Below are positions 1-64,000 of a stretch of DNA of 64,000 nt, in pieces (positions within the stretch are counted from its first letter, which is position 1; each line of letters begins with the position of its first letter). The DNA comes from Vibrio astriarenae. Its GTDB lineage: Bacteria; Pseudomonadota; Gammaproteobacteria; Enterobacterales; Vibrionaceae. Both the position numbers and the translations under genes were made by a program. The notes below the pieces were generated by a model that saw nothing but the letters and a program-made list of their open reading frames with translations, made no database searches and was not told where the DNA came from. The stretch covers positions 1,426,001 to 1,490,000 of the forward strand of contig NZ_CP047475.1 of assembly GCF_010587385.1 (NCBI RefSeq), read 5' to 3'.

Positions 1-485
1 TTGAGCTACTTCAAGCGCGTCAAATTATTGAGAGTAATATCGCTGGCTTTGCTGCAACTCAGATTAAAATCAATGAGTTAAGGGAGCTGAAGCGAGTTCT
101 TCAAGAGCAAGAAAAAGAACTGGAAGGGGACAGTGAGCGTTTTGAAGAGCTCGACCGTCAGTTCCATACTTTGATTTCAGAATCGACTCAAAACCGTGTT
201 CTAATCAATCAAGCAAGTGAGATGTGGCGCAGTGTTCGTACACAAAATCCGTTATGGAAAGCCCTGAACGATAAGTATTTGCATGAGAAAGAGCTCAAAG
301 CGACGTGGTTAGAAGATCATAAGAAGATATTCATGGCATTACAAAAGCGTAATCCAGAAGAAGCAAAGCAAGCGGTTTGGGAGCACATTGAAAACAGTAA
401 ACAAGAGCTGTTGAAGATTGCGAGCTCCGACAATATGGAAGCTGATCTTGATGATTACTTCTTTGCTATGGATTTAGAAATCTAA
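1..485 (+). CDS. GntR/FadR-type transcriptional regulator, C-terminal part (5' truncated)
   Basis: The reading frame is open from base 3 to the stop at 483-485, so the gene starts outside the window. Only the FCD ligand-binding domain is present: an all-helical segment with LDRQFHTLI, a WLEDHKKIF helix and AVWEHIENSKQ near the end, which carry the Asp/His residues that bind metal and effector in the FadR subfamily. The N-terminal winged helix is missing, so DNA specificity cannot be read here. UxuR/ExuR-type members recognise TTGGTnnACCAA, and that palindrome recurs upstream of the neighbouring sugar-acid genes, so this is the best candidate for the local hexuronate/sugar-acid repressor. The family call is firm; the exact effector is inference. 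Confidence 0.85.
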   Translation, partial: ELLQARQIIESNIAGFAATQIKINELRELKRVLQEQEKELEGDSERFEELDRQFHTLISESTQNRVLINQASEMWRSVRTQNPLWKALNDKYLHEKELKATWLEDHKKIFMALQKRNPEEAKQAVWEHIENSKQELLKIASSDNMEADLDDYFFAMDLEI

Positions 486-635
486 ACCCAACAACCATCA
501 TTTGATATGGGTTTTGCATCAGTAAAGCCCATACTTCGTTCTTTGAATACCCAGTTACTTTTTGTTCGTTTGTGATACCTGCTTCACATAAATACAAACA
601 AAACCTCAGAATTCTGTCGCCTCAATCACTTTAAA

Positions 636-647
636 TTGGTTAACCAT
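636..647. promoter_or_regulatory. TTGGTnnACCAA-type operator (TTGGTTAACCAT)
   Basis: Near-perfect 12-bp palindrome in the promoter region of the MFS carrier gene, one base off the consensus. Its centre lies 42 bp (about four helical turns) from the perfect copy at 678-689. It is a likely site for the FadR-type regulator encoded just upstream. Confidence 0.6.
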
Positions 648-677
648 AAGGTAGTATGCACTACGTTATATTGGCTT

Positions 678-689
678 TTGGTCGACCAA
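678..689. promoter_or_regulatory. TTGGTnnACCAA-type operator (TTGGTCGACCAA)
   Basis: Perfect 12-bp palindrome 38 bp before the MFS start codon, matching the core of UxuR/ExuR operators. A downstream position this close to the start suggests repression by blocking transcription. Confidence 0.65.
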
Positions 690-726
690 TTAATTTTATT
701 TTTTTAAGTGTAAGTGGTGAGTAAGC

Positions 727-1998
727 ATGAAAACTGACTCTAATCGCATTGCGATGAGCAAAGTTTGCTTAATGTATTTTTTCTATAATTTCTTTTGGTC
801 ACTGAGTTCAGGATCACTTTTTTCAGTTTGGCTTAACGACACAGTGGGTATCGACGGATCTCAAATCGGTGTTTTGTTCGGTCTGCAAACCGGTATCGCC
901 GTTCTATTCAAGCCTGGTTTCGGTTATGTGTTGGATAAACTGGGGCTGAAAAAGCACCTTGTTATCTTTATTTCTCTTCTAAGTATTCTCATTGGCCCTT
1001 TCTATATCTACGTGTATGGCCCGCTGCTCGCCAATGACTCTACGTTTGTGTTGGGTATCATTGTTGGTTCACTCTATTTAGGTATGTTGTTCCAAGCAGG
1101 AAGTGGCGTTATCGCTTCGTACAGTGATCGTTTTGCACGTTGTCATAGCAACGATTTTGGATTGGTAAACGGCTTTGGTATCGCTGCATGGGGCTTATCC
1201 GCTATTCTCGCTGGTTACCTATACAACATCGATCCAGACTTAATTTTTGTTGCGTGTAGCGTGTCAGCGGTATTGATGCTGCTGTGTGCAATGATGCTAC
1301 GCGTGAAGCACCTTGATAACGTCGACAATGAGGTAGTGTCAGCAGAAAAAATCACTAAGCTTGATGTGTTTGAACTGTTTAAAAATCCTAAATTCTGGGC
1401 GTTTATGACGTATGCCGCCACGATATCAGTCGTGTTCTGGACGTCAATGAGTCAATTTACACGTTACTTTATTACTTTCTTCCCGACTCAAGAAGAGGGA
1501 ATCACCTTCAGCTCAAACATGGATGGTCTCACTGCGGTGTTCCTGTTTGCGTTTAGTGCGAGTGTACCGTTTATCATCCGTCGTATTGGTGCAAAGGGCA
1601 GTTTGATTCTTACCGCTGCGGGCATCACTAGTTTTATGTTGCTTATTGGTTACGCAGGCTTGGGTGAAGAGAAGAATTTATACATGGCGATTGTCGCCAA
1701 ATTATTGTTTGGCATTGTGAACCCGCTGCTGATTGTCTCTGTTTTTGCCTACATCGCTGAGCAGTTTGATAAGAAGGTCAACTCGTTTACCTACATGTTT
1801 GGTTTCCAAACCGTGAACAACATAATGACTGCAATTGCAGCACCTGTCATGGGAACCATGTATGACAGCCATGGTTTCGCTTGGAGCTACATCTATTTTG
1901 GCCTATTTGCTGCTGCAGCAACACTCATCGCAATGGTGACTTTGAGTTCCAAGAAGTCAGCGAACGTTGAAAACGAGTCTGAGCCATTGACCGCTTAA
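727..1998 (+). CDS. MFS transporter, oligosaccharide:H+ symporter (LacY/RafB) type
   Basis: A 423-residue integral membrane protein with about 12 hydrophobic segments and a loop near residue 200 between the two halves, the size and layout of the LacY/RafB/CscB family. The N-terminal YFFYNFFWSLSSGSLFSVW resembles the LacY first helix, and GYVLDKLGLKK is the MFS loop 2-3 motif. It presumably imports a sugar, sugar acid or small oligosaccharide with protons. It lies between a FadR-type regulator and a YhcH-family gene and carries two TTGGTnnACCAA operators upstream, so it belongs to the sugar-acid/agar regulon. The substrate could be an agar-derived sugar or a hexuronate; sequence alone does not decide. 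Confidence 0.85.
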   Translation: MKTDSNRIAMSKVCLMYFFYNFFWSLSSGSLFSVWLNDTVGIDGSQIGVLFGLQTGIAVLFKPGFGYVLDKLGLKKHLVIFISLLSILIGPFYIYVYGPLLANDSTFVLGIIVGSLYLGMLFQAGSGVIASYSDRFARCHSNDFGLVNGFGIAAWGLSAILAGYLYNIDPDLIFVACSVSAVLMLLCAMMLRVKHLDNVDNEVVSAEKITKLDVFELFKNPKFWAFMTYAATISVVFWTSMSQFTRYFITFFPTQEEGITFSSNMDGLTAVFLFAFSASVPFIIRRIGAKGSLILTAAGITSFMLLIGYAGLGEEKNLYMAIVAKLLFGIVNPLLIVSVFAYIAEQFDKKVNSFTYMFGFQTVNNIMTAIAAPVMGTMYDSHGFAWSYIYFGLFAAAATLIAMVTLSSKKSANVENESEPLTA

Positions 1999-2009
1999 TG
2001 ACTCATTAA

Positions 2010-2498
<489 letters not shown>

Positions 2499-2521
2499 TG
2501 AGTTAGCAGTTTCTTTTGATG

Positions 2522-2554
2522 AAATCTCCGTCCTTTATGGCGGAGATTTTTTTT
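2522..2554 (+). terminator. Rho-independent terminator after the yhcH-like gene
   Basis: Inverted repeat AAATCTCCG (2522-2530) and CGGAGATTT (2541-2549) followed by a run of eight T. It closes the MFS-YhcH transcript. Confidence 0.85.
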
Positions 2555-2737
2555 GAGTATTGGGTGACAACACTGAAGTCAATTGAAATAAGTGGCTTCA
2601 CGTGCATGACGAACAACATGAGCGGAGCCTGCCCAGTCCTTCCAAAGCCTATGAGTATCGTTGATTCGCTGTTTTTAAATTACTACGGCAGCGCATGATA
2701 TGGGCTGCCGTGGAAAGAGTGATATGCGATGTAGGAA

Positions 2738-4522
2738 CTAGCTTAACTTAAACCGAGAGACCAAAGTCGTTAAGGATTGATTCGTGGTAGAAAGCTGCTC
2801 CATATTGTCTGTGGCTTGTTGTGTGTTGAGTTCCAGTGTGTGAACCATCTGATTCATCGAGGTCATATTGCTATCTATCTCAGTACTGACTTTAGTTTGC
2901 TCAGCTGCTGCTTGGGCGATTTGGGCACTTGTTTCACCAATTGCATTAATCGCGCTAATAACCTGCTTTAGAGAGTCCGTGATCTGAGTTGTCGATGCGG
3001 ACGTTTCTCCACAGCGGTGCTGCGTTTCATTGAGTGAACTGACAACAGTCTCACTGCTTTGTTGTAGAGAGTTAAGCATCTCGTTGATCTGGCTTGTGCT
3101 GTCTTGAGTGCGAGCGGCTAAAGCTCTGACTTCGTCGGCCACGACAGCAAAGCCGCGCCCTTGTTCGCCTGCGCGAGCAGCTTCGATGGCAGCATTAAGA
3201 GCAAGCAAGTTCGTTTGCTCCGCAATTCCACCAATAACACTCAACACAGAGTGAATGCTTTCGACATTGGTGACCATAGAGTTAATTGAGCTCGACATGC
3301 CTTCAAACTCCTGATTGAGGGCATCAACCGTTGCGACTGCGGTTCTTACGACGTTATCACTCTGCTCTGCATGTGAAATGGCTTGTTGAGTCAGCTGAGC
3401 AGAATGAGAGGCACTTTGTGACACTTGTTCTGCCGTTGCACTCATCTCGGTTACCGCAGTTGCCGCGCGCTCCATTTCCTGATTGTGCTTTTGTGTCATC
3501 TCTTTATTTGAAAGAGTTTGAACATGCAGTTGGTTAATCTCGGTGGTGGAGTTTGTGCTAAGCCCCTGTACTTCACGTAACATGGCGTTGAGTTGGTCGA
3601 TGAATCTATTGATGCTCTGTGCTATCTGACCTAAATCATCCTTGCTTTTTACTGTAAGTCTTTGTGTTAAGTCACCTTTACCGTTAGCAAGTTCTCCAAC
3701 CAGAGAGCGGAGTTCGACAATCGGTTTGTAAGCGAAGTGAATGATAGTCATTCCGATAACAACGAGCAAACTTGCCGCAATCAAGGTCGTTATCAGTATT
3801 TTTTGATTCAGTGTGGAGGTATGCAGTTCAATGTAATCGTTGTCTACGTGGCCGATGATTTGCCATTGCTGATTGTCGAACTGGATGGGTAGAGTGGTCG
3901 CGGTAGTGTTAGAGGAGGTCTTATTGGAGAACAGAGGTTGATTTTTATCATCGAATAGTTCGATGAAACTGCCTTCTCGATTGAGCTTGGATAAACTGTC
4001 GAGGGAAGGCTGAAGGTTTATTTCAAAGATATCAATGCCGCCGCTGCTGTCTATTGAGGGGTGGGCAAGGGCGATAATTGGAAAACCATCTACATACTCA
4101 ATTGAACCAATGTACTCGCTAGATTCTGCCAGAGCAGCAATTTCTCGGTAGCGGGTTTCTTGGTTGTCATTTAGTTCTAAAAAGGTGGGAGGGGTATTGG
4201 GGACAAAAGAAACAGATGGGTCGGGGCTGAACACCGAACCATAAAGCACCTTTGTAATCCGGTGGAAACCTGATGAGTCTAAAACTTGTGCTACATTCGA
4301 CAAGTTGACGGGGATACTGTCGGCCAGTTGGATATAGCCAGATAACTGACTTTCGAGTTGCTGACTGATGAGGGATACCTGTGTTTGTATCGCTCGTGTA
4401 TCAGACTCTACAAACTCGCTTTGGATAAAGTATCTTGAACTGAGAAAAGAGACCGTAATCGACGCAAGCAGCAAGGTAAGGATGACAGTAAATATTGTTG
4501 TTTTGAAAGATAACCGTTTCAT
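2738..4522 (-). CDS. Methyl-accepting chemotaxis protein
   Basis: A 594-residue chemoreceptor. It has an N-terminal membrane helix (residues about 8-29), a periplasmic sensor of about 210 residues that resembles a Cache-type domain, a second membrane helix near residues 240-263, a HAMP domain ([20 protein letters not shown]) and a cytoplasmic signalling domain. The signalling hairpin carries the hallmark tip [19 protein letters not shown] followed by [19 protein letters not shown]. It probably couples CheA/CheW to a small ligand. It is monocistronic and sits inside the sugar-acid island, which suggests an attractant linked to agar or uronate breakdown (inference). The sensor gives no direct clue to the ligand. 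Confidence 0.93.
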
Positions 4523-4612
4523 GAGTTGTCCTTAGAAGTTTCACGCATTTATGAGTCACTAATGCCTTGTATGAATGAGTTATGAGTGGCAATAGCAAAG
4601 GGCTGTTGATAC

Positions 4613-4653
4613 AAAAAAGGCTGCAGCCCGTGACTATCGACGGACTAGCAGCC
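4613..4653 (-). terminator. Terminator of the leftward sugar-acid dehydrogenase operon
   Basis: On the minus strand GGCTGC (4653-4648) and GCAGCC (4624-4619) flank a long loop and are followed by six T (4618-4613). It lies about 60 bp beyond the stop of the Ldh2-family gene, between that gene and the chemoreceptor start. Confidence 0.6.
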
Positions 4654-4713
4654 AAACGTTAACTAACAATGGAGAGGTTAGTTAAAGAGGAGGACCCAAA
4701 TCTAAGAGTGAAC

Positions 4714-5721
4714 TTAGCTGATAAGGTAGTCATAGACGCCTTCGGCAACAGGAATACCGTGCTCTTCACACTGTGCTTTGTATTCCACCTGTGGATCATT
4801 TGGTGCTTTCACTCTTTCAACTCCTGGTACAGGACGGACTTCGCGTAGCTCGTGCATCATGACCGCCATTGTTGCTGAGAAAAGAGGTGTGCCCAGGCGA
4901 GTAGGGTCAATAATGATCACTAAGCTTGCCAGCTTACGCATTTTGTCGTATTCGCCATACATACGAGTGATGTGATTACCAAAGTTTGCACCCATCAGCA
5001 CGCCAGTGAGGGCATCAATCGCCAGTGCAATACCAGACCCTTTGTGGCCCCCGAATGGCAATAGGTTTTCCACTTCATGTGGGTTAGTGGTTTCATTGCC
5101 GTCTTTATCGATCGCAAGACCTTTGCCAATTTCTTGTCCGGTCTCTTTAGCATGCAGCAGCTTACCAAAAGCAGTTGCACTCGTTGCCATATCGACAATC
5201 ATTGGGTGAGAGCCTTCTACTGGGAAACCGAATGCAATTGGGTTAGTGCCCAAGAAACGTTCAGCACCACCGTGTGGCGCCACACAGGTATCTGTTTGCG
5301 TCATGGCAATTGCAATCATACCTTGTGACGTTGCTTGCTCCATAAAGTAAGATAGCGCGCCACAGTGAGAGGTATTTTTCACACTGACAAATCCAAGACC
5401 CGTTTCCGAAGCCATTTCAATACCATGCTCTGTTGCTGCGATGAGTGCCGAATGGCCCATACCATCATCAGAATCGAGTACAGCTACCGATGGTGAGACT
5501 TGTTCAATGCTGAATTTAGCCTCTTTGTTCAAACCACCAGCTGCCAGTCGAGTGCAATAATGTTCTACACGCATAACACCGTGAGAGTGAACACCCGTTT
5601 TATCGGCGTGCACTAAAACATCAGTCACTTCTTGTGCAGTCGCATGGTCAAGCCCGGCTAGAGTGAGTTTATTAAGGGCAAGCTCTCGGAGTTTTCCTTC
5701 ATTAACACGTACAGTCGTCAT
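4714..5721 (-). CDS. Ldh2/YlbC-family oxidoreductase (AllD/YiaK-like), probable sugar-acid dehydrogenase
   Basis: A 335-residue NAD(P)-dependent oxidoreductase of the malate/lactate/ureidoglycolate dehydrogenase (Ldh2) family. The segment HSHGVMRVEHYCTRLAAGG, the catalytic-His region NTSHCGALSYF and LPFGGHKGSGIALAIDALTG are diagnostic and look most like E. coli AllD (ureidoglycolate dehydrogenase) and YiaK (2,3-diketo-L-gulonate reductase). It is the last gene of a leftward operon, 18 bp after the LgoD-like gene. The setting argues for a role on a 2-keto or diketo sugar acid rather than ureidoglycolate, for example reduction of 2,5-diketo-3-deoxygluconate. An AllD role cannot be excluded, because an oxalurate-type gene set lies 25 kb downstream. 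Confidence 0.8.
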   Translation of the reverse strand: MTTVRVNEGKLRELALNKLTLAGLDHATAQEVTDVLVHADKTGVHSHGVMRVEHYCTRLAAGGLNKEAKFSIEQVSPSVAVLDSDDGMGHSALIAATEHGIEMASETGLGFVSVKNTSHCGALSYFMEQATSQGMIAIAMTQTDTCVAPHGGAERFLGTNPIAFGFPVEGSHPMIVDMATSATAFGKLLHAKETGQEIGKGLAIDKDGNETTNPHEVENLLPFGGHKGSGIALAIDALTGVLMGANFGNHITRMYGEYDKMRKLASLVIIIDPTRLGTPLFSATMAVMMHELREVRPVPGVERVKAPNDPQVEYKAQCEEHGIPVAEGVYDYLIS

Positions 5722-5739
5722 AGTTTAATCCTTAGTCCC

Positions 5740-6756
5740 TTAAAAGTTGATAACGCCTTTAACCAAATCGCGGTTTTCGACCACGTCTTCTTTGTAGCGC
5801 TCACCGAACGTTTGGAAGTCGTAGTCTTTGTTTTTCATGATGTCTTGAGAAATCTTGCCTGCCGCCATCAGTTCAATCACTTTTTCAAAATCTTGGCGTG
5901 TTGCATTACGGCTGCTGAGTAGTGTGGTTTCTTTTTTGTGGAATGTAGGATCATCTAGCACCAAATCACCGATATAGAGGCCGATGAACACGATCTTACC
6001 GCCGTGGCGGATGAGCTCTACGCTGCGACTCATTGAGCCTTTGTTACCTGTAGCATCTAGCACAGTACATGGTAAGCGGCCGTTAAACGCATCCTTAAGT
6101 GCTGCTTCGTAGTTGTCCTCTAATGGGTTTAACGCAGGAACATTCAAGTGAGTTTCAACATGTTCACGACGACCCGCATCAACGTCTGCTACTACAACTG
6201 TTGCTCCTTCCGCTTTAGCAATGGCCGCTGCTGCAAGGCCAATAGGGCCAGAGCCTACCACTAGGACATTATTGCCTGTACGAACTTCTGCACGGCGCAC
6301 TGCGTGTGCACTGATTGCAAAGCACTCAACCAATGAACCTTCTGATGCCGATACATTTTCAGGAAGTTTGACTAGGTTCTCTTCATATACAGCGAGGTAT
6401 TCAGAGAAGCCACCGTCTTGGTGAACGCCATAGAGTGATACATTTTCACAGCAGTTCGTTTTTCCTTCTTCACAGGCAGCACAAGTGCCACAAGGAATGC
6501 ATGGAATGACTGAAAAGCGTTCTCCGGTTTGGACTGATTGACACGCTTGCCCTACTTTTTCAGCAGTACCGCAAATCTCATGGCCAAGTACTCTAGGGTA
6601 AGAGAAAAATGGCTGGCGTCCTGCATATGCGTGAATGTCAGTACCACAAATACCTACAGCATTAATTTTTAGTAGAACTTCGTTGTCTTTGATTTCTGGG
6701 ATGTCGCGCTCGATGTACTCAATAGAGTGAGGCTCATTACAAATTAGCGTTTTCAT
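5740..6756 (-). CDS. Zinc-binding alcohol dehydrogenase, L-galactonate/2-keto-3-deoxy-L-galactonate 5-dehydrogenase type
   Basis: A 338-residue medium-chain zinc dehydrogenase. Catalytic zinc ligands Cys37, His59 and Glu60 (VGICGTD, LGHEICG), four structural-zinc cysteines (Cys89, 92, 95, 103) and the nucleotide-binding loop VVGSGPIGLAAAAIA are all present. The stretch from GICGTDIHA through QPFFSYPRVLGHEICG and the HKKETT-SRNAT region closely recall E. coli YjjN/LgoD, which oxidises C5 of L-galactonate. The same C5 chemistry on 2-keto-3-deoxy-L-galactonate would give 2,5-diketo-3-deoxygluconate, the step needed after the cycloisomerase encoded divergently. It lies 22 bp downstream of the UxuB-like gene. 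The family call is firm; the choice between the two substrates is inferred from context. Confidence 0.88.
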   Translation of the reverse strand: MKTLICNEPHSIEYIERDIPEIKDNEVLLKINAVGICGTDIHAYAGRQPFFSYPRVLGHEICGTAEKVGQACQSVQTGERFSVIPCIPCGTCAACEEGKTNCCENVSLYGVHQDGGFSEYLAVYEENLVKLPENVSASEGSLVECFAISAHAVRRAEVRTGNNVLVVGSGPIGLAAAAIAKAEGATVVVADVDAGRREHVETHLNVPALNPLEDNYEAALKDAFNGRLPCTVLDATGNKGSMSRSVELIRHGGKIVFIGLYIGDLVLDDPTFHKKETTLLSSRNATRQDFEKVIELMAAGKISQDIMKNKDYDFQTFGERYKEDVVENRDLVKGVINF

Positions 6757-6778
6757 GTGAATGCCTTAAATTTCAAAA

Positions 6779-8245
6779 TTAGTGGTTAAGCTCAGCAAAC
6801 ATCGCTTTGATGCCGTTCTCTTCGATTCGGTCGAAGGCGCTTAGTATTTGTTGTTTGAACAACTTGTGTTGCTCCGCGTTGTCACCAAAAACCTTCTCTA
6901 CGCTAAGTAGTGTTTCTGCTGTGCTACGTTTGTTGTTGGACGCTGTCACAATCTCTGTAAATTGGTCTGCCAGTGGATCCGCGAGCTTTTCACCCGAGGT
7001 GATTGTGTTGATAACGTAGTGAATCCAGCCAGCGATAAGAACCGGTAGGCAGCGTGTTGTGATCCCGCGTTCGTGCAGCGTTAAGAACGGGTCGACTGCG
7101 CGTTGAGGCAGTTTTTGCGAGCCGTCCATCGCTATCTGTCCGGTCTTATGTTTGATGTTTTGATTGCTGAAGCGGTCGACAAGAAGCTCTGCATATTGCT
7201 CTAAGTCAACGCTCAAACTTGGGCTTAGAGATTTTGCTTGCTCTTCTTTCATAAGAGTGAGTGTGACTTTACGTAACTCTTCATCTTCCATACATTGGTA
7301 AATGAACTCGTAGCCAGCAAGTGTCCCGTTGTATGCAAGGAATGAGTGGCTGCCATTAAGCATACGAAGCTTCATCTCTTCATACGGTAGAACGTCGTCT
7401 ACAAGCATAGCGCCAGCTTGATCCCAGTCTGGTCTACCAGCAACAAAGTTGTCTTCAACTACCCATTGACGGAAGTCTTCACAAACAACGCCACAAGGAT
7501 CGCGGTAACCTGTTTCTTGCTCAATGACATCGAACTGGTCTTCTGTCATTGCAGGTACGATACGGTCAACCATGGTGCTAGGGAACGATGCATTTTCTTG
7601 GATCCAGGCACACAAGTCTGGGCTACAAAGCTCTGCAAAGTTCAATACAGCATCACGAGTTAGATGGCCGTTTTCAGGGATGTTGTCACAAGACATCACA
7701 CTGAATGCTGGCAAGCCAAGTGCTTTACGCTGTCTCAACGCTTCGGTAATCAGGCCAATCGCTGACTGTGGTTGAGTCGGGTTATCAAGATCGTGAGCAA
7801 TTAGTGGGTTAGAAGTATCAAGAACACGTGATTGTGGGTCGACACAGTAACCTTTTTCAGTGATGGTTAAAGAGACGATTTTAACTTGTGGTTCAATGAG
7901 CTTATCAATTGCCGTTTTGATACCAGTATCTGGAGTATGAATATAGTCAGTCACCGTGCGAACCAAACGAGTTTCCGTTTCGGTTGCCGATTTTTCTACG
8001 ACAGTAAATAGTCCTTGCTGAGCTCGTAGGTCATTAATCAGATCTAAAGGACCAAACATATTGATCTCGCAAATACCCCATCGAGACCCCGTGATGTCAT
8101 TTGTTAAGTCGTTATAAACAGCTTGATGTCCGCGGTGAAAAGCACCGAAACCAATATGCACAATGTTTGTTTCTAGTTCTTCACGAGCATACGAAGTCTT
8201 TGCTGTGTATCTCGCTTTCTCAATATCTAAACCGTTCATGTTCAA
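6779..8245 (-). CDS. Mannitol dehydrogenase family oxidoreductase (UxuB/fructuronate reductase-like)
   Basis: A 488-residue polyol-specific long-chain dehydrogenase. The N-terminal NAD-binding motif IVHIGFGAFHRGHQAVY and the catalytic stretch KLRMLNGSHSFLAYNG (Lys-Asn-His pattern) are hallmarks of mannitol dehydrogenase, UxuB and UxaB. UxuB-type enzymes reduce the C5 keto group of fructuronate; here the likely task is reducing fructuronate or a related 5-keto sugar acid made by the neighbouring LgoD-like enzyme. It is the first gene of the leftward three-gene operon. Its promoter region carries TTGATTAACCAA and TTGGTCAACCAG palindromes and a CRP-like site. The C5-epimerisation role (oxidise then re-reduce) is inference. 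Confidence 0.85.
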   Translation of the reverse strand: MNMNGLDIEKARYTAKTSYAREELETNIVHIGFGAFHRGHQAVYNDLTNDITGSRWGICEINMFGPLDLINDLRAQQGLFTVVEKSATETETRLVRTVTDYIHTPDTGIKTAIDKLIEPQVKIVSLTITEKGYCVDPQSRVLDTSNPLIAHDLDNPTQPQSAIGLITEALRQRKALGLPAFSVMSCDNIPENGHLTRDAVLNFAELCSPDLCAWIQENASFPSTMVDRIVPAMTEDQFDVIEQETGYRDPCGVVCEDFRQWVVEDNFVAGRPDWDQAGAMLVDDVLPYEEMKLRMLNGSHSFLAYNGTLAGYEFIYQCMEDEELRKVTLTLMKEEQAKSLSPSLSVDLEQYAELLVDRFSNQNIKHKTGQIAMDGSQKLPQRAVDPFLTLHERGITTRCLPVLIAGWIHYVINTITSGEKLADPLADQFTEIVTASNNKRSTAETLLSVEKVFGDNAEQHKLFKQQILSAFDRIEENGIKAMFAELNH

Positions 8246-8258
8246 CCTTTGGAGTTAA

Positions 8259-8270
8259 TTGATTAACCAA
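8259..8270. promoter_or_regulatory. TTGGTnnACCAA-type operator (TTGATTAACCAA)
   Basis: One base off the palindromic consensus, 14 bp upstream of the UxuB-like start codon on the minus strand. It is positioned to block transcription or initiation of the leftward operon. Confidence 0.5.
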
Positions 8271-8304
8271 TGCGTTATTTATACTGCGCCAATGAGGTAA
8301 TTTC

Positions 8305-8320
8305 AGTGACCAATGTCACG
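8305..8320. promoter_or_regulatory. Candidate CRP-binding site between divergent operons
   Basis: AGTGA and TCACG separated by exactly six bases keep the GTGA-N6-TCAC core of the CRP site. It sits in the 345-bp divergent promoter region of two catabolic operons, where catabolite control is expected. Confidence 0.45.
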
Positions 8321-8343
8321 AAGAATATACCAAAGAGAGATAA

Positions 8344-8355
8344 TTGGTCAACCAG
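8344..8355. promoter_or_regulatory. TTGGTnnACCAA-type operator (TTGGTCAACCAG)
   Basis: One base off the palindrome consensus, in the centre of the divergent promoter region between the UxuB-like gene and kdgK. Confidence 0.55.
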
Positions 8356-8469
8356 ATGGTGGTTTAGTGTGTTTTTTGTGATGTGCTTAACGTTGTATGG
8401 CTGTTTATACACGCAACTTTTCTAAAGCCATACTCTTTATAAGGCCTAAAAAGAGAACTGTGATCTCGG

Positions 8470-8501
8470 TTGGTAAATCAAAGTTTATATTGGTTGACCA
8501 A
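8470..8501. promoter_or_regulatory. Paired operators ahead of kdgK (TTGGTAAATCAA and TTGGTTGACCAA)
   Basis: A degenerate copy at 8470-8481 and a near-perfect copy at 8490-8501 lie 20 bp centre to centre, about two helical turns, which would put bound dimers on the same DNA face. They precede the kdgK-eda-cycloisomerase operon. Confidence 0.55.
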
Positions 8502-8590
8502 ATATCTTGACTACCTTAGTATTTGATGTATTCCTTTGCTGTCGGGTACTGCAGCAAGATAAATAGATTGAATAACGAGGTTTTGTGACA

Positions 8591-9556
8591 ATGAGTGTGG
8601 AATTAGAACAAAGTCAGGAAGCTGGCTTTAGCGAAATTTTAAGTTTTGGTGAGCCAATGTTTGAATTTAGCCAAGTTGGTCAGGCAGGTTCAGGGGAAGC
8701 AGACTTTTTGAGTGGTTTTGGTGGTGATGCATCAAACTTTGCTATTGCAGCAGCACGGCAGGGTGCTTCAGTAGGGATGCTGACACAACTTGGTGATGAT
8801 GAGTTCGGCAAACGTTTCCTCGACCTATGGCAACAGCAAGGTGTAAGCAGTCGTGCTGTTAAGACATTGGGCAACAAAGCCACTGGCGTTTACTTTATTA
8901 CACATGATGAAGAAGGCCATCATTTCTCATTTCTTCGCAAGAACTCAGCGGCGAGCTTAATCACACCACAAGACCTACCAACACAAGCGATTGCGAACGC
9001 AAAACTGCTTCACGTGACGGCAATTACTCAAGCTATCAGTGATTCAAGCTGTGACTCAGTTTTTGCTGCGATTGAGACTGCGAAGGAGAATGGTACACAA
9101 GTTTCTTACGATACTAACTTGCGTCTCAAACTGTGGTCTCTACAGCGCGCTCGTGCCATTATCAACGAGACAGCTTCACTGGTTGATGTGTGTTTCCCTA
9201 GCGTCGATGAGGCTCGTTTAGTCACAGGACTAGAGCATGCAGATGACATCATTGATTTCTATCTTAAAGCGGGCGCGAAAGTCGTTGTGCTTAAGCAGGG
9301 GGGTGATGGTGCTACCGTAGCGGATGAACATAGCCGTCACTTTATTCGCCCACACAAGGTCACGCCAGTAGACGCGACAGCCGCAGGTGATTCTTTTGCC
9401 GGATCTTTCTGTACTCATTACGTCAAAGGTGAGTCTCTGAAACAGTGTTTAGCTTATGCCAATGCGACGGCTTCAATCACGATCACAGGTTACGGTGCAG
9501 TAGCGCCTTTACCGACTTTTGAACAAGTTCTTGCAAGAATTAATGAATCGAAATAA
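8591..9556 (+). CDS. kdgK: 2-keto-3-deoxygluconate kinase (PfkB family)
   Basis: A ribokinase/PfkB-fold kinase of about 321 residues that would phosphorylate KDG to KDPG. Signatures are the N-terminal FGEPMFEFSQV, the substrate-side GGDASNFAIAAARQG and the C-terminal DATAAGDSFAGSF, which supplies the catalytic Asp. It heads an operon with eda and a cycloisomerase, each gene within about 15 bp of the next. GAGG at 8577-8580 can serve either GTG at 8585 or ATG at 8591; the ATG is chosen although its spacing is slightly long. The pairing with eda makes KDG the best substrate, rather than the generic fructokinase label such proteins sometimes receive. Control is probably by the upstream palindromes and CRP. 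Confidence 0.88.
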   Translation: MSVELEQSQEAGFSEILSFGEPMFEFSQVGQAGSGEADFLSGFGGDASNFAIAAARQGASVGMLTQLGDDEFGKRFLDLWQQQGVSSRAVKTLGNKATGVYFITHDEEGHHFSFLRKNSAASLITPQDLPTQAIANAKLLHVTAITQAISDSSCDSVFAAIETAKENGTQVSYDTNLRLKLWSLQRARAIINETASLVDVCFPSVDEARLVTGLEHADDIIDFYLKAGAKVVVLKQGGDGATVADEHSRHFIRPHKVTPVDATAAGDSFAGSFCTHYVKGESLKQCLAYANATASITITGYGAVAPLPTFEQVLARINESK

Positions 9557-9568
9557 GGAAATGAAATC

Positions 9569-10189
9569 ATGGATCTTAATCAACGCCTAGCGCAGCTTAA
9601 GGTTGTGCCTGTTATTGCCATCGACAATGCACACGATATTTTACCGTTGGGCAAAGCACTGTTAGAAAATGGTTTACCAGTAGCGGAAATCACATTTCGA
9701 TCTGATGCAGCGGTTGAAGCGATTCGTTTATTACGTGATGCATATCCAGATATGTTAATTGGTGCAGGAACAGTGCTGAATGAATCGCAAGTAATCGAAG
9801 CGAAAAAAGCAGGTGCAGACTTTATTGTTTCTCCAGGTTTGAACCCGAGCACAGTAAAAGCGTGTCAAAAACATAAAATAACCATCGTTCCAGGCGTTAA
9901 CAGCCCTTCGTTGGTTGAGCAGGCTTTAGAGCTGGGTGTTGATACAGTGAAATTCTTCCCAGCAGAGGCATCAGGTGGTTTAGCCATGCTCAAGTCTCTG
10001 CTTGGCCCTTATCGGCAAATCAAAGTGATGCCAACTGGTGGCATCAATCAAAATAATATTCATGATTATCTAGCTCTCCCTGCCGTACTGGCATGTGGCG
10101 GCACATGGATGGTTGACAAGTCACTTGTGAACGACGGAGCTTGGGACGAAATTGGCCGTTTGGTCAGAGAGATTGTCGCGGCAGTATAA
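9569..10189 (+). CDS. eda: KDPG/KHG aldolase (Entner-Doudoroff aldolase)
   Basis: A 206-residue class I aldolase that cleaves 2-keto-3-deoxy-6-phosphogluconate to pyruvate and glyceraldehyde 3-phosphate. The catalytic Glu region VAEITFRSDAAVEAIR, GAGTVLN, and the Schiff-base lysine in TVKFFPAEASGG are all intact, as is the phosphate-binding MPTGGI. It starts 12 bp after kdgK with AAGGAA upstream and completes the KDG-to-central-metabolism step of this operon. Length and motifs are fully canonical. Confidence 0.96.
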   Translation: MDLNQRLAQLKVVPVIAIDNAHDILPLGKALLENGLPVAEITFRSDAAVEAIRLLRDAYPDMLIGAGTVLNESQVIEAKKAGADFIVSPGLNPSTVKACQKHKITIVPGVNSPSLVEQALELGVDTVKFFPAEASGGLAMLKSLLGPYRQIKVMPTGGINQNNIHDYLALPAVLACGGTWMVDKSLVNDGAWDEIGRLVREIVAAV

Positions 10190-10203
10190 AATAGGTATTT
10201 ACA

Positions 10204-11292
10204 ATGAACACAACAATTAAAGACATTAAAACAAGACTGTTTAAGATCCCGTTAAAGGAAATTTTGTCCGACGCTAAACATGGTGACCATGACCATTTTG
10301 AACTGATCACAACAACAGTGACACTTGAAGATGGTTCTCAAGGTACGGGGTATACCTACACAGGTGGTAAAGGTGGTTATTCGATTAAAGCCATGCTTGA
10401 GCACGATATTCAACCAGCGTTAATCGGAAAAGATGCGACTCAGATTGAAGAGATTTATGACTTTATGGAGTGGCATATCCACTACGTGGGGCGTGGTGGT
10501 ATATCAACTTTTGCGATGTCTTCGGTAGATATCGCCCTTTGGGATTTGAAAGGTAAGCGTGAAGGGTTACCGCTATGGAAAATGGCTGGTGGCAAAAACA
10601 ACACGTGCAAAGCGTACTGTGGTGGTATTGATCTTCAGTTCCCTCTAGAGAAACTATTGAACAATATCCGTGGTTACCTCGAAAGTGGTTTTAATGCCGT
10701 TAAGATCAAGATCGGCCGTGAAAATATGCAAGAAGACATCGACCGTATTAAGGCGGTTCGTGAACTGATTGGTCCTGACATTACCTTCATGATCGACGCT
10801 AATTATTCTTTGACAGTAGAGCAAGCCATCACGCTTTCTAAAGCCGTCGAGCAATATGATATTACTTGGTTTGAAGAACCCACTCTTCCTGATGATTATA
10901 AAGGTTTCGCGGAGATTGCTGACAACACTTCTATCCCGTTGGCTATGGGTGAAAATCTTCATACTATCCATGAGTTTGGTTACGCGATGGACCAAGCAAA
11001 GCTTGGTTACTGTCAACCAGATGCCTCGAACTGTGGTGGTATTACCGGTTGGTTAAAAGCGGCGCATTTAATCACTGAAAATAACATCCCAGTATGTACA
11101 CACGGCATGCAAGAGCTTCACGTGAGTTTGGTATCAGCGTTTGATACAGGCTGGCTTGAGGTACATAGTTTTCCGATCGATGAATACACCAAGCGTCCAT
11201 TGGTGGTTGAAAACTTCCGTGCTGTTGCTTCAGATGAACCAGGTATCGGTGTTGAGTTTGATTGGGATAAGATCGCACAATATGAGGTCTAG
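10204..11292 (+). CDS. Enolase-superfamily (mandelate racemase type) enzyme, probable 3,6-anhydro-L-galactonate cycloisomerase
   Basis: A 362-residue mandelate-racemase-subgroup protein. The catalytic Lys167-x-Lys169, metal ligands Asp198, Glu224 and Glu250, the Asp273/His300 dyad and Glu319 can all be placed ([31 protein letters not shown]). The general resemblance and the setting match the anhydro-galactonate cycloisomerases of agarolytic Vibrio, which open the anhydro ring to give 2-keto-3-deoxy-L-galactonate. It is the last gene of the kdgK-eda operon, opposite a C5 dehydrogenase and reductase, and a secreted agarase lies 16 kb away. A dehydratase for L-galactonate or a related aldonate is the main alternative. 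The subgroup is certain; the substrate is inferred. Confidence 0.8.
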
Positions 11293-11336
11293 AGTGCGTG
11301 AATTGCTGAGATAGTGATTTTCACGTTGCTGATAGT

Positions 11337-11377
11337 AAAAACGCCCACTGCAGTGAGACTGCAATGGGCGTTTTTTT
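11337..11377 (+). terminator. Terminator after the cycloisomerase gene
   Basis: AAAAACGCCCA and TGGGCGTTTTTTT flank an inner TGCAGTgagACTGCA-like stem. The hairpin ends in a run of seven T on the plus strand and could also work in the other direction. Confidence 0.85.
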
Positions 11378-11444
11378 ATTCAAAAGCATCTTGTTGTCTT
11401 TAGAGTCTTTCTCACTAAATAGAGTTCACACTTCGCGAATTACC

Positions 11445-11469
11445 AAAAAGCCAACCTCAAAGTTGGCTT
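11445..11469 (-). terminator. Terminator of the FG-GAP lipoprotein gene
   Basis: On the minus strand AAGCCAAC (11469-11462) and GTTGGCTT (11455-11448) form an 8-bp stem with a six-base loop, followed by a T run (11449-11445). It lies just past the stop at 11485. Confidence 0.75.
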
Positions 11470-11484
11470 ATTGATGGCTATGGG

Positions 11485-14400
11485 TTAGTCGCACTCGACG
11501 ATAGTAATGTCTCCCGGGGCCCAACCGATACCTCTTTCATTATATTTGCCGCTGTCATTTACAAACTCAACAAACAAGAAGTGGAAATGTCCCTCAGGTA
11601 AGTCAGCAGTTGGTACAACCAATGAGTTGGTCAAGTCAAAGTCGACACTAGCTTCACCATAAGGTTGTAGGGCAGAGCTTGGGTCAGAAATGATGTAATC
11701 ATTGACTAACCCCCAACTCGCGTTCATTTCTCTTAACCTAAATGTCAAGCCGTTATCATTAACGACAGATCCAGAACCAGCGTGGAAGTTGGCTGTCACT
11801 GTGAGTGGTTTATTCGTACACAACTCTGGTCCCATATACTTACTGTTGTCATCAAAAGTAACATCAGACTCATACCATTTCTCGATACTAAGCTCTATTG
11901 AATCGGTAATGTTGCCAGGTATTTGTGCGCCATTGGCGACAACCGTAATCTCTGCGATGCCTTCACTTAGTCCCATGACGGAGCCACTCTCGGACACAGT
12001 CGCTATTTCCGGCGCTGATGACACCCAGGTCAATGAAGTGTCATCTGGTGTTTCTCCCGGTTCGCTTGAAGTGAGTTCTGTCGATATATGGAGAGTTTGA
12101 CCAATAAACACAGGATTACTTTCAGTCGTGATTTTAACGTCAGTGACATAGATAGGGTCAAAGTCGCCAACACGAATAAGTATCGAAGCCGATACGTTGG
12201 AATCGACACTAGATGTGACCTCAATGATAGTTTCACCTTGAGCAACTGCTGTGACTAAACCGCCGCTTGATACCGTTGCCACATTAGAATCACTGGATGT
12301 GTAAGTGACACTATTGTCGGCATTTAAAGGACCAAATGTGGGCATGATTTGATATTGCGTGTCTGGACGCAGTTTACGCTCTTCTCTACCTAGTTCGATA
12401 TCGACAGGTTTTGGCATGGATGCGTTGTCACTCGTTACTCTCTCATTGATTGTCACATCGTTTAGGTATACGACCTCACCGTTTCGCCATGTGATGGATA
12501 TCTCTTCAATCGTTTCGCTTTTACCTAGCCCAAAATGAACCGTATTAAGTAAGCTTTGAGAAAAGTTCTCTCCCGCTGAACCAACTCGTCGAGTTTGAGT
12601 GCTTTGCTCCGTCTTAACCGTGACAACAGCAGACATCGGGTCAAGATTTTCTAGTGGACTGTAGCCAACATGAACGAGAGTATGATTGCCGACGCCTTCA
12701 GTTTGGTTTTTATACAGATACCATATGCCGTCTTCGCTGCCATTTAAAAGGTCGACTTTACCATCACGGGTGAGAGCAAATGCTTGCCCCATGTCGCCAT
12801 GGCCTGGGTCATTGACATCATGAGCACCATGCATTTGTGTCACTTCAAACTGTCCATTGCCATCGTTGATGAGTAAGTAGTCGGTTACGCGTTCCTTAAG
12901 GTAACCGTAACGATGGACGAATATGTCGTTATATCCACTGTTGTTGAAGTCACCATAGGTCACACCCCAGTGATTACCACCTTTAGGTAGATTCCAGTTT
13001 GCGGTTTCGTCAATAAATCTGCCTTCATGGTTGATAAGCAAAACATCTTGCTGATTGCGGTTTTGAGGCTCCCATGCCGTGGTCACATCTTTGATATCAT
13101 CGAGTGTAAAAGCGATTTGCCAGAATACATCAGAGTCTTTCACCCACTCAACATTCCATATGTCGTCGCCTACGTAGCCAATATAGATACCATTGGCTTC
13201 ACGTTCACTCGGCCAGCCTAAAGCATCTTCTGGTGATATTTCTAAGTCGTCTGGTAGCGTGTAATAGTCTTCAACTTTGACAACGTCGTGAGCGGTTTTA
13301 TTTTCCCCTAGCATGATTGGAAAGCCACCATCATATTGACGATAGGTAAGATGAAGGTCTTTTAGAGTAAACGCATTATCGACGGTAAGCTGCATTGACT
13401 TTCTACCTTTATTACCGTCGTCATTGAGGTCAAGCGTCTGTTTTATTGGATTAAAATCCAGAGAGCGGTCGGAAAGTTGGTAGTGGGGAAGACCTTTTGA
13501 TAAATATATATCGGGTAAGCCGTTACCTGTGACATCGACATCAGCTGCTGCTTGGACTTGCCATGTTTGACGAACACTTTCTGGTAGAACAGCATCGGTA
13601 ACATCGGTAAATGTGAAATCACCATTGCCTTTCCATAGCGTCATGGGTGTCAAAAACAACAGGTCATCAATGCCATCGCCATCAAAATCAATAACTAAGG
13701 CTCTTTCAGTATTGGCTTTTTCAATACCCGGGACGTCAATTCGACTGAACGTCCCATCTAGGTTGTTTTTATAAAATAGGTGTTGAGCACCACTATCGCC
13801 GTTTATACCTTCAGCGTTGATGAAAACAAGGTCCAAATAACCATTGCCATTCATGTCCATGAATCTTGCGCCACGTCCACGAGCACTTTCAGTGATGCCA
13901 ACTTCTTGATAGGACTCTGTTAAGTTGTCACCATCATTGACAAAAAAGTCTGGGAATGAAGGTGCAGTACCATTGCCACCGCCTCGAGTTACGATAATTC
14001 CTAGGTCACCGGAACGGTCATAATCAGCCGCTGCGGTGCCGTGCATATCGCCCCATGATAAAGAACCATCCCAATCTCCAGTATGGAGGGTAAATGTACC
14101 GTCTTGATTGCTCCAATAGAGCTGATTGGTGGGTCGCCAGTTATGATTGTTGAGTATTAAGTCGTAGTATCCGTTGTTGTTAATGTCAGCGACGGTTGGA
14201 CCACCATATTTTGGTAGGTTCAGTTGGTCACGTATTCCTGATTGCTCAGCAATGTCCTTAAACTGTGGGAGTAAGACATCTGGTCGTTCGCTAAATTCGA
14301 TTTTGTTGACTGTTATTTCGCTGCCTCGAGCGTAAACCTTAATCGTTTTGGTGCCACTGCTCCCAACGTTTACAAGAGCATTTATGTGGTTTGTGCCAGA

Positions 14401-14685
14401 TGATGGCACATCGATGTTGTCAATCGCAACGACATCATCGATGTAAAGAGACAGATTTGCATAGGAGCTGTCGATATCCAGTTCTAGGTCAACCCTTTGA
14501 ACTTGAGATCCAGTGACTTCTCTTGAAATGGTAACGGGTTCAAAAATACCAACGGTAAAAGAGCCGTCAGAGGGGGGAGGCGTTTCTGGTGTGTTGTCGC
14601 TTCCGCAAGCAGCAAGCGTCGCTAAGGCGAGTGCAACAACAGATAGTTCAAAACGCTTAGTAAAGCGTTTAGTCGTGTAGGGCAT
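11485..14685 (-). CDS. Large FG-GAP/VCBS-repeat lipoprotein with ASPIC/UnbV and Big_2 domains
   Basis: A 1066-residue surface or periplasmic lipoprotein. The signal peptide ends in a lipobox with Cys27 (LATLAACGSD). Residues about 40-130 form a beta-rich domain like a carbohydrate-binding module. From about 150 to 650 there are FG-GAP/VCBS repeats with calcium-loop motifs such as DINNNGYYDL, DYDRSGDLG and DMNGNGYLDL. An ASPIC/UnbV-like domain follows near 680-750 (GVGNHTLVHVG, FGLGKSETIEEI), then two Big_2-type Ig domains and an unassigned C-terminal domain. No catalytic motif was recognised. It has its own promoter with a TTGGTTGACCAG operator, so it is probably co-induced with the agar/sugar-acid genes and may bind a polysaccharide. 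That role is inference. Confidence 0.85.
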   Translation of the reverse strand: MPYTTKRFTKRFELSVVALALATLAACGSDNTPETPPPSDGSFTVGIFEPVTISREVTGSQVQRVDLELDIDSSYANLSLYIDDVVAIDNIDVPSSGTNHINALVNVGSSGTKTIKVYARGSEITVNKIEFSERPDVLLPQFKDIAEQSGIRDQLNLPKYGGPTVADINNNGYYDLILNNHNWRPTNQLYWSNQDGTFTLHTGDWDGSLSWGDMHGTAAADYDRSGDLGIIVTRGGGNGTAPSFPDFFVNDGDNLTESYQEVGITESARGRGARFMDMNGNGYLDLVFINAEGINGDSGAQHLFYKNNLDGTFSRIDVPGIEKANTERALVIDFDGDGIDDLLFLTPMTLWKGNGDFTFTDVTDAVLPESVRQTWQVQAAADVDVTGNGLPDIYLSKGLPHYQLSDRSLDFNPIKQTLDLNDDGNKGRKSMQLTVDNAFTLKDLHLTYRQYDGGFPIMLGENKTAHDVVKVEDYYTLPDDLEISPEDALGWPSEREANGIYIGYVGDDIWNVEWVKDSDVFWQIAFTLDDIKDVTTAWEPQNRNQQDVLLINHEGRFIDETANWNLPKGGNHWGVTYGDFNNSGYNDIFVHRYGYLKERVTDYLLINDGNGQFEVTQMHGAHDVNDPGHGDMGQAFALTRDGKVDLLNGSEDGIWYLYKNQTEGVGNHTLVHVGYSPLENLDPMSAVVTVKTEQSTQTRRVGSAGENFSQSLLNTVHFGLGKSETIEEISITWRNGEVVYLNDVTINERVTSDNASMPKPVDIELGREERKLRPDTQYQIMPTFGPLNADNSVTYTSSDSNVATVSSGGLVTAVAQGETIIEVTSSVDSNVSASILIRVGDFDPIYVTDVKITTESNPVFIGQTLHISTELTSSEPGETPDDTSLTWVSSAPEIATVSESGSVMGLSEGIAEITVVANGAQIPGNITDSIELSIEKWYESDVTFDDNSKYMGPELCTNKPLTVTANFHAGSGSVVNDNGLTFRLREMNASWGLVNDYIISDPSSALQPYGEASVDFDLTNSLVVPTADLPEGHFHFLFVEFVNDSGKYNERGIGWAPGDITIVECD

Positions 14686-14766
14686 GTTTAATCCTTATCA
14701 TTTTGTTGTAGGCATAGAACGAACCGTTCAATAGGATTTAAACTTTTGGTGAAACTTTACTCAATA

Positions 14767-14810
14767 TTGGTTGATTTATTGTGCGATAAAGATCTTATTT
14801 GGTTGACCAG
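14767..14810. promoter_or_regulatory. Operator pair (weak TTGGTTGATTTA and TTGGTTGACCAG)
   Basis: A half-conserved copy at 14767-14778 and a good copy (one mismatch) at 14799-14810, 32 bp apart, about three turns. They lie between the FG-GAP lipoprotein and the divergent small secreted protein gene. Confidence 0.5.
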
Positions 14811-14917
14811 TCTTGTGCGTGAGATCTGGTTTTGGTGCTTAGGGACTCGTAGTTTTAACTAAAGTTTGTCATTGTCTATTTTGATGTGTTGGGCTAGCAG
14901 TAAACAGAGGTATCTTT

Positions 14918-15352
14918 ATGATGTATCTAAATAAAATGGGTGTAACTGCGGTTCTCTTAGGTTTACTGAATACCAGTATTGCTTTTGCGTGCAGTGATGG
15001 CCGTTTCCATGGTAATCATGACCCCATATTGAATAGACCAATTCCAATGCCTGAAGGAACGAGTTTATCAACACCTAGGATTATCGAGCTCATTGACAGA
15101 GAGTTTACGTATGAGGTGAAAATTGAAGCGGAATATGAGTTTGAAGAACTAGCGATAAAAATTGCACCAGGACCTGGCGTGGTGCCGAATGAAAGCTCAT
15201 TTGGAGTTTTTGAAGAGCTTCAGCATTTAACGGTATCAGCTAAAGCGGCTGCGAATGTGATGACAATGACATCAGTGCAGGTTGTCGGGATCTATCAAGG
15301 GCAAGAATTCAATGAGTTTCGATTCGTAACCGCTAGGCCATCAAAAAGATAA
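14918..15352 (+). CDS. Small secreted protein of unknown function
   Basis: A 144-residue protein with a clear Sec signal peptide ending near Phe23-Ala24 (NTSIAFACSDG). The mature part is beta-rich, with no recognised domain. Two ATG codons (14918 and 14921) follow a GAGG about nine bases upstream. It is divergent from the FG-GAP lipoprotein and shares its operator-bearing intergenic region, so it may be co-regulated. A cysteine just after the cleavage region hints at lipid modification, but the preceding residues do not make a convincing lipobox. I do not recognise the family and assign no function. Confidence 0.6.
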   Translation: MMYLNKMGVTAVLLGLLNTSIAFACSDGRFHGNHDPILNRPIPMPEGTSLSTPRIIELIDREFTYEVKIEAEYEFEELAIKIAPGPGVVPNESSFGVFEELQHLTVSAKAAANVMTMTSVQVVGIYQGQEFNEFRFVTARPSKR

Positions 15353-15482
15353 TCTGTATGCGATTTTTGGGTGAGTATCAGACATAAGTTTGTTGAAACT
15401 CAGTAGATATTGGGTTTGCCATTCTCGACAATAGCGCTGATTTTAGTAATAATTCGCGCCCCAAGTTCGACTCACTCTTATC

Positions 15483-16820
15483 ATGCCCTCATCTAAAGAC
15501 GACCTTAATCAAGCCCCAATCGCTCAGACTTTTCATCGCTATCTGATTCCAGCAATAGCGGGGATGCTAATAAAGTGCGTATTTATATTTATCGATACGC
15601 TGTTCATTGGACGACTTGTAGGGTCTGATGCTTTAGGTGCGGTGTCACTGGTGATTCCGTACTTTTCTGTATTTACTGCAATTGCGATGATGTTTGGCAT
15701 TGGTGGGGCGACTTGGATGTCTATCGAGATGGGAAAAAGAAATCTCGAAAAAGGACAAGACATCTTTTCTCAAACACTGACCCTGTCTCTTTTCGTATTT
15801 ACTCTTTTATCAGCAGTATGCTGGTTCACTCTTGATGCTATTCTGGTGACGATGGGGGCTGAGGGACCCATATACGATTTAAGCCGAGAGTATATGGTTT
15901 ATCTGTTACCTTTTCTCACTTGTTATAGCCTGGTGTGGGTACTGTCGAGTTTTATTCGAAATGATAGAAACCCAAAACTGGCGATGATCGCCATGGTCTC
16001 TGGCGCACTGGTCAATATCATTTTTGATACGGTATTCATCTGGTGGTTGGATATGGGAGTCGGTGGGGCAGCGCTTGCCACTGGATTGTCACAGTGTGTC
16101 ATGATCGCGATTTTACTGAGTCACTTCTTTTCAAACAAGGCACGTCACACGCTGGTACTTCGTCTAGCCCGAATGTCGCGAGAAACCTGTTTAAAAGTGT
16201 GCCAAATCGGTACTCCCAGTTTCTTTATTGAGTTGGCTTTGACCATCACGATTGTTGTATTCAATGTCGTCTTACTCAATTATTACGGTGAAGATTATCT
16301 TATTGCGTACAGTTTAAGTTTGAACTTAGGTGTGTTTGCTCTATTTATTCTGTTGGGTATCTCTCAAGCTTGTCAGCCCCTAATCAGTTACAACCATGGA
16401 GCTGGGAGTAGTCAAAGAGTCCAACAAAGCCTTCACTTAGCTGTGAAGTATGGTGTGTTGACTGGGCTTATTTTAGCCACTCTGGCGTTGTTGTTTTCAA
16501 CCCAAATGGTGCAGTGGTTTATTGTTGATGATAGTCAGTTAATCAACTTATCAAGTGACGCAGTCCGATGGTATTTCCTCGCCGCCCCAATCATGGCGAT
16601 TAACATCATCATCTCGACCTATTTTCAGGCGTTAGCTAAGCCTAGGCAATCATCGGTTCTATCTTTGCTGAGAGGCTTGGTGTTTGTATTGACTGCGCTA
16701 TTTATTCTACCGAGCATTTGGGGAAGCGCTGCGATTTGGTGGTCATTTGTGTTTGCAGAAACAATGACGGTAGGGTTCAGTATTTATTACTTCAATCGTT
16801 TGAAGCATGAAGGGTATTGA
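15483..16820 (+). CDS. MATE family efflux transporter
   Basis: A 445-residue membrane protein with 12 predicted helices in two MatE repeats. Typical segments include FIDTLFIGRLVGSDALGAVSLV near the N-terminus and the related loop in the second half. Such proteins export cationic drugs or small metabolites using Na+ or H+. No strong ribosome-binding site precedes the ATG at 15483, but hydrophobicity and homology support this start. It converges with a second MATE gene whose stop lies about 70 bp away on the other strand; the two differ in sequence and are not recent duplicates. Substrate unknown. Confidence 0.92.
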   Translation: MPSSKDDLNQAPIAQTFHRYLIPAIAGMLIKCVFIFIDTLFIGRLVGSDALGAVSLVIPYFSVFTAIAMMFGIGGATWMSIEMGKRNLEKGQDIFSQTLTLSLFVFTLLSAVCWFTLDAILVTMGAEGPIYDLSREYMVYLLPFLTCYSLVWVLSSFIRNDRNPKLAMIAMVSGALVNIIFDTVFIWWLDMGVGGAALATGLSQCVMIAILLSHFFSNKARHTLVLRLARMSRETCLKVCQIGTPSFFIELALTITIVVFNVVLLNYYGEDYLIAYSLSLNLGVFALFILLGISQACQPLISYNHGAGSSQRVQQSLHLAVKYGVLTGLILATLALLFSTQMVQWFIVDDSQLINLSSDAVRWYFLAAPIMAINIIISTYFQALAKPRQSSVLSLLRGLVFVLTALFILPSIWGSAAIWWSFVFAETMTVGFSIYYFNRLKHEGY

Positions 16821-16886
16821 TTGGCCGCTAAATCGAGAGCGACCAACATACCCAAAAAATAATGAAGTCGATGAATAAGCCGAAGA

Positions 16887-18239
16887 TCAGTGGCTAGACA
16901 CGAGAGAGTAGCGTTTCCAATGCATGGAACGCCAGCGAATAAACATGATTGAACTCCGTACCCACTCATCGGCAGCGATGGCTAACCATACGCCCAGAAC
17001 ACCCACTCCCCAGTGCAAACCAAGCAGGTAGCCCAGCGTTACCGAAACGCCCCACATGATCAAAATACCCATTTTGACCGTGTAGTTGACGTCACCAGCA
17101 CCTTTTAAGGCTGAGATAAATATCAAGTTACCAACCCTTCCAGACTCAATCAGTAAAGAGGCAATTAGCAAGGTGGCCAGCAGTGAAGCGATGTGGGGGT
17201 CTTGAGTGAAGAGACGAATGATCGGTTCGCGGACCAGAATAACGATACCGATCGCAGTAATCGAAGTCACTACTCCAACGAAGTAGTATTTGTGGACTCG
17301 CGCAAATATTTCATATAACCACTGCTTACCAACGAAATAACTTGTCTGAATCTGAGTTGCTTGCCCCAGCGCCAAAGCAAAAGTAAACGTGACCCTAGTG
17401 ATGTTTTGTGCATAGGTGTATGCGGCTAGTGAGGCCGTACCTAGTTGAACAACGATATACACCAATGCAATTTGAGAGAGGTTGTAGGAGAGTATTTCAC
17501 CACCATTCATCACACCAATTTTTAATATCTGTCGGTAGATAGATGCTGGAATCGTGCGCCATGCTTTGAATGGAAACTGAATATCAGTACTTCTTAAAAC
17601 GAAAATCAATAGTATCGTAGTCACAATCTGGCTGAATACGGTAGCGATTGCCACACCAGTAATACCGTAAACGGGTAGCCCGAAGGGTTGATAGAGAGCA
17701 ATGTAATTACCAATAATGTTCAAGATGCCAGCGATGAGGTTGATGACCATGGGGGAGCGCGAGTAACCGTGACTGCGCAATATGGTGGTCAAGATAACGC
17801 TGAACGTCAAATTGAAGGTAAAAACGCCGCTAATGACAAAGTAGTCCACCCCCATTTTTGCAACGTCAGGTTCAAGACCAAAAACATCGACGATGCTTTC
17901 AGCGCCCACAAACATAAGAAAGCTGAGCATAATGCCGACGGTCAAACCCAATATCATGCTAGCCAGTCCAACTTGGCCGGACTGTTCAGTTTGTTGTGCC
18001 CCGTTATATTGAGCAATGAGAATTCCGGTACCACTGCTGACCATGATAGAGATAACAATTAGAAAGAAAACGATCTGTGACACGACACCGACAGCCGATA
18101 CGGCAAGGTCAGAATAGCCAGAGAGCATGAAAACGTCGGTAACACCTAACGCACTTCTAAGCAGCGTTTCAATGAATATTGGCCAAGTTAGGGCGACGAT
18201 ATTCATTCTCCCTTCGAGGGATTGAGATTTTGAGGACAT
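16887..18239 (-). CDS. MATE family efflux transporter under a candidate sugar-acid operator
   Basis: A 450-residue, 12-helix MATE protein (NIVALTWPIFIETLLRSALG, FMLSGYSDLAVSAVGVVSQI). AGGA eight bases before the ATG at 18239 supports the start. A TCGGTTAACCAA palindrome lies 57 bp upstream, so this exporter seems to belong to the same regulon as the sugar-acid genes. The other MATE gene shows no such site. Its substrate is unknown; export of a sugar-acid intermediate or of compounds met on algal surfaces is a guess. Confidence 0.92.
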   Translation of the reverse strand: MSSKSQSLEGRMNIVALTWPIFIETLLRSALGVTDVFMLSGYSDLAVSAVGVVSQIVFFLIVISIMVSSGTGILIAQYNGAQQTEQSGQVGLASMILGLTVGIMLSFLMFVGAESIVDVFGLEPDVAKMGVDYFVISGVFTFNLTFSVILTTILRSHGYSRSPMVINLIAGILNIIGNYIALYQPFGLPVYGITGVAIATVFSQIVTTILLIFVLRSTDIQFPFKAWRTIPASIYRQILKIGVMNGGEILSYNLSQIALVYIVVQLGTASLAAYTYAQNITRVTFTFALALGQATQIQTSYFVGKQWLYEIFARVHKYYFVGVVTSITAIGIVILVREPIIRLFTQDPHIASLLATLLIASLLIESGRVGNLIFISALKGAGDVNYTVKMGILIMWGVSVTLGYLLGLHWGVGVLGVWLAIAADEWVRSSIMFIRWRSMHWKRYSLVSSH

Positions 18240-18295
18240 GAATGAAATCCTGTTGGAAAACAGTAAGGGCTGAACCGAGAAGAGAAAACAGAAAA

Positions 18296-18307
18296 TCGGT
18301 TAACCAA
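18296..18307. promoter_or_regulatory. TTGGTnnACCAA-type operator (TCGGTTAACCAA)
   Basis: One base off the palindrome consensus, between the end of the AraC gene and the start of the leftward MATE gene, within the MATE promoter region. Confidence 0.5.
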
Positions 18308-18386
18308 TTAGGTTTGATTATTTTGGTACAAAAATCAGACAAAAACCTTGCAGTAGAGCACAAAATTTCGACGAATAGGCAATGAA

Positions 18387-19265
18387 TTAGTCGGTAAAAA
18401 TCGCGGTCATTTTGCGATAAGCACTTGGCGAAGTGCCGTGTAACTGTTTGAAGTTACGATTGAAGCTCGAAACGGTTGGAAAACCAACGCGAAATCCAAT
18501 ATCAGCGACGCCAAGTTTTGTTTCGATTAATAGGGTTGCGGCGGCCTCGGCACGAATCTGCGTAATATAGCTCATGGGGGATTGCCCTGTTTGTTGTTTA
18601 AAGGCTCGGCAGAACGCATTTTTGTTCATGCTGGTCCGGTTCGCCAGGACTTCTAAGTCAAACTCTCGATGATAGTTGTGATGCATCCAGTCAATCGATG
18701 CAGATATTTTCGTGCTAGGTTGCACTTCGAGTTGGGCATCAACATGGTTCGCTAGATACTCGCACTGTCCATGTCGACTGATATCGGAGAGCAAAGAGAG
18801 GAACTGAATGACCGAACTGACGCCATTGCTGCCTATCAGTGATGAGACATTGTCAAATAGATAACTCGGAGCCGAACGTATGACCAACCCATGCCGCGAG
18901 TCTGAGATCATCTGTGCAATACGCGATAACTCAGGCGTATCAGAAAATAGGCTACCAAAACAGTCGGGTGTAAATTGAAGCACATAAGAGCAGAGAGGTT
19001 TCTTTGAGTCAGTCGCGTGAGAGGTGAAACGGTGAGGAATATCGGCGCCAATTAAAAAGAGATCACCTTCTTTGAAACTTGCGGTGCTACTGCCAACCAG
19101 TACCTCTCCATGCCCCTTAGTGATAAATACCAGTTCAGTTTCATGGTGAAAGTGATAAGGGTGTTCGAATTCTGCAGATTCAAATTGGTATGCAGTGAAC
19201 GAGCGATCTCTTCTTGTTATGGTTTCAGCCATTGCTTTCAAAGAAGGTACCCTCAGTGTCGTCAT
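18387..19265 (-). CDS. AraC family transcriptional regulator with N-terminal cupin
   Basis: An AraC/XylS regulator of about 292 residues. The N-terminal half is a cupin-like sensor (EHPYHFHHETELVFITKGHGEVLVG, split by the usual strands). The C-terminal half holds two helix-turn-helix motifs, ending in DIGFRVGFPTVSSFNRNFKQ and GTSPSAYRK, the canonical AraC signature. The longest frame opens with TTG at 19298; ATG at 19265 is preferred, with ATG at 19232 as an alternative. It is divergent from the PfkB-SSS cluster, so it most likely senses the sugar used by that cluster and activates it. It is separate from the TTGGTnnACCAA regulon, since no such palindrome was found in the shared promoter. Confidence 0.9.
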   Translation of the reverse strand: MTTLRVPSLKAMAETITRRDRSFTAYQFESAEFEHPYHFHHETELVFITKGHGEVLVGSSTASFKEGDLFLIGADIPHRFTSHATDSKKPLCSYVLQFTPDCFGSLFSDTPELSRIAQMISDSRHGLVIRSAPSYLFDNVSSLIGSNGVSSVIQFLSLLSDISRHGQCEYLANHVDAQLEVQPSTKISASIDWMHHNYHREFDLEVLANRTSMNKNAFCRAFKQQTGQSPMSYITQIRAEAAATLLIETKLGVADIGFRVGFPTVSSFNRNFKQLHGTSPSAYRKMTAIFTD

Positions 19266-19599
19266 ATAGATAGGTATAGAATAAAGACTATAGATCAATA
19301 GGGTAAGTGATCGGTTTCACGGTTTTGTTTAATGCTAATTATTGATCATTTTGCGCAAATTTCTGCGCAGATCGTTTGTTTATATCACTCTATGATAATC
19401 ACAGTGACTGGAATGGTGGCTCACAGGTAATCAATTCTGAAATATCACGACTGATTATAATACTCCACTCATACTGGCTAAGAATCCTCGAAAGAAAACG
19501 CGTATAGATTTTGAAACCATGGTAATCAAAATCCATTTAACTGGGGCTTAGCAAGTGAAACCTAATTGTTGACGGTAATGTCGGTGACAGGGGGAAATC
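19266..19599. promoter_or_regulatory. Divergent promoter region of the AraC regulator and PfkB-SSS cluster
   Basis: A 334-bp region without a gene. It contains two copies of the self-complementary hexamer TGCGCA at 19352 and 19364, 12 bp apart, within an AT-rich stretch, and an AT-rich TATGATAAT at 19391-19399 that could be a -10 element. These are candidate AraC-type sites only; no TTGGTnnACCAA palindrome was seen. Confidence 0.35.
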
Positions 19600-20544
19600 A
19601 TGAAAACAGTGGCTTGTGTCGGGATGGCGGTGGCTGACTTGATCGTTGGCCCACTAGAATCCTTCGAGTTTTGTGACGACGTAACCTTGGTTGATCACGT
19701 CAATGTTAAGCCAGGAGGCGATGCGGCAAATGTCGCGTTAAATTTGGCTGCGATGGGAGTGGATGTCAGTCTTTATTCAAAGCTTGGAGATGACTTGTTT
19801 GGCCGTCACCTATTGAAGGTATATCGCGTGCGTGGAATTGGGACCAAAACACTCTCTATTTCAAAGAAACACGCAACGGCGGTTGCGATAGGTTTAGTTC
19901 AACATGATGGCGAGCGTGTTTTTCTTTATCAAGGTGGAGCAGTGGATGCACTGACAATGGATGACATTAAAATTGGCGATGTTCTGGCGAAGGATATCCT
20001 CCATACCAGTGGTTTTTACCTGTTACCTGGATTAGAAAACAGTGGGTTAACCGAGTTGTTTTATACCGCGAAGCGGCAAGGGAAAATGACCTCACTCGAT
20101 GTTGGATGGGATGTCCAAGGCCGGTGGCTAGAGAAAATAGAGTCTCTTTTACCTTCGCTTACTTACTTTTTGCCCACTCTCAAGGAAGCGCAGCAAATCG
20201 CGCAGAAAATCTCGATTGAAGACTGTGCAGCCTTTTTTATTAGAAAAGGCGTTGAGGTTGTCGTGATTAACGCGGGCGTTGAAGGGGCCTATGTTTGTGA
20301 AGGGGAACGAAGCTATTGGGTTCATGGTGAACCGATGAGAAAAATCATTGACACTACCGGTGCAGGAGATGGCTTTGTTAGTGGGTTCCTAGCTGCAATA
20401 GCACGTGGCTATAGCATTTTTGAGGCGGTTAACGTCGCTAACAGAGCAGGGGCTGCGGTTATGCAACAGTATGGAAGCAGCGGCGCAATTACTCACTTTG
20501 AACAAGTGGATACTGCTAAAAAGTGTCATGACACAGTTATTTGA
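19600..20544 (+). CDS. PfkB family carbohydrate kinase
   Basis: A 314-residue ribokinase-fold sugar kinase. The N-terminal VKPGGDAANVALNLAAMG and C-terminal DTTGAGDGFVSGF motifs, including the catalytic Asp, are intact. GGGGGA lies just ahead of the ATG. It is the first gene of a rightward cluster that includes an SSS symporter, an aldehyde dehydrogenase, an APH-fold kinase and an enolase paralogue. The substrate is probably a sugar or keto-sugar imported by the symporter, but no feature separates fructokinase, ribokinase or KDG-kinase types. It is not a close copy of the kdgK gene in this window. Confidence 0.9.
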   Translation: MKTVACVGMAVADLIVGPLESFEFCDDVTLVDHVNVKPGGDAANVALNLAAMGVDVSLYSKLGDDLFGRHLLKVYRVRGIGTKTLSISKKHATAVAIGLVQHDGERVFLYQGGAVDALTMDDIKIGDVLAKDILHTSGFYLLPGLENSGLTELFYTAKRQGKMTSLDVGWDVQGRWLEKIESLLPSLTYFLPTLKEAQQIAQKISIEDCAAFFIRKGVEVVVINAGVEGAYVCEGERSYWVHGEPMRKIIDTTGAGDGFVSGFLAAIARGYSIFEAVNVANRAGAAVMQQYGSSGAITHFEQVDTAKKCHDTVI

Positions 20545-20624
20545 AACGTCGGCAGAGTATCGAGAAATAATAGTGTTACAAGGCGAACAATCTAAAAGCA
20601 ATAAACCAAAACGATAACAAAGAA

Positions 20625-20645
20625 AGCGCCGCTTAAGGCGGCGCT
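20625..20645 (+). repeat. Perfect GC-rich hairpin between the PfkB and SSS genes
   Basis: AGCGCCGC and GCGGCGCT form a perfect 8-bp stem with a five-base loop and no following T run. It is probably an intercistronic stem that alters mRNA stability or readthrough rather than a complete terminator. Confidence 0.6.
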
Positions 20646-20737
20646 AAAAGACAACAACAGTGAAGAGATGATTTTCAACCATTAGTGCTCAAAAGAAGCG
20701 CAATGGAATCCAATAACGTGAAAACAAAGGAATTACT

Positions 20738-22333
20738 ATGATTATTCCAATCTCATTTGCTTTAGTGACAGGGGCGGTAGCGCTCGGGTCGTGGTATAAA
20801 GTTCGAAGTAAAAAGCGTGAACAAGAGTCCGCTACCTCCTATTTTCTGGCGGGCAGAGGGTTAACTGGTGTACTTATTGCGTCCTCATTGATGCTAACTA
20901 ACCTTTCTACCGAGCAGTTGGTTGGTCTCAATGCACAGGGCTACACAGCTAATATGACGCCGATGGCATGGGAAGTGTGTGCAGCGTTAACCCTGGTCGT
21001 GGTGGCTCTTTATTTGTTACCCAAATATCTCAGTGGCGGTGTGACGACCATTCCCGAATTTATTGAAGGCCGTTTCGGCAAAAGCACGATGTACTTTTGT
21101 ACCTTCCTATTTCTCTTCGGTTATGTGTTGAACCTCTTACCCCCAATTCTATATACAGGTTCGGTGGCCCTTGGGGGAATCTTTGATATTTCTGGCATTT
21201 TCCAAGTCTCTTACTGGGGCAGTATTTGGATAATGGTGGTTTCTATTGGTCTGGTAGGGGCGTGTTACGCCGTTTTTGGTGGTCTTAAAGCGATCGCCTA
21301 TTCCGATACATTTAACGGTGTTGGTTTGCTTGTAGGTGGTGTGGTCCTTATTCCGCTATTTGGCTTGTCAGCGTTGGGAGAAGGCAGTGTTGTAGCCGGC
21401 TTCCAGCACCTCATGACCGAACATCCCGAAAAGCTCAATGCGATCGGTGGTAAAGACGATCCGGTTCCTTTCTCAACCTTTTTCACCGGTATGTTGATTC
21501 TCAATCTCTTCTATTGGGGAACAAACCAGTCGATTATTCAACGAGCATTAGGCGCACAAAACCTCGCAGAAGGACAAAAAGGGGTACTGTGGGCAGGTAT
21601 GTTGAAGCTACTGGGTCCATTCTTCTTACTGATCCCAGGTATTATCGCGTATGCGATGTTTGGTCCTGATCTACCTAACGGTGAAGTTGCTTACCCAATG
21701 TTGGTCCGTGAGGTGTTGCCGACGCCTTTGATTGGTTTCTTTGCTGCAGTTTTGTTTGGTGCAATTCTGAGCTCATTTAACAGTGTATTACACAGTACTT
21801 CTACCTTGTTTACCTTGAACGTGTATAAGCCACTGATTAACAAGAATGCAAACGACCGTGATCTTGTTAGAACCGGTAAGATGTTCGGTGCGGTCGTGGG
21901 ATTGTTTGCGATCTTGGTTGCGCCATTTATCTTTTATGCCCCCGAGGGTTTCTACCAGTATTTCCAAACCATCAATAGTTTCTATATGGCGCCGATGTTC
22001 ACCATCATTGTGGTGGGCTTGGTGACAAAGCGTGTCCCGGCGATGGCAGCAAACATCGGTATTGTAGTGTTTATGCTAGCTTATGCACTGACAAGTTTTG
22101 TGTTTAAACCTGACATTCATTTCCTACACCTAACAGGCATATTATTCCTCGCAACAGCGGCTTTGATGCTGGTGATCGGACACTTCTTCCCACAAAAAGA
22201 GGTGTATGAACCAGAAGCAAAAGATGAAGTTGAATTGACGCCTTGGAAACACGCTAAAAGGTTCTCTGGTGTGATCTGCATTGGTGTTATTGCACTTTAT
22301 GTCATTTTCTCGCCTTTGGGGATTGCTCAGTAG
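20738..22333 (+). CDS. Sodium/solute symporter family (SSS) transporter, sugar (SGLT-like) type
   Basis: A 531-residue protein with about 14 membrane helices. The TSYFLAGRGLTG, TIPEFIEGRFG, FGGLKAIAYSDTFNG and NLFYWGTNQSIIQRALGA segments match the Vibrio Na+/galactose transporter vSGLT subgroup closely in position. It would import a sugar with Na+. AAGGA precedes the ATG. It lies about 190 bp after the PfkB gene, separated by a hairpin, and about 215 bp before the aldehyde dehydrogenase. The sugar itself cannot be read from the sequence; galactose or another agar-derived sugar would suit the genomic setting. Confidence 0.92.
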   Translation: MIIPISFALVTGAVALGSWYKVRSKKREQESATSYFLAGRGLTGVLIASSLMLTNLSTEQLVGLNAQGYTANMTPMAWEVCAALTLVVVALYLLPKYLSGGVTTIPEFIEGRFGKSTMYFCTFLFLFGYVLNLLPPILYTGSVALGGIFDISGIFQVSYWGSIWIMVVSIGLVGACYAVFGGLKAIAYSDTFNGVGLLVGGVVLIPLFGLSALGEGSVVAGFQHLMTEHPEKLNAIGGKDDPVPFSTFFTGMLILNLFYWGTNQSIIQRALGAQNLAEGQKGVLWAGMLKLLGPFFLLIPGIIAYAMFGPDLPNGEVAYPMLVREVLPTPLIGFFAAVLFGAILSSFNSVLHSTSTLFTLNVYKPLINKNANDRDLVRTGKMFGAVVGLFAILVAPFIFYAPEGFYQYFQTINSFYMAPMFTIIVVGLVTKRVPAMAANIGIVVFMLAYALTSFVFKPDIHFLHLTGILFLATAALMLVIGHFFPQKEVYEPEAKDEVELTPWKHAKRFSGVICIGVIALYVIFSPLGIAQ

Positions 22334-22549
22334 GTGAACTATTTTAGGCAAGCCGGCGGTGCAACGCCTTCCTGCTAAGCTGTCGGCTGCCTTTCTTTGA
22401 CAATAAAACTGCCTTTTACGGTGGTGAAATCACTACCTGAAACCGAGCTGGTTTTATAGGTGAAAGCGCACATTGAAGTGGTAGTCCTTACGTTTCAATT
22501 GTGACAGCAAGTCCTCATGATCAATCCAATAACACAAGGAGTGTTTGTT

Positions 22550-24028
22550 ATGACAATCCAGACGTTACACCCTAAAACTTTATCTTTTTTAGAAACCAAA
22601 CCACTTCCAATGTTTGTCAACGGAGAATGGAAAAGCACGAAACACACATTAAGCGTGGAAAACCCGGCAACGGGTTCGCAGATTGCCCAAGTCTGTTTGG
22701 CAGACGCACAAGATGTAGATAGTGCAGTGATGGTGGCAGAGAGTGCGTTTGCACCATGGGCAGCATTAAGCCCTGCGAAAAGGGCTGACAAATTAACCAA
22801 GCTCGCGGAGCTTATTCAGAGAGATGCTCAAGTGCTCGCCGATTTAGAGTGCGTTGATGTGGGTAAGCCTGTTGCTGCGGCGATGGGGTTCGACGTGCCT
22901 TTTGCTGCTCAATGCTTTGAGTATTTTGCACAGGTCGCGCAAGAAACAGAGTATGAGATTGAGCTGGGTTTAGAAGTGACCGATAGCCAGACAATAAAGC
23001 GACCTTATGGTGTGGCGGCTTTTGTTTTTCCATGGAATTTCCCTTTGACGCTCTGTGCTTGGGGCATCGCACCAGCGTTGGCTGCGGGAAATACTGTCGT
23101 CATCAAGCCGGCCTCAGAGACACCGTTATCCACCCTGTATCTAGCGAAACTCTGCGAAGAGGCTGGATTTCCAAGAGGCGTCGTCAATGTGGTCACTGGA
23201 CAAGGAAGAGTTGCAGGTGAAGCGTTAATCAATCATCCAAAAATCAAGCTTATGTCGTTTACAGGATCGACAGAGGTGGGTAAGCACATTGGTGAAGTGT
23301 GTGGAAGAAACTTGGTTCCGGCGAAACTAGAGCTTGGTGGTAAAGGTGCTGCTGTTGTGTGCCGCGACGCCGATGTTGATGCCGCAGTCGAAGGGCTGAC
23401 TGGTGCGCTAACTCTCAATGCTGGGCAAGTATGTTGTACCGCTTCTCGATGGTACGTACACGATTCGATATACGATGAGTTTGTCGCTAAAGCGAAACAA
23501 GCGTTCGAAGCAATTCCTATCGGTAATGGCTTGGATTCGGAATCGGTTATGGGACCGATGTGCACTCACAGACAGATGAGCAAAGTATTGCAATGTATTG
23601 CTGAAGCGCAAGCTGCCGGAGCCGAGATTGTTACAGGTGGTGACAGGGTCACTGATGATGAGCGACTAAAAGGTTACTTTGTTCAGCCTACATTGCTGGC
23701 TGGCAAAGATGATAACCCGTGGGCACAAGAAGAAATTTTTGGTCCAGTGGCCTTCTTACTCAAATTTACTGATGAAGATGAAGTCGTTGAGCGTGCAAAT
23801 CGTAACCCTTACGGTCTTGCCAATAGCGTGTGGACTCAAGATATGGTTAAAGCAAAAGATATCGCTGCGCGCTTGGTGTCAGGTAATAGTTGGATCAACG
23901 CTCACAATGTCTTTGAGTATGGGCTTCATTATGGTGCTTGTAATCAAAGTGGTTGCGGTGGTGGTGTCAACAGTCGCGCCACATTCGAAGGTTATCTCAG
24001 ACACCAGTCTGTGGCGGCAATCCGATAG
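22550..24028 (+). CDS. NAD(P)-dependent aldehyde dehydrogenase
   Basis: A 492-residue ALDH-superfamily enzyme. Coenzyme and active-site motifs are present: FPWNFPLTLCAWGIAPALAAG, SFTGSTEVGK, ELGGKG with the general-base Glu, and the catalytic Cys in LNAGQVCCTASR. AAGGAG at 22536-22541 supports ATG at 22550. It heads a tight three-gene unit: nine bases to the APH-fold kinase, which overlaps the enolase paralogue by one base. That order suggests aldehyde to acid, then phosphorylation, then an enolase-type reaction. In agar degraders an ALDH also makes 3,6-anhydro-L-galactonate, so this gene is an alternative candidate for that step. The exact aldehyde is unknown. Confidence 0.92.
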   Translation: MTIQTLHPKTLSFLETKPLPMFVNGEWKSTKHTLSVENPATGSQIAQVCLADAQDVDSAVMVAESAFAPWAALSPAKRADKLTKLAELIQRDAQVLADLECVDVGKPVAAAMGFDVPFAAQCFEYFAQVAQETEYEIELGLEVTDSQTIKRPYGVAAFVFPWNFPLTLCAWGIAPALAAGNTVVIKPASETPLSTLYLAKLCEEAGFPRGVVNVVTGQGRVAGEALINHPKIKLMSFTGSTEVGKHIGEVCGRNLVPAKLELGGKGAAVVCRDADVDAAVEGLTGALTLNAGQVCCTASRWYVHDSIYDEFVAKAKQAFEAIPIGNGLDSESVMGPMCTHRQMSKVLQCIAEAQAAGAEIVTGGDRVTDDERLKGYFVQPTLLAGKDDNPWAQEEIFGPVAFLLKFTDEDEVVERANRNPYGLANSVWTQDMVKAKDIAARLVSGNSWINAHNVFEYGLHYGACNQSGCGGGVNSRATFEGYLRHQSVAAIR

Positions 24029-24037
24029 AGGTTATGC

Positions 24038-25012
24038 ATGATTTTAGACATATTGAAAAAGCACAATGTCGTCTGTAAAGATCATGCGACAGCCACTCCG
24101 CTAACAGGCGGAGTGAGCTGTGAGATCTATTTAGTCGAAGATGATAATAGCCGTTTAGTGGTTAAACGGGCATTAGAGAAGCTCAAAGTAGAAAAAGAGT
24201 GGTTCGCAGATACCAGTCGTAATCTGTATGAGCAACGCTATTTGAAATACGTTGGTGAGCGCTTTCCTCAGTACGTTCCAAAAATACTGCACTCTTTTGA
24301 AAAAGAGCGTCTGTTTACGATGGAGTATTTTCCAGAGCGTTTTAAAGATTGGAAGAAAGCGTTGATGAAAGGGGAAGTGAGCGCAACGATAGCAAACCAT
24401 ATCGGCCAAGCACTGGGCAATATTCATAAATCGAGCTGGCAAGATCCCGATGCAGAGGCTCAATTTGATTCTGATAACAATTTTTATCAGTTGAGGTTAG
24501 AGCCTTACTTTGAATCCATGCTTGAAGAGCACCATGACCTTAACACACAGCTAAAGTCTCTTTGTTTATCAGTGAGCACCACGAAAAAATGCTTAGTCCA
24601 TGGTGATTTCAGTCCGAAGAATATTCTGGTATCAGACGATGAAGTGAAAATCGTCGATTGTGAGGTTGCTTGGTATGGTGACCCAGCGTTCGACGTCGCG
24701 TTTATGTTGCATCATTTGATGCTGAAAGCGATGCACTTCAATGATCCTCATTACGTCAATGCTGCCGATGAATTTCTAGCAGCCTACAAAAGTGCTGTGG
24801 GAGAAGGGCTCTATCTTGAGGTAAATGAAGCGAAAGTCGCAAAGTTAGTTGCTGCGATGATGCTTGCACGCATCGATGGTAAATCACCTGTCGAATATCT
24901 ATCAGAGCAGGAAAAAACCACAATGAGGTCCAGCCTCAAAGCCCTACTTAAACAGACATTTACGACAGTTCACCATTTAACAGAAGAGCTAGGATTAAGG
25001 AGCAATAAATAA
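24038..25012 (+). CDS. APH/choline-kinase-fold phosphotransferase
   Basis: A 324-residue small-molecule kinase of the aminoglycoside phosphotransferase fold. The Brenner-type catalytic loop HGDFSPKNILV and the metal-binding VDCEVAWYGDPAFDVAF are intact. The family phosphorylates hydroxyl groups on diverse metabolites (choline, methylthioribose, hydroxylysine, homoserine), and resistance is unlikely here. Its stop overlaps the enolase start by one base (TAATG), implying translational coupling. Between an aldehyde dehydrogenase and an enolase paralogue, it would plausibly phosphorylate a hydroxy acid; glycerate-like acids are the simplest idea. No close homologue with known function is recognised. 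Confidence 0.85.
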   Translation: MILDILKKHNVVCKDHATATPLTGGVSCEIYLVEDDNSRLVVKRALEKLKVEKEWFADTSRNLYEQRYLKYVGERFPQYVPKILHSFEKERLFTMEYFPERFKDWKKALMKGEVSATIANHIGQALGNIHKSSWQDPDAEAQFDSDNNFYQLRLEPYFESMLEEHHDLNTQLKSLCLSVSTTKKCLVHGDFSPKNILVSDDEVKIVDCEVAWYGDPAFDVAFMLHHLMLKAMHFNDPHYVNAADEFLAAYKSAVGEGLYLEVNEAKVAKLVAAMMLARIDGKSPVEYLSEQEKTTMRSSLKALLKQTFTTVHHLTEELGLRSNK

Positions 25013-26310
25013 TGAAGATTTTATCTGTTGATGCTTATCAGATTTTTGACTCTCGAGGTCAGCCCACCGTTGAGGCTGTGGTGATATTAGAAAATGGTGT
25101 ACAGGGTATCGGCTTAGTCCCTTCCGGTGCATCGACTGGACAATTTGAAGCGTTAGAGTTACGTGATGGTGATAAAGCCCGTTTTTTAGGAAAATCGGTA
25201 TACCAAGCAATCACCAATATAAAAACTGAACTCGCACCAGCGCTAAAAGGCAAAAGCGTTAATCAGCAATCTGAGTTAGATAAGCTTATGTGCGAGATTG
25301 ACGGGACAGCGAACAAGTCTCGCTTAGGTGCTAATGCGATATTAGGCGTTTCATTAGCGATAGCTGATGCCAATGCCAAAAATCACGGACTACCGCTATT
25401 TAAAACACTGTCGCCAAACTGCTCTGCCAATTTGCTCCCACTACCGGAAATCCAATTAGTGGGAGGGGGGGCTCATGCGCAGTGGCGCACAGATATCCAA
25501 GACTTCTTACTAATAGTGAATGGTGCAAAAACCTACAACGAAACGCTAGAGGTCACTTACAACATCTATCGAACCGCCGAAATGATGTTGAAAGAGCGTG
25601 GGTTATTAGCAGGTGCAGCAGATGAAGGTGGTTTCTGGCCAACTTTTGATAGCCACGAAGCCATCTTTGAGTTTGTCGTTGAAGCCATTGCTATGGCCGG
25701 TTATCAGCCGGGCATTGAAGTCTCTATATCCTTGGATATTGCAGCGAGCGATCTATACGCCAATGGTCGCTACCACTTACCTTTGGATGGCAAAAGCTAT
25801 ACGTCAGAAGAGTTTTTGGCTTTGATGTTGGATTGGTGTGAGCGCTATCCAGTCTTGTCAATTGAGGACCCATTCGCCGACACGGACTTCGCGGCTTGGA
25901 AAGCCTTTACTCACGCTGTGGGAGATCGAATTCAAGTGATTGGTGATGACTTGTTTACCACCAATCTAACGCGGATCGAGCTGGGTATTGAACAGAAACT
26001 CGCAAACAGTGTTCTCATCAAATTGAATCAAGTTGGTACGGTATCAGAAACTCTGCAAGCCATAGCGATGACGCAAGAGGCAGGTTGGTTGCCTGTAGTC
26101 TCAGCTCGCTCAGGGGAAACCGAAGATGCATTTATTAGTCACCTAGCGGTGGCAACCAACTCAGGCCAACTGAAAGTCGGTTCTTTTACCCGCAGTGAGC
26201 GAATGGTGAAGTGGAATGAGGTCATTCGTATTGAGCGCGCTTTGGAGGGACAAGCTAATTTCGTTGGTGGTGACATCTTTAATAAATTGAGAGAGTTAGA
26301 GCTGGTATAA
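25012..26310 (+). CDS. Divergent enolase paralogue (phosphopyruvate hydratase-like)
   Basis: A 432-residue enolase-fold protein of full length. Kept residues (E. coli numbers in brackets): His155 (159), catalytic Glu205 (209), metal ligands Asp242, Glu285 and Asp312 (246, 290, 317), catalytic Lys337 (342), Arg366-Ser367 and Lys388 (393). Two substrate-site positions differ: Asp164 replaces Glu168, and Ala365 replaces His370 in the usual SHRSGETED loop. The catalytic pair remains, so an enolase-type reaction on a different or larger substrate is plausible. AAGGAG precedes the ATG, the gene is coupled to the APH-fold kinase, and a strong terminator follows. It is unlikely to be the housekeeping enolase, which normally sits beside pyrG. 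Confidence 0.88.
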   Translation: MKILSVDAYQIFDSRGQPTVEAVVILENGVQGIGLVPSGASTGQFEALELRDGDKARFLGKSVYQAITNIKTELAPALKGKSVNQQSELDKLMCEIDGTANKSRLGANAILGVSLAIADANAKNHGLPLFKTLSPNCSANLLPLPEIQLVGGGAHAQWRTDIQDFLLIVNGAKTYNETLEVTYNIYRTAEMMLKERGLLAGAADEGGFWPTFDSHEAIFEFVVEAIAMAGYQPGIEVSISLDIAASDLYANGRYHLPLDGKSYTSEEFLALMLDWCERYPVLSIEDPFADTDFAAWKAFTHAVGDRIQVIGDDLFTTNLTRIELGIEQKLANSVLIKLNQVGTVSETLQAIAMTQEAGWLPVVSARSGETEDAFISHLAVATNSGQLKVGSFTRSERMVKWNEVIRIERALEGQANFVGGDIFNKLRELELV

Positions 26311-26339
26311 AGCACTTTGAGCTTATTGGCAATGGCAGG

Positions 26340-26371
26340 CGCCGACGGTGATTCATCGTCGGCGTTTTTTT
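26340..26371 (+). terminator. Strong terminator after the enolase paralogue
   Basis: CGCCGACG (26340-26347) and CGTCGGCG (26357-26364) flank a nine-base loop and are followed by seven T. It closes the ALDH-kinase-enolase operon. Confidence 0.92.
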
Positions 26372-26376
26372 ATTGG

Positions 26377-27135
26377 CTAGTAAAGGTTGAGTTGGCGTTG
26401 ATAAGTACTTTCGTTAGTGTTGTAACGAAATGAACCCGATAGGGCATTAAAGTATTGAACTAACGGAGCTTCTTGACCCAAAAATTGATTATCTAGCGCG
26501 GATTCGTTCTCACATCCATTGTCAACACGATTAGATGTTGGCGAAGTGTAGACGCAGTCGTACTGCTGTGTATTGTCGTTCCAGCGTTTGGTTTTGCTGG
26601 TGGTTCCAATAGTGGCACTTGCCTGCTTAATATTGTCGAAATCGAAGTTGTCGACGACTTCTATGCGGTCGAAGGGAAACTCACCTGAAAACACAGCTTT
26701 CCTCATTGTAGGCGTACTGGAACTGCTCAGTGACTTGTCAGAAAACTCTTCTGTCGCGATGCCGGGGCGAATTTTGCGCGTTGCATGCAAGTTAGTTCTA
26801 TTGTTCGCGGTGTAAAATCTGAGCGAAAGAATACCGTCTTCCTCTACAGGCTGACCAAACTCAAACCACTCATACAGTGTCTCAGTTGTTCGGTATGTGG
26901 TTTTAGCGGGGGCGCATTCACTGTGTAAAACCTGACGTCCAAATTGGCTGTATCCAATTCGGGTTTCTCTGCCAGTGTCGATTCGATACACATCTCGCGT
27001 GCCAAACGAGCCATCAATATCACGATTATCAACGGTGGTGCAGCGAGAGCCTCCACTCACGATGGAGATATTACACCCTGAAAGAAACAGGGCTAAGAAG
27101 AGAGCAACTGCAATGCGATTAACATAGAACATCAT
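26377..27135 (-). CDS. Putative lipoprotein of unknown function
   Basis: A 252-residue protein with a lipoprotein signal peptide ending in LFLSGC, Cys21 being the predicted lipidated residue. The mature part is rich in Thr, Asn and Asp, has several cysteines and no recognised domain. GGAGG lies directly upstream of two adjacent ATG codons (27135 and 27132). It is divergent from the GH16 agarase and shares its promoter region, which contains sugar-acid-type operators. A role in polysaccharide binding or sensing at the cell surface is conceivable, but nothing in the sequence proves it. Confidence 0.6.
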   Translation of the reverse strand: MMFYVNRIAVALFLALFLSGCNISIVSGGSRCTTVDNRDIDGSFGTRDVYRIDTGRETRIGYSQFGRQVLHSECAPAKTTYRTTETLYEWFEFGQPVEEDGILSLRFYTANNRTNLHATRKIRPGIATEEFSDKSLSSSSTPTMRKAVFSGEFPFDRIEVVDNFDFDNIKQASATIGTTSKTKRWNDNTQQYDCVYTSPTSNRVDNGCENESALDNQFLGQEAPLVQYFNALSGSFRYNTNESTYQRQLNLY

Positions 27136-27334
27136 ATACCTCCGTTATCGCTGTATCTATAAGTCTTACATAGACTGAGGGGGTTGCAAGTTTGCCACTG
27201 TGTGTCTTTTACCGTGACATGGGAAAGTCAAAGAACAAGAAAATCTTTATTGGATTAGGTGAGCAGGCCTCTCTTATTTTCAGTAGCTTGAGATCACCCT
27301 TACTACACGTTTAGTGGTATTGAATAGTCAATTA

Positions 27335-27382
27335 TTTGTTAACCAAAGGTCTCATTTTGGTAAATTAAAACTGGTTAATTGG
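27335..27382. promoter_or_regulatory. Cluster of TTGGTnnACCAA-like sites ahead of the agarase
   Basis: TTTGTTAACCAA at 27335-27346 is one base off the consensus. Weaker half-site matches follow at 27357 (TTGGTAAATTAA) and 27371 (CTGGTTAATTGG). They lie 65-110 bp before the agarase start and suggest control by the same FadR-type regulator. Confidence 0.45.
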
Positions 27383-27449
27383 TCAATGTTTGATCTATCT
27401 TTGTTCGCGAGTAGAAACTTACTCTTCATAAACAAACAAAGGAATGAGA

Positions 27450-28808
27450 ATGAAATCCATAATTAAAACTCTGACATTGCTACCAATATTTTTAACTAGC
27501 ACGACGTTAATGGCTGAAGACTGGCGAGAAATCCCCATTCCAGCACCGTTAGAAGATGGGCAGAGCTGGGAGTTACAAGAGGCATACTCTGATTCGTTTA
27601 ATTATACGGGTAAGGGCGACTCTTTCCGTAGTAAGTGGAATGATACCTACTTTCACGGTTGGACAGGACCTGGTTTAACCTATTGGCAAAGTGATGAGTC
27701 ATGGGTAGATGATGGCAACTTGATAATCAGTGCCTCCCGTCGTCAGGGAACAGAGATGGTGAATGCGGGCGTTGTGACGTCTAAGACAAAAGTGAAATAT
27801 CCTATTTTTCTGGAGGCCAATATAAAGGTGAGTGGCTTAGAGCTATCATCAAATTTTTGGCTTCTTAGTGAAAATGATCAACGAGAAATCGATGTATTGG
27901 AAGTGTATGGTGGCGCTGAAGACGAATGGTTTGCCAAAAATATGTCAACAAACTTCCATGTATTTTTCCGCAATGAAGACAACTCAATTCGTAGCGATTT
28001 CAACGATCAGACCCACAATGAGCCGCAATGGGGTACTTATTGGCGTGATGGGTTCCATCGCTTTGCGGTGTATTGGAAAAGCCCAACTGAAGTGACTTTT
28101 TATATCAATGGCATAGAGACACCGAAAGGTTCTTGGGAAGACGTCGTAATGAAAGATAAAGATTACACGGGAGCCATCCTAGATAAATCAACCTACAACA
28201 TGGATCAAGAGATGTTCATTATTCTTGATACTGAAGACCATTCGTGGCGTTCTGAGGCTGGAATAATCGCCAAAGATGAAGACCTAGCAGATGATAGTAA
28301 GAACAAAATGTATGTGGATTGGATACGTGTTTATAAGCCAGTCGGTGGAGATGACAATGGTAATGTGACCGTACCGTCAGGGTATACAAACACACAATTT
28401 GTGCATAGTGACTTGTGTTTGGATGTCAAAGATGGAGCAACTTGGAACGGCAGTACTTATCAGCAATGGGTGTGTAATACGGGCAACCCGAACCAACGAT
28501 TTGGGTTTGAAGAAGTCGCGACGGGAGAGTATTTAATTAAATCCAAACGTAGTCAACTGTGCTTAGAGCTCAAGCCCGGTAGCAATCAATGGCAGGACGG
28601 TGCCATCATTCAGCAATATGTGTGTAATTCAGCTGAAGAGAATCAACGTTGGACGCTATTTGATAAAGGCAGCCAGACGTTTGAGATTCGAAGCAAGGCA
28701 ACAGGTAAGTGTTTAGAGCTTGCTGACAATCAGGGAAGCAACGGCGGGACAGTGCAGCAATGGTCATGTGATGGTGGTAATAACCAGCGATTGAAATTTA
28801 TACAATAA
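27450..28808 (+). CDS. Secreted GH16 beta-agarase with C-terminal ricin-type (CBM13) lectin domain
   Basis: A secreted hydrolase of about 452 residues. A Sec signal peptide ends near MAEDW. The GH16 catalytic jelly roll follows to about residue 310, with the catalytic motif EIDVLE (nucleophile Glu, assisting Asp, acid/base Glu) and the agarase-typical WTGPGLT, LSSNFWLLS and EVYGG segments. The last 140 residues are a ricin B beta-trefoil with three QxW-type repeats (QQWVC, QRWTL, QQWSC) that would bind carbohydrate. It should cut agarose beta-1,4 links to neoagaro-oligosaccharides outside the cell. ATG at 27444 is also possible, but AAAGGA abuts it, favouring 27450. Porphyranase activity is a less likely alternative. 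Confidence 0.92.
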   Translation: MKSIIKTLTLLPIFLTSTTLMAEDWREIPIPAPLEDGQSWELQEAYSDSFNYTGKGDSFRSKWNDTYFHGWTGPGLTYWQSDESWVDDGNLIISASRRQGTEMVNAGVVTSKTKVKYPIFLEANIKVSGLELSSNFWLLSENDQREIDVLEVYGGAEDEWFAKNMSTNFHVFFRNEDNSIRSDFNDQTHNEPQWGTYWRDGFHRFAVYWKSPTEVTFYINGIETPKGSWEDVVMKDKDYTGAILDKSTYNMDQEMFIILDTEDHSWRSEAGIIAKDEDLADDSKNKMYVDWIRVYKPVGGDDNGNVTVPSGYTNTQFVHSDLCLDVKDGATWNGSTYQQWVCNTGNPNQRFGFEEVATGEYLIKSKRSQLCLELKPGSNQWQDGAIIQQYVCNSAEENQRWTLFDKGSQTFEIRSKATGKCLELADNQGSNGGTVQQWSCDGGNNQRLKFIQ

Positions 28809-28862
28809 CCGTCGGCGCTAATAACCCTGTTGGGTTAAAAATCTGTAGCTCAGATACAAGAC

Positions 28863-28890
28863 AGCCCGCAATAAAAGCGGGCTTTCTTGC
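28863..28890 (+). terminator. Terminator after the agarase gene
   Basis: AGCCCGC (28863-28869) and GCGGGCT (28877-28883) form a 7-bp stem with a seven-base A-rich loop, followed by TTCTT. Confidence 0.8.
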
Positions 28891-29205
28891 TTAGTCGTCA
28901 GACTCGACTCCTACCATCGGCTCAATGCTTTACATTCGTGAACGCATGATCGCCAGATCATTAAACAACCCTGCCTTTATTAACCCCCAACTGCAAAGCG
29001 CCATGTTTCATAGGCTATCTGACCCTATTTGGGGAAGATGCACCACGATAAGACAATTAATGCATATTTTTAACTATCCATTCTATTGGCTTATATAATT
29101 AAATGGCTGTTTTTTATGGATTTATCTTCATTTCTTTCATTTGGCACATTCGTTGCAAATTGTACGTTAGTTGTTTCAATCGTTTCAGAATAAAGGAATA
29201 ATTCT
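28891..29205. other. Intergenic region ahead of the ABC/ureide-type cluster
   Basis: No gene is evident. A TATAAT at 29094-29099 in an AT-rich stretch could be the -10 of the downstream ABC operon, but no well-spaced -35 was found. No operator palindrome of the sugar-acid type was seen here. Confidence 0.4.
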
Positions 29206-29997
29206 ATGAAAACTTTAAAGGTAGTATTTACGTTATTGCTGACCGCTTCATTATCAATGGTGTCGTTGGTTGCGAAGGCATCCCAGTTAGATGTCATTCA
29301 ACAACAGGGCGTTTTGAAAGTTGCTGTTCCCCAAGATTTCCCCCCTTTTGGTTCCGTTGGTTTGGATCTGAAGCCTCAAGGCTATGACATTGATATGGCA
29401 GAGTTTTTGGCAAAAGAGCTCGGTGTCAAATTAGAGTTGGTACCAGTAACAAGCGCGAACCGAATTCCTTACCTACAAACACGTAAAGTAGATCTCATCA
29501 TCTCTAGCCTTGGTAAAAATGAAGAGCGTAAGAGAGCCATCGATTTTACTCATGCTTATGCACCATTTTTCTTGGGCGTCTTTGGTACTGATGGAGAAGC
29601 GGTTTCCTCAGCTGAAGATCTAAAAGGCAAGGTGGTTGGCGTAACTCGCGGCTCAGTTGAGGATATTGAATTGAGCAAATTGGTATCGGCAGACACTGTG
29701 CTTAAGCGCTACGAAGATAACAATGCAACGCTATCAGCTTACCTATCTGGTCAGGTGAGCTTGATTGCAACGGGTAACTTGGTGGTCACTGAAATCGCTA
29801 ACCGTCACCCAAGTAAAGCGCCTCAGGTTAAGTTCATGCTGAAAAACTCGCCTTGTTATATTGGTCTTATGAAAGGTGATGTGGTTCTGCAGAACAAAAT
29901 TAACGAGCTGATCACTAAAGCAACAGAAGAAGGCACGCTAGAGTCTATTTCCCAGAAATGGCTTAAGGCGTCATATCCAGCAGACTTAGGCGCATAA
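29206..29997 (+). CDS. ABC transporter substrate-binding protein, polar amino-acid family (SBP_bac_3)
   Basis: A 263-residue periplasmic binding protein with a signal peptide (cleavage near VAKAS). Family-3 segments include LKVAVPQDFPPFG, GYDIDMAEFLAKELG, and the ligand-site region NRIPYLQTRKVDLIIS followed by ERKRAIDFTHAYA. It delivers a small polar ligand, usually an amino acid, to the two permeases and ATPase encoded next. Because the rest of the cluster encodes ureide-type amidohydrolases and an aminotransferase, the ligand may be a ureido or carbamoyl compound such as allantoate rather than a standard amino acid. That is inference. Confidence 0.9.
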   Translation: MKTLKVVFTLLLTASLSMVSLVAKASQLDVIQQQGVLKVAVPQDFPPFGSVGLDLKPQGYDIDMAEFLAKELGVKLELVPVTSANRIPYLQTRKVDLIISSLGKNEERKRAIDFTHAYAPFFLGVFGTDGEAVSSAEDLKGKVVGVTRGSVEDIELSKLVSADTVLKRYEDNNATLSAYLSGQVSLIATGNLVVTEIANRHPSKAPQVKFMLKNSPCYIGLMKGDVVLQNKINELITKATEEGTLESISQKWLKASYPADLGA

Positions 29998-30010
29998 CTA
30001 GGATTGCCTC

Positions 30011-30679
30011 ATGACGTATTCATTAGACTTTGCTGGACTTGCTCCTTACCTGCCGCAGTTTGCGGCAGGTGTATGGACCACTATTCAACTTACTTTGTTA
30101 TCAACATTTTCTGGTCTCGTATTGGGCACCATTTGTGCCGCGGGGCGCACAAGTCGTCTTAAAGGGTTACGAATAGTTTGTGCAAGCTATATCGAATTGA
30201 TTCGCAACACTCCTTTTATTGTGCAGCTTTTCTTCATCTTTTTTGGCTTGCCTGCGCTCGGACTACGACTGAGTGCGTGGGAGGCGGGTGTTTTAGCCAT
30301 GGTAATGAATTTGGGTGCGTACAGTGCGGAGATCATTCGTGCTGGCATCGAGGCTACGCCAAAGGGACAGTGGGAAGCAGGTAAAGCACTGGGGTTGACC
30401 AAAGTACAGACCCTGATTCATATCGTGTTGTCGCCGGCTTATCAGCGAGTGTATCCGGCTATTGTGAGTCAATGCATTATTGTCATGCTTGGCTCCGCTG
30501 TTGTGTCTCAGATATCACTCGAAGAGCTAACATTTGCAGCTAACTTTGCCCAGTCACGCAGTTTCTTGAGTTTTGAGGCTTACATGTTGACCGCGGCGAT
30601 TTACCTTCTACTCGCGATTTTGATGCGCTTTATGTTCGCAAAAATCAAGCAAGTTAGCTTTAAAAATCCATCAATTTAG
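30011..30679 (+). CDS. Amino-acid ABC transporter permease (HisM-type), first subunit
   Basis: A 222-residue inner-membrane permease with about five helices. The cytoplasmic EAA loop GIEATPKGQWEAGKALGLT, which contacts the ATPase, is well conserved, as is the N-terminal VWTTIQLTLLSTFSGLVLG segment of the His/Glu/Gln/Arg permease family. It lies 13 bp after the binding-protein gene and 11 bp before a second, different permease, so the channel is a heterodimer. Confidence 0.92.
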   Translation: MTYSLDFAGLAPYLPQFAAGVWTTIQLTLLSTFSGLVLGTICAAGRTSRLKGLRIVCASYIELIRNTPFIVQLFFIFFGLPALGLRLSAWEAGVLAMVMNLGAYSAEIIRAGIEATPKGQWEAGKALGLTKVQTLIHIVLSPAYQRVYPAIVSQCIIVMLGSAVVSQISLEELTFAANFAQSRSFLSFEAYMLTAAIYLLLAILMRFMFAKIKQVSFKNPSI

Positions 30680-30690
30680 AGGCGTAGAAT

Positions 30691-31341
30691 ATGGTTGAGT
30701 TTTCTGACTGGGATATTTTCCGAAACTTATTATTGGCTGCCAGATGGACAGTATTACTTTCTCTTCTAGCATTTGTGTTTGGTGGAGCGCTAGGGGCGAT
30801 TCTCACTTTTCTGCATAGTACTAAGAGCCCACTATTTAGGGGAATAATCAAAGTTTATGTAGAGATATTCCAAGGTACACCGTTACTTATGCAGCTGTTT
30901 CTAACCTTCTTTGGTATATCACTGCTAGGTATCGAAATAAGCCCATGGACGGCGGCAATCTTGTCACTAACACTATTTAGTAGCGCATTTTTTCATGATA
31001 TCTGGCGTGGCTGTATCGAAGCATTGCCCAAAGGTCAGTGGGAGGCATCTAAGTCTCTGGGCTTGACCTACTTTGACACAATGAAGCACGTGATAGCACC
31101 GCAGGCGTTTAAGATTTGCATTGCCCCTACCGTCGGTTTTTCTGTGCAAATAGTGAAGGGGACAGCATTGGCCTCAATTATTGGCTTTGTAGAGCTGACG
31201 AAGGCCGGAACCATGCTCAACAATGCAACGTTTCAACCGTTCAAAGTATTTGCCTTTGTTGCTGTTCTCTATTTTTTAATCTGTTTCCCACTATCAGCGT
31301 ACGCTCGTTACTTGGAGAGTAAAAATCATGTCACTGGTTAG
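30691..31341 (+). CDS. Amino-acid ABC transporter permease, second subunit
   Basis: A 216-residue permease of the same family, with the EAA loop CIEALPKGQWEASKSLGLT and about five helices. It overlaps the ATPase gene by 14 bp, indicating translational coupling. It pairs with the preceding permease to form the pore of the importer. Confidence 0.92.
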   Translation: MVEFSDWDIFRNLLLAARWTVLLSLLAFVFGGALGAILTFLHSTKSPLFRGIIKVYVEIFQGTPLLMQLFLTFFGISLLGIEISPWTAAILSLTLFSSAFFHDIWRGCIEALPKGQWEASKSLGLTYFDTMKHVIAPQAFKICIAPTVGFSVQIVKGTALASIIGFVELTKAGTMLNNATFQPFKVFAFVAVLYFLICFPLSAYARYLESKNHVTG

Positions 31342-32056
31342 TATTGATAAAGTCCATAAATATTATGGCGAAAACCATGTTTTAAAGGGCGTCGACCTAA
31401 AGATCAAAGCGGGAGAAGTCGTATCGATTATCGGGCGCAGTGGCTCGGGAAAAAGTACATTATTGCGCTGTTTAAATGGCCTTGAAACCTATGAAGAGGG
31501 CGCAATTGTCGTAGATCGCCAGGCGGTCGAAAATGATGATTATAAACTGCGTATTCTCAGTCGCAGTGTTGGCATGGTTTTTCAAAGCTTTAACTTGTTT
31601 CCACACAAGACTGCGGGTGAAAACATCATGTTGGCACCCATGCTAGTCCTAAACAAGAGCCGTGAAGAAGCGAAAGTTCTCGCGCAAGATTTGTTGGACA
31701 AGGTTGGCCTATCAGACAAGTTTGATGCATACCCAAGCAACTTATCAGGTGGCCAGCAACAGCGCGTGGCCATTGCTCGCTCGTTGGCTATGTCTCCAAA
31801 AGTTCTGTTGTGTGACGAGATTACTTCAGCACTCGACCCAGAGTTAGTTGGTGACGTTCTCGAAGTATTAGAGCAACTCAAAGCAGAAGGAATGACATTG
31901 ATTCTCGTGACTCATGAAATGAATTTTGCGCGAGATGTCGGTGATACCGTGGTGTTTATGAATGAAGGCAAAGTATGGGAAAGCGGTGAGAGTAATGCTG
32001 TTTTTGCCAACCCGCAGACACCTGAACTGCAATCATTCCTTTCAGCGGTTCGTTGA
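31328..32056 (+). CDS. Amino-acid ABC transporter ATP-binding protein
   Basis: A 242-residue ABC ATPase of the GlnQ/HisP class. Walker A (GRSGSGKST), the Q-loop (GMVFQSFNLFPH), the signature [14 protein letters not shown] and Walker B (VLLCDEITSALDP) are intact; Ile replaces the usual Pro after the Walker B Glu, a mild deviation. It powers the importer formed with the two upstream permeases. The start lies inside the preceding permease gene. Confidence 0.94.
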   Translation: MSLVSIDKVHKYYGENHVLKGVDLKIKAGEVVSIIGRSGSGKSTLLRCLNGLETYEEGAIVVDRQAVENDDYKLRILSRSVGMVFQSFNLFPHKTAGENIMLAPMLVLNKSREEAKVLAQDLLDKVGLSDKFDAYPSNLSGGQQQRVAIARSLAMSPKVLLCDEITSALDPELVGDVLEVLEQLKAEGMTLILVTHEMNFARDVGDTVVFMNEGKVWESGESNAVFANPQTPELQSFLSAVR

Positions 32057-32094
32057 TTGAGAACATTGAACAGAATTCAAGGAACGGAAGATAT

Positions 32095-32907
32095 ATGACC
32101 AACCCGATGTTAGAGCGGATCGCTGAACACTACAGCGAGCTTACGAACAATAATCGCCGTATTGCTGATTACTTGATGGTGAACCCTGAAAAAATCCTAA
32201 TACTGTCGACCAATGAGGTGGCTCAAGAGTGTTCGGTCTCCAAAGCGAGTGTCAGTCGTTTCATTCGAAAATTGGGTTATGAGGATCATGGAAGCCTACG
32301 CAGTGAGCTATTGGATGAGCGCGACAAAGGCACGCCAATGACGATGCCTCTCGGCCCGTCGACGTCGGGTTTTAATGCAGAAGTCGCGGCTCTAGGTACG
32401 CTTTGGAATCAATTGGAAAGCATGGAGCTAAGCTCCGTTATTGAGTGTTTAGCGAGGGCGCCTAAAGTCAAAGTTATCGGGTACCGAAACAGCTACCCAG
32501 TGGCAATGCACTTTCGTCAACAGTTGCTTCAGTGTCGACCACAGGTGGAGTTGCTGCCAATTCCGGGGCAGACCATCGGTGAAGATATTGCCCAGATTGG
32601 CAAGGATGAGTATGTGGTTCTCGTTGGAATACGACGCCGGATAAAGGGCTTCTCCGAGTTGGTTGAACGTTTGCCTCGTGAGCAAACGCTTTTGATTACG
32701 GATCAGACGGGCATTAAATATCAGTCACAGGTTGCGTGTACCTTGGTTTGTCCAATGGGAAATGATCGTCCTCTTGATAGTTATGCTGCGCCAATGGCAC
32801 TGGTTTCTTACTTAAGTAATGCCGTATATGACGAGTTGGGGCATCTGTCTCAAGAAGTCAGTGACTCAATTTCAAAAACGTACAGCATTTTGAACGAATT
32901 AGAATAA
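32095..32907 (+). CDS. RpiR/MurR family transcriptional regulator
   Basis: A regulator of about 270 residues. The N-terminal helix-turn-helix (STNEVAQECSVSKASVSRFIRKLGY) is the RpiR type, and the C-terminal half is a SIS-like domain (VKVIGYRNSYPVAMHFRQQL). GGAACGGAAG upstream favours ATG at 32095 over the TTG that opens the longer frame at 32053. It sits between the ABC importer and the amidohydrolase genes, so it probably controls this cluster. SIS domains normally bind phosphosugars, yet RpiR proteins also occur in purine and ureide operons, which suits the neighbours. Confidence 0.9.
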   Translation: MTNPMLERIAEHYSELTNNNRRIADYLMVNPEKILILSTNEVAQECSVSKASVSRFIRKLGYEDHGSLRSELLDERDKGTPMTMPLGPSTSGFNAEVAALGTLWNQLESMELSSVIECLARAPKVKVIGYRNSYPVAMHFRQQLLQCRPQVELLPIPGQTIGEDIAQIGKDEYVVLVGIRRRIKGFSELVERLPREQTLLITDQTGIKYQSQVACTLVCPMGNDRPLDSYAAPMALVSYLSNAVYDELGHLSQEVSDSISKTYSILNELE

Positions 32908-32932
32908 AAAAAGTGAAAGTTGGACGGGATAA

Positions 32933-34126
32933 ATGACAGTAAAGTACAGCGATCAAAGCGTATATTGCGCTCAGGGTCCAAAGTTATTACCGGCGCTTGA
33001 GCATGGAGTGTTGGATGGTTTGAGCTTTGTGTTTAAAGACCTTTTTGATATCGAAGGGTATGTCACAGGAGCAGGTAATCCAGCCTGGCTAAACACCCAT
33101 GAACCAGCAAGCAAAACTTCTCAACTAGTTCTCAAGTTACTTTCTCAGGGAGCAAAGTGCTTAGGACGAGTCCAAACCGATGAACTGGCGTACAGTCTAA
33201 ATGGTGTAAACATTCACTATGGCACGCCACTCAACCCTATCGCACAAGATTGCCTGCCAGGAGGCTCGTCAAGCGGCAGTGCAGTGGCGGTAGCCCGAGG
33301 CGATGTGAGTTTCTCTTTGGGTACCGATACGGGCGGTTCAGTGCGAGTTCCTGCGAGTTATTGTGGTCTCTTTGGTTTGCGCCCTACATGGGGAAAGCTA
33401 TCTTTGGAACACTGCTTTTCGTTAGCGAAGAGCTTCGATACCGCAGGTATTTTTAGTCAAGATCTCTCAATTATCGAGCGGGTTTACCAGGCACTTTGTG
33501 GAGTAGAACAAAACGGCAACCCATCAAAAACACTTCTGCTAGATAACACCTTATCTGCCCTTATGGGGGACGAACGACTCGCCACAATAATGCGTCTGAT
33601 AGAGCGCTCTGGCATATCGCTGATTAAATCAGACCTTTTAGGTAAAGGGCGTTACAGCTTAGAAGAGTTAAGTCTTTTGTTCAGGCAGATCCAGGGGTAT
33701 GAAATCATAGATGAGCACAATGATTGGCTAGAACAATGGCAGCATACCCTTGATACACCAATTCAGAAGCGAGTGGAGTGGTCACGTACGCTATCGTCTC
33801 ATGACTATCTACAGGCAAAACAGAGACAAAATGTGTTTGCTGATTGGTTAGAAGAAGAGTTGATGAAAGCTGATGCGATGCTATTGCTTCCCACCACACC
33901 TGGAGCACCACTAAAACTCAATATGCCAGATGAAGAGTTAGATCGATATCGCTCAGACCTTATGGGACTCACCAGTATCGCAGGGCTGAGCGGCACACCC
34001 CAACTGCATATTCCGCTAAGTGGCTTAAAAATCGGGCCGTGTGGTGTTTCTCTTTTAGGTGTTAAGGATAGTGAAATGTCCGTTATCCAAACAGCCAAAA
34101 TGTTGACTAAAGGAGAAAGGGAATGA
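32933..34126 (+). CDS. Amidase signature family hydrolase (AMI1/AtzE-like)
   Basis: A 397-residue amidase-signature enzyme. The catalytic Ser-cisSer-Lys set is visible: Lys in FVFKDLFDIEGYVTG, the Gly-Ser stretch GGSSSGSAVAVA, and the nucleophile in GTDTGGSVRVPASYCGLFG. The N-terminal part resembles plant AMI1-type amidases. It overlaps the next gene by four bases. In Klebsiella hpx clusters an AtzE-type amidase hydrolyses oxalurate beside an oxamate amidohydrolase; a similar task is likely here, although the small AtzG-type partner of that system is absent. At 397 residues it is shorter than typical AtzE or GatA. Confidence 0.85.
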   Translation: MTVKYSDQSVYCAQGPKLLPALEHGVLDGLSFVFKDLFDIEGYVTGAGNPAWLNTHEPASKTSQLVLKLLSQGAKCLGRVQTDELAYSLNGVNIHYGTPLNPIAQDCLPGGSSSGSAVAVARGDVSFSLGTDTGGSVRVPASYCGLFGLRPTWGKLSLEHCFSLAKSFDTAGIFSQDLSIIERVYQALCGVEQNGNPSKTLLLDNTLSALMGDERLATIMRLIERSGISLIKSDLLGKGRYSLEELSLLFRQIQGYEIIDEHNDWLEQWQHTLDTPIQKRVEWSRTLSSHDYLQAKQRQNVFADWLEEELMKADAMLLLPTTPGAPLKLNMPDEELDRYRSDLMGLTSIAGLSGTPQLHIPLSGLKIGPCGVSLLGVKDSEMSVIQTAKMLTKGERE

Positions 34127-35694
34127 CCTTTCAAACGTCTTTTACAGCGCCTCATTTTAAAGCGGCACAGGTGGGCCAGCAGATCCTAGACAATGGCGGG
34201 ACAGCCAGTGAAGCCATGGTTGCTGCTGCCGCGATGGTCGCTGTGCAATATCCACATATGAATAGCATAGGTGGTGACGGGTTTTGGTTGATTTGTCGTG
34301 AAGGAGAAAATCCAATTGCTATTGATGCTTGTGGTCGTTCTGCAGCATCTCTCGATGTTGATAAATATCGAGCAATGGGCAGCGAATTACCAGAAAGTGG
34401 AGGTGAGGCCTCGATTACCATGGCGGGTACGATTTCTGGCTGGCAGAAGGCGTTAGAGGTGAATAGTGAAGGCATGTCGCTAAGCGAACTCCTGGCTCCA
34501 GCAATCCAAGCTGCACGAGAAGGGGTAGAGGTGACACAAAGCCTAGTCAATGCGAGTGAAAAAACGTACCAGCGCCTTAAGCACCTTACAGATTTTTCGA
34601 ACTTATATCTTAATCATCAACAAGTCTTAGCTAAGGGTGATGTTATCTATAACCCTGCACTCGCTTCGACTCTAGAGCGCCTGTGTGAAGCAGGGTTAGA
34701 AGACTTTTATCGTGGTGAGCTGGCAAGTCAGATGGCACAGGAGCTGCAACATCTGGGCAGCCCGCTTACGCTAGAGGATTTTCATAGTCATTACGCTAAA
34801 GTGAGCCAACCGCTAAATGTCGAAACATCAAAAGGTCAGCTTTATAACTTGGGGGCGCCCACCCAGGGGCTTGCCTCTCTTCTGATTCTGGCTATTTACG
34901 ATCAATTATCCCCTCAAGCGAGTAACGAGGTTGAACATATTCACCTATTAGTCGAGGCGACTAAGCAGGCCTTCATTATTCGAGATCAGATGATAACTGA
35001 CGAAGAGTACCTGACTCGACCATTGCAAGGTTTCTTGTCACAAGCCGTCATTGACCGCTGTACATGCAATATCTCACTGAGTAAGGCAATGCCATGGCCC
35101 CATGATGCCAAACCGGGCGATACCATATGGATGGGTGCAACAGACCAATACGGGACCATGGTGAGCTTCATTCAAAGTATCTATTGGGAATTTGGCTCTG
35201 GTGTGGTGTTACCGTCATCCGGTGTGCTCTGGAACGTAAGAGGAAAAAGCTTCTCTTTGGACCCGTCGCATCACAATGTGTTGGCTCCAAATAAGAAGCC
35301 ATTTCACACGTTGAATCCAGCCTACGCTGAGCTGAATGACGGGACTCGTATGGTCTACGGCACGATGGGAGGAGAGGGGCAGCCGCAGACACAGGCTTGC
35401 CTATTTAGCCGTCATATTTATCAGAATCTATCACTGTCTAGTTCCATCGCAATGCCACGTTGGTTATTAGGTCGAACTTGGGGTGATAGCACGAATAATC
35501 TGCGACTTGAGCAAGAACTGTATGACACCTATGCACAACGGCTAATGGAGCTAGGGCATCAAGTCACAGCCGTCGACAATCTTAATGAATTAATGGGTCA
35601 CGCCGGGGCAATCACTCTGGATAAGCAAGGAAAGGCCATCGCCGCAAGCGACCCTCGAAGCGATGGTAGAAGTTATGTAGGAGAACAACAATGA
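34123..35694 (+). CDS. Gamma-glutamyltransferase-fold Ntn hydrolase (HpxW/oxamate amidohydrolase-like)
   Basis: A 523-residue Ntn hydrolase of the GGT family. Typical segments are NGGTASEAMVAAAAMVAVQYPHMNSIGGDGF (shown here as two parts of the N-terminal subunit) and, after the predicted self-cleavage point, Thr334 in GDTIWMGATDQYGTMVSF followed by SIYWEFGSGVVLP. There is no signal peptide, so it is cytoplasmic, unlike true periplasmic GGT. The same features mark Klebsiella HpxW, which hydrolyses oxamate to oxalate and ammonia. Overlap with both neighbours (ATGA-type junctions) shows a tightly coupled operon. The oxamate assignment is inference from family and context. Confidence 0.86.
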   Translation: MTFQTSFTAPHFKAAQVGQQILDNGGTASEAMVAAAAMVAVQYPHMNSIGGDGFWLICREGENPIAIDACGRSAASLDVDKYRAMGSELPESGGEASITMAGTISGWQKALEVNSEGMSLSELLAPAIQAAREGVEVTQSLVNASEKTYQRLKHLTDFSNLYLNHQQVLAKGDVIYNPALASTLERLCEAGLEDFYRGELASQMAQELQHLGSPLTLEDFHSHYAKVSQPLNVETSKGQLYNLGAPTQGLASLLILAIYDQLSPQASNEVEHIHLLVEATKQAFIIRDQMITDEEYLTRPLQGFLSQAVIDRCTCNISLSKAMPWPHDAKPGDTIWMGATDQYGTMVSFIQSIYWEFGSGVVLPSSGVLWNVRGKSFSLDPSHHNVLAPNKKPFHTLNPAYAELNDGTRMVYGTMGGEGQPQTQACLFSRHIYQNLSLSSSIAMPRWLLGRTWGDSTNNLRLEQELYDTYAQRLMELGHQVTAVDNLNELMGHAGAITLDKQGKAIAASDPRSDGRSYVGEQQ

Positions 35695-36920
35695 CCAATC
35701 AAACGCTATTTGAAACCCTAAATCCACCGCAACGCTTACTTATGGGGCCAGGGCCGATCAACGCCTACCCACGCGTTCATCAAGCGATTTCGCAATCCTT
35801 GATTGGCCAATATGACCCGGTAATGACGGGTTATATGACTCAAGTACAGTCGCTGTACCGAGGCGTTTTTGCAACGAAGAATCAGCAAACGATGTTGGTT
35901 GATGGCACTGCTCGAGCAGGTATTGAGGCAGTGTTGGTCTCGGTGCTAAAGCCAGGCGATAAAGTGCTGATTCCAATTATTGGTCGATTTGGTCACCTGC
36001 TGTGTGAGATTGCCGAGCGTGTGGGTGCGGTTGTACGGACCATTGATATCGAGTGGGGTGAAGTTTGCCCTGCAGAATTAGTCGAAAAAGAGATCAAGAC
36101 CTTTCAACCCAAGCTCCTTGCTACCGTACAGGGTGATACTTCCACAACGATGAATCAACCGCTTAAGGAGTTAGGTGAACTTTGTCAGCGCTATGGTGTG
36201 TTGTTTTACTGTGACGCGACGGCTTCCATTGCCGGAAATGACCTAAAGGTTGATGAATGGCATCTTGATGCGGTATCAGCAGGTCTACAGAAATGCTTGG
36301 GTGGACCTTCAGGTACAGCTCCGATTACTTTAAGTGATCGCTGTGCAGAGATGATTAACCACCGTAAACATATCGAAGCAGGGATCAAGGCGGATCATCA
36401 CCAAACGGGTTCAGATGAAGTTATTCGTTCTAACTATTTTGATTTGGCGATGATCATGGATTACTGGGGCTCTGAACGTTTAAACCACCATACTGAAGCA
36501 ACAAGCATGCTTTACGCTGCACGTGAATGTGCGCGACTGTTTTTGGAAGAGGGTGTGGATACAGTGATTGCACGCCACAAACTAGCCGGTGATGCGATGG
36601 CGAATGGGCTAAGAGCGATGGGGTTAGAGTTGTTTGGTAATCAGGCTCACAAAATGAACAACGTTGTTGGTGTGTATATTCCTTCAGAAGTAGACGGAGA
36701 TAAAGTGCGTCAAGAGCTGTTGCATAGTTTTGGTATTGAGATTGGCACTTCATTTGGTCCCCTGCATGGAAAGATTTGGCGTATTGGTACGATGGGCTAC
36801 AACGCTCGTCAAGAAGCGGTCCTCACCACGCTTGCTGCCTTGGAGGCGGTTTTGGTGCGCAACAAGGCAAAGATTATTTCAGGCCAAGGCGTTATCGCTG
36901 CGATGGAACACTACGCATAA
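35691..36920 (+). CDS. Class V aminotransferase, (S)-ureidoglycine-glyoxylate aminotransferase (PucG/HpxJ) type
   Basis: A 409-residue PLP-dependent aminotransferase. The opening RLLMGPGPINAYPRV, the pocket segment VQGDTSTTMNQPL and the PLP lysine Lys201 in SAGLQKCLGGPSGTAP are typical of PucG/HpxJ, a branch of the alanine-glyoxylate family that moves the amino group of ureidoglycine to glyoxylate, giving oxalurate and glycine. It overlaps the GGT-like gene by four bases and precedes an allantoate-amidohydrolase-like gene, exactly the enzymes before and after ureidoglycine. An alanine-glyoxylate role is the alternative. Confidence 0.86.
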   Translation: MTNQTLFETLNPPQRLLMGPGPINAYPRVHQAISQSLIGQYDPVMTGYMTQVQSLYRGVFATKNQQTMLVDGTARAGIEAVLVSVLKPGDKVLIPIIGRFGHLLCEIAERVGAVVRTIDIEWGEVCPAELVEKEIKTFQPKLLATVQGDTSTTMNQPLKELGELCQRYGVLFYCDATASIAGNDLKVDEWHLDAVSAGLQKCLGGPSGTAPITLSDRCAEMINHRKHIEAGIKADHHQTGSDEVIRSNYFDLAMIMDYWGSERLNHHTEATSMLYAARECARLFLEEGVDTVIARHKLAGDAMANGLRAMGLELFGNQAHKMNNVVGVYIPSEVDGDKVRQELLHSFGIEIGTSFGPLHGKIWRIGTMGYNARQEAVLTTLAALEAVLVRNKAKIISGQGVIAAMEHYA

Positions 36921-36938
36921 ACAAGGAATGGCTTGAAA

Positions 36939-38192
36939 ATGGAACAAAGCATCGCAAACCAAATTATGGACAGAGCGGATCGGTTAGCTCAATTCAGTTC
37001 CATGAAAGATGGGTTAACACGGACGTATCTTTCAAAGGAGCATAAACAAGCACATCAACAGCTTGCTCAATGGATGCATCAGGCTGGTTTATCCACTCAT
37101 CAAGACAGTGTAGGGAATCAATGGGGTCGTAAAGTCTCTTCGATGCCCAATGCGCCGACGCTTATCTTAGGATCTCATAGCGATACGGTTTCTAACGCAG
37201 GGAAATACGATGGCAATCTAGGTATTCTGCTTGCCATTAGCGCGTTGGAGCAATTAAAGGATTTAGACTTCCCTTTTCACATTGATGTCGTTGCTTTTGC
37301 TGACGAAGAAGGGACGCGATTCAGTACGACTCTCATCGGCTCTAGCGCAGTGGCGGGGATATTTAATCCCCTTTGGTTGGAGAGGGAAGATCGTGATGGT
37401 GTAACCATGTCTGAGGCGATGTGTTATTTTGGCTTAGACCCTGAATTAGCAGGTAAGGATGCCTTGCAACCTGATCAAGTCCTTGGTTATTTAGAGGTGC
37501 ACATTGAGCAAGGACCATTGCTCGAGGCCAAGCAGTTGCCTGTAGGTGTTGTTACTGGGATTGCTGGGGCGAAGCGTTTTCAGTTGTCGGTAAAGGGTAT
37601 GGCAGGTCATGCCGGTACCGTACCGATTGATATGCGTGCGGATGCGTTTTGTGGTGTCGCTGAAATGACGATGGCAATAGAATCGTATGCAAAGCAAAAC
37701 CAATTAGTCGCGACAGTGGGAAAATGCGATGTCGTATCAAGCTCAGTAAATGTTATCCCTGGGCAGGTTAATTTTACTCTTGATATTCGAAGTTTGGAAC
37801 AGTCAAAGCTCGAACGTTCTTGCGATGATCTTTTGACTGAGCTAGCGATAATCGCGCAAAACAGAGGCTTGGAATTCAAGCATGAGCAGTTCTATCAGGC
37901 AGAGGCGGTGCCTTGTAGTAAAAAACTACAACAAACTTGGGGTGAGGTTGTGACTGAAGTGACTGGCAAACCATCGGAATATTTACCAAGCGGAGCAGGG
38001 CACGATGCGTTAGCAATGGCACACTTAACTCAAGTAGCAATGTTGTTTGTGCGTTGTGATAAAGGGATTAGTCATCACCCAGCGGAAGCGGTGCAACAAG
38101 GTGATGTAGCCGTTGCCTTGGAATGCTTAATCAAGATGCTTATCGCTCAAGGAAAGGCTCACAAGCTCAGTGAGGCTGCCAATCATGGCTAA
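36939..38192 (+). CDS. M20-family Zn hydrolase, allantoate amidohydrolase/N-carbamoyl-amino-acid hydrolase type
   Basis: A two-domain M20 metallopeptidase-like amidohydrolase of about 417 residues. Metal-site motifs are GSHSDTVSNAGKYDGNLGI (His, bridging Asp), ADEEGTRF (Glu), LEVHIEQGP (His) and ISHHPAE near the C-terminus (His). The lid domain starts near residue 205. The family cuts ureido C-N bonds in allantoate, ureidoglycolate or N-carbamoyl amino acids. Position after the PucG-like gene favours allantoate. AAGGA at 36923 serves ATG at 36939; TTG at 36933 also opens the frame. The product would feed the aminotransferase encoded just upstream. Confidence 0.88.
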   Translation: MEQSIANQIMDRADRLAQFSSMKDGLTRTYLSKEHKQAHQQLAQWMHQAGLSTHQDSVGNQWGRKVSSMPNAPTLILGSHSDTVSNAGKYDGNLGILLAISALEQLKDLDFPFHIDVVAFADEEGTRFSTTLIGSSAVAGIFNPLWLEREDRDGVTMSEAMCYFGLDPELAGKDALQPDQVLGYLEVHIEQGPLLEAKQLPVGVVTGIAGAKRFQLSVKGMAGHAGTVPIDMRADAFCGVAEMTMAIESYAKQNQLVATVGKCDVVSSSVNVIPGQVNFTLDIRSLEQSKLERSCDDLLTELAIIAQNRGLEFKHEQFYQAEAVPCSKKLQQTWGEVVTEVTGKPSEYLPSGAGHDALAMAHLTQVAMLFVRCDKGISHHPAEAVQQGDVAVALECLIKMLIAQGKAHKLSEAANHG

Positions 38193-39045
38193 TCAAGTGG
38201 ATAAACTCGTGTTTGGTATTGCTGGAAATTCACCGGGCTATCTTGAGCAGACTGGGGAGATAAATGCCTTCAGTTCAGATCGGGTAGCGCTCAATGGACC
38301 CAAGGCTTTATTTCCAATTTATGTTGAAGGCCATAATAGCTTTCTTGGTACGCAGCCATTTAGCAATGATTCACTGAACTTACCCAAAGAAGCTGATGCA
38401 ACAGTCCAGCTTGAGCCAGAACTAGCGATTAAGTATCGAGTGAGCTATCGAGATGATGGCTCAGTCGATCATTTGCAGCCATACGCCTTAACGGTGATCA
38501 ATGATGTGACTTATCGGAATCGACAGGCCATTAAACTGGCAGAGAAGAAAAACTGGAGAGAGTGCTCTAAAGGCATTTCACATGATGAGCTGTTAATTGA
38601 CTCTCTTCAGCCGGGTATTGAGATAGAACAATTGCGCCTTTGTGGCTTTTATAAGAGAAAAGGGCAATGGTTTCAGTGCAGTCAAGACGTTTCAGTGACC
38701 CAGTATATTGTTTTTTATCAAGAACTCACAGAATGGATATTGAACTCTATTTACAATCAAAAAGACGAAGGTGCAATGCACTGTATCCTTGATTTGTTTC
38801 ATACTGCGGGACAGCCTGACTCTATCACTGTTGCTATTGGTGCGCCGAGTTATACCGAGTTAGGTGCGAACCACAGCCTTTTGGTTGGAGATGAGGTTGC
38901 AGTGTGCCTATATCATGATAGTGAGCAACATTTAGATAAGTTACCGCGATTGTTTGACCAAAGTGAAATACTGGATAAGCCCAATCTAGATATGATTCTT
39001 CTTAAACAGGTCGTGGGTTCTCATAAAGATTTTTCAAATTTATAA
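38185..39045 (+). CDS. DUF5718-like protein, possibly FAH-fold
   Basis: A protein of about 286 residues that resembles the DUF5718 family. The segments VQLEPELAIKYRV and GAPSYTELGANHSLLVGDEV recall the substrate and metal region of fumarylacetoacetate hydrolase-fold enzymes, though I cannot confirm the full metal triad. The ATG at 38185 overlaps the end of the M20 gene by eight bases; GTG at 38170 is a second option. Its place inside the ureide-type operon suggests it acts on an intermediate, perhaps a ureidoglycolate- or keto-acid-like compound. No function is known to me. Confidence 0.65.
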   Translation: MANQVDKLVFGIAGNSPGYLEQTGEINAFSSDRVALNGPKALFPIYVEGHNSFLGTQPFSNDSLNLPKEADATVQLEPELAIKYRVSYRDDGSVDHLQPYALTVINDVTYRNRQAIKLAEKKNWRECSKGISHDELLIDSLQPGIEIEQLRLCGFYKRKGQWFQCSQDVSVTQYIVFYQELTEWILNSIYNQKDEGAMHCILDLFHTAGQPDSITVAIGAPSYTELGANHSLLVGDEVAVCLYHDSEQHLDKLPRLFDQSEILDKPNLDMILLKQVVGSHKDFSNL

Positions 39046-39068
39046 GGCATTACAGGGAAGAGGATGGA

Positions 39069-39644
39069 ATGCAAACACAAATAAACCTATCCGCGGCGTT
39101 TTTTCGCATCGGGTTATTTGGCTTTGGTGGAGGGCCAACAATGATCCCTCTAGTTCACAAAGAGGTTGTGGATAATTATGGATGGATGAACGATGACGAG
39201 TTCTCTAATGTGCTTGCCATCGGTAACACCCTACCGGGACCGATTGCAACAAAGATGGCGGGTTATATTGGCTACAAGGTTGGAGGGGTAGTCGGCTGTG
39301 TCAACGCAGTGATTGCGATGATCATACCCGTCATTCTCGTCATGATAGCTGGCTTGGGGTTGTTGAATGAATATCGCGACAAACCTTGGGTAGCCGGCAT
39401 GGCGCATGGTGTCATACCTGTGGTTACGTGGATGATGGCAAAATTGACTTATGATTTCTTAATTAAGGGACACAAGGCTTTGGGAGCGATAGCTATGGCG
39501 ATAGGTGTAGCCGTGTCTGTGGGTTGTATTGTGGTGTTAAATATCCATCCAGGCCTTGTGGTTGGTGCGACAATCTTAGCGGTGTTAGTCAAGCCACAAA
39601 AGTCCGAAAAGTCAAAAACTGAACCAGATAACAGTATGGGATAA
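39069..39644 (+). CDS. Chromate transporter family protein, half-size, first subunit
   Basis: A 191-residue membrane protein with about six helices and the CHR-family motif FGFGGGPTMIPLVHKEVV plus NTLPGPIATKMAGYIGYKVGG. It is a short (half-size) CHR protein that needs a partner, supplied by the next gene two bases downstream. CHR proteins export chromate in some bacteria, but many act on other or unknown anions. Position at the end of a ureide-type operon makes an organic-anion role such as oxalate export possible, which is speculation. Confidence 0.88.
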   Translation: MQTQINLSAAFFRIGLFGFGGGPTMIPLVHKEVVDNYGWMNDDEFSNVLAIGNTLPGPIATKMAGYIGYKVGGVVGCVNAVIAMIIPVILVMIAGLGLLNEYRDKPWVAGMAHGVIPVVTWMMAKLTYDFLIKGHKALGAIAMAIGVAVSVGCIVVLNIHPGLVVGATILAVLVKPQKSEKSKTEPDNSMG

Positions 39645-39646
39645 CT

Positions 39647-40174
39647 ATGCAAATTTATATCGATATCTTTCTCGCGTTTTTTATCCCAAACATTGTGGGT
39701 TACGGTGGAGGTCCTGCGATTATTCCTTTGGTAGAGGCACAGGTAGTGGGCCACTATGCTTGGATGGATGCCGCTCAATTTGCTGAAGTCTTGGCGTTAG
39801 CTAATGCTCTTCCATCTCCTATTGCCACCAAAATGGCTGGCTATATAGGCTATGAAATGGGGGGGATTCCAGGCGCATTGATAGCCATCTTTGCAACGGT
39901 GGCACCAACAATTCTCATTATGCTGGTGGCAATGGGAGTACTGTATAAATACCGTAATTCTGTAAAGGTAAAAGCTCTGAGTGCATGGGTTTTGCCTATT
40001 ATTTTTACGCTCATGGCGTTGCTAAGTTATAAGCTACTGCAATCTGGGACTGAAACTGGCTGGGGACATTTTGCGTTATTGTTCATTGCAGCCGGTCTGT
40101 GTTTAGAAAAACTGAAAGTTCATCCAACTTATGTGATCTGTGCCAGCTTGCTATATGGTGCGATATTACTTTAG
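39647..40174 (+). CDS. Chromate transporter family protein, half-size, second subunit
   Basis: A 175-residue CHR-family half-transporter, with YGGGPAIIPLVEAQVV and NALPSPIATKMAGYIGYEMGG mirroring the upstream partner. The pair would form an antiparallel heterodimer. It is the last gene of the cluster and is followed by a terminator. Confidence 0.88.
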   Translation: MQIYIDIFLAFFIPNIVGYGGGPAIIPLVEAQVVGHYAWMDAAQFAEVLALANALPSPIATKMAGYIGYEMGGIPGALIAIFATVAPTILIMLVAMGVLYKYRNSVKVKALSAWVLPIIFTLMALLSYKLLQSGTETGWGHFALLFIAAGLCLEKLKVHPTYVICASLLYGAILL

Positions 40175-40250
40175 TAAACGGGATAGTGTAATGATTAGGA
40201 AATGCCCATAACACTTTCAAGGAAACTCACTAAGTCTCAAATACAACAAA

Positions 40251-40274
40251 GCCCGCTATAAAAGCGGGCTTTGT
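40251..40274 (+). terminator. Terminator after the chromate-transporter pair
   Basis: AAGCCCGC and GCGGGCTT flank a short A/T loop; the sequence ends in TTGTG, a weak T run. It is nearly the same stem as the terminator after the agarase at 28863. Confidence 0.75.
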
Positions 40275-40295
40275 GATTGTTCATAAGAACGAATA

Positions 40296-40372
40296 TGGTG
40301 GATCCGGGCGAACTCGAATCGCCGACCCCCGCCATGTCAAGGCGGTACTCTAACCAACTGAGCTACGGATCC
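40296..40372 (-). tRNA. tRNA-Val (GAC)
   Basis: A 77-base cloverleaf on the minus strand with encoded CCA. The acceptor GGATCCG pairs with CGGATCC, the anticodon loop reads TTGACAT (anticodon GAC), and the T arm contains GTTCGAG-like GATTCGAGTTC. It matches the E. coli tRNA-Val2 (GAC) type in layout. A second copy lies 36 bases upstream on the same strand. Confidence 0.95.
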
Positions 40373-40408
40373 AGATTGTGTTCTTTTGCATCTTTATGCA
40401 GTAAGGAG

Positions 40409-40485
40409 TGGTGGGTCCGGGCGAACTCGAATCGCCGACCCCTACCATGTCAAGGTAGTACTCTAACCAACTGAGCTACGGACCC
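40409..40485 (-). tRNA. tRNA-Val (GAC), second copy
   Basis: A 77-base tRNA with encoded CCA, acceptor GGGTCCG/CGGACCC and anticodon loop TTGACAT (GAC). The body is nearly identical to the neighbouring copy; acceptor and anticodon stems differ by compensated changes. The two are presumably co-transcribed leftward, this copy first. Confidence 0.95.
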
Positions 40486-40667
40486 ATTCCTTAAGAACGA
40501 GATGGATATTAACGGCTCTAATCGGAGCGTGCAAGTGTAAAATCAAGGTTTTGTGACTGTTTGTTTTTTTTGTGAACAGGTTGGTGAGGGAATGAGCGAT
40601 GGAGGCGAATGTAACGTGGGTTTGGCGATGAATTTATTGCAACGAAGAAATCGTATGTGATGATTTT

Positions 40668-40711
40668 GTAGAAGGTAGAAGGTAGAAGTGGAGAACCTCT
40701 AGACTTCTACC
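40668..40711 (-). terminator. GTAGAAG triple repeat and hairpin after rlmI
   Basis: Three exact tandem GTAGAAG units (40668-40688) lead into a hairpin, GGTAGAAGT (40681-40689) pairing with ACTTCTACC (40703-40711). It lies 14 bp past the rlmI stop. No clear T run follows on the minus strand, so termination is uncertain; it resembles short 3' repeats found in vibrio genomes. Confidence 0.5.
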
Positions 40712-40724
40712 TCAAATCTAGGTT

Positions 40725-41918
40725 TTAAAGAACCTTACAAGCAAAGCCTTTTAGGTAGAAACCTTCTGGGTATGCTGTATCCGTTGGATGATCGGCTGCT
40801 TGTTCGAAACGTTCTACAAATTTCACTGAGCGGCCAGCATCAACGGCTGCGTCTGCGATAATTTTTTGGAAAAGATTTTGGTCCATCAAGCCAGAGCAAG
40901 AGTATGTAAGCAAGGTGCCACCGGGTTTGAGGATTTGCATGGCAAGCATGTTGATATCTTTGTAGCCGCGGCATGCACCATTTAACTGGGCTTTGGTGTC
41001 AGCAAACTTCGGTGGGTCCATGATGACGACGTCAAACTTGGTACCTTGATCTCGATATTCGCGTAGTAACTTGAATACATCTGCGTTTAAGAACACTGCG
41101 CGCTTTTTAGAGATATCAAAGCCATTTTCGATTGCGTTCTCTTTTGCTTTGTCTAGCGCAGGTTGTGAAACATCAGCATTAATGACACGTGACGCGCCGC
41201 CTTTAAGCGCATAAAGGCCAAAGCCTCCGGTGTATGAGAAACAGTTAAGTACTTCTTTGTCCTTAACGTACTTCATCGATTGCTGACGGCTATCGCGTTG
41301 ATCAAGGTAAAAGCCTGTTTTGTGACCATTCTCGATATCAACGCCGATTTTAATGCCGTTTTCCTCTATCCAGACATTAGCAGGAGGCATTGCGCCGTGT
41401 AATACACCGGTTACTTCCTCAAGGCCTTCTTTCTTACGGATAGCAACATCAGAGCGCTCGTAGATATTACAGTCTGGGAAAACAACGAGCAGTGCTTTAA
41501 CTAGAGTATCGCGATGACGGTCTGCACCTGCACTTAGCAGCTGACAAACTAAGTAGTTGTCAAACTTATCGATCGTAACGCCGGGTAGGCCGTCATTTTC
41601 TGCTGCAATCAAGCGAAAGCCTGTAAGACCATCACGTTCAATGACATCTTCACGCAGAACAAGTGCGTCGTTAATGCGCTTTTCAAAGAAACTTTGGTCA
41701 ATCTCGACTTTTTCAAATGACCATACACGAGCTCGGATTTGAGAGTTTGGCGAATAGGCGGCTTTTGCTAACCATTGGCCTTTATGGCTGAAAACATCAA
41801 CGGTTTCGCCTAGTTGAGGCTCACCTTTAACTCGCTCAATACCGCGTGAAAAGATCCAAGGGTGTCGACGCTGTAGTGACTTTTCACGACCGCGGGTTAG
41901 GTAAATCGCTGGTTTCAT
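40725..41918 (-). CDS. rlmI: 23S rRNA (cytosine-1962-C5) methyltransferase
   Basis: A protein of 397 residues. The N-terminal PUA domain begins [24 protein letters not shown], here written across the RlmI-specific start, and the C-terminal Rossmann methyltransferase has [13 protein letters not shown], the [12 protein letters not shown] motif and the TYSCSGLM cysteine. It methylates C1962 of 23S rRNA. A longer frame to 42014 exists, but family comparison favours ATG at 41918. It is divergent from acylphosphatase, an arrangement common in vibrios. Confidence 0.93.
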
Positions 41919-42072
41919 AAATGAACTCGTTTTCAAACTGTGATGGGGAAAATGGTCGGCTATTTTGTATAAAGAGTAGAACAAAAGCAAGGTATGTGGC
42001 TGATCCCATTCCAACTAATCTAAATGCTTCTACAATTAATGAGCGTAAACATCGATTGTTAAGGAGAATAAG

Positions 42073-42345
42073 ATGTCTCATGTATCACGAAAGTTCATTG
42101 TATCTGGGGTTGTGCAAGGTGTTGGGTTTCGCTATCACACTTGTCATGAAGGATTGAAATTGGGCTTAAATGGCTACGCGAGAAACTTAGCGAATGGCAA
42201 TGTTGAGGTGTTAGCGACCGGAGAAGATGGCGCGATAGAGCAACTCGAGATGTGGTTGAGTGGAGGGCCCAGAACTGCATCCGTGGACTCTGTGGTCAGT
42301 GAGCCGGTGGCTTTAGTGGAGATGAGAGGGTTTGAAATTCAATAA
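42073..42345 (+). CDS. Acylphosphatase
   Basis: A 90-residue acylphosphatase. The phosphate loop [12 protein letters not shown] with its catalytic Arg, and the catalytic Asn region [14 protein letters not shown], are intact. It hydrolyses carboxyl-phosphate bonds such as acetyl phosphate. AAGGAG lies 7 bp upstream of the ATG. A nested inverted repeat follows at 42351-42398. Confidence 0.94.
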
Positions 42346-42359
42346 CCCCTATAAGTTAA

Positions 42360-42378
42360 GGTCGCAATTGATGCGACC
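42360..42378. terminator. Hairpin between convergent acylphosphatase and tusE genes
   Basis: GGTCGCA and TGCGACC flank a five-base loop, nested within ATAAGTTA/TAACTTAT outer arms (42351-42398). There is no long T run; it probably serves as a bidirectional terminator. Confidence 0.5.
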
Positions 42379-42425
42379 CTGGTGACATTGTAACTTATGG
42401 CTTATTTGTTACTGGTTGGGTTCTT

Positions 42426-42755
42426 TTAGAGGCACTTCGCTGGTTTTGGTAAGCCTGCTAGCTTCGTAGCTTGCTTAGCTGGGCCCTGTTTGAACAGTTT
42501 AAAAAGATACTTACTGTTGCCTTTTTCAGGACCGTACTTCTTCTCCATCGCCTTTACCAGCATACGAACAGCAGGAGAGGTGTTGAACTCTTCATAGAAA
42601 TCACGCACAAAATGCACAACTTCCAAATGCGCTTCCGTCAGTTCGATGCCTTCTTGCTCAGCGAGTATATTAATCATCTCTGGCTCCCAGTCTTTGTGAT
42701 TAAGTAGGTAGCCTTGGGCGTCAGTTTCGATCTGTTTTTCTTTAAATACAAACAT
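42426..42755 (-). CDS. tusE: TusE/DsrC-family sulfur relay protein
   Basis: A protein of 109 residues when started at ATG 42755 ([16 protein letters not shown]); the frame runs further upstream without homology. The conserved DsrC/TusE C-terminus LPKPAKCL carries the penultimate cysteine that accepts sulfur. It passes sulfur from TusBCD to MnmA for 2-thiouridine in tRNA. It sits between acylphosphatase and yccA, the order seen in E. coli and vibrios. Confidence 0.92.
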
Positions 42756-42816
42756 AATTGTTGATGGTTTTATTCGACACTTGGCAAGTGTAAACCCTAT
42801 TGAAGTGATTGAAAAC

Positions 42817-42844
42817 AAAAAGCCCGAGCGAGATGCTCGGGCTT
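42817..42844 (-). terminator. Terminator after yccA
   Basis: AAGCCCGAGC and GCTCGGGCTT form a 10-bp stem with a five-base loop; on the minus strand it is followed by a T run. It lies between yccA and tusE. Confidence 0.85.
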
Positions 42845-42867
42845 GGATTTTGGAGTAATCTTAAAGA

Positions 42868-43530
42868 TTAGTCGTCGTTCATCACACCTAGAATGCTGAG
42901 TAGGCTGATGAAGATGTTGTATAGCGATACGTAAAGGCTAACTGTCGCTGAGATGTAGTTAGTTTCGCCGCCGCGGATGATTGACTGAGTTGTCAGCAAG
43001 ATAACACCTGTTGAGAAAAGGATAAACATCGCACTCATCGCTAGATATAGCATAGGCATCTGTAGGAAGATGTTCGCTACCATACCAACAAGCAGAACAA
43101 CGAAACCAGCCATTAGCATGCCATTTAGGAATGATAGGTCGCGTTTAGTTGTTAGCGCGTATGCTGACGCACCCATGAACGCAAGGGCAGTACCACCAAG
43201 AGCAGTTAGAACGACATCACCCATGCCTGCACCGATGTACATGCTTAGGATAGGGCCAGTTGTGTAGCCTAGGAAACCAGTAAATAGGAATGTAAAGACA
43301 AGACCCATGCTGTTGTTGCGGTTCTTTTCTGTTAGGAAAAGTAGACCGTAGAAGCCGACGAGCATCAGGATCAAGCCTGGACGTGGTAGGTTCATTGCCA
43401 TAGAGAATGCAGCAACAACTGCAGACCACAGCAGGGTCATAGACAGTAGAGCATACGTGTTACGTAGTACTTTGTTTGTTTGTAGAGCGCTCTCTTGAGT
43501 CGCTGTACGGCTAAACATAGGGTTGTTCAT
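42868..43530 (-). CDS. yccA: Bax inhibitor-1/YccA family membrane protein
   Basis: A seven-helix inner-membrane protein of 220 residues starting at ATG 43530 (MNNPMFSRTATQESALQTNK); an upstream in-frame extension to 43608 has no support. The family fold and the FtsH-interacting short cytosolic N-terminus match YccA, a modulator of the FtsH protease. The terminal NDD is typical of the BI-1 family C-terminus. Confidence 0.92.
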   Translation of the reverse strand: MNNPMFSRTATQESALQTNKVLRNTYALLSMTLLWSAVVAAFSMAMNLPRPGLILMLVGFYGLLFLTEKNRNNSMGLVFTFLFTGFLGYTTGPILSMYIGAGMGDVVLTALGGTALAFMGASAYALTTKRDLSFLNGMLMAGFVVLLVGMVANIFLQMPMLYLAMSAMFILFSTGVILLTTQSIIRGGETNYISATVSLYVSLYNIFISLLSILGVMNDD

Positions 43531-43839
43531 AATCTTCCTCGTAAAAGAATGATAGTTATTTACTTCCTTTATGGGGGCAAAACTAGAAAAAATCAAGCCC
43601 AAAACCAATAGGGATATTATTTCTTAGCCCCAAAATGCGGCTAAGGATCAATTGCTTAATAATAATAGAAATGGCTATTTGAGTGGTTACAGAGTTGTAA
43701 CAGGGTGTAAGAATCGCATCTAACGCTGTGAAATAGGGTCGATTATCACTTATCCCGGACTCTAGTTGAATGCGATTAAAGAAAACCGAGAGGAAGAAGG
43801 TAAAAGGATAGACCCTTCAACCTTCCTCCTTTGCTGACT
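43531..43839. other. Intergenic region between yccA and aapP
   Basis: It contains the yccA promoter and, at 43788-43829, an imperfect inverted repeat (GAGGAAG with CTTCCTC on a long arm) that may end the leftward aap transcript. No gene was found. Confidence 0.35.
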
Positions 43840-44586
43840 CTAGTGATGCAGAATCTGTGCTAAGAAATTCTGAGTACGGTCAGATTGAGGGTTTTCGAAG
43901 AAATCGACAGGGTTGTTTTCTTCAATGATTTCACCCGCATCCATGAAAATAACACGGTCGGCCACTTCCTTAGCAAAGCCCATTTCGTGGGTCACACAAA
44001 TCATGGTCATGCCTTCTTCAGCCAGTTCGACCATAACGTCAAGAACTTCACGAACCATCTCTGGGTCGAGGGCAGATGTTGGTTCATCAAAAAGCATCAC
44101 TTGTGGGTTCATGCAAAGTGAACGAGCAATTGCGACACGTTGCTGCTGACCGCCCGAAAGCTGGCCTGGGTACTTGTCTGCTTGATCTGGGATCTTTACG
44201 CGCTCTAAGTATTTCATTGCAATCGCTTCTGCCTCTTCTTTTGGCATTTTTTTCACCCAAATCGGTGCTAGCGTACAGTTCTCTAGTACCGTTAGGTGAG
44301 GGAAGAGGTTGAAGTGTTGGAAACACATACCGACTTCTCTACGAACTGCTTCAATGTTCTTCAGATCTTCGGTGAGCTCGTTACCAGAAACGACAATCTG
44401 TCCCTTTTGATGCTCCTCAAGTCGGTTAATACAGCGAATCATGGTTGACTTGCCCGAGCCAGAAGGCCCACAAACCACTATCTTCTCACCTTTCTTAACT
44501 TGAAGGTTGATGTTTTTAAGAACATGAAATTCGCCGTACCACTTGTTCATGTCATTGATTTCAATTACTAAATCTTGTTGTGTCAT
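43840..44586 (-). CDS. aapP: General L-amino-acid ABC transporter, ATP-binding protein
   Basis: A 248-residue ABC ATPase when started at ATG 44586 ([20 protein letters not shown]); the frame extends upstream inside aapM without homology. Walker A (GPSGSGKST), signature [14 protein letters not shown] and Walker [14 protein letters not shown] are intact. It is the last gene of a leftward aapJ-Q-M-P operon and drives uptake of a broad range of L-amino acids. Confidence 0.95.
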
Positions 44587-44606
44587 AATACGTCCCTGAG
44601 TTTCTT

Positions 44607-45704
44607 TTATCGTTTGTGACCGGTATGCAGTTTGTTTTCGAGCCATATCGAATATCTCGACATGCCAAAACAGAAGATCCAGAACACTAACCCAACAAAT
44701 ATGTAACTTTCTGTTGCAAACCCTAACCACTCGGGGTCAGTGTTGGCGGCTTGGCCAATACCCAGTACATCAAACATACCAATGATAAGTACTAGACTGG
44801 TATCTTTAAATAGACCGATAAAGGTGTTTACAATCGATGGAATGGTAATCTTCAACGCTTGTGGCAGGATGATGAGTCCCATCTTTTTCCAATAGCTTAA
44901 TCCAAGTGCGTCAGCCGCCTCGTATTGTCCTTTTGGAATCGCTTGTAGGCCACCGCGTACCACTTCTGCCATATAGGCAGCACTAAACATCACCACACCG
45001 ATTAGTGCGCGAATGAGCTTGTCGGTGTCAGCGCCTTGCGTTAAGAAGAGCGGTAGCATAACAGATGCCATGAATAGTACGGTAATCAGTGGTACACCAC
45101 GCCATACTTCAATGTAGACAGTACAGATACTGCGAATAATAGGCATGTCTGAACGTCGACCGAGGGCAAGTGCTACACCGATAGGTAATGAAACTACGAT
45201 ACCAACAAGCGCAATGATTAACGTAACAAGCAGACCACCCCAACGGTGTGTTTCCACGACTTCGAGACCAAATACACCACCGTACAGCAGTGCGCCGATG
45301 ATGAATGGATAGATGTTAACGAAGAACAAGAAAATCCATGTGCGCTTCGGTGTTTTCTCATAGGCGAGAAGAACGGTGAAGATGGCAAGCGTTGCGTAAA
45401 ACAGGCGAGGGCGCCACAGTTCAGCTTCTGGATAGAACCCATACATAAACTGCTGCCAACGGACACTAATAAATACCCAACAAGCACCTTCACGCGAACA
45501 TGCATCGCGAGTTTCACCTACCCAGTCTGCTTTAAGGATTGCCCAATCAAACGTCGTCCAAAGTAGAGATACGGCAAAATAGGCCAGAATTACGGTGACA
45601 ATGGAGTTAATTGGTCCATTAAATAGGTTTCGTTTTAGCCAGCCAACCAAGCCAACCGTATTCGGCGGCGGTGGAAGATCAGGCTGAAATTGATGCACTT
45701 TCAT
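44607..45704 (-). CDS. aapM: General L-amino-acid ABC transporter permease
   Basis: A 365-residue permease, longer than HisM-type proteins owing to an extended N-terminal part, as in AapM. The EAA loop [19 protein letters not shown] is clear. It follows aapQ with one base between stop and start, showing tight coupling, and ends 20 bp before aapP. Confidence 0.95.
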
Positions 45705-45705
45705 A

Positions 45706-46911
45706 TTATCTCTCCACCAATGCGACTTTACGGTTGTACAGGTTCATCAACGCCGATGTGATTAAGCTGAGTGACAAGTAAACAGCCATCGTCATCGCGA
45801 TGATTTCAATTGCTTGACCGGTTTGGTTAAGGGTCGTTCCAGCAAATACGGATACTAAATCAGGATAACCAATCGCCATCGCGAGCGATGAGTTTTTAGT
45901 TAGGTTTAAGTACTGGCTGGTGAGTGGAGGAATGATGATTCTCAATGCTTGAGGGATCACAATCAGTTTCAATGTGCGCGAGCGTGGTAGCCCCAGCGAC
46001 ATTGCCGCTTCCGTTTGGCCGTGGTTCACTGCATTAATGCCTGAGCGTACGATCTCTGCAATAAACGAGGCAGTATAGATACTGAGTGCAAGTAATAGTG
46101 CCGCAAGCTCTGGAATGATGCTAACACCGCCGCGGAAGTTAAACCCTTTTAATGCAGGGTAATCTAAGCTGATTGGCTTGCCTGCAATAAAGAAAACAAC
46201 CAGTGGCAAGACGACACAAAGTCCAAGTGCAATACGACCCAGAGGTGTTTGCTGTCCTGTTAGTTTCTGTTTGTTCTTAGCCCAAATACTGATAGCGACG
46301 GTAGCGACGACACCAATGATGAGCGCGCCGATAACCAACCCACTGCCTTCGTTAAACACAGGCCCTGGGAAGTACAGGCCTCGAACATTGAGAAAGATGG
46401 CCTCACCGAGACTTAAACTTTGTCTTGGTGAAGGGAGAACCTGCAGAACGGCGAAATACCAAAAGAAAATTTGAAGAAGGAGAGGGATGTTACGGAATAT
46501 CTCGATGTATACCGCAGCTAATCGGCTAACAAGCCAGTTTGATGATAGTCGAGCAATACCAATGGCAAAACCGAGTACGGTGGCCACAATAATCCCTAAA
46601 ACAGAGACCAATGCGGTATTGAGTAGCCCAACGAGAAAGGTTCTACCATAGGAGAACGTTTCATCATATTCCACCAGCGTGAGTCCAATACCAAACCCAG
46701 CTTCTTGCTCTAGGAAACCAAAACCCGTTGCGATACCGCGGGCTTCTAAGTTGGTTAGGGCATTGTTGACGATGGTGTAGAAGAAAAAGAGTAACCCGAC
46801 AATGGCGAGTATTTGAAAAGTAACCGAGCGAAAGGTGGGGTTATATAGAATATTAGAGCCCGATTTCGACGCACTTTTGGACGTCGAATTTTCGACATTA
46901 GTGGTTTTCAT
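45706..46911 (-). CDS. aapQ: General L-amino-acid ABC transporter permease
   Basis: A 401-residue permease with the long periplasmic insertion characteristic of AapQ and an EAA loop (GINAVNHGQTEAAMSLGLP). It is separated from aapJ by about 117 bp that hold an attenuator-like hairpin, the usual arrangement for higher expression of the binding protein. Confidence 0.95.
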   Translation of the reverse strand: MKTTNVENSTSKSASKSGSNILYNPTFRSVTFQILAIVGLLFFFYTIVNNALTNLEARGIATGFGFLEQEAGFGIGLTLVEYDETFSYGRTFLVGLLNTALVSVLGIIVATVLGFAIGIARLSSNWLVSRLAAVYIEIFRNIPLLLQIFFWYFAVLQVLPSPRQSLSLGEAIFLNVRGLYFPGPVFNEGSGLVIGALIIGVVATVAISIWAKNKQKLTGQQTPLGRIALGLCVVLPLVVFFIAGKPISLDYPALKGFNFRGGVSIIPELAALLLALSIYTASFIAEIVRSGINAVNHGQTEAAMSLGLPRSRTLKLIVIPQALRIIIPPLTSQYLNLTKNSSLAMAIGYPDLVSVFAGTTLNQTGQAIEIIAMTMAVYLSLSLITSALMNLYNRKVALVER

Positions 46912-46970
46912 ACAACTGTAACCTCAAGTCCATTTGAATCCCTAGTGAATTAGGGGCCAGAGCGCTTGAT

Positions 46971-46993
46971 AAAAGGGGCAGCAAAGCCGCCCC
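46971..46993 (-). terminator. Hairpin between aapJ and aapQ (attenuator)
   Basis: On the minus strand GGGGC-GGC and GCT-GCCCC pair around a short loop and are followed by TTTT. Partial termination here would make the binding protein more abundant than the permeases. Confidence 0.7.
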
Positions 46994-47028
46994 ATATAAT
47001 TATTATCTTTGCAAAACACTACTCTTGG

Positions 47029-48057
47029 TTATCGTAGTGGAGGCGCATACATGAAGCCGCCTTTGTTCCATAGTGCATTGACGCCGCGAGAGATTTCTAG
47101 AGGAGAGCCAGTACCAACAGTACGCTCAAAACTCTCGCCGTAGTTACCCACTTGTTTGATCACTTGGTAACCCCAGTCATCACGGATACCAAGACCTTTA
47201 CCTTGTGGGCCATCAACGCCAAGGATACGCTTGATGTTTGGATCCGTCGATTTCAACATCTCATCAGCATTCGCAGAGGTAATACCGTACTCTTCAGCGT
47301 TAATCATTGCATTTAGTGTCCACTTAGCAATGTTGAACCACTGGTCATCACCCTGGCGAACTACCGGGCCTAAAGGCTCTTTAGAGATAATTTCTGGAAG
47401 TACCACAGCAGAGCTAGGGTCAGCGAGGTTCAGACGCAGACCGTATAGACCAGATTGGTCAGTTGTAAGTACGTCACAACGACCGGCATCAAAACCTTTC
47501 GATGTTTGTGCTGCCGTATCAAATACAACAGGCTTGTATGACATCCCTTCATTGCGGAAGTAATCGGCAAGGTTTAGCTCAGTTGTTGTACCTGATTGAA
47601 CACAAACTGCAGCGCCATCAAGTTCTTTTGCACTTGAAATACCAAGCTCTTTCTTAACCATAAAGCCCTGACCATCGTAGTAGTTAACGCCTACGAAGTT
47701 CAAACCCAGTGCGGTATCACGGTGTAATGTCCATGTTGTGTTACGTGACAGAACATCAATTTCACCTGATTGTAGCGCGGTAAAACGCTCTTTCGCTGTT
47801 AGTGGTACGTATTTAACTTTTGTTTTGTCACCAAGAACAGCCGCAGCTAACGCTTGGCAGTACTCAACGTCAATACCTTCCCATTCGCCTTTCGAGTTTG
47901 GGTTTGAGAAGCCTGGTAGGCCAGTACTCACACCACAAGACACGAAGCCTTGTTTTGATACTTTTTCTAGTGTTGCTTCAGCGGCAAAAGCTTGTGAAGA
48001 GAGTAGAGCAGTTGAAGCCACAACAGCAGACGCAATCAAGGAGAGTTTCTTAGTCAT
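47029..48057 (-). CDS. aapJ: General L-amino-acid ABC transporter periplasmic binding protein
   Basis: A 342-residue family-3 binding protein with a signal peptide (LLSSQAFAAEA). AapJ-specific features include VSCGVSTGLPGFSNPN, VEYCQALAAAVLGD and the pair of cysteines near residues 41 and 69. It delivers many L-amino acids to the AapQMP channel. It heads the operon; a TTGCAT-ACA-ATGCAA palindrome lies about 107 bp upstream. Confidence 0.95.
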   Translation of the reverse strand: MTKKLSLIASAVVASTALLSSQAFAAEATLEKVSKQGFVSCGVSTGLPGFSNPNSKGEWEGIDVEYCQALAAAVLGDKTKVKYVPLTAKERFTALQSGEIDVLSRNTTWTLHRDTALGLNFVGVNYYDGQGFMVKKELGISSAKELDGAAVCVQSGTTTELNLADYFRNEGMSYKPVVFDTAAQTSKGFDAGRCDVLTTDQSGLYGLRLNLADPSSAVVLPEIISKEPLGPVVRQGDDQWFNIAKWTLNAMINAEEYGITSANADEMLKSTDPNIKRILGVDGPQGKGLGIRDDWGYQVIKQVGNYGESFERTVGTGSPLEISRGVNALWNKGGFMYAPPLR

Positions 48058-48519
48058 GTGTATCCTTCCTGTTTATTTCCGTACATTTCAGTGCAAGCCT
48101 GAAACAAAATCCTGAATAAATGTTGTGTTAAAGCAATAAGTATTTTTGTCAGGTCGTTGCAAGTTGCATACAATGCAAAAGCAACTTAAGCGTAGGTAAG
48201 GTTTTTCATTTTCTCAAACAACTCAATTTAAAAAGGTTTTTTAAGACGCCTCACCAAAGCTGTGCAACCTAGCATGACTAATTGTTGGTTATATGTAAAT
48301 AGTGCAACAATGCACTAACATTGTGCAAAGTGATCATGCACTAAACTTTATCTGCTCAGGTGGGTTTTATGTCGATGGTGGTTTGCTCAATTAGATTAAT
48401 CACCTGATTGACTATTGAATTTCAGTTAAAAATCTTTAATGTTTGTAAAAAATAGGCTCAAAATGCACCAAGTTGATCAATTTGGATGATTATTAGCCAT
48501 AAAAAGGAAGTAGGTATTA
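48058..48519. promoter_or_regulatory. Divergent regulatory region between aapJ and the siroheme synthase gene
   Basis: A 462-bp AT-rich region without a gene. It contains the palindrome TTGCAT-ACA-ATGCAA (48164-48178) nearer aapJ, and a pair of GTGCA/TGCAC inverted repeats (48302-48315 with a four-base spacer, 48323-48341 with a nine-base spacer). These look like operator elements; the binding proteins are unknown to me. Confidence 0.4.
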
Positions 48520-49449
48520 ATGCAGTATTTTCCACTATTTATGAAGCTTACGGATAAGCCGGTGCTAGTGGTCGGGGGCGGTGAAGTCGCTTGTCGAAAA
48601 GTTGAAGCACTCATAAAGGCGAACGCTCGCGTCACTATTATTTCTCCCCATTTGGATGAGTATCTTGCTAATTGTGTTGAAAAAGGTCTGTGTTATTGGG
48701 TCGAAGATACATATAAAAGTGAATATTTATCCAGTGATCTGATACAAGTTTGGGCGACAACAGACAGTAATGAGATTAACCATGCCATCTATCATGATGC
48801 CAAACAGCTTAGTCTGATGGTGAATGTGGTGGATGATCAGCCATACTGTGACTTTATCACTCCCTCGATGATTACTAGAGGCAAAATTCAAATAGCGGTA
48901 TCAAGTGGCGGAGCGTCACCTGTGTTAGTACGTAACATACGCCAAACGCTAGAGAGTCACTTACCGCAAAACATGGGCCTGTTAGCGGATTTTGCCGCAT
49001 CAAAACGCGATGACATTAAATCTAAACTACCCTCTGTCGATTTGAGACGTGTGTTTTGGGAGCGTTTTTTCGCTATACCAGAAGTCATGGCAGCGACAAC
49101 TTGCGAGTCTCTCGATGTGGCTTATGAAAAGCTGTTTGAAGGTGGGATAGATAAGCGAGGTAGCTTGACGTTGATTCAGTTACCCAAAGCAGTGGACTTA
49201 CTGACTTTACGTTCGTTGCAAGCATTGCAAAAGGGGGAGCTCGTTTTGTATCCAGCTGATTGTGATTACTCGTTCGTGGATATTGCTCGTCGTGACGCTG
49301 AAAGAGCACAGTACACGGATATAGCAAACCTGTTAGAGAGCATTTCGCTATCAAAAGAGAGCAATATTTGTGTTTATCTCTCTGATGCAGAGATGGAAAA
49401 ACACTTAGCGATATTTGAAGGTGCTCGCCTGCTATACAACGGTCATTAG
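48520..49449 (+). CDS. Siroheme synthase N-terminal (precorrin-2 dehydrogenase/ferrochelatase) with decayed SUMT remnant
   Basis: A 309-residue protein matching the CysG-B/Met8 half of siroheme synthase. The NAD-binding motif VLVVGGGEVACRKVEALIKA, DDQPYCDFITPSMITRG and the dimerisation helix region are intact, so it should oxidise precorrin-2 and insert iron. From about residue 216 the sequence still aligns by eye with the start of the CysG methyltransferase domain (LLTLRSLQALQKGELVLYPA, IARRDAERA), but the SAM-binding GAGPGD motif is gone and the domain stops after about 90 residues. A separate methyltransferase (CobA-type) must supply precorrin-2. Confidence 0.85.
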   Translation: MQYFPLFMKLTDKPVLVVGGGEVACRKVEALIKANARVTIISPHLDEYLANCVEKGLCYWVEDTYKSEYLSSDLIQVWATTDSNEINHAIYHDAKQLSLMVNVVDDQPYCDFITPSMITRGKIQIAVSSGGASPVLVRNIRQTLESHLPQNMGLLADFAASKRDDIKSKLPSVDLRRVFWERFFAIPEVMAATTCESLDVAYEKLFEGGIDKRGSLTLIQLPKAVDLLTLRSLQALQKGELVLYPADCDYSFVDIARRDAERAQYTDIANLLESISLSKESNICVYLSDAEMEKHLAIFEGARLLYNGH

Positions 49450-49455
49450 TTTGTA

Positions 49456-49488
49456 TGAGTAAGGGTGTCATAGATGCGCCCTTACTCA
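49456..49488 (+). terminator. Perfect 10-bp hairpin after the siroheme synthase gene
   Basis: TGAGTAAGGG and CCCTTACTCA flank a 13-base loop just past the stop. No T run follows, so it may protect the mRNA end rather than terminate by itself. Confidence 0.55.
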
Positions 49489-49812
49489 CCGAGCCTAACC
49501 ACCTTACGTGTTTAGCTCGATTCGATGGCACCAAATGACCTGTTACTCCTTGCTTATCCAACTATACTGTCTCCAATTGCTTTTGAACCTGCACGGCGTA
49601 GCAAACACATAAGTGGGAGTTGTACGAAAAATCGACGGCGTCACAGTGTAATAACCTGCAGGGGTAAGATACCTCCCAAACTCTATCTAGTTGCTACATT
49701 AGTGACAGAAAATCGGATAGTTCCTACGCTGTAGTTAGCTGTACAAGTACCATCAGCGAGAAAGTACACAGTCGAAATCCTTCGAACGTTTAGTTAATGA
49801 GAGTGTAAAAAT
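49489..49812. other. Intergenic region ahead of the split AraC gene
   Basis: No convincing gene, RNA or repeat. A 69-codon open frame at 49525-49734 lacks a ribosome-binding site and looks non-coding. Confidence 0.4.
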
Positions 49813-50793
49813 ATGCCTGTGTTAAACGAATCACCACAGCTATTGATAAGCTCTAGCGCCAATGTACTTCCGTTTATCAAATATTGCGAAAAGCAAAAGG
49901 TTGACTGGCTGTCGATCGCACACAAGTCTGGTATTAAACGTGACCTTCTGAAGTCTTTAGAGTGGTACATGAGTCGCGACTTGATGAGATTTGTTCAGCT
50001 CTTGTCATTAGAAACAACTCCGACATTGGGTATTGATGTCGCAATGGAGTCAACCTTAAACGAGGTTGCACCGGACATCGCACGTCTCGTAGCCAATGTT
50101 GGAAGTTTGGAACAAGCATTATCCATCGTGATAGAAAGTATGAACGTGCTAAATAGTCACGTTAAGTTTTGGGCAGAACGTATTGATAGACATTGGTTCA
50201 TTTGCCATATGGCCTCAATCCCGAAGCATGCCGCTGGCTTCTCTCAAGCAGAATGGTATCGAACGGGCTGTATTATTCAGTTATGTCGCCATTTTTATGG
50301 TCAAAATTGGTTCCCGCATGAAATCCGTGTCGCTGGCGACGATACCCCCGATGTAGTGAAGCGATTGAGGGCCGTTAAGCATATAGAGTTTGGAAAACCA
50401 TTTGGTGCAATATTAGTCGGAGAGCAGAGTCACTTCGACCTGGTGGACCAGTATACATCGACAATGGATTGGCAAGAGGCCACGTTGAAGCTATTGAGCA
50501 ATTACGCATAGTTACCGAACATGAGTATTGAAAGGTTTTGTCACGTTGTTGGCCTGAGTAAAAGAACGCTGCAAAGACGACTTAAAGAGAACGGTCATAG
50601 CTTCAAGCAGCTTAAAGAGATTTTTCGACAGGAGGCGTCGTCTCGCCTTTTGCGTGAGACTGCCTTGCCTATTGAGGAGATCGGTTGGAAGGTGGGTTAC
50701 AACGACCTCAGTAACTTTAATCGAGCTTTCAAAGGTTGGGCTGGTTTATCGCCAGCAGTTTATCGAGACAACTGGCGACGCTTACCAGCATGA
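49813..50793 (+). pseudogene. AraC family regulator interrupted by an in-frame amber codon
   Basis: Two open frames (49813-50511 and 50521-50793) lie in the same phase, separated only by TAG at 50509-50511. Read through, they give one protein of about 326 residues: an N-terminal ligand-binding domain of the arabinose-binding-like AraC group (to about residue 232) and a C-terminal AraC HTH with GLSKRTLQRRLKENGHSF and EIGWKVGYNDLSNFNRAF. The stop falls in the linker just before the HTH, at a site where related proteins usually have Tyr or another residue. The gene may be a recent pseudogene, a sequencing error, or a rare readthrough case. A separate HTH-only product from ATG 50521 is possible but lacks a clear ribosome-binding site. 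Confidence 0.82.
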
Positions 50794-50841
50794 CAAGAGG
50801 TCGGTTCACGCTCGCGCATGACGACCTCTCCCTATTTTTAG

Positions 50842-51342
50842 TTATTGTGGCAAAATAACACGGTCGATGACATGGATAACACCATTACTCGCCATCACAT
50901 CTGCTGCGACTACGTTCGCGTCATTGATCATCACATCTTCACCCATGACTTTAATCATGACGTCTTGACCTTGTACTGTGGTTGCACTAGATAACTGCAC
51001 GACATCTGCTGCCATCGCTTTCCCCGGGAGTACATGGTAGGTGAGTACAGCGATAAGTTTGTCTTTGTTTTCCGGCATTAGCAGCATCTCAACGGTACCG
51101 TCTGGTAGTGCTGCAAACGCTTCATCTGTGGGGGCTAGTACTGTGAACGGACCTTCGCCTTTCAAAGTGTCGACTAAATCTGCAGCCTGCACAGCGGCGA
51201 CGAGTGTAGTGAATGAACCATTTTCGACAGCAGTGTCCACGATGTCCATTTTCTTCATGCCGTGCTCATGCGCTGCGATTGAAGCAGAGAACAGGAAAGC
51301 AGAAAGAATAAAAAAGGTTCGGTTTACAATGTGACTGATCAT
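50842..51342 (-). CDS. Secreted fasciclin (FAS1) domain protein
   Basis: A 166-residue protein with a Sec signal peptide (cleavage near ASIAAHEHG) and a single FAS1 domain. [17 protein letters not shown] and the YHVLPGK and [13 protein letters not shown] blocks are canonical. It is probably periplasmic or extracellular and may take part in adhesion. Three AGTTCTGG direct repeats, exactly 11 bp apart, precede it and suggest control by a response regulator of the OmpR/PhoB type (inference). Confidence 0.93.
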
Positions 51343-51416
51343 ATCTTTTCCTTTGACAGTAGGGAGGTGACTCCATGAGTTGCCTCTGTACTTACGCTAG
51401 GGGGAAAACCTGGATC

Positions 51417-51446
51417 AGTTCTGGAAGAGTTCTGGGACAGTTCTGG
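51417..51446. promoter_or_regulatory. Three 11-bp-spaced AGTTCTGG direct repeats
   Basis: Exact copies start at 51417, 51428 and 51439, one helical turn apart, 75-105 bp upstream of the FAS1 gene on the opposite strand. On the minus strand each reads CCAGAACT, and a partial fourth (CCAGG) follows toward the gene. Such spacing is typical of OmpR/PhoB-class response-regulator boxes. Confidence 0.55.
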
Positions 51447-51468
51447 TTCAGCTGCTTTTGATAAACAC

Positions 51469-51498
51469 AAAAAAAAGCAGCGCATAACTGCGCTGCTT
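51469..51498 (-). terminator. Terminator after yajQ
   Basis: AAGCAGCGCA and TGCGCTGCTT form a perfect 10-bp stem with a TAAC loop, followed on the minus strand by a run of T. Confidence 0.9.
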
Positions 51499-51519
51499 AT
51501 AGATACTCACTTCGTGTGA

Positions 51520-52002
51520 TTAGTCACGGAAGTTATTAAACTGGAATGGTTGGCCTAGCTCACCTTCGCGCACCAGCTGCATTGTTGCTTGCAGGTCATC
51601 GCGTTTTTTGCCAGTGACGCGCACTTTGTCACCTTGAATAGACACTTGCACCTTAACTTTAGAGTCTTTCACAAGCTTGACGATTTTCTTAGCGATAGGT
51701 GTTTCAATACCTTGCTTGAATACACAAGTTTGGCTCCACATCTTGCCTGATGCACTAGCGTCTTGTGCTTCCATCGCATTTACGTCAACGCCGCGCTTGG
51801 TCAGGTTTGCACGCAACATGTCACGCATTTGCTTTAACTGAAACTCACCCTCAGCAGACAACTTAGCGGTTTCTTCAACCATTTCGAAGCTTGCCTCCAC
51901 ATTACGGAAGTCAAAGCGTGTAGAGAGCTCTCGGTTTGCGTTATCAATTGCGTTACGCAGTTCAACAGTATCGATTTCAGAAACAATATCAAAAGAAGGC
52001 AT
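51520..52002 (-). CDS. yajQ: YajQ family nucleotide-binding protein
   Basis: A 160-residue YajQ protein with two ferredoxin-like repeats. [22 protein letters not shown] and the C-terminal [15 protein letters not shown] segments are canonical. Some YajQ proteins bind cyclic di-GMP; others bind tRNA or nucleotides. It lies 11 bp after aroG on the minus strand and ends in a strong terminator, so the two are probably co-transcribed. Confidence 0.95.
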
Positions 52003-52013
52003 ATCTCGGTTCC

Positions 52014-53075
52014 TTATTTGTGGTTACGGCGTGCTTTAACAGCCGCTGACAGCATATCAAGCATTTGGTTTGTGTGATCCCAGCTTAGGCACGGGTCAGT
52101 GATCGACTTACCGTATTCAAGGTTATGGATGTCATCCATAGACTGATTACCTTCTTCGATGAAGCTCTCTGCCATGATACCCGCAACTTGATGGCTACCA
52201 CTCGCCATCTGCTCACAGATGTCTTTTGCAACGTCTAGTTGTTTGCGGTGTTGTTTCTCACAGTTTGCGTGGCTAAAGTCTACAACAAGGCGCTCTGGGA
52301 GGTCGAACTCTTTCAGTTTCGCACACGCTGCGGCAACTGATGCAGAATCGAAGTTAGGGCCAGTATCCCCACCACGAAGAATGACATGACCGTATGGGTT
52401 GCCAGAAGTACGGTAGACCGTCATACGACCATTTTTGTCTGGAGAGTAGAAGTAGTGTGAAGCTTTAGAAGCACGAATAGCATCAATTGAGATCTTCACG
52501 TTGCCGTTGGTACCATTTTTGAAACCCACAGGGCATGAAAGTGCAGACGCCATCTCGCGGTGGATCTGAGATTCCGTGGTACGTGCGCCGATTGCGCCCC
52601 AAGAGATCAGGTCTGCGATGTACTGACCTGTGATCATGTCAAGGAACTCTGTTGCTGTTGCAAGGCCAAGCTTGTTGATGTCCAGCAGCAGTTTACGTGC
52701 TTTGTGAAGACCCGCTTCAAGCGCGTAGGAGCCGTCTAGGTTTGGATCAGTAATCAAACCTTTCCAACCCACAACCGTTCTCGGCTTTTCGAAGTAGGTG
52801 CGCATGACGATGAAAAGCTCGTCTTTGTACTGTTCCTGAATCGACGCTAGACGGTTTGCATAGTCAATTGCAGCTTCGGTGTCATGCACTGAGCAAGGAC
52901 CGACGATACAAAGAAGGCGGTCGTCCTCACCAGTAAGGATTTTCTCGATTTGGCGGCGTGATAGTTCAATGCGTGCAGCAACATCATCTGTAAGAGGGTG
53001 AGCTTGACTCAGTTCCGCAGGTGCTGGCATAGGGCCAAGCGGTTGAGTACGCAATTCATCTGTTTTTAATGGCAT
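52014..53075 (-). CDS. aroG: 3-deoxy-7-phosphoheptulonate (DAHP) synthase, class I
   Basis: A 353-residue class I AroFGH-type DAHP synthase that joins PEP and erythrose 4-phosphate at the entry to the shikimate pathway. Motifs include [12 protein letters not shown] with the metal-binding Cys, [26 protein letters not shown] and [14 protein letters not shown]. Which aromatic amino acid inhibits it cannot be read with certainty; AroG is the closest by general form. Confidence 0.9.
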
Positions 53076-53301
53076 ATAATCGCCTAATTATGTTTTTGGA
53101 AAACAGCAAAGATAGCGAAAAATGGCCTTACATGAAACCGTTTAACTAGAACAAATTAAGATTTACCGTCAAAAGTAGCAGCGATAACGGTTTTATCGCA
53201 TTTTAATCTGGAATTGCGGGATTGAATGACACCGTTAAACAGTGGGTTAGAGAAAATCACAAGTCACAAAACAACCATCTCATGTTGAAATATTGTTAAC
53301 A

Positions 53302-53832
53302 ATGAATTTAACTGGTCTAACCACGATAGTATCACTCTCTGTGTTGGGGCAAAGTATGTTTTCACCTCTGTTTAAAGCGAACCTATATCTATCACTCTTT
53401 GGTTGGAGCAAAGTGCCGCTCATTTGGCTTTGTCGCCCAAAAATATTAACGCTCAATGAGCACAAAGTAGAGATTAGGATTCCTCTTAAGCGTCGTACCA
53501 AAAATCATCTCAATAGCATGTACTTTGGGGCGTTGGCCGTTGGGGCTGACATCGCAGGTGGTTTTATGGCGATGAGCAAAGCAGAAAATCGAGGAGAAAA
53601 AATAAGCTTAGCGTTTAAAGCCGTTCAGGGGGAGTTTCTGAAAAGGCCAGAGGCAGACGTGGTTTTCGTTTGTGAAGATGGTGAATTGATCGATGCGATG
53701 CTTGATAAAACCACCTCGACTGGAGAGCGCGTTAACGAGGCGGTGACCATCAATGCAATCTGCCCATCACTTCACGGTGATGAAGTGATGGCAAAGTTTG
53801 TTCTTACACTTTCTGTGAAGAAGCGGGGGTGA
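53302..53832 (+). CDS. DUF4442-like hotdog-fold protein
   Basis: A protein of 176 residues from ATG 53302; a TTG three codons upstream also opens the frame. It looks like a PaaI/DUF4442 hotdog-fold protein, with NSMYFGALAVGADIAGGFMAM in the position of the central helix and substrate tunnel. Many relatives act as acyl-thioesterases, but no catalytic residue is identified with confidence. Its 3' end overlaps the convergent unknown gene by 29 bp. Confidence 0.7.
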   Translation: MNLTGLTTIVSLSVLGQSMFSPLFKANLYLSLFGWSKVPLIWLCRPKILTLNEHKVEIRIPLKRRTKNHLNSMYFGALAVGADIAGGFMAMSKAENRGEKISLAFKAVQGEFLKRPEADVVFVCEDGELIDAMLDKTTSTGERVNEAVTINAICPSLHGDEVMAKFVLTLSVKKRG

Positions 53833-55222
53833 CCTCATCTGTCCCGAGAAACTTTGGTTTCATCTCAGCAACAGGGATAGCTTCGACATCAACGACTTTG
53901 CTTCGGTTCATAACCAACTTCCAACGGTAGTAAGTCGCTTCACCTTTTTCATTCACTTCTCTAGCGATTAGGTTCAAGAGGTGACGTTTTTCTACCGAGT
54001 CTTTCACCACTTGACCATTATTTAAGCGATAGATTTTATTTGAGCCCTTATCCATTAACCGAGTAAGAAAACGCATGTTGAGATATAAGTTCTCTCGAGT
54101 TTGCTCATAACCGCTCAAAAAACGCGATGTTGCCATCTCTACCTCATAACGGTAGTGCAGGATTTGTTCCTCTCGCTGAGCAACACGTTTCTTTCGAATT
54201 GTCTTGATACGGTCAGGTAGTTTGCTCAAAGACGTAAACTCTAACCACTCGAGTTTTTGACCCACCGCCTTTTTGGTCGTTGGGTCGAAATAACGACGTC
54301 GCCATTTAGCACGCCCTTTTCTGACCCAGCGCCACATGATGTCCCTGAGATCATCTTTAAAGATCTCACGCAGGGCATAAACAAACGACATGGCGATAAT
54401 GAATGAGGCGGTAATCTCCCCCCAATAATCCCGCGCCATGATCGCTGTCACCGTCACAAACACCATCACGAAGCCGGTGGCAATACCTTTGACCATCCTT
54501 TGTAAGTTCGCTCCGAGGGACGTAGATTCCTCTTTTAGCACGATTGGGTGCTCAATGAGCCTGCGCAACAAGCGCATTTTGTTACTCATCCGTGTCGCAG
54601 ATTTACGAACGTTCTCAGAGTTGTAGTTATTGAGTTTACGATGAGCTATCTCTTTCTCCGCAATAGTGAGCAGGCGCTCCTTTACGGTTTTATAGTCACC
54701 TTCACGAGGTAGGTGGGCGACTAATGACAAAAACTGCTGTTCAGTATACCAAGATAAGTAGTTGTCAATATTTGCATAGTAGCGTTTCATGCCTTCATCA
54801 AAAGGAACGGAACGTCTCAATCGTTTAAGTATGTCGAGAGCAAGGTCTATGACATCATCGACACTATCTTCATCAATCGCCTGTTCTTTCTCTGCTTTTG
54901 CATTTAAGTCTGCGACAGATTTATCTAAAGCGACGACATACTGATAGCCATATAAACTCAAACTGACTCGATACTGAGCGGAAGACACAATGCCACGTTT
55001 TGCGAGGCGACTGTGCACGAGGGGTAGGTGGGTTTTGTCACTAAAATAGGTGCGCTTTTGATGTAGCGAACTGAAGTAAATTTCACTTTCTTTGATCACC
55101 TCTGGTCCTAATCCGAGTTCACCTGGGACAAACAGATAAAAATCGAGTTCCGTTTTCTTACTCGCAGCCATCACTTGAGATAGCTTTAGAGTAATTGCAT
55201 CCTGTTTATCAACGGTAATCAA
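53804..55222 (-). CDS. Unknown protein with two membrane helices, probable TTG start
   Basis: A 472-residue protein. It has a soluble N-terminal part with a beta-rich opening (ELDFYLFVPGELGLGPEV), a helical middle region, two adjacent membrane helices near residues 247-285 (IATGFVMVFVTVTAIM, ASFIIAMSFVYAL) and a basic cytosolic C-terminal half. GAGGTG four bases ahead of TTG at 55222 makes that the likely start; ATG at 55171 is the alternative. I do not recognise a named family with known function. Similar proteins probably occur in other vibrios. Confidence 0.75.
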   Translation of the reverse strand: MITVDKQDAITLKLSQVMAASKKTELDFYLFVPGELGLGPEVIKESEIYFSSLHQKRTYFSDKTHLPLVHSRLAKRGIVSSAQYRVSLSLYGYQYVVALDKSVADLNAKAEKEQAIDEDSVDDVIDLALDILKRLRRSVPFDEGMKRYYANIDNYLSWYTEQQFLSLVAHLPREGDYKTVKERLLTIAEKEIAHRKLNNYNSENVRKSATRMSNKMRLLRRLIEHPIVLKEESTSLGANLQRMVKGIATGFVMVFVTVTAIMARDYWGEITASFIIAMSFVYALREIFKDDLRDIMWRWVRKGRAKWRRRYFDPTTKKAVGQKLEWLEFTSLSKLPDRIKTIRKKRVAQREEQILHYRYEVEMATSRFLSGYEQTRENLYLNMRFLTRLMDKGSNKIYRLNNGQVVKDSVEKRHLLNLIAREVNEKGEATYYRWKLVMNRSKVVDVEAIPVAEMKPKFLGTDEVTPASSQKV

Positions 55223-55488
55223 ATAACACCTCGAATTGAAAATAAATTGTTTTTTAGGCTAAAACCACGCTCTAGTTTGGGTATAATCATCGGCAATACG
55301 TTCTATGAAGCGAAGATAGTGTCAATGAACGACGCGTTTTAGGCTAAATTACGATAACCAAGCAGAGAGTTTGCATGAAACTCTTAAAGTATACATAAAC
55401 TTATCGTGATAGCTGTGTAAATTTATCAACTTCGTAGACAACACTTATTCCATTAATCGCTTACAGTGTAAGCGCAAAAGAGAGCACT

Positions 55489-56331
55489 ATGATTCAAATT
55501 GGACGCACACACTCACTTGAAGTAACGAAAATAACTGACTTCGGTGTATTCTTAGACGCTGGTGAATACGGTAGCGCTTTATTGCCAAACCGCTTCTGTC
55601 CAGAAGACGTTGCTGTGGGTGATAGAGTCGACGCGTTCATCTATTTTGATTCGGATAACGAAATTGTTGCCACAACAGAAAAACCTATCGCAGAAGTTGG
55701 CGAGTGGGGCCTGATGAAGATAGAGGGCGTCAATTCGACCGGTGCTTTCGCTAGCTGGGGTATCAAAAGCAAAGACTTGTTGATTCCATTCAGTGAGCAA
55801 CGTACGCGCTTTCGTGAAGGACAGAGTGTATTGGTTTATGTCTACACCGATAAAGCGTCAGGTCGAATCGTTGGTACAACTAAGTTCAACAAACTTTTGA
55901 ACAAAACGCCAGCTAGCTATAAACGCAACGAACAAGTTGACCTCATCATTGCTGAGCGCAGTGATCTTGGGTTTAAAGCGATTGTGAATGGTCAACATTG
56001 GGGAATGTTGTTCCCATCTGATGTTATTGGTAAGATTTTTGTTGGTAAGAAACTGAAAGGTTTCATCAAGAACATCCGTGAAGACGGCAAGATTGACCTT
56101 GCTCTGCAGAAGGTCGGGGTAGCCAAGATGGATGACCTTTCAGAAAAAATCATTGCACAACTAGAGAAACGAGAAGGCTTTTTACCGTTAAGCGATAAGT
56201 CATCGCCAGATGCGATCTTTGATGTATTCCGCACCAGTAAAGGTACGTTTAAGAAGAGTATTGGTGGCTTGTACAAACAAGGCCTTATCCGAATCGAAAA
56301 GGATGGCATTTATCTAGTCAAAGAAGACTAA
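55489..56331 (+). CDS. cvfB: CvfB/YitL-family S1-like RNA-binding protein
   Basis: A 280-residue protein with tandem S1-like OB domains (VTKITDFGVFLDAGEYGSALLP at the start, a second unit near residue 65, a third near 140-205) and a C-terminal winged helix (DAIFDVFRTSKGTFKKSIGGLYK). CvfB proteins bind RNA and affect translation or virulence regulation. It is transcribed alone and ends in a strong terminator. Confidence 0.9.
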   Translation: MIQIGRTHSLEVTKITDFGVFLDAGEYGSALLPNRFCPEDVAVGDRVDAFIYFDSDNEIVATTEKPIAEVGEWGLMKIEGVNSTGAFASWGIKSKDLLIPFSEQRTRFREGQSVLVYVYTDKASGRIVGTTKFNKLLNKTPASYKRNEQVDLIIAERSDLGFKAIVNGQHWGMLFPSDVIGKIFVGKKLKGFIKNIREDGKIDLALQKVGVAKMDDLSEKIIAQLEKREGFLPLSDKSSPDAIFDVFRTSKGTFKKSIGGLYKQGLIRIEKDGIYLVKED

Positions 56332-56348
56332 TCTATATTTTCAAAGTC

Positions 56349-56372
56349 AGGCGCTCAATGAGCGCCTTTTTT
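56349..56372 (+). terminator. Terminator after cvfB
   Basis: AGGCGCTC and GAGCGCCT enclose a three-base loop, followed by TTTTTT. Confidence 0.9.
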
Positions 56373-56375
56373 ATA

Positions 56376-56411
56376 CAAAAAAAAGCCCGAATCTGATCCT
56401 GATTGGGGCTT
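56376..56411 (-). terminator. Second hairpin downstream of cvfB, minus-strand oriented
   Basis: AAGCCCGAATC and GATTGGGGCTT pair imperfectly and are followed on the minus strand by a T run (56384-56376). It is oriented to end leftward transcription from rsmF, although about 180 bp past its stop. Confidence 0.6.
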
Positions 56412-56594
56412 AGGGGAATGGGCTCTTTTAGAGCCTGCGCTAAGGTTAGAACGCTTACGAGTTACTATTTAGACTAGTCTAGACCGAAGAAACTTCCAGT
56501 AGATAGCAAGAAAGTCCAACTTATCTCCTGCTTGGTGAACGATAAATCAATCACTTATTCGGCAGACAACGTTCTGTTTTGTGATCAGAAGCGC

Positions 56595-58016
56595 CTAAAA
56601 CAGTTTTTTGTCTCGAACTAACTCACGGGGTAAACCATTTTTGATGCGGTTTCCTACCCATTTGCCGAGGCCTATGATCATTCCATTATACGTGACGAGT
56701 GTTTCTCCACTTTGACCGGATAAGTCAGGGCGAACGTCTCGGCCCATAAACCATTCACGGGCTTCATCGATGGTCAGCGCAACGATAGGGCGCTGATCAC
56801 CGGAAAGCGCCATCGCCGCTTGATGGGTCCAGCGGTAACCTTTTTTATGCGCCTCAGCAATTTTGATCCCCATGCGGGAAAATTTGAACTCTGATAGTAG
56901 AGGCTTGAGGGTTTGTGGGAACAACCAGATATCATTGTCACGCTGCCAAAGTTGGCTATCATCAGGCAGCTCAAGCCCCAGCGATTTTTGAAGTAGAGCT
57001 TCAATTTCATTGGCTTGCTTTGGAGCAATCTCCGCAAACGGGAACTTGCCTAAGCGTTTTTTTACTTTTGGTGGCTCTACGCTGGCGAGCTTCTTAAACT
57101 TGGCAATAAAGAAGCCTTCACTATCGAATGTTTGTGGAAAAACATGAAGATAGCCTTCTTTAGTCAGTGCTTTTTCTGACTGCGGGAAGAGCTCGCCGAG
57201 AGAAATGCAAGTGACGGCGTCACCAAAAGTGTCGAGCAGGTGCTGGCAAACTTGTTGATTCTCCTCATGACTCAATGTACAGGTTGAATAAACCATTTCA
57301 CCCCCGGTTTTCAGGCTGTGGAATGCACTTTCGATGAGCTGCTTTTGAGTGTGAGAGATTGAGTGTATTGAATCGATGCTCCAGTTTTTTAGCGCATCTT
57401 CGTCTTTGCGTACTGTTCCTTCACCACCACAAGGTGCGTCGATAAGGACGGCATCGAATGTCTCGGGAAGCCAACCTCCAAAAACTTGACCATCATAGTT
57501 GCTCAAAGCGGCATTTCTAACACCACAACGTTCGATATTGGCATGGAGCACTTTAACTCTGCTGGATGAGTACTCATTTGCAACCAGCAAGCCTTTGTTA
57601 CCCATCAATGCCGCGATCTGAGTTGTTTTGGAACCAGGCGCAGCAGCCATATCCAGCACCCGCACAAATTCGTTGTCTGCATTATGATAGAGTGCAACGG
57701 GCGGTAACATTGAGCTTGCTTCTTGGATGTAAAACCAACCTGCCATGTGTTCAGCAGTATTGCCTAACGGCACGCTTGATTCGTCGGCGTCAATCCAAAA
57801 GCCTTCCTCGCACCATGGCACAGGCTCGAGTTTCCAATCTTTGTCATTGGCTATCTGTTTGAACCGGTCGATGCTCACCTTCAATGTATTAACACGAATG
57901 CTCTTTCTTAAAGGGCGCTGACATGCTGCTATGAAATCTTCAAGACTCTCGCCATCAGGAAGAATAGCGGCAATATGTTCAATGAACGATTGAGGTAGGT
58001 AAACGTTGGAATGCAC
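56595..58016 (-). CDS. rsmF: 16S rRNA (cytosine-1407-C5) methyltransferase
   Basis: A protein of about 473 residues. The N-terminal ACQRPLRKSIRVNTLKVS, PWCEEGFWID, the SAM-binding MAAAPGSKTTQIAALMG and the catalytic VYSTCTLSHEEN cysteine are canonical for RsmF/YebU, with a PUA-like C-terminal part. Alignment with E. coli RsmF favours GTG at 58016 (then HSNVYLPQSF); the frame extends to a TTG at 58067. It follows letA-letB, the same order as yebS-yebT-yebU in E. coli, but a terminator intervenes. Confidence 0.93.
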   Translation of the reverse strand: MHSNVYLPQSFIEHIAAILPDGESLEDFIAACQRPLRKSIRVNTLKVSIDRFKQIANDKDWKLEPVPWCEEGFWIDADESSVPLGNTAEHMAGWFYIQEASSMLPPVALYHNADNEFVRVLDMAAAPGSKTTQIAALMGNKGLLVANEYSSSRVKVLHANIERCGVRNAALSNYDGQVFGGWLPETFDAVLIDAPCGGEGTVRKDEDALKNWSIDSIHSISHTQKQLIESAFHSLKTGGEMVYSTCTLSHEENQQVCQHLLDTFGDAVTCISLGELFPQSEKALTKEGYLHVFPQTFDSEGFFIAKFKKLASVEPPKVKKRLGKFPFAEIAPKQANEIEALLQKSLGLELPDDSQLWQRDNDIWLFPQTLKPLLSEFKFSRMGIKIAEAHKKGYRWTHQAAMALSGDQRPIVALTIDEAREWFMGRDVRPDLSGQSGETLVTYNGMIIGLGKWVGNRIKNGLPRELVRDKKLF

Positions 58017-58077
58017 GAAGTGTTCTCTGGTGAAGCAAAAAGGGGAGTATAGCAAAAGCGAGCACAAAAAGTGGCAA

Positions 58078-58102
58078 TAAAAAGCCCTCGAAGAGAGGGC
58101 TT
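58078..58102 (-). terminator. Terminator between letB and rsmF
   Basis: AAGCCCTC and GAGGGCTT form an 8-bp stem with a five-base loop, with a T run on the minus strand. It lies 22 bp past the letB stop. Confidence 0.85.
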
Positions 58103-58123
58103 AAGGAGATTGAGGTGAAGATA

Positions 58124-60766
58124 TTAAGGTTTAGGTATTGGCGTTCGCCATCCTGTCCATTCTTCTTTAGCTTGCGCATTGAGGAAGAAGGTATAACCCG
58201 ATTTTGCTGGTGGTTTGAGTTGCGCCTCTTGTGGCGTCGCGAATGCAATACCCCCTTTGATAATGCTATCTAAGGTGCCCGCTTTCACCTTCGCTCCGGT
58301 TAAGCCTATAGACACATCTAGACCAGAAGCGTTCCAGAAGACACTATTTGCTCTTACCAAGTAACGGTATTCAGGCTCAATAGTAATGGTCGTGATCACA
58401 CGATCAGCAAACTCTCCCAGCGATACGCCAATGACGCTACCCACTTGCATTTCGCGGTAGGTGACAGGCGTCCCCACTTGCACAGAGCTGCGCGTTTCAC
58501 TCTGCAGAGTTAAGGTGTAGTCATAGCGTTCAATGACGTTGTTTTGCAGTGTGAAGCTGGTGGCTTTGGGGCCTTCCCCTGGAATCACAGTGATCTGTGG
58601 ATTCAGTGCACTCTTTAAATTGCGGATGCCTGATAAGCTGACTTCGACCGGTGCGATATAGAACTGACTAGCACTACGAGCCACGTCACTAGCAAATTGA
58701 GGATAAATTCGAGCACCAAACTCAAAAGAGTCGTTTTGGAAATTTGGTGTGATATCCGTTACTTCACCCACGGTAACCGAACCAAATTTGATTTTGGTTC
58801 CCACATTCAGCTCGTGAGTGTGGCTGCCTTGCAGGGTGATATACTGACCATAGGCTTTTGCGGTGTCTAAACTGTCGTAAAGCTTCCAGTTCTTGCCAAC
58901 TTTGTTTGTCACGCCTTGAATACGATCAAAGGCAATGCCGCCATTGACGAGCGTTTTTAAAGGAGAGGCCGTTACCTTAATGCCGGATAGGCTAGCGTCG
59001 ATTTCGACACCAGACCGATTCCAGAACACGGTATCTGATTCAATCAAGTATCGATATTGATTTTCGATACTGACCGTCACACTCACACCCTCTTTATTAA
59101 GGCTATAGTCAACAACACTGCCGACTTGTAGGTTTCGATACAAAAGAGGAGCCCCTATGGAGATAGGGGGTAGCTCATCGGCAAACAGCGTTAGCTTCTG
59201 TGACCCAGACTGATTAAACTTAGCTAACTCAGAATGAGACTGGCTTTTAAAGAGTGAGTATTGCGTGCTTGGCTTGTCACTACCTTCGCTTAAAAAGCTG
59301 ATGCTGCCTTCAAGAAGTTGCTTAGCAGGTGGAACATGAACATTTAGCCCTTGTTCATCAAATTGAACGCTGGCAGTGCCGGCGACATAGAAGCGGTTAC
59401 TCGAGCGAATCAAGTTGGAGTACTCGCCCTCAATCAACACATCAAAAACAACCGAATCTTTGATCAAGTTGATATCAGTGATGTTACCCACTTTGATGCC
59501 ACGATACTTAATTGGAGTACCAACTTCGAGGCCATAAGCATCATCAGAAACAAGCTTGAGAGGCAGTGAGTTTGGTAATTGTCGGTCAAAGTCATCCTGA
59601 CGGACTGCAACAAATTCACGAGCACGTTCACCATCTTCCGGCTCAATCGTTAAGAAGTTGCCTTTTACAAGGTTACCCAAGTTCTCAACGCCTGAGAGCG
59701 AGACTTTTGCTTCTTGTAAGATAAATTGTGTGTTGTCTGTCAGCATGTCAACAAACACCGGCTCTATGGCAGCATGGGCAACGATTTTTTCACGGTTCTC
59801 ACTTAGGCTGACACGCGTAACCTGACCAACTTTGATACCTCGATAGAAAATAGACGTGCCATTTGAGGAAATGTTGTGGTTGTCGGGGAGGGTGATTTGA
59901 ATAGCGATACCACGTCCGGCTGTTTTTACGTCCTTGTAGAGCTGAAATTCGGTATCATCTGCAACCGGTAATCCACCATCAGGTGAATCAACGGCAATTG
60001 CACCACTGATGAGAGCACTCACGCTTTCTAAGCGCATATCGACGCCATCTAGGCCAATGCTGGCACCAATTCCTGAGACATTCCAAAAACGGCTTTCATC
60101 AGTGATGATATGGGCGTAATCATCATTAATGTTTGCCTTAATGATGACATGCTTTGATGTTTCATCAAGACGGTAGTTGTACACTTCACCAATCGGGATT
60201 TTTCTATAGACAATTTGTGAACCGATGGAGATACCACCGAGATCACGTGCTTTCAAAACGATATTTAAACCTTCACTCACACCCTGATCAGCGGGAGCGA
60301 AATCAAGCGCAGTAAATTGGGTCGCAGGCTTAGCATTAACGTCGCCAGGCTGTATTGCTATGTAGTTACCCGAGACCAGCGCATCAAGTCCGGACACTCC
60401 AGTAAGGCTTGCTTGTGGTTTAACGAGCCAAAACCGCGCGCCTTCTGTTAAGAGCTTATTCGCTTGAGGGTAGATATCGGCATCGACATAGATTTGCTCT
60501 AGGTCTTCCGTCAAGTTGATATCGCGCACCATACCTATCTCTAGCCCTTGATAGCGAATGGCTGTTCTGCCAGGCACCAGTCCTTGCGCATCAGAAAAGT
60601 AAATTTGCACCCGTTGACCTGCATCGTGCACCGCTTTAAAAACCAGCCACCCAGCAAGAACCATGGTAAGTATCGGCAGCATCCATAAAGGGGATATACC
60701 ACGATTCTTTTTCACATTCGGTTTGAATGTGGTGGTTGACTCTGAATTGTTTTTTCCTTCGCTCAT
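58124..60766 (-). CDS. letB: LetB (YebT) seven-MCE-domain intermembrane lipid transport protein
   Basis: An 880-residue MCE protein, close to the 877 residues of E. coli LetB. One N-terminal membrane helix (SPLWMLPILTMVLAGWLVF) is followed by seven MCE repeats, recognisable by recurring units such as TAIRYQGLEIGMV, SQIVYRKIPIGEV, TSIFYRGIKVGQV, TPIKYRGIKVGNI, APLLYRNLQVGSV, TKIKFGSVTVGEV and TPVTYREMQVGSV. It forms a periplasmic tube for phospholipid movement between membranes. It lies five bases after letA. Confidence 0.95.
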   Translation of the reverse strand: MSEGKNNSESTTTFKPNVKKNRGISPLWMLPILTMVLAGWLVFKAVHDAGQRVQIYFSDAQGLVPGRTAIRYQGLEIGMVRDINLTEDLEQIYVDADIYPQANKLLTEGARFWLVKPQASLTGVSGLDALVSGNYIAIQPGDVNAKPATQFTALDFAPADQGVSEGLNIVLKARDLGGISIGSQIVYRKIPIGEVYNYRLDETSKHVIIKANINDDYAHIITDESRFWNVSGIGASIGLDGVDMRLESVSALISGAIAVDSPDGGLPVADDTEFQLYKDVKTAGRGIAIQITLPDNHNISSNGTSIFYRGIKVGQVTRVSLSENREKIVAHAAIEPVFVDMLTDNTQFILQEAKVSLSGVENLGNLVKGNFLTIEPEDGERAREFVAVRQDDFDRQLPNSLPLKLVSDDAYGLEVGTPIKYRGIKVGNITDINLIKDSVVFDVLIEGEYSNLIRSSNRFYVAGTASVQFDEQGLNVHVPPAKQLLEGSISFLSEGSDKPSTQYSLFKSQSHSELAKFNQSGSQKLTLFADELPPISIGAPLLYRNLQVGSVVDYSLNKEGVSVTVSIENQYRYLIESDTVFWNRSGVEIDASLSGIKVTASPLKTLVNGGIAFDRIQGVTNKVGKNWKLYDSLDTAKAYGQYITLQGSHTHELNVGTKIKFGSVTVGEVTDITPNFQNDSFEFGARIYPQFASDVARSASQFYIAPVEVSLSGIRNLKSALNPQITVIPGEGPKATSFTLQNNVIERYDYTLTLQSETRSSVQVGTPVTYREMQVGSVIGVSLGEFADRVITTITIEPEYRYLVRANSVFWNASGLDVSIGLTGAKVKAGTLDSIIKGGIAFATPQEAQLKPPAKSGYTFFLNAQAKEEWTGWRTPIPKP

Positions 60767-60771
60767 CTAAA

Positions 60772-62040
60772 TCACTGACTTATTGTTTGTTCGCTCGTTC
60801 GAGACGAATCTGTGTTTTTATTTGGATAGTTTTCCCAAATTAATCTTGGGTCAAGACTGTCGGCGGCTAACATGGTCAACACCACGACAACTCCGAAAGC
60901 AACGGCACCATAGCCGGGTGTAAAATCGAGTATTTGTCCACGGTCTATGAGTGTCATCATAATGGAAATGACGAAGAGATCCATCATGGACCACTTTCCT
61001 ATCCATTTGACAAAAAAGTATATTTTCATTCTGTGACGATGATAGACAGCCCGTTGGAACTGAATCGCAAGTAGCAGGTAACCCAGACCAAGAATTTTAG
61101 CCGCAGGTACGACAATACTGGCAACAAAAATAATCAGCGCGATGAGTGGCATGTCGTTATTGACTAGTGAAGCAACACCAGAAAAGATGGTGTCTTCTAA
61201 ACGCTGTCCGTTGGTGACGAGAATGGAAATGGGAATCAAGTTTGCCGGGAAGATAGCCACGGTAGCCGCAATCAGGTATGCCCAAGTCTTTTGAATGGAG
61301 TTCGGTATTCGAGAGTGAATCACAGCCTGACATCTGACACAGTGTTGCTGGTGATTATGCGGCTGAGAAAGGTGGCAATTGTGACAGTGTAACCCTAGTT
61401 GTTTGAACTGATAGGTAGACTCTGCCTTCCAGGCTCCCCAGTAGCGGCGGACACTCATTCTGCTGAGCAGTAGAACGGTAAATATCTGCAAAGCGACTAA
61501 TCCAAACAGTCCAGGCTTTACATAAATATCAGAATAGTCTTGTAGCTTGAAGCACGAGATGGCGACGCTGACCAAAAACACATCGATCATTACCCAGTGC
61601 TTTAGATAATGCATTGTTGTTAAGGCATAACGCAGCGCTCGGTAGGCTCGAAAATGTAAACCAAGGTGAGCGATGATGACCGATGAACAAACCAAAAAGG
61701 GAGCGATAGAGCTACAGAAGAAAACCAACATAGAGAGCAGAACGAAGCCGTCTTGATATAGGGAAAAGACGCCCGCAGGGAGTGTCGCAGGAATCATGAC
61801 ACCAAAAAGACGGATGCTGAGAAAGTCAAAAAAGTGAGAGGGGACAAATAAAAGGAGGCAAGTAACGGCAATAGCAAGGTTACCATTCAAAGATGGGCTA
61901 CCCCCACGGTATAGTTGTGTATTGCAGCGCGGGCAGTAGGCGCTCGTTCCATCTTCGATTGCGCGCACTTCAACAGGCAGGTCACACCCTTGGCATAGCC
62001 TTGTTTTGTTATTTTGTTTTACCTGATTGACCTGTTCCAT
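60772..62040 (-). CDS. letA: LetA (YebS) PqiA-family membrane protein
   Basis: A 422-residue PqiA-type protein with two four-helix PqiA domains and two zinc-ribbon modules: CQGC...CPRC at the N-terminus and CHNC...CVRC near residue 216. It is the inner-membrane partner of LetB in phospholipid transport. The gene follows an ABC exporter by 33 bp, so the three may share a transcript. Confidence 0.95.
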   Translation of the reverse strand: MEQVNQVKQNNKTRLCQGCDLPVEVRAIEDGTSAYCPRCNTQLYRGGSPSLNGNLAIAVTCLLLFVPSHFFDFLSIRLFGVMIPATLPAGVFSLYQDGFVLLSMLVFFCSSIAPFLVCSSVIIAHLGLHFRAYRALRYALTTMHYLKHWVMIDVFLVSVAISCFKLQDYSDIYVKPGLFGLVALQIFTVLLLSRMSVRRYWGAWKAESTYQFKQLGLHCHNCHLSQPHNHQQHCVRCQAVIHSRIPNSIQKTWAYLIAATVAIFPANLIPISILVTNGQRLEDTIFSGVASLVNNDMPLIALIIFVASIVVPAAKILGLGYLLLAIQFQRAVYHRHRMKIYFFVKWIGKWSMMDLFVISIMMTLIDRGQILDFTPGYGAVAFGVVVVLTMLAADSLDPRLIWENYPNKNTDSSRTSEQTISQ

Positions 62041-62073
62041 CTGACCTTCGACTTTGATTACACTGGCGTGTTA

Positions 62074-63861
62074 TTATCCGTTTCCATACAGGGTTTGATA
62101 TAACCCCTCTTGCTCGACCAGCTCTGCATGTTTTCCCGTTTGGGTAATTTTTCCATCTTCCAGCACGTATATCTGATCTGCTTGCTTTACTGCGCTTAAT
62201 CTATGGGCAATGATCAGTGTCGTCCGACCATCGAGAAATACCCTTAACGCTTGATGCAATGCCGCCTCTGTTGATGTGTCTAGTGCTGAGGTCGCTTCAT
62301 CGAGGATAACGAACTTAGGATCGCACAGCACCATCCTAGCAATCGCTAGGCGCTGTCTTTGCCCGCCAGAGAGGCGAATGCCATTCCTGCCTATCGGCGT
62401 ATCCAAGCCTTCCGTGAGTTGATTCGTTACGTCCGACAACTGCGCCACTTCTAATGCATGCCAGAGTGTATCATCTGTATAGTGACTTCCAAGTGACAGA
62501 TTATGTCTTAAAGTGTCATTAAAAAGAATAGGTTGTTGTAAAACAACGGCGACTTGTTCTCTAATTGCTTCAAAACCTATCGTTTGTGCCGGATGGCCAT
62601 TGAATAAGATTTGTCCTCGCTCTGGGTGATAAATACCTAGCAGAAGTTGAACGAGTGTCGATTTACCCCCGCCGCTAGTACCGACAAGCGCGACCCTTTT
62701 ACCCGCAGGAATGGTCAACGACAGCTTTTCAAATACTCTGTTTTCGTCGTTGTAAGCAAAATCGACGTCTCGAACCTCAACATGCAGCGAGTGGGTTTCT
62801 AATAATGGGTTGATACCGGTCGAGTGTGAGTGTTGGTCTTCTTCTAATTCTAAAAGCGTGTTTATTCGAGATAGGGCAGCTTTCGCGCTATACCAGGAGA
62901 ACTGAATACTGAGTAACTCCTGTACGGGGGTAAGCATGAACCAAAGATAGCCGAACACGGCAAAAATTTGACCGATAGTGAGGTCACTGAATAGGACCAT
63001 CAGCATCGCAACTGCTCTAAACAGCTCGAAGCCAATCAAAAACATTAAGAAAGAGAGGCGACCCGCAGCCTCAGACTTCCAGGCATAGCGGTCTGCATCA
63101 ACCCTTATATCGTCTGCTTGTTGCTTTAATTGCTGCAAAAAGACCTTCTCTTTATTAGACGCTCTTAGTTGATAGATGCCCTCTAGGGTTTCAACTAAGC
63201 GATTTTGAAAGTGCTCAAATGATTGGTTTTCTTTTTTCTTGAGGTGTTTCACTCTGCTACCGAGTGTTCGGGAGAACAAAATTACGATGGGATTGACCAA
63301 GATAATAAATAGACCCAGACGCCAATCGAGATAGAGTAAAACCCCGGCTGTGCCGATAACCGTGAGTAAACTAATGAGAAACTTGCTTAGCGTGTTGCCG
63401 ATAAAATTATCAATCGTTTCTATATCTGTCACGAGGTGTGAACTTATCCCGCCGCTGCCTCGTGTTTCGTACTGGCGGATACTAATGCGCGTGACTTTAT
63501 CGAGCATCAGGCAACGCATTTGGTATGTGATGGTTTTAGACACTAACGTAAATTGACGGCTTTGGAGGATATTTAAGCCTTGTGAAACGCTACGTAGCAA
63601 CACGACGATAAAAAAGGTTACAAAAATATAGCCGGTTGCGTTTTGCCAACTTTGAGGGAGCACAGTGTTCAAGTACTCGAGTCCCCTACCGGGTTGATTA
63701 AGTAGGACTTCATCGACCATCAAAGGCATGAGTAAAGGGATAGGGACACTGAGCAAAGTAGCAATCACAGCGATAATGTTCGCCACAATCAACGGCTTCT
63801 TATGATTTTTCGCTTGTGTTATCAACCAAGACTGGCTAATAGTAGTCGGGTCTGTTTGCAT
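62074..63861 (-). CDS. ABC exporter, fused permease/ATPase (MsbA-like)
   Basis: A 595-residue ABC half-transporter. An N-terminal six-helix permease (MPLMVDEVLLNQ, RLGLFIILVNPIV) is fused to an ATPase with Walker A GTSGGGKST, the signature LSGGQRQRLAIARM and Walker B FVILDEATSALD. It exports a lipid, peptide or drug as a dimer. It is distinct from the essential MsbA by context and lies directly ahead of letA. Substrate unknown. Confidence 0.92.
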   Translation of the reverse strand: MQTDPTTISQSWLITQAKNHKKPLIVANIIAVIATLLSVPIPLLMPLMVDEVLLNQPGRGLEYLNTVLPQSWQNATGYIFVTFFIVVLLRSVSQGLNILQSRQFTLVSKTITYQMRCLMLDKVTRISIRQYETRGSGGISSHLVTDIETIDNFIGNTLSKFLISLLTVIGTAGVLLYLDWRLGLFIILVNPIVILFSRTLGSRVKHLKKKENQSFEHFQNRLVETLEGIYQLRASNKEKVFLQQLKQQADDIRVDADRYAWKSEAAGRLSFLMFLIGFELFRAVAMLMVLFSDLTIGQIFAVFGYLWFMLTPVQELLSIQFSWYSAKAALSRINTLLELEEDQHSHSTGINPLLETHSLHVEVRDVDFAYNDENRVFEKLSLTIPAGKRVALVGTSGGGKSTLVQLLLGIYHPERGQILFNGHPAQTIGFEAIREQVAVVLQQPILFNDTLRHNLSLGSHYTDDTLWHALEVAQLSDVTNQLTEGLDTPIGRNGIRLSGGQRQRLAIARMVLCDPKFVILDEATSALDTSTEAALHQALRVFLDGRTTLIIAHRLSAVKQADQIYVLEDGKITQTGKHAELVEQEGLYQTLYGNG

Positions 63862-63968
63862 GATGTCGTCGAAAAGTCCTTTTGAAATAGTACGTCACAC
63901 GTTGTAAATCGATGATGATATAAAGAAAATTTGCCCAGGTGTTTTTCGGGGCTACCAAGGAAGTATAA

Positions 63969-64000
63969 ATGAATTTTGAACAATACCAGCGTCTTACCAA
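63969..64000 (+). CDS. Start of a rightward gene, cut by the window end
   Basis: AAGGAAG at 63957-63963 precedes ATG at 63969 (MNFEQYQRLT...). Only ten codons are visible, so no function can be assigned. It is divergent from the ABC exporter. Confidence 0.6.
   Translation, partial: MNFEQYQRLT

Follow-up and report, generated by a model that had tools for sequence, protein, structure and literature searches.

As a rule, enolase has a fixed housekeeping role, and the question raised by this locus is why a second enolase gene lies directly behind genes for an aldehyde dehydrogenase (ALDH) and an APH-fold kinase in the window, that is, in the whole stretch of 64,000 nucleotides analysed here (Table 1). 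Our main reading, to which we give a probability of about 0.6, is that the operon encodes the lower half of a catabolic route for a hexose to which the usual C6-phosphate routes are closed, most probably a derivative of galactose from red-algal agar or porphyran, whose C3 acid would be converted into phosphoenolpyruvate (PEP). The reactions and the C3 acid are predicted from sequence, and PEP as the product is proposed by homology.

Table 1. Features of the operon and its surroundings in the window.
Feature	Position	Strand	Basis
AraC-family regulator, divergent	18387..19298	-	HTH_18 84 bits, AraC_binding 43 bits
Decayed SftI-like isomerase remnant (N-terminal part)	19441..19539	+	tblastn with intact G266 isomerase, 37.4 bits
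PfkB-family sugar kinase (putative ketose 1-kinase)	19600..20544	+	PfkB 199 bits (Pfam)
SGLT-type sodium:solute symporter	20738..22333	+	NCBIfam PRK10484 726 bits, cut-off 401; Pfam SSF 155 bits
Decayed aldose-epimerase-like remnant (C-terminal part, broken frame)	22326..22498	+	two collinear tblastn pieces, 36.2 + 30.4 bits
Aldehyde dehydrogenase	22550..24028	+	Aldedh 511 bits (Pfam)
APH-fold small-molecule kinase (putative 2-hydroxy-acid 2-kinase)	24038..25012	+	APH 69 bits (Pfam)
Enolase paralogue, E168D + H373A (putative lyase forming PEP)	25012..26310	+	Enolase_N 170, Enolase_C 297 bits (Pfam)
3,6-anhydro-L-galactose (agar sugar) catabolic genes, window context	4714..11292	.	family + structure matches

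The original prediction described the ALDH, kinase, and enolase genes as tightly coupled, and the coordinates bear this out: downstream of the PfkB and SGLT-type genes, the three genes sit exactly where they had been placed, the kinase gene starting 9 bp after the end of the ALDH gene and the enolase start codon (ATG, 25012) sharing one base with the stop codon of the kinase. The ALDH start is the ATG at 22550, with a second in-frame ATG upstream at 22517. The symporter, PfkB kinase, and divergent AraC regulator expected alongside were recovered by Pfam. The araC gene lies 301 bp from pfkB, and its product is 85% identical to the G266 copy and 64% identical to the Photobacterium rosenbergii copy. 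The best solved relatives are E. coli YdjH for the PfkB kinase (E 1.2e-35) and the sodium/glucose cotransporter 2xq2 for the symporter; for ALDH, no NCBIfam model reached its cut-off among the matches listed (25 of 44). Further downstream, the region 27444-28808 was read by eye as GH16, with Pfam and NCBIfam matching its lectin part only.

The coupled kinase had been assigned to the APH fold and set apart from known glycerate kinases, which agrees with our searches. It passes the PF01636 (APH) domain model (69 bits, cut-off 23), with further weak Pfam matches of the ecdysteroid-kinase-like, protein-kinase, and fructosamine-kinase types, and no glycerate-kinase family model of Pfam or NCBIfam was matched. 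Its nearest solved relative is methylthioribose kinase (E 1.4e-16), and its best NCBIfam match, MTR kinase, scores 90 bits, below the cut-off of 275.

The altered active site foreseen for the enolase is seen in two substitutions, E168D and H373A, found in all 26 paralogues and in none of the 21 housekeeping enolases, which all keep Glu and His. Residues are named after yeast enolase. Ten other residues (S39, H159, E211, D246, E295, D320, K345, R374, S375, K396; names partly from the accessible text of PMC4450660) are retained in 26/26 paralogues. In 23 of the 26, the second residue beyond the DEGG motif is Trp, where all 21 housekeeping copies have Ala, and 22 of the 26 have an extra Arg in an active-site loop. 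The paralogue resembles enolase (phosphopyruvate hydratase) in its fold family, metal ligands, and base and acid residues, but differs in E168D, H373A, and, mostly, the Trp after DEGG, and it coexists with a housekeeping copy, to which the window paralogue is 47% identical. A separate canonical housekeeping enolase is present in 21/21 genomes searched (of 26), which led us to reject a displaced housekeeping enolase. These features support a distinct, non-housekeeping type of enolase with an altered active site. A midpoint-rooted tree places two paralogues, L087 and L089, on the housekeeping side and therefore gives no support for a single origin of the paralogues. The AlphaFold model has a mean pLDDT of 75.1, and no geometry was taken from it because several active-site stretches lie below 50.

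Nevertheless, the window paralogue passes the phosphopyruvate-hydratase equivalog model TIGR01060 of NCBIfam (505 bits, cut-off 300), and it could be a plain isozyme, which counts against our main reading. Ordinary D-glycerate salvage, with a new D-glycerate 2-kinase and a redundant enolase isozyme, would be consistent with this match, with the already known conversion of glycerate via 2-phosphoglycerate to PEP, and with the D-isomer-type 2-hydroxyacid dehydrogenase that adjoins the pair in 6 of the 26 loci (confirmed by family check in L063, L070, L087, L088, and L089). We regard this explanation as quite improbable, since the two substitutions are fixed in every paralogue even though all 21 genomes searched keep a housekeeping enolase.

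The neighbourhood search, set beforehand as the refuting test, found the pair kept outside this strain. Each of the 26 loci in which we found the kinase also has the enolase paralogue, adjacent to the kinase in 24: in 22 loci both genes lie on the same strand with a gap of at most about 32 bp (including one fusion of 753 aa), in two the order is reversed, and in the last two, which are congeneric, the genes are ~4.5-8 kb apart. The pair spans 12 bacterial families. Within the window's own family, 6 of 281 genomes carry the enolase-paralogue signature, and these are the same six that have the kinase, with a control pattern scoring 0; the kinase search matched 33 genomes, of which 27 were weak (E 2.4e-8 or worse) and were counted as other APH proteins. 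Chance pairing is rejected by the shared locus in 26/26, and the fusion and the constant pairing support that kinase and enolase belong together. ALDH, kinase, and enolase form a conserved unit. Our searches of open-access PMC papers brought up no kinase-enolase pair of this kind. That such paralogues occur in 12 families, share two invariant changes in the active site, and keep the same kinase partner suggests a reuse of the enolase reaction on other substrates.

The upper half of the route can be approached through relatives. G266 and P. rosenbergii carry an eight-gene operon encoding an SftI-like isomerase, PfkB, a class II aldolase (PF01116, 270 bits in G266), the symporter, an epimerase-like protein, ALDH, the kinase, and the enolase. 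In both, the intact isomerase gene occupies the araC-pfkB interval, where the window holds the isomerase remnant, and an intact epimerase-like gene, whose protein matches Aldose_epim weakly (23.9 bits, cut-off 27), stands at the place of the second remnant; the best tblastn score among 100 shuffled control sets was 22.7 bits. No aldolase gene adjoins the window operon. The operon in the window is what deletions have left of the longer one, three of whose eight genes are lost. Seven of the 8 genomes of the window clade, among them G000, have an isomerase homologue; the search also took in G1066, a genome without the kinase. Against solved structures the isomerase gave no match.

The full scheme is drawn from the relatives' operons together with the window genes. 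The symporter would take up the sugar, the SftI/FucI-like isomerase would convert it into a ketose, PfkB would phosphorylate the ketose at C1, and the class II aldolase would yield DHAP and a C3 aldehyde. ALDH would then oxidize the aldehyde to a 2-hydroxy acid, the APH-fold kinase would phosphorylate its 2-OH, and the enolase paralogue, probably using the usual Mg2+ sites with Lys345 as base and Glu211 as acid in a pocket remodelled around the C3 leaving group, would release the C3 substituent by beta-elimination to form PEP. The window strain would have to rely on a second module, located on the other contig, for the isomerase and aldolase steps.

The original prediction likened this locus to non-phosphorylative Entner-Doudoroff metabolism. 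The lower part of this likeness stands, as a sequence from aldehyde to acid, 2-phospho-acid, and phosphoenol fits the neighbourhoods, and we infer the same order of ALDH, 2-kinase, and enolase as in the lower non-phosphorylative or branched pathway (glyceraldehyde, glycerate, 2-phosphoglycerate, PEP), even if the kinase here has an APH fold without a glycerate-kinase model match and the operon has its own altered enolase. The upper half, in contrast, looks like sulfo-EMP2, which, in the available parts of PMC9594981 and PMC12890257, proceeds through SqvD, SqiK, and SqiA to SLA oxidation or reduction: the apparent common elements are a FucI/SftI-like isomerase, a ketose 1-kinase, a PF01116 aldolase, and oxidation of the C3 aldehyde. 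Membership in sulfo-EMP2 is nevertheless rejected, because the isomerase falls well under the SftI/SqvD equivalog cut-off (115.7 and 132.7 bits, cut-off 700) and the kinase belongs to PfkB (PF00294), whereas SqiK belongs to PF00365; moreover, the operon goes on through the kinase and enolase paralogue, whereas sulfo-EMP2 stops at the acid.

A sulfonated or sulfated substrate, with sulfoquinovose or a hexose 6-sulfate giving 3-sulfolactate or 3-sulfoglycerate and the enolase eliminating sulfite or sulfate, appears unlikely. SftI being closest to the isomerase, the match of the upper steps to sulfo-EMP2 in the accessible part of PMC9594981, the added loop Arg, and a TauE/SafE-family (sulfite exporter) gene (L082:599-1321, 95 bits) at a distance of ~13 kb from G000's second isomerase module would all be consistent with it. 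However, no sulfoquinovosidase or sulfite exporter was recognised by eye beside the operons, sulfoquinovose would leave the agar context unexplained, and the word "enolase" is absent from the main text, as far as available, of two sulfoquinovose reviews. Sulfatase-family genes occur in all 9 genomes tested and thus speak neither for nor against a sulfated sugar.

The agar context begins in the window itself, where the product of 10204-11292 scores 821 bits against the solved structure of an anhydrogalactonate cycloisomerase (5xd7) and 9569-10189 encodes a KDPG aldolase above its cut-off, with KDG-kinase-like and dehydrogenase-like neighbours below theirs. G000, G266 (agarase confirmed by family search), G437, G1311, and G1496 have agar or porphyran genes close to the pair or to its isomerase module. 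In G254 and G132, Agarase_CBM proteins are encoded on the pair's contig, 34-95 kb away; of nine further genomes tested, seven gave no Agarase_CBM, so agar is insufficient to explain all copies.

The boldest substrate candidate from this context is 6-O-methyl-D-galactose, a possible if tentative choice, in which the C3 acid would be 3-O-methyl-D-glycerate and the paralogue would eliminate methanol to give PEP without oxygen or a P450. The known route may share substrate and habitat, and converts 6-O-methyl-D-galactose into galactose and formaldehyde in a P450-dependent manner (PMC10033563, as far as accessible), but no P450 was found at E 1e-10 in the 8 window-clade genomes, for which we reject the P450 route. 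Besides this and the agar or porphyran context of some copies, the candidate agrees with the need of a C6-blocked sugar for a C1-phosphate route of this type, the retained catalytic residues with a probably altered C3 pocket, the symporter's kinship to sodium/glucose cotransporters, a galactonate-dehydratase-like gene near the pair in G1311 (276 bits, cut-off 311), and the D-isomer-type dehydrogenases in six loci. On the other hand, a methyl group needs no new loop Arg, the copies of agarase-free genomes have no obvious methylated sugar, and the absence of P450s says little on its own, with the other three genomes of the search, G1311, G1496, and G1074, all having P450s. Speculatively, the enzymes might perform phosphate-activated C-O cleavage of a new type, in which a 3-O-substituted glycerate is 2-phosphorylated and its C3 substituent expelled to leave PEP, and which in agar degraders would amount to an oxygen-independent demethylation of 6-O-methyl-D-galactose releasing methanol. 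In the sections of PMC12316285 available to us, the anaerobic 6-O-methyl-D-galactose route is presented as a mechanism to be discovered, a gap that such a methanol-releasing route would answer. If the agar link holds, a gap in red-algal galactan consumption would be filled, possibly oxygen-free.

Porphyran also contains L-galactose (6-sulfate), according to the accessible text of PMC12316285, which points to a doubtful but different role for the enolase, namely a changed stereospecificity: L-galactose or another L-sugar would pass through L-glyceraldehyde, L-glycerate, and L-2-phosphoglycerate to PEP. Such a simple acid would account for the wide spread and varied neighbours of the pair, even if the base and acid residues of the enolase are unaltered and the dehydrogenases in six loci are of the D-isomer type. 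The configuration of L-tagatose, 3R, also argues against L-glycerate, since the ketoses formed by known PF01116 aldolases are 3S.

The neighbours vary outside the window clade (SDR and FAH hydrolase, 2-hydroxyacid dehydrogenase, GntP-type permease), and different clades may accordingly use different substrates. An SDR and a diketo-acid-hydrolase-like (FAH) protein lie beside the pair in three other loci, which might represent possible Entner-Doudoroff-like upper halves; the FAH hydrolase, confirmed by family check in L068 and L090, resembles an L-rhamnonate-pathway enzyme (334 bits, cut-off 500), in line with L-glycerate. We called the neighbour genes with a simple script, and names given without family search are weak readings by eye from the first residues. 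L052 is the single locus with a confirmed pyruvate kinase close to the pair.

The aldehyde dehydrogenase (ALDH), the APH-fold kinase and the enolase paralogue lie where the original prediction placed them, and Pfam backs every assignment; ALDH and kinase are spaced by 9 bp, and kinase and enolase overlap by one base. The genes had been read as an operon for a candidate new pathway from an aldehyde to a phosphoenol, an observation that holds and an interpretation that is supported in part. As judged from sequence, the novelty lies in a module of kinase and enolase whose active site is diagnostic; we found no description of this kind of module in the open-access literature searched, and its chemistry can be tested directly with experiments.

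Features of the operon in the window and the remnants in its gaps
Feature	Coordinates	Position	Basis
AraC-family regulator	18387-19298	divergent	Pfam
Isomerase remnant	19441-19539	intergenic gap	tblastn
PfkB kinase	19600-20544	upstream of ALDH	Pfam
SGLT-type symporter	20738-22333	upstream of ALDH	Pfam
Epimerase-like gene remnant	22326-22498	intergenic gap	tblastn
ALDH	22550-24028		Pfam
APH-fold kinase	24038-25012		Pfam
Enolase paralogue	25012-26310		Pfam

A search with the kinase matched 33 of the 296 Vibrionaceae genomes, only six of them strongly (E 1.2e-75 or better). A second search, with a nine-row profile built on the kinase, matched 2/394 order-level, 5/369 class-level and 8/398 phylum-level genomes apart from the window's own, and 7/200 genomes (4 new) in the order of genome G1311. 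A pattern that encodes SARSGETED is present in 6/281 family genomes, identical to the six kinase carriers, and the reversed pattern, used as a control, gave no match in the family genomes. The locus set comprises 25 genomes and V. hannami (26 loci, 12 families, none left out), and the enolase paralogue is present in the kinase locus in all 26. Kinase and enolase follow each other in this order, on the same strand and with a gap of about 32 bp or less, in 22 loci; they are adjacent in reversed order in two, and about 4.5-8 kb apart in two congeneric ones. The strongest sign that they act at consecutive steps comes from genome G128, where both are fused into a protein of 753 residues (locus L040:4139-6397), with a GntP-like permease on one side and a Na+/H+-antiporter-family gene on the other. 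In Aliagarivorans marinus (G437; loci L005, L048), a TAG interrupts the reading frame of the enolase paralogue near residue 376; either the gene has decayed or the sequence contains an error.

The search for enolases covered 21 of the 26 genomes, and every one of these has exactly two at E 1e-60 or better; the other enolase of the window genome (G000) is 47% identical to the paralogue. Identity to the housekeeping copy of G000 is 60-100% for housekeeping copies and 42-49% for paralogues. In an alignment of 47 rows (26 paralogues, 21 housekeeping copies), position 168 (yeast enolase numbering) is Asp in all paralogues versus Glu in all housekeeping copies, and position 373 is Ala versus His, again invariably, while ten other catalytic positions keep the usual residue in every paralogue. 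The second place past DEGG is Trp in 23/26 paralogues and Ala in 21/21 housekeeping copies, and a mobile loop Arg occurs in 22/26 versus 0/21. One branch splits the two sets (SH-aLRT 99, quick search); midpoint rooting puts two paralogues, from loci L087 and L089, among the housekeeping side, so the tree leaves a single origin of the paralogues unsupported.

The part of the work on Chloroflexus enolase considered here describes counterparts of E168, E211, K345, R374 and S375 touching 2-phosphoglycerate, with K345 as base and E211 as acid aiding departure of the 3-OH (PMC4450660). The kept catalytic residues, together with E168D and H373A, therefore suggest that the proton-abstraction machinery is retained and that what has changed is the environment of the C3 leaving group. 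H373 is presumably also near the 3-OH of the enolase substrate. The predicted model of the paralogue is too uncertain in the active-site loops around this leaving group to use. In the general mechanism that we consider probable (roughly 0.6), an acid would be converted to a 2-phospho-acid and then, by a dedicated enolase, to PEP. Plain D-glycerate ranks as the least likely substrate, because both active-site changes are fixed.

The operon is longer in relatives. Genome G266 and P. rosenbergii have a divergent AraC gene, then isomerase, PfkB, class II aldolase, symporter, aldose-epimerase-like protein, ALDH, kinase and enolase; in V. hannami, G254 and G132 the run comprises the same enzymes without the symporter, and a set of ABC transporter genes lies upstream of it. 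The window operon reads as a remnant of this arrangement: tblastn places isomerase and epimerase-like pieces in the two corresponding intergenic gaps (37.4, 36.2 and 30.4 bits versus a top score of 22.7 bits among 100 dinucleotide-shuffled sets), and finds no trace of the class II aldolase in the window operon. An isomerase homologue is present in 7 of the 8 window-clade genomes searched, in G000 on contig C2, and is absent from the eighth, G128, as well as from the three other genomes of the same search (G948, G1290 and G1066). The copies in G000 and G437 belong to a separate PfkB-isomerase-aldolase module, which could provide the missing steps in trans. The G000 module (L082/L083, about 890 kb on C2) also includes genes for an alcohol dehydrogenase and, in divergent orientation, for AraC; a TauE/SafE gene is about 13 kb off, and at distances of about 20-58 kb there are four genes of the sulfatase family.

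The upper half of the window-clade operon runs parallel to sulfo-EMP2, for which the relevant section of one study gives a FucI-like isomerase, a 1-kinase and a PF01116 aldolase acting on a sugar with a sulfonate at C6 (PMC9594981). The operon isomerase is nearest SftI but scores far under the SftI cut-off, and the sugar kinase is from another family. A sulfo-acid is a candidate substrate, which suits the isomerase, the new loop Arg and the TauE/SafE gene near the second G000 module.

Elsewhere the neighbours vary. Loci L066, L068 and L090 have an SDR and an FAA_hydrolase protein beside the pair, that of L066 resembling 2,4-didehydro-3-deoxy-L-rhamnonate hydrolase (334 bits, below the cut-off of 500); L063, L064, L070, L087, L088 and L089 have a D-isomer-type 2-hydroxyacid dehydrogenase. 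All of these, and the permease of G128, could supply a small 2-hydroxy acid. L-glycerate derived from L-galactose, another candidate, would account for the wide spread of the pair but conflicts with these D-isomer-type dehydrogenases and with the stereochemistry of known PF01116 aldolases. Genes for pyruvate kinase and 3-oxo-tetronate kinase lie <5 kb from the pair in locus L052 (97-2872).

Several loci have agar- or porphyran-related surroundings. In the window, the gene at 10204-11292, 8 kb upstream of pfkB, encodes an anhydrogalactonate cycloisomerase that scores 821 bits against 5xd7, the enzyme of solved structure; the same cycloisomerase adjoins the operon in G266, where an Agarase_CBM protein is about 17 kb off. 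Such proteins are found immediately past the isomerase module in G437, no more than about 30 kb from the pair in G1311 (additionally with a beta-porphyranase) and G1496 (with GH42 and GH36 genes past the pair), and, three in each, 34-95 kb off on the operon's contig in G254 and G132. In the search that included G254 and G132, they are absent from 7 of 9 genomes (G128, P. rosenbergii, Alginatibacterium sediminis, G948, G1006, G1074, G1290), so agar accounts for part of the family at most. 6-O-methyl-D-galactose, the last of the three candidates and a tentative, rather doubtful one, suits the agar setting, has a blocked C6, and is consistent with the retained catalytic residues of the paralogue. 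Its known demethylation is P450-dependent in the portion of PMC10033563 concerned, and the anaerobic mechanism is still to be found according to an excerpt of PMC12316285; P450s are absent from 8/8 window-clade genomes, a point in favor of this sugar, and present in the three non-clade genomes of that search.

The window also encodes a 1066-residue protein (11485-14685) with FG-GAP-like repeats, recognized by eye, whose homologues (36-39%) are found in G1311 and G1496 close to genes for agarases. Finally, 29206-40174 is one run of genes that looks like a separate catabolic cluster, with an amidase (Pfam) and, by eye, an amino-acid ABC transporter, an RpiR-type regulator, and gamma-glutamyltransferase-like, aminotransferase-like, amidohydrolase-like and paired chromate-transporter-like genes.
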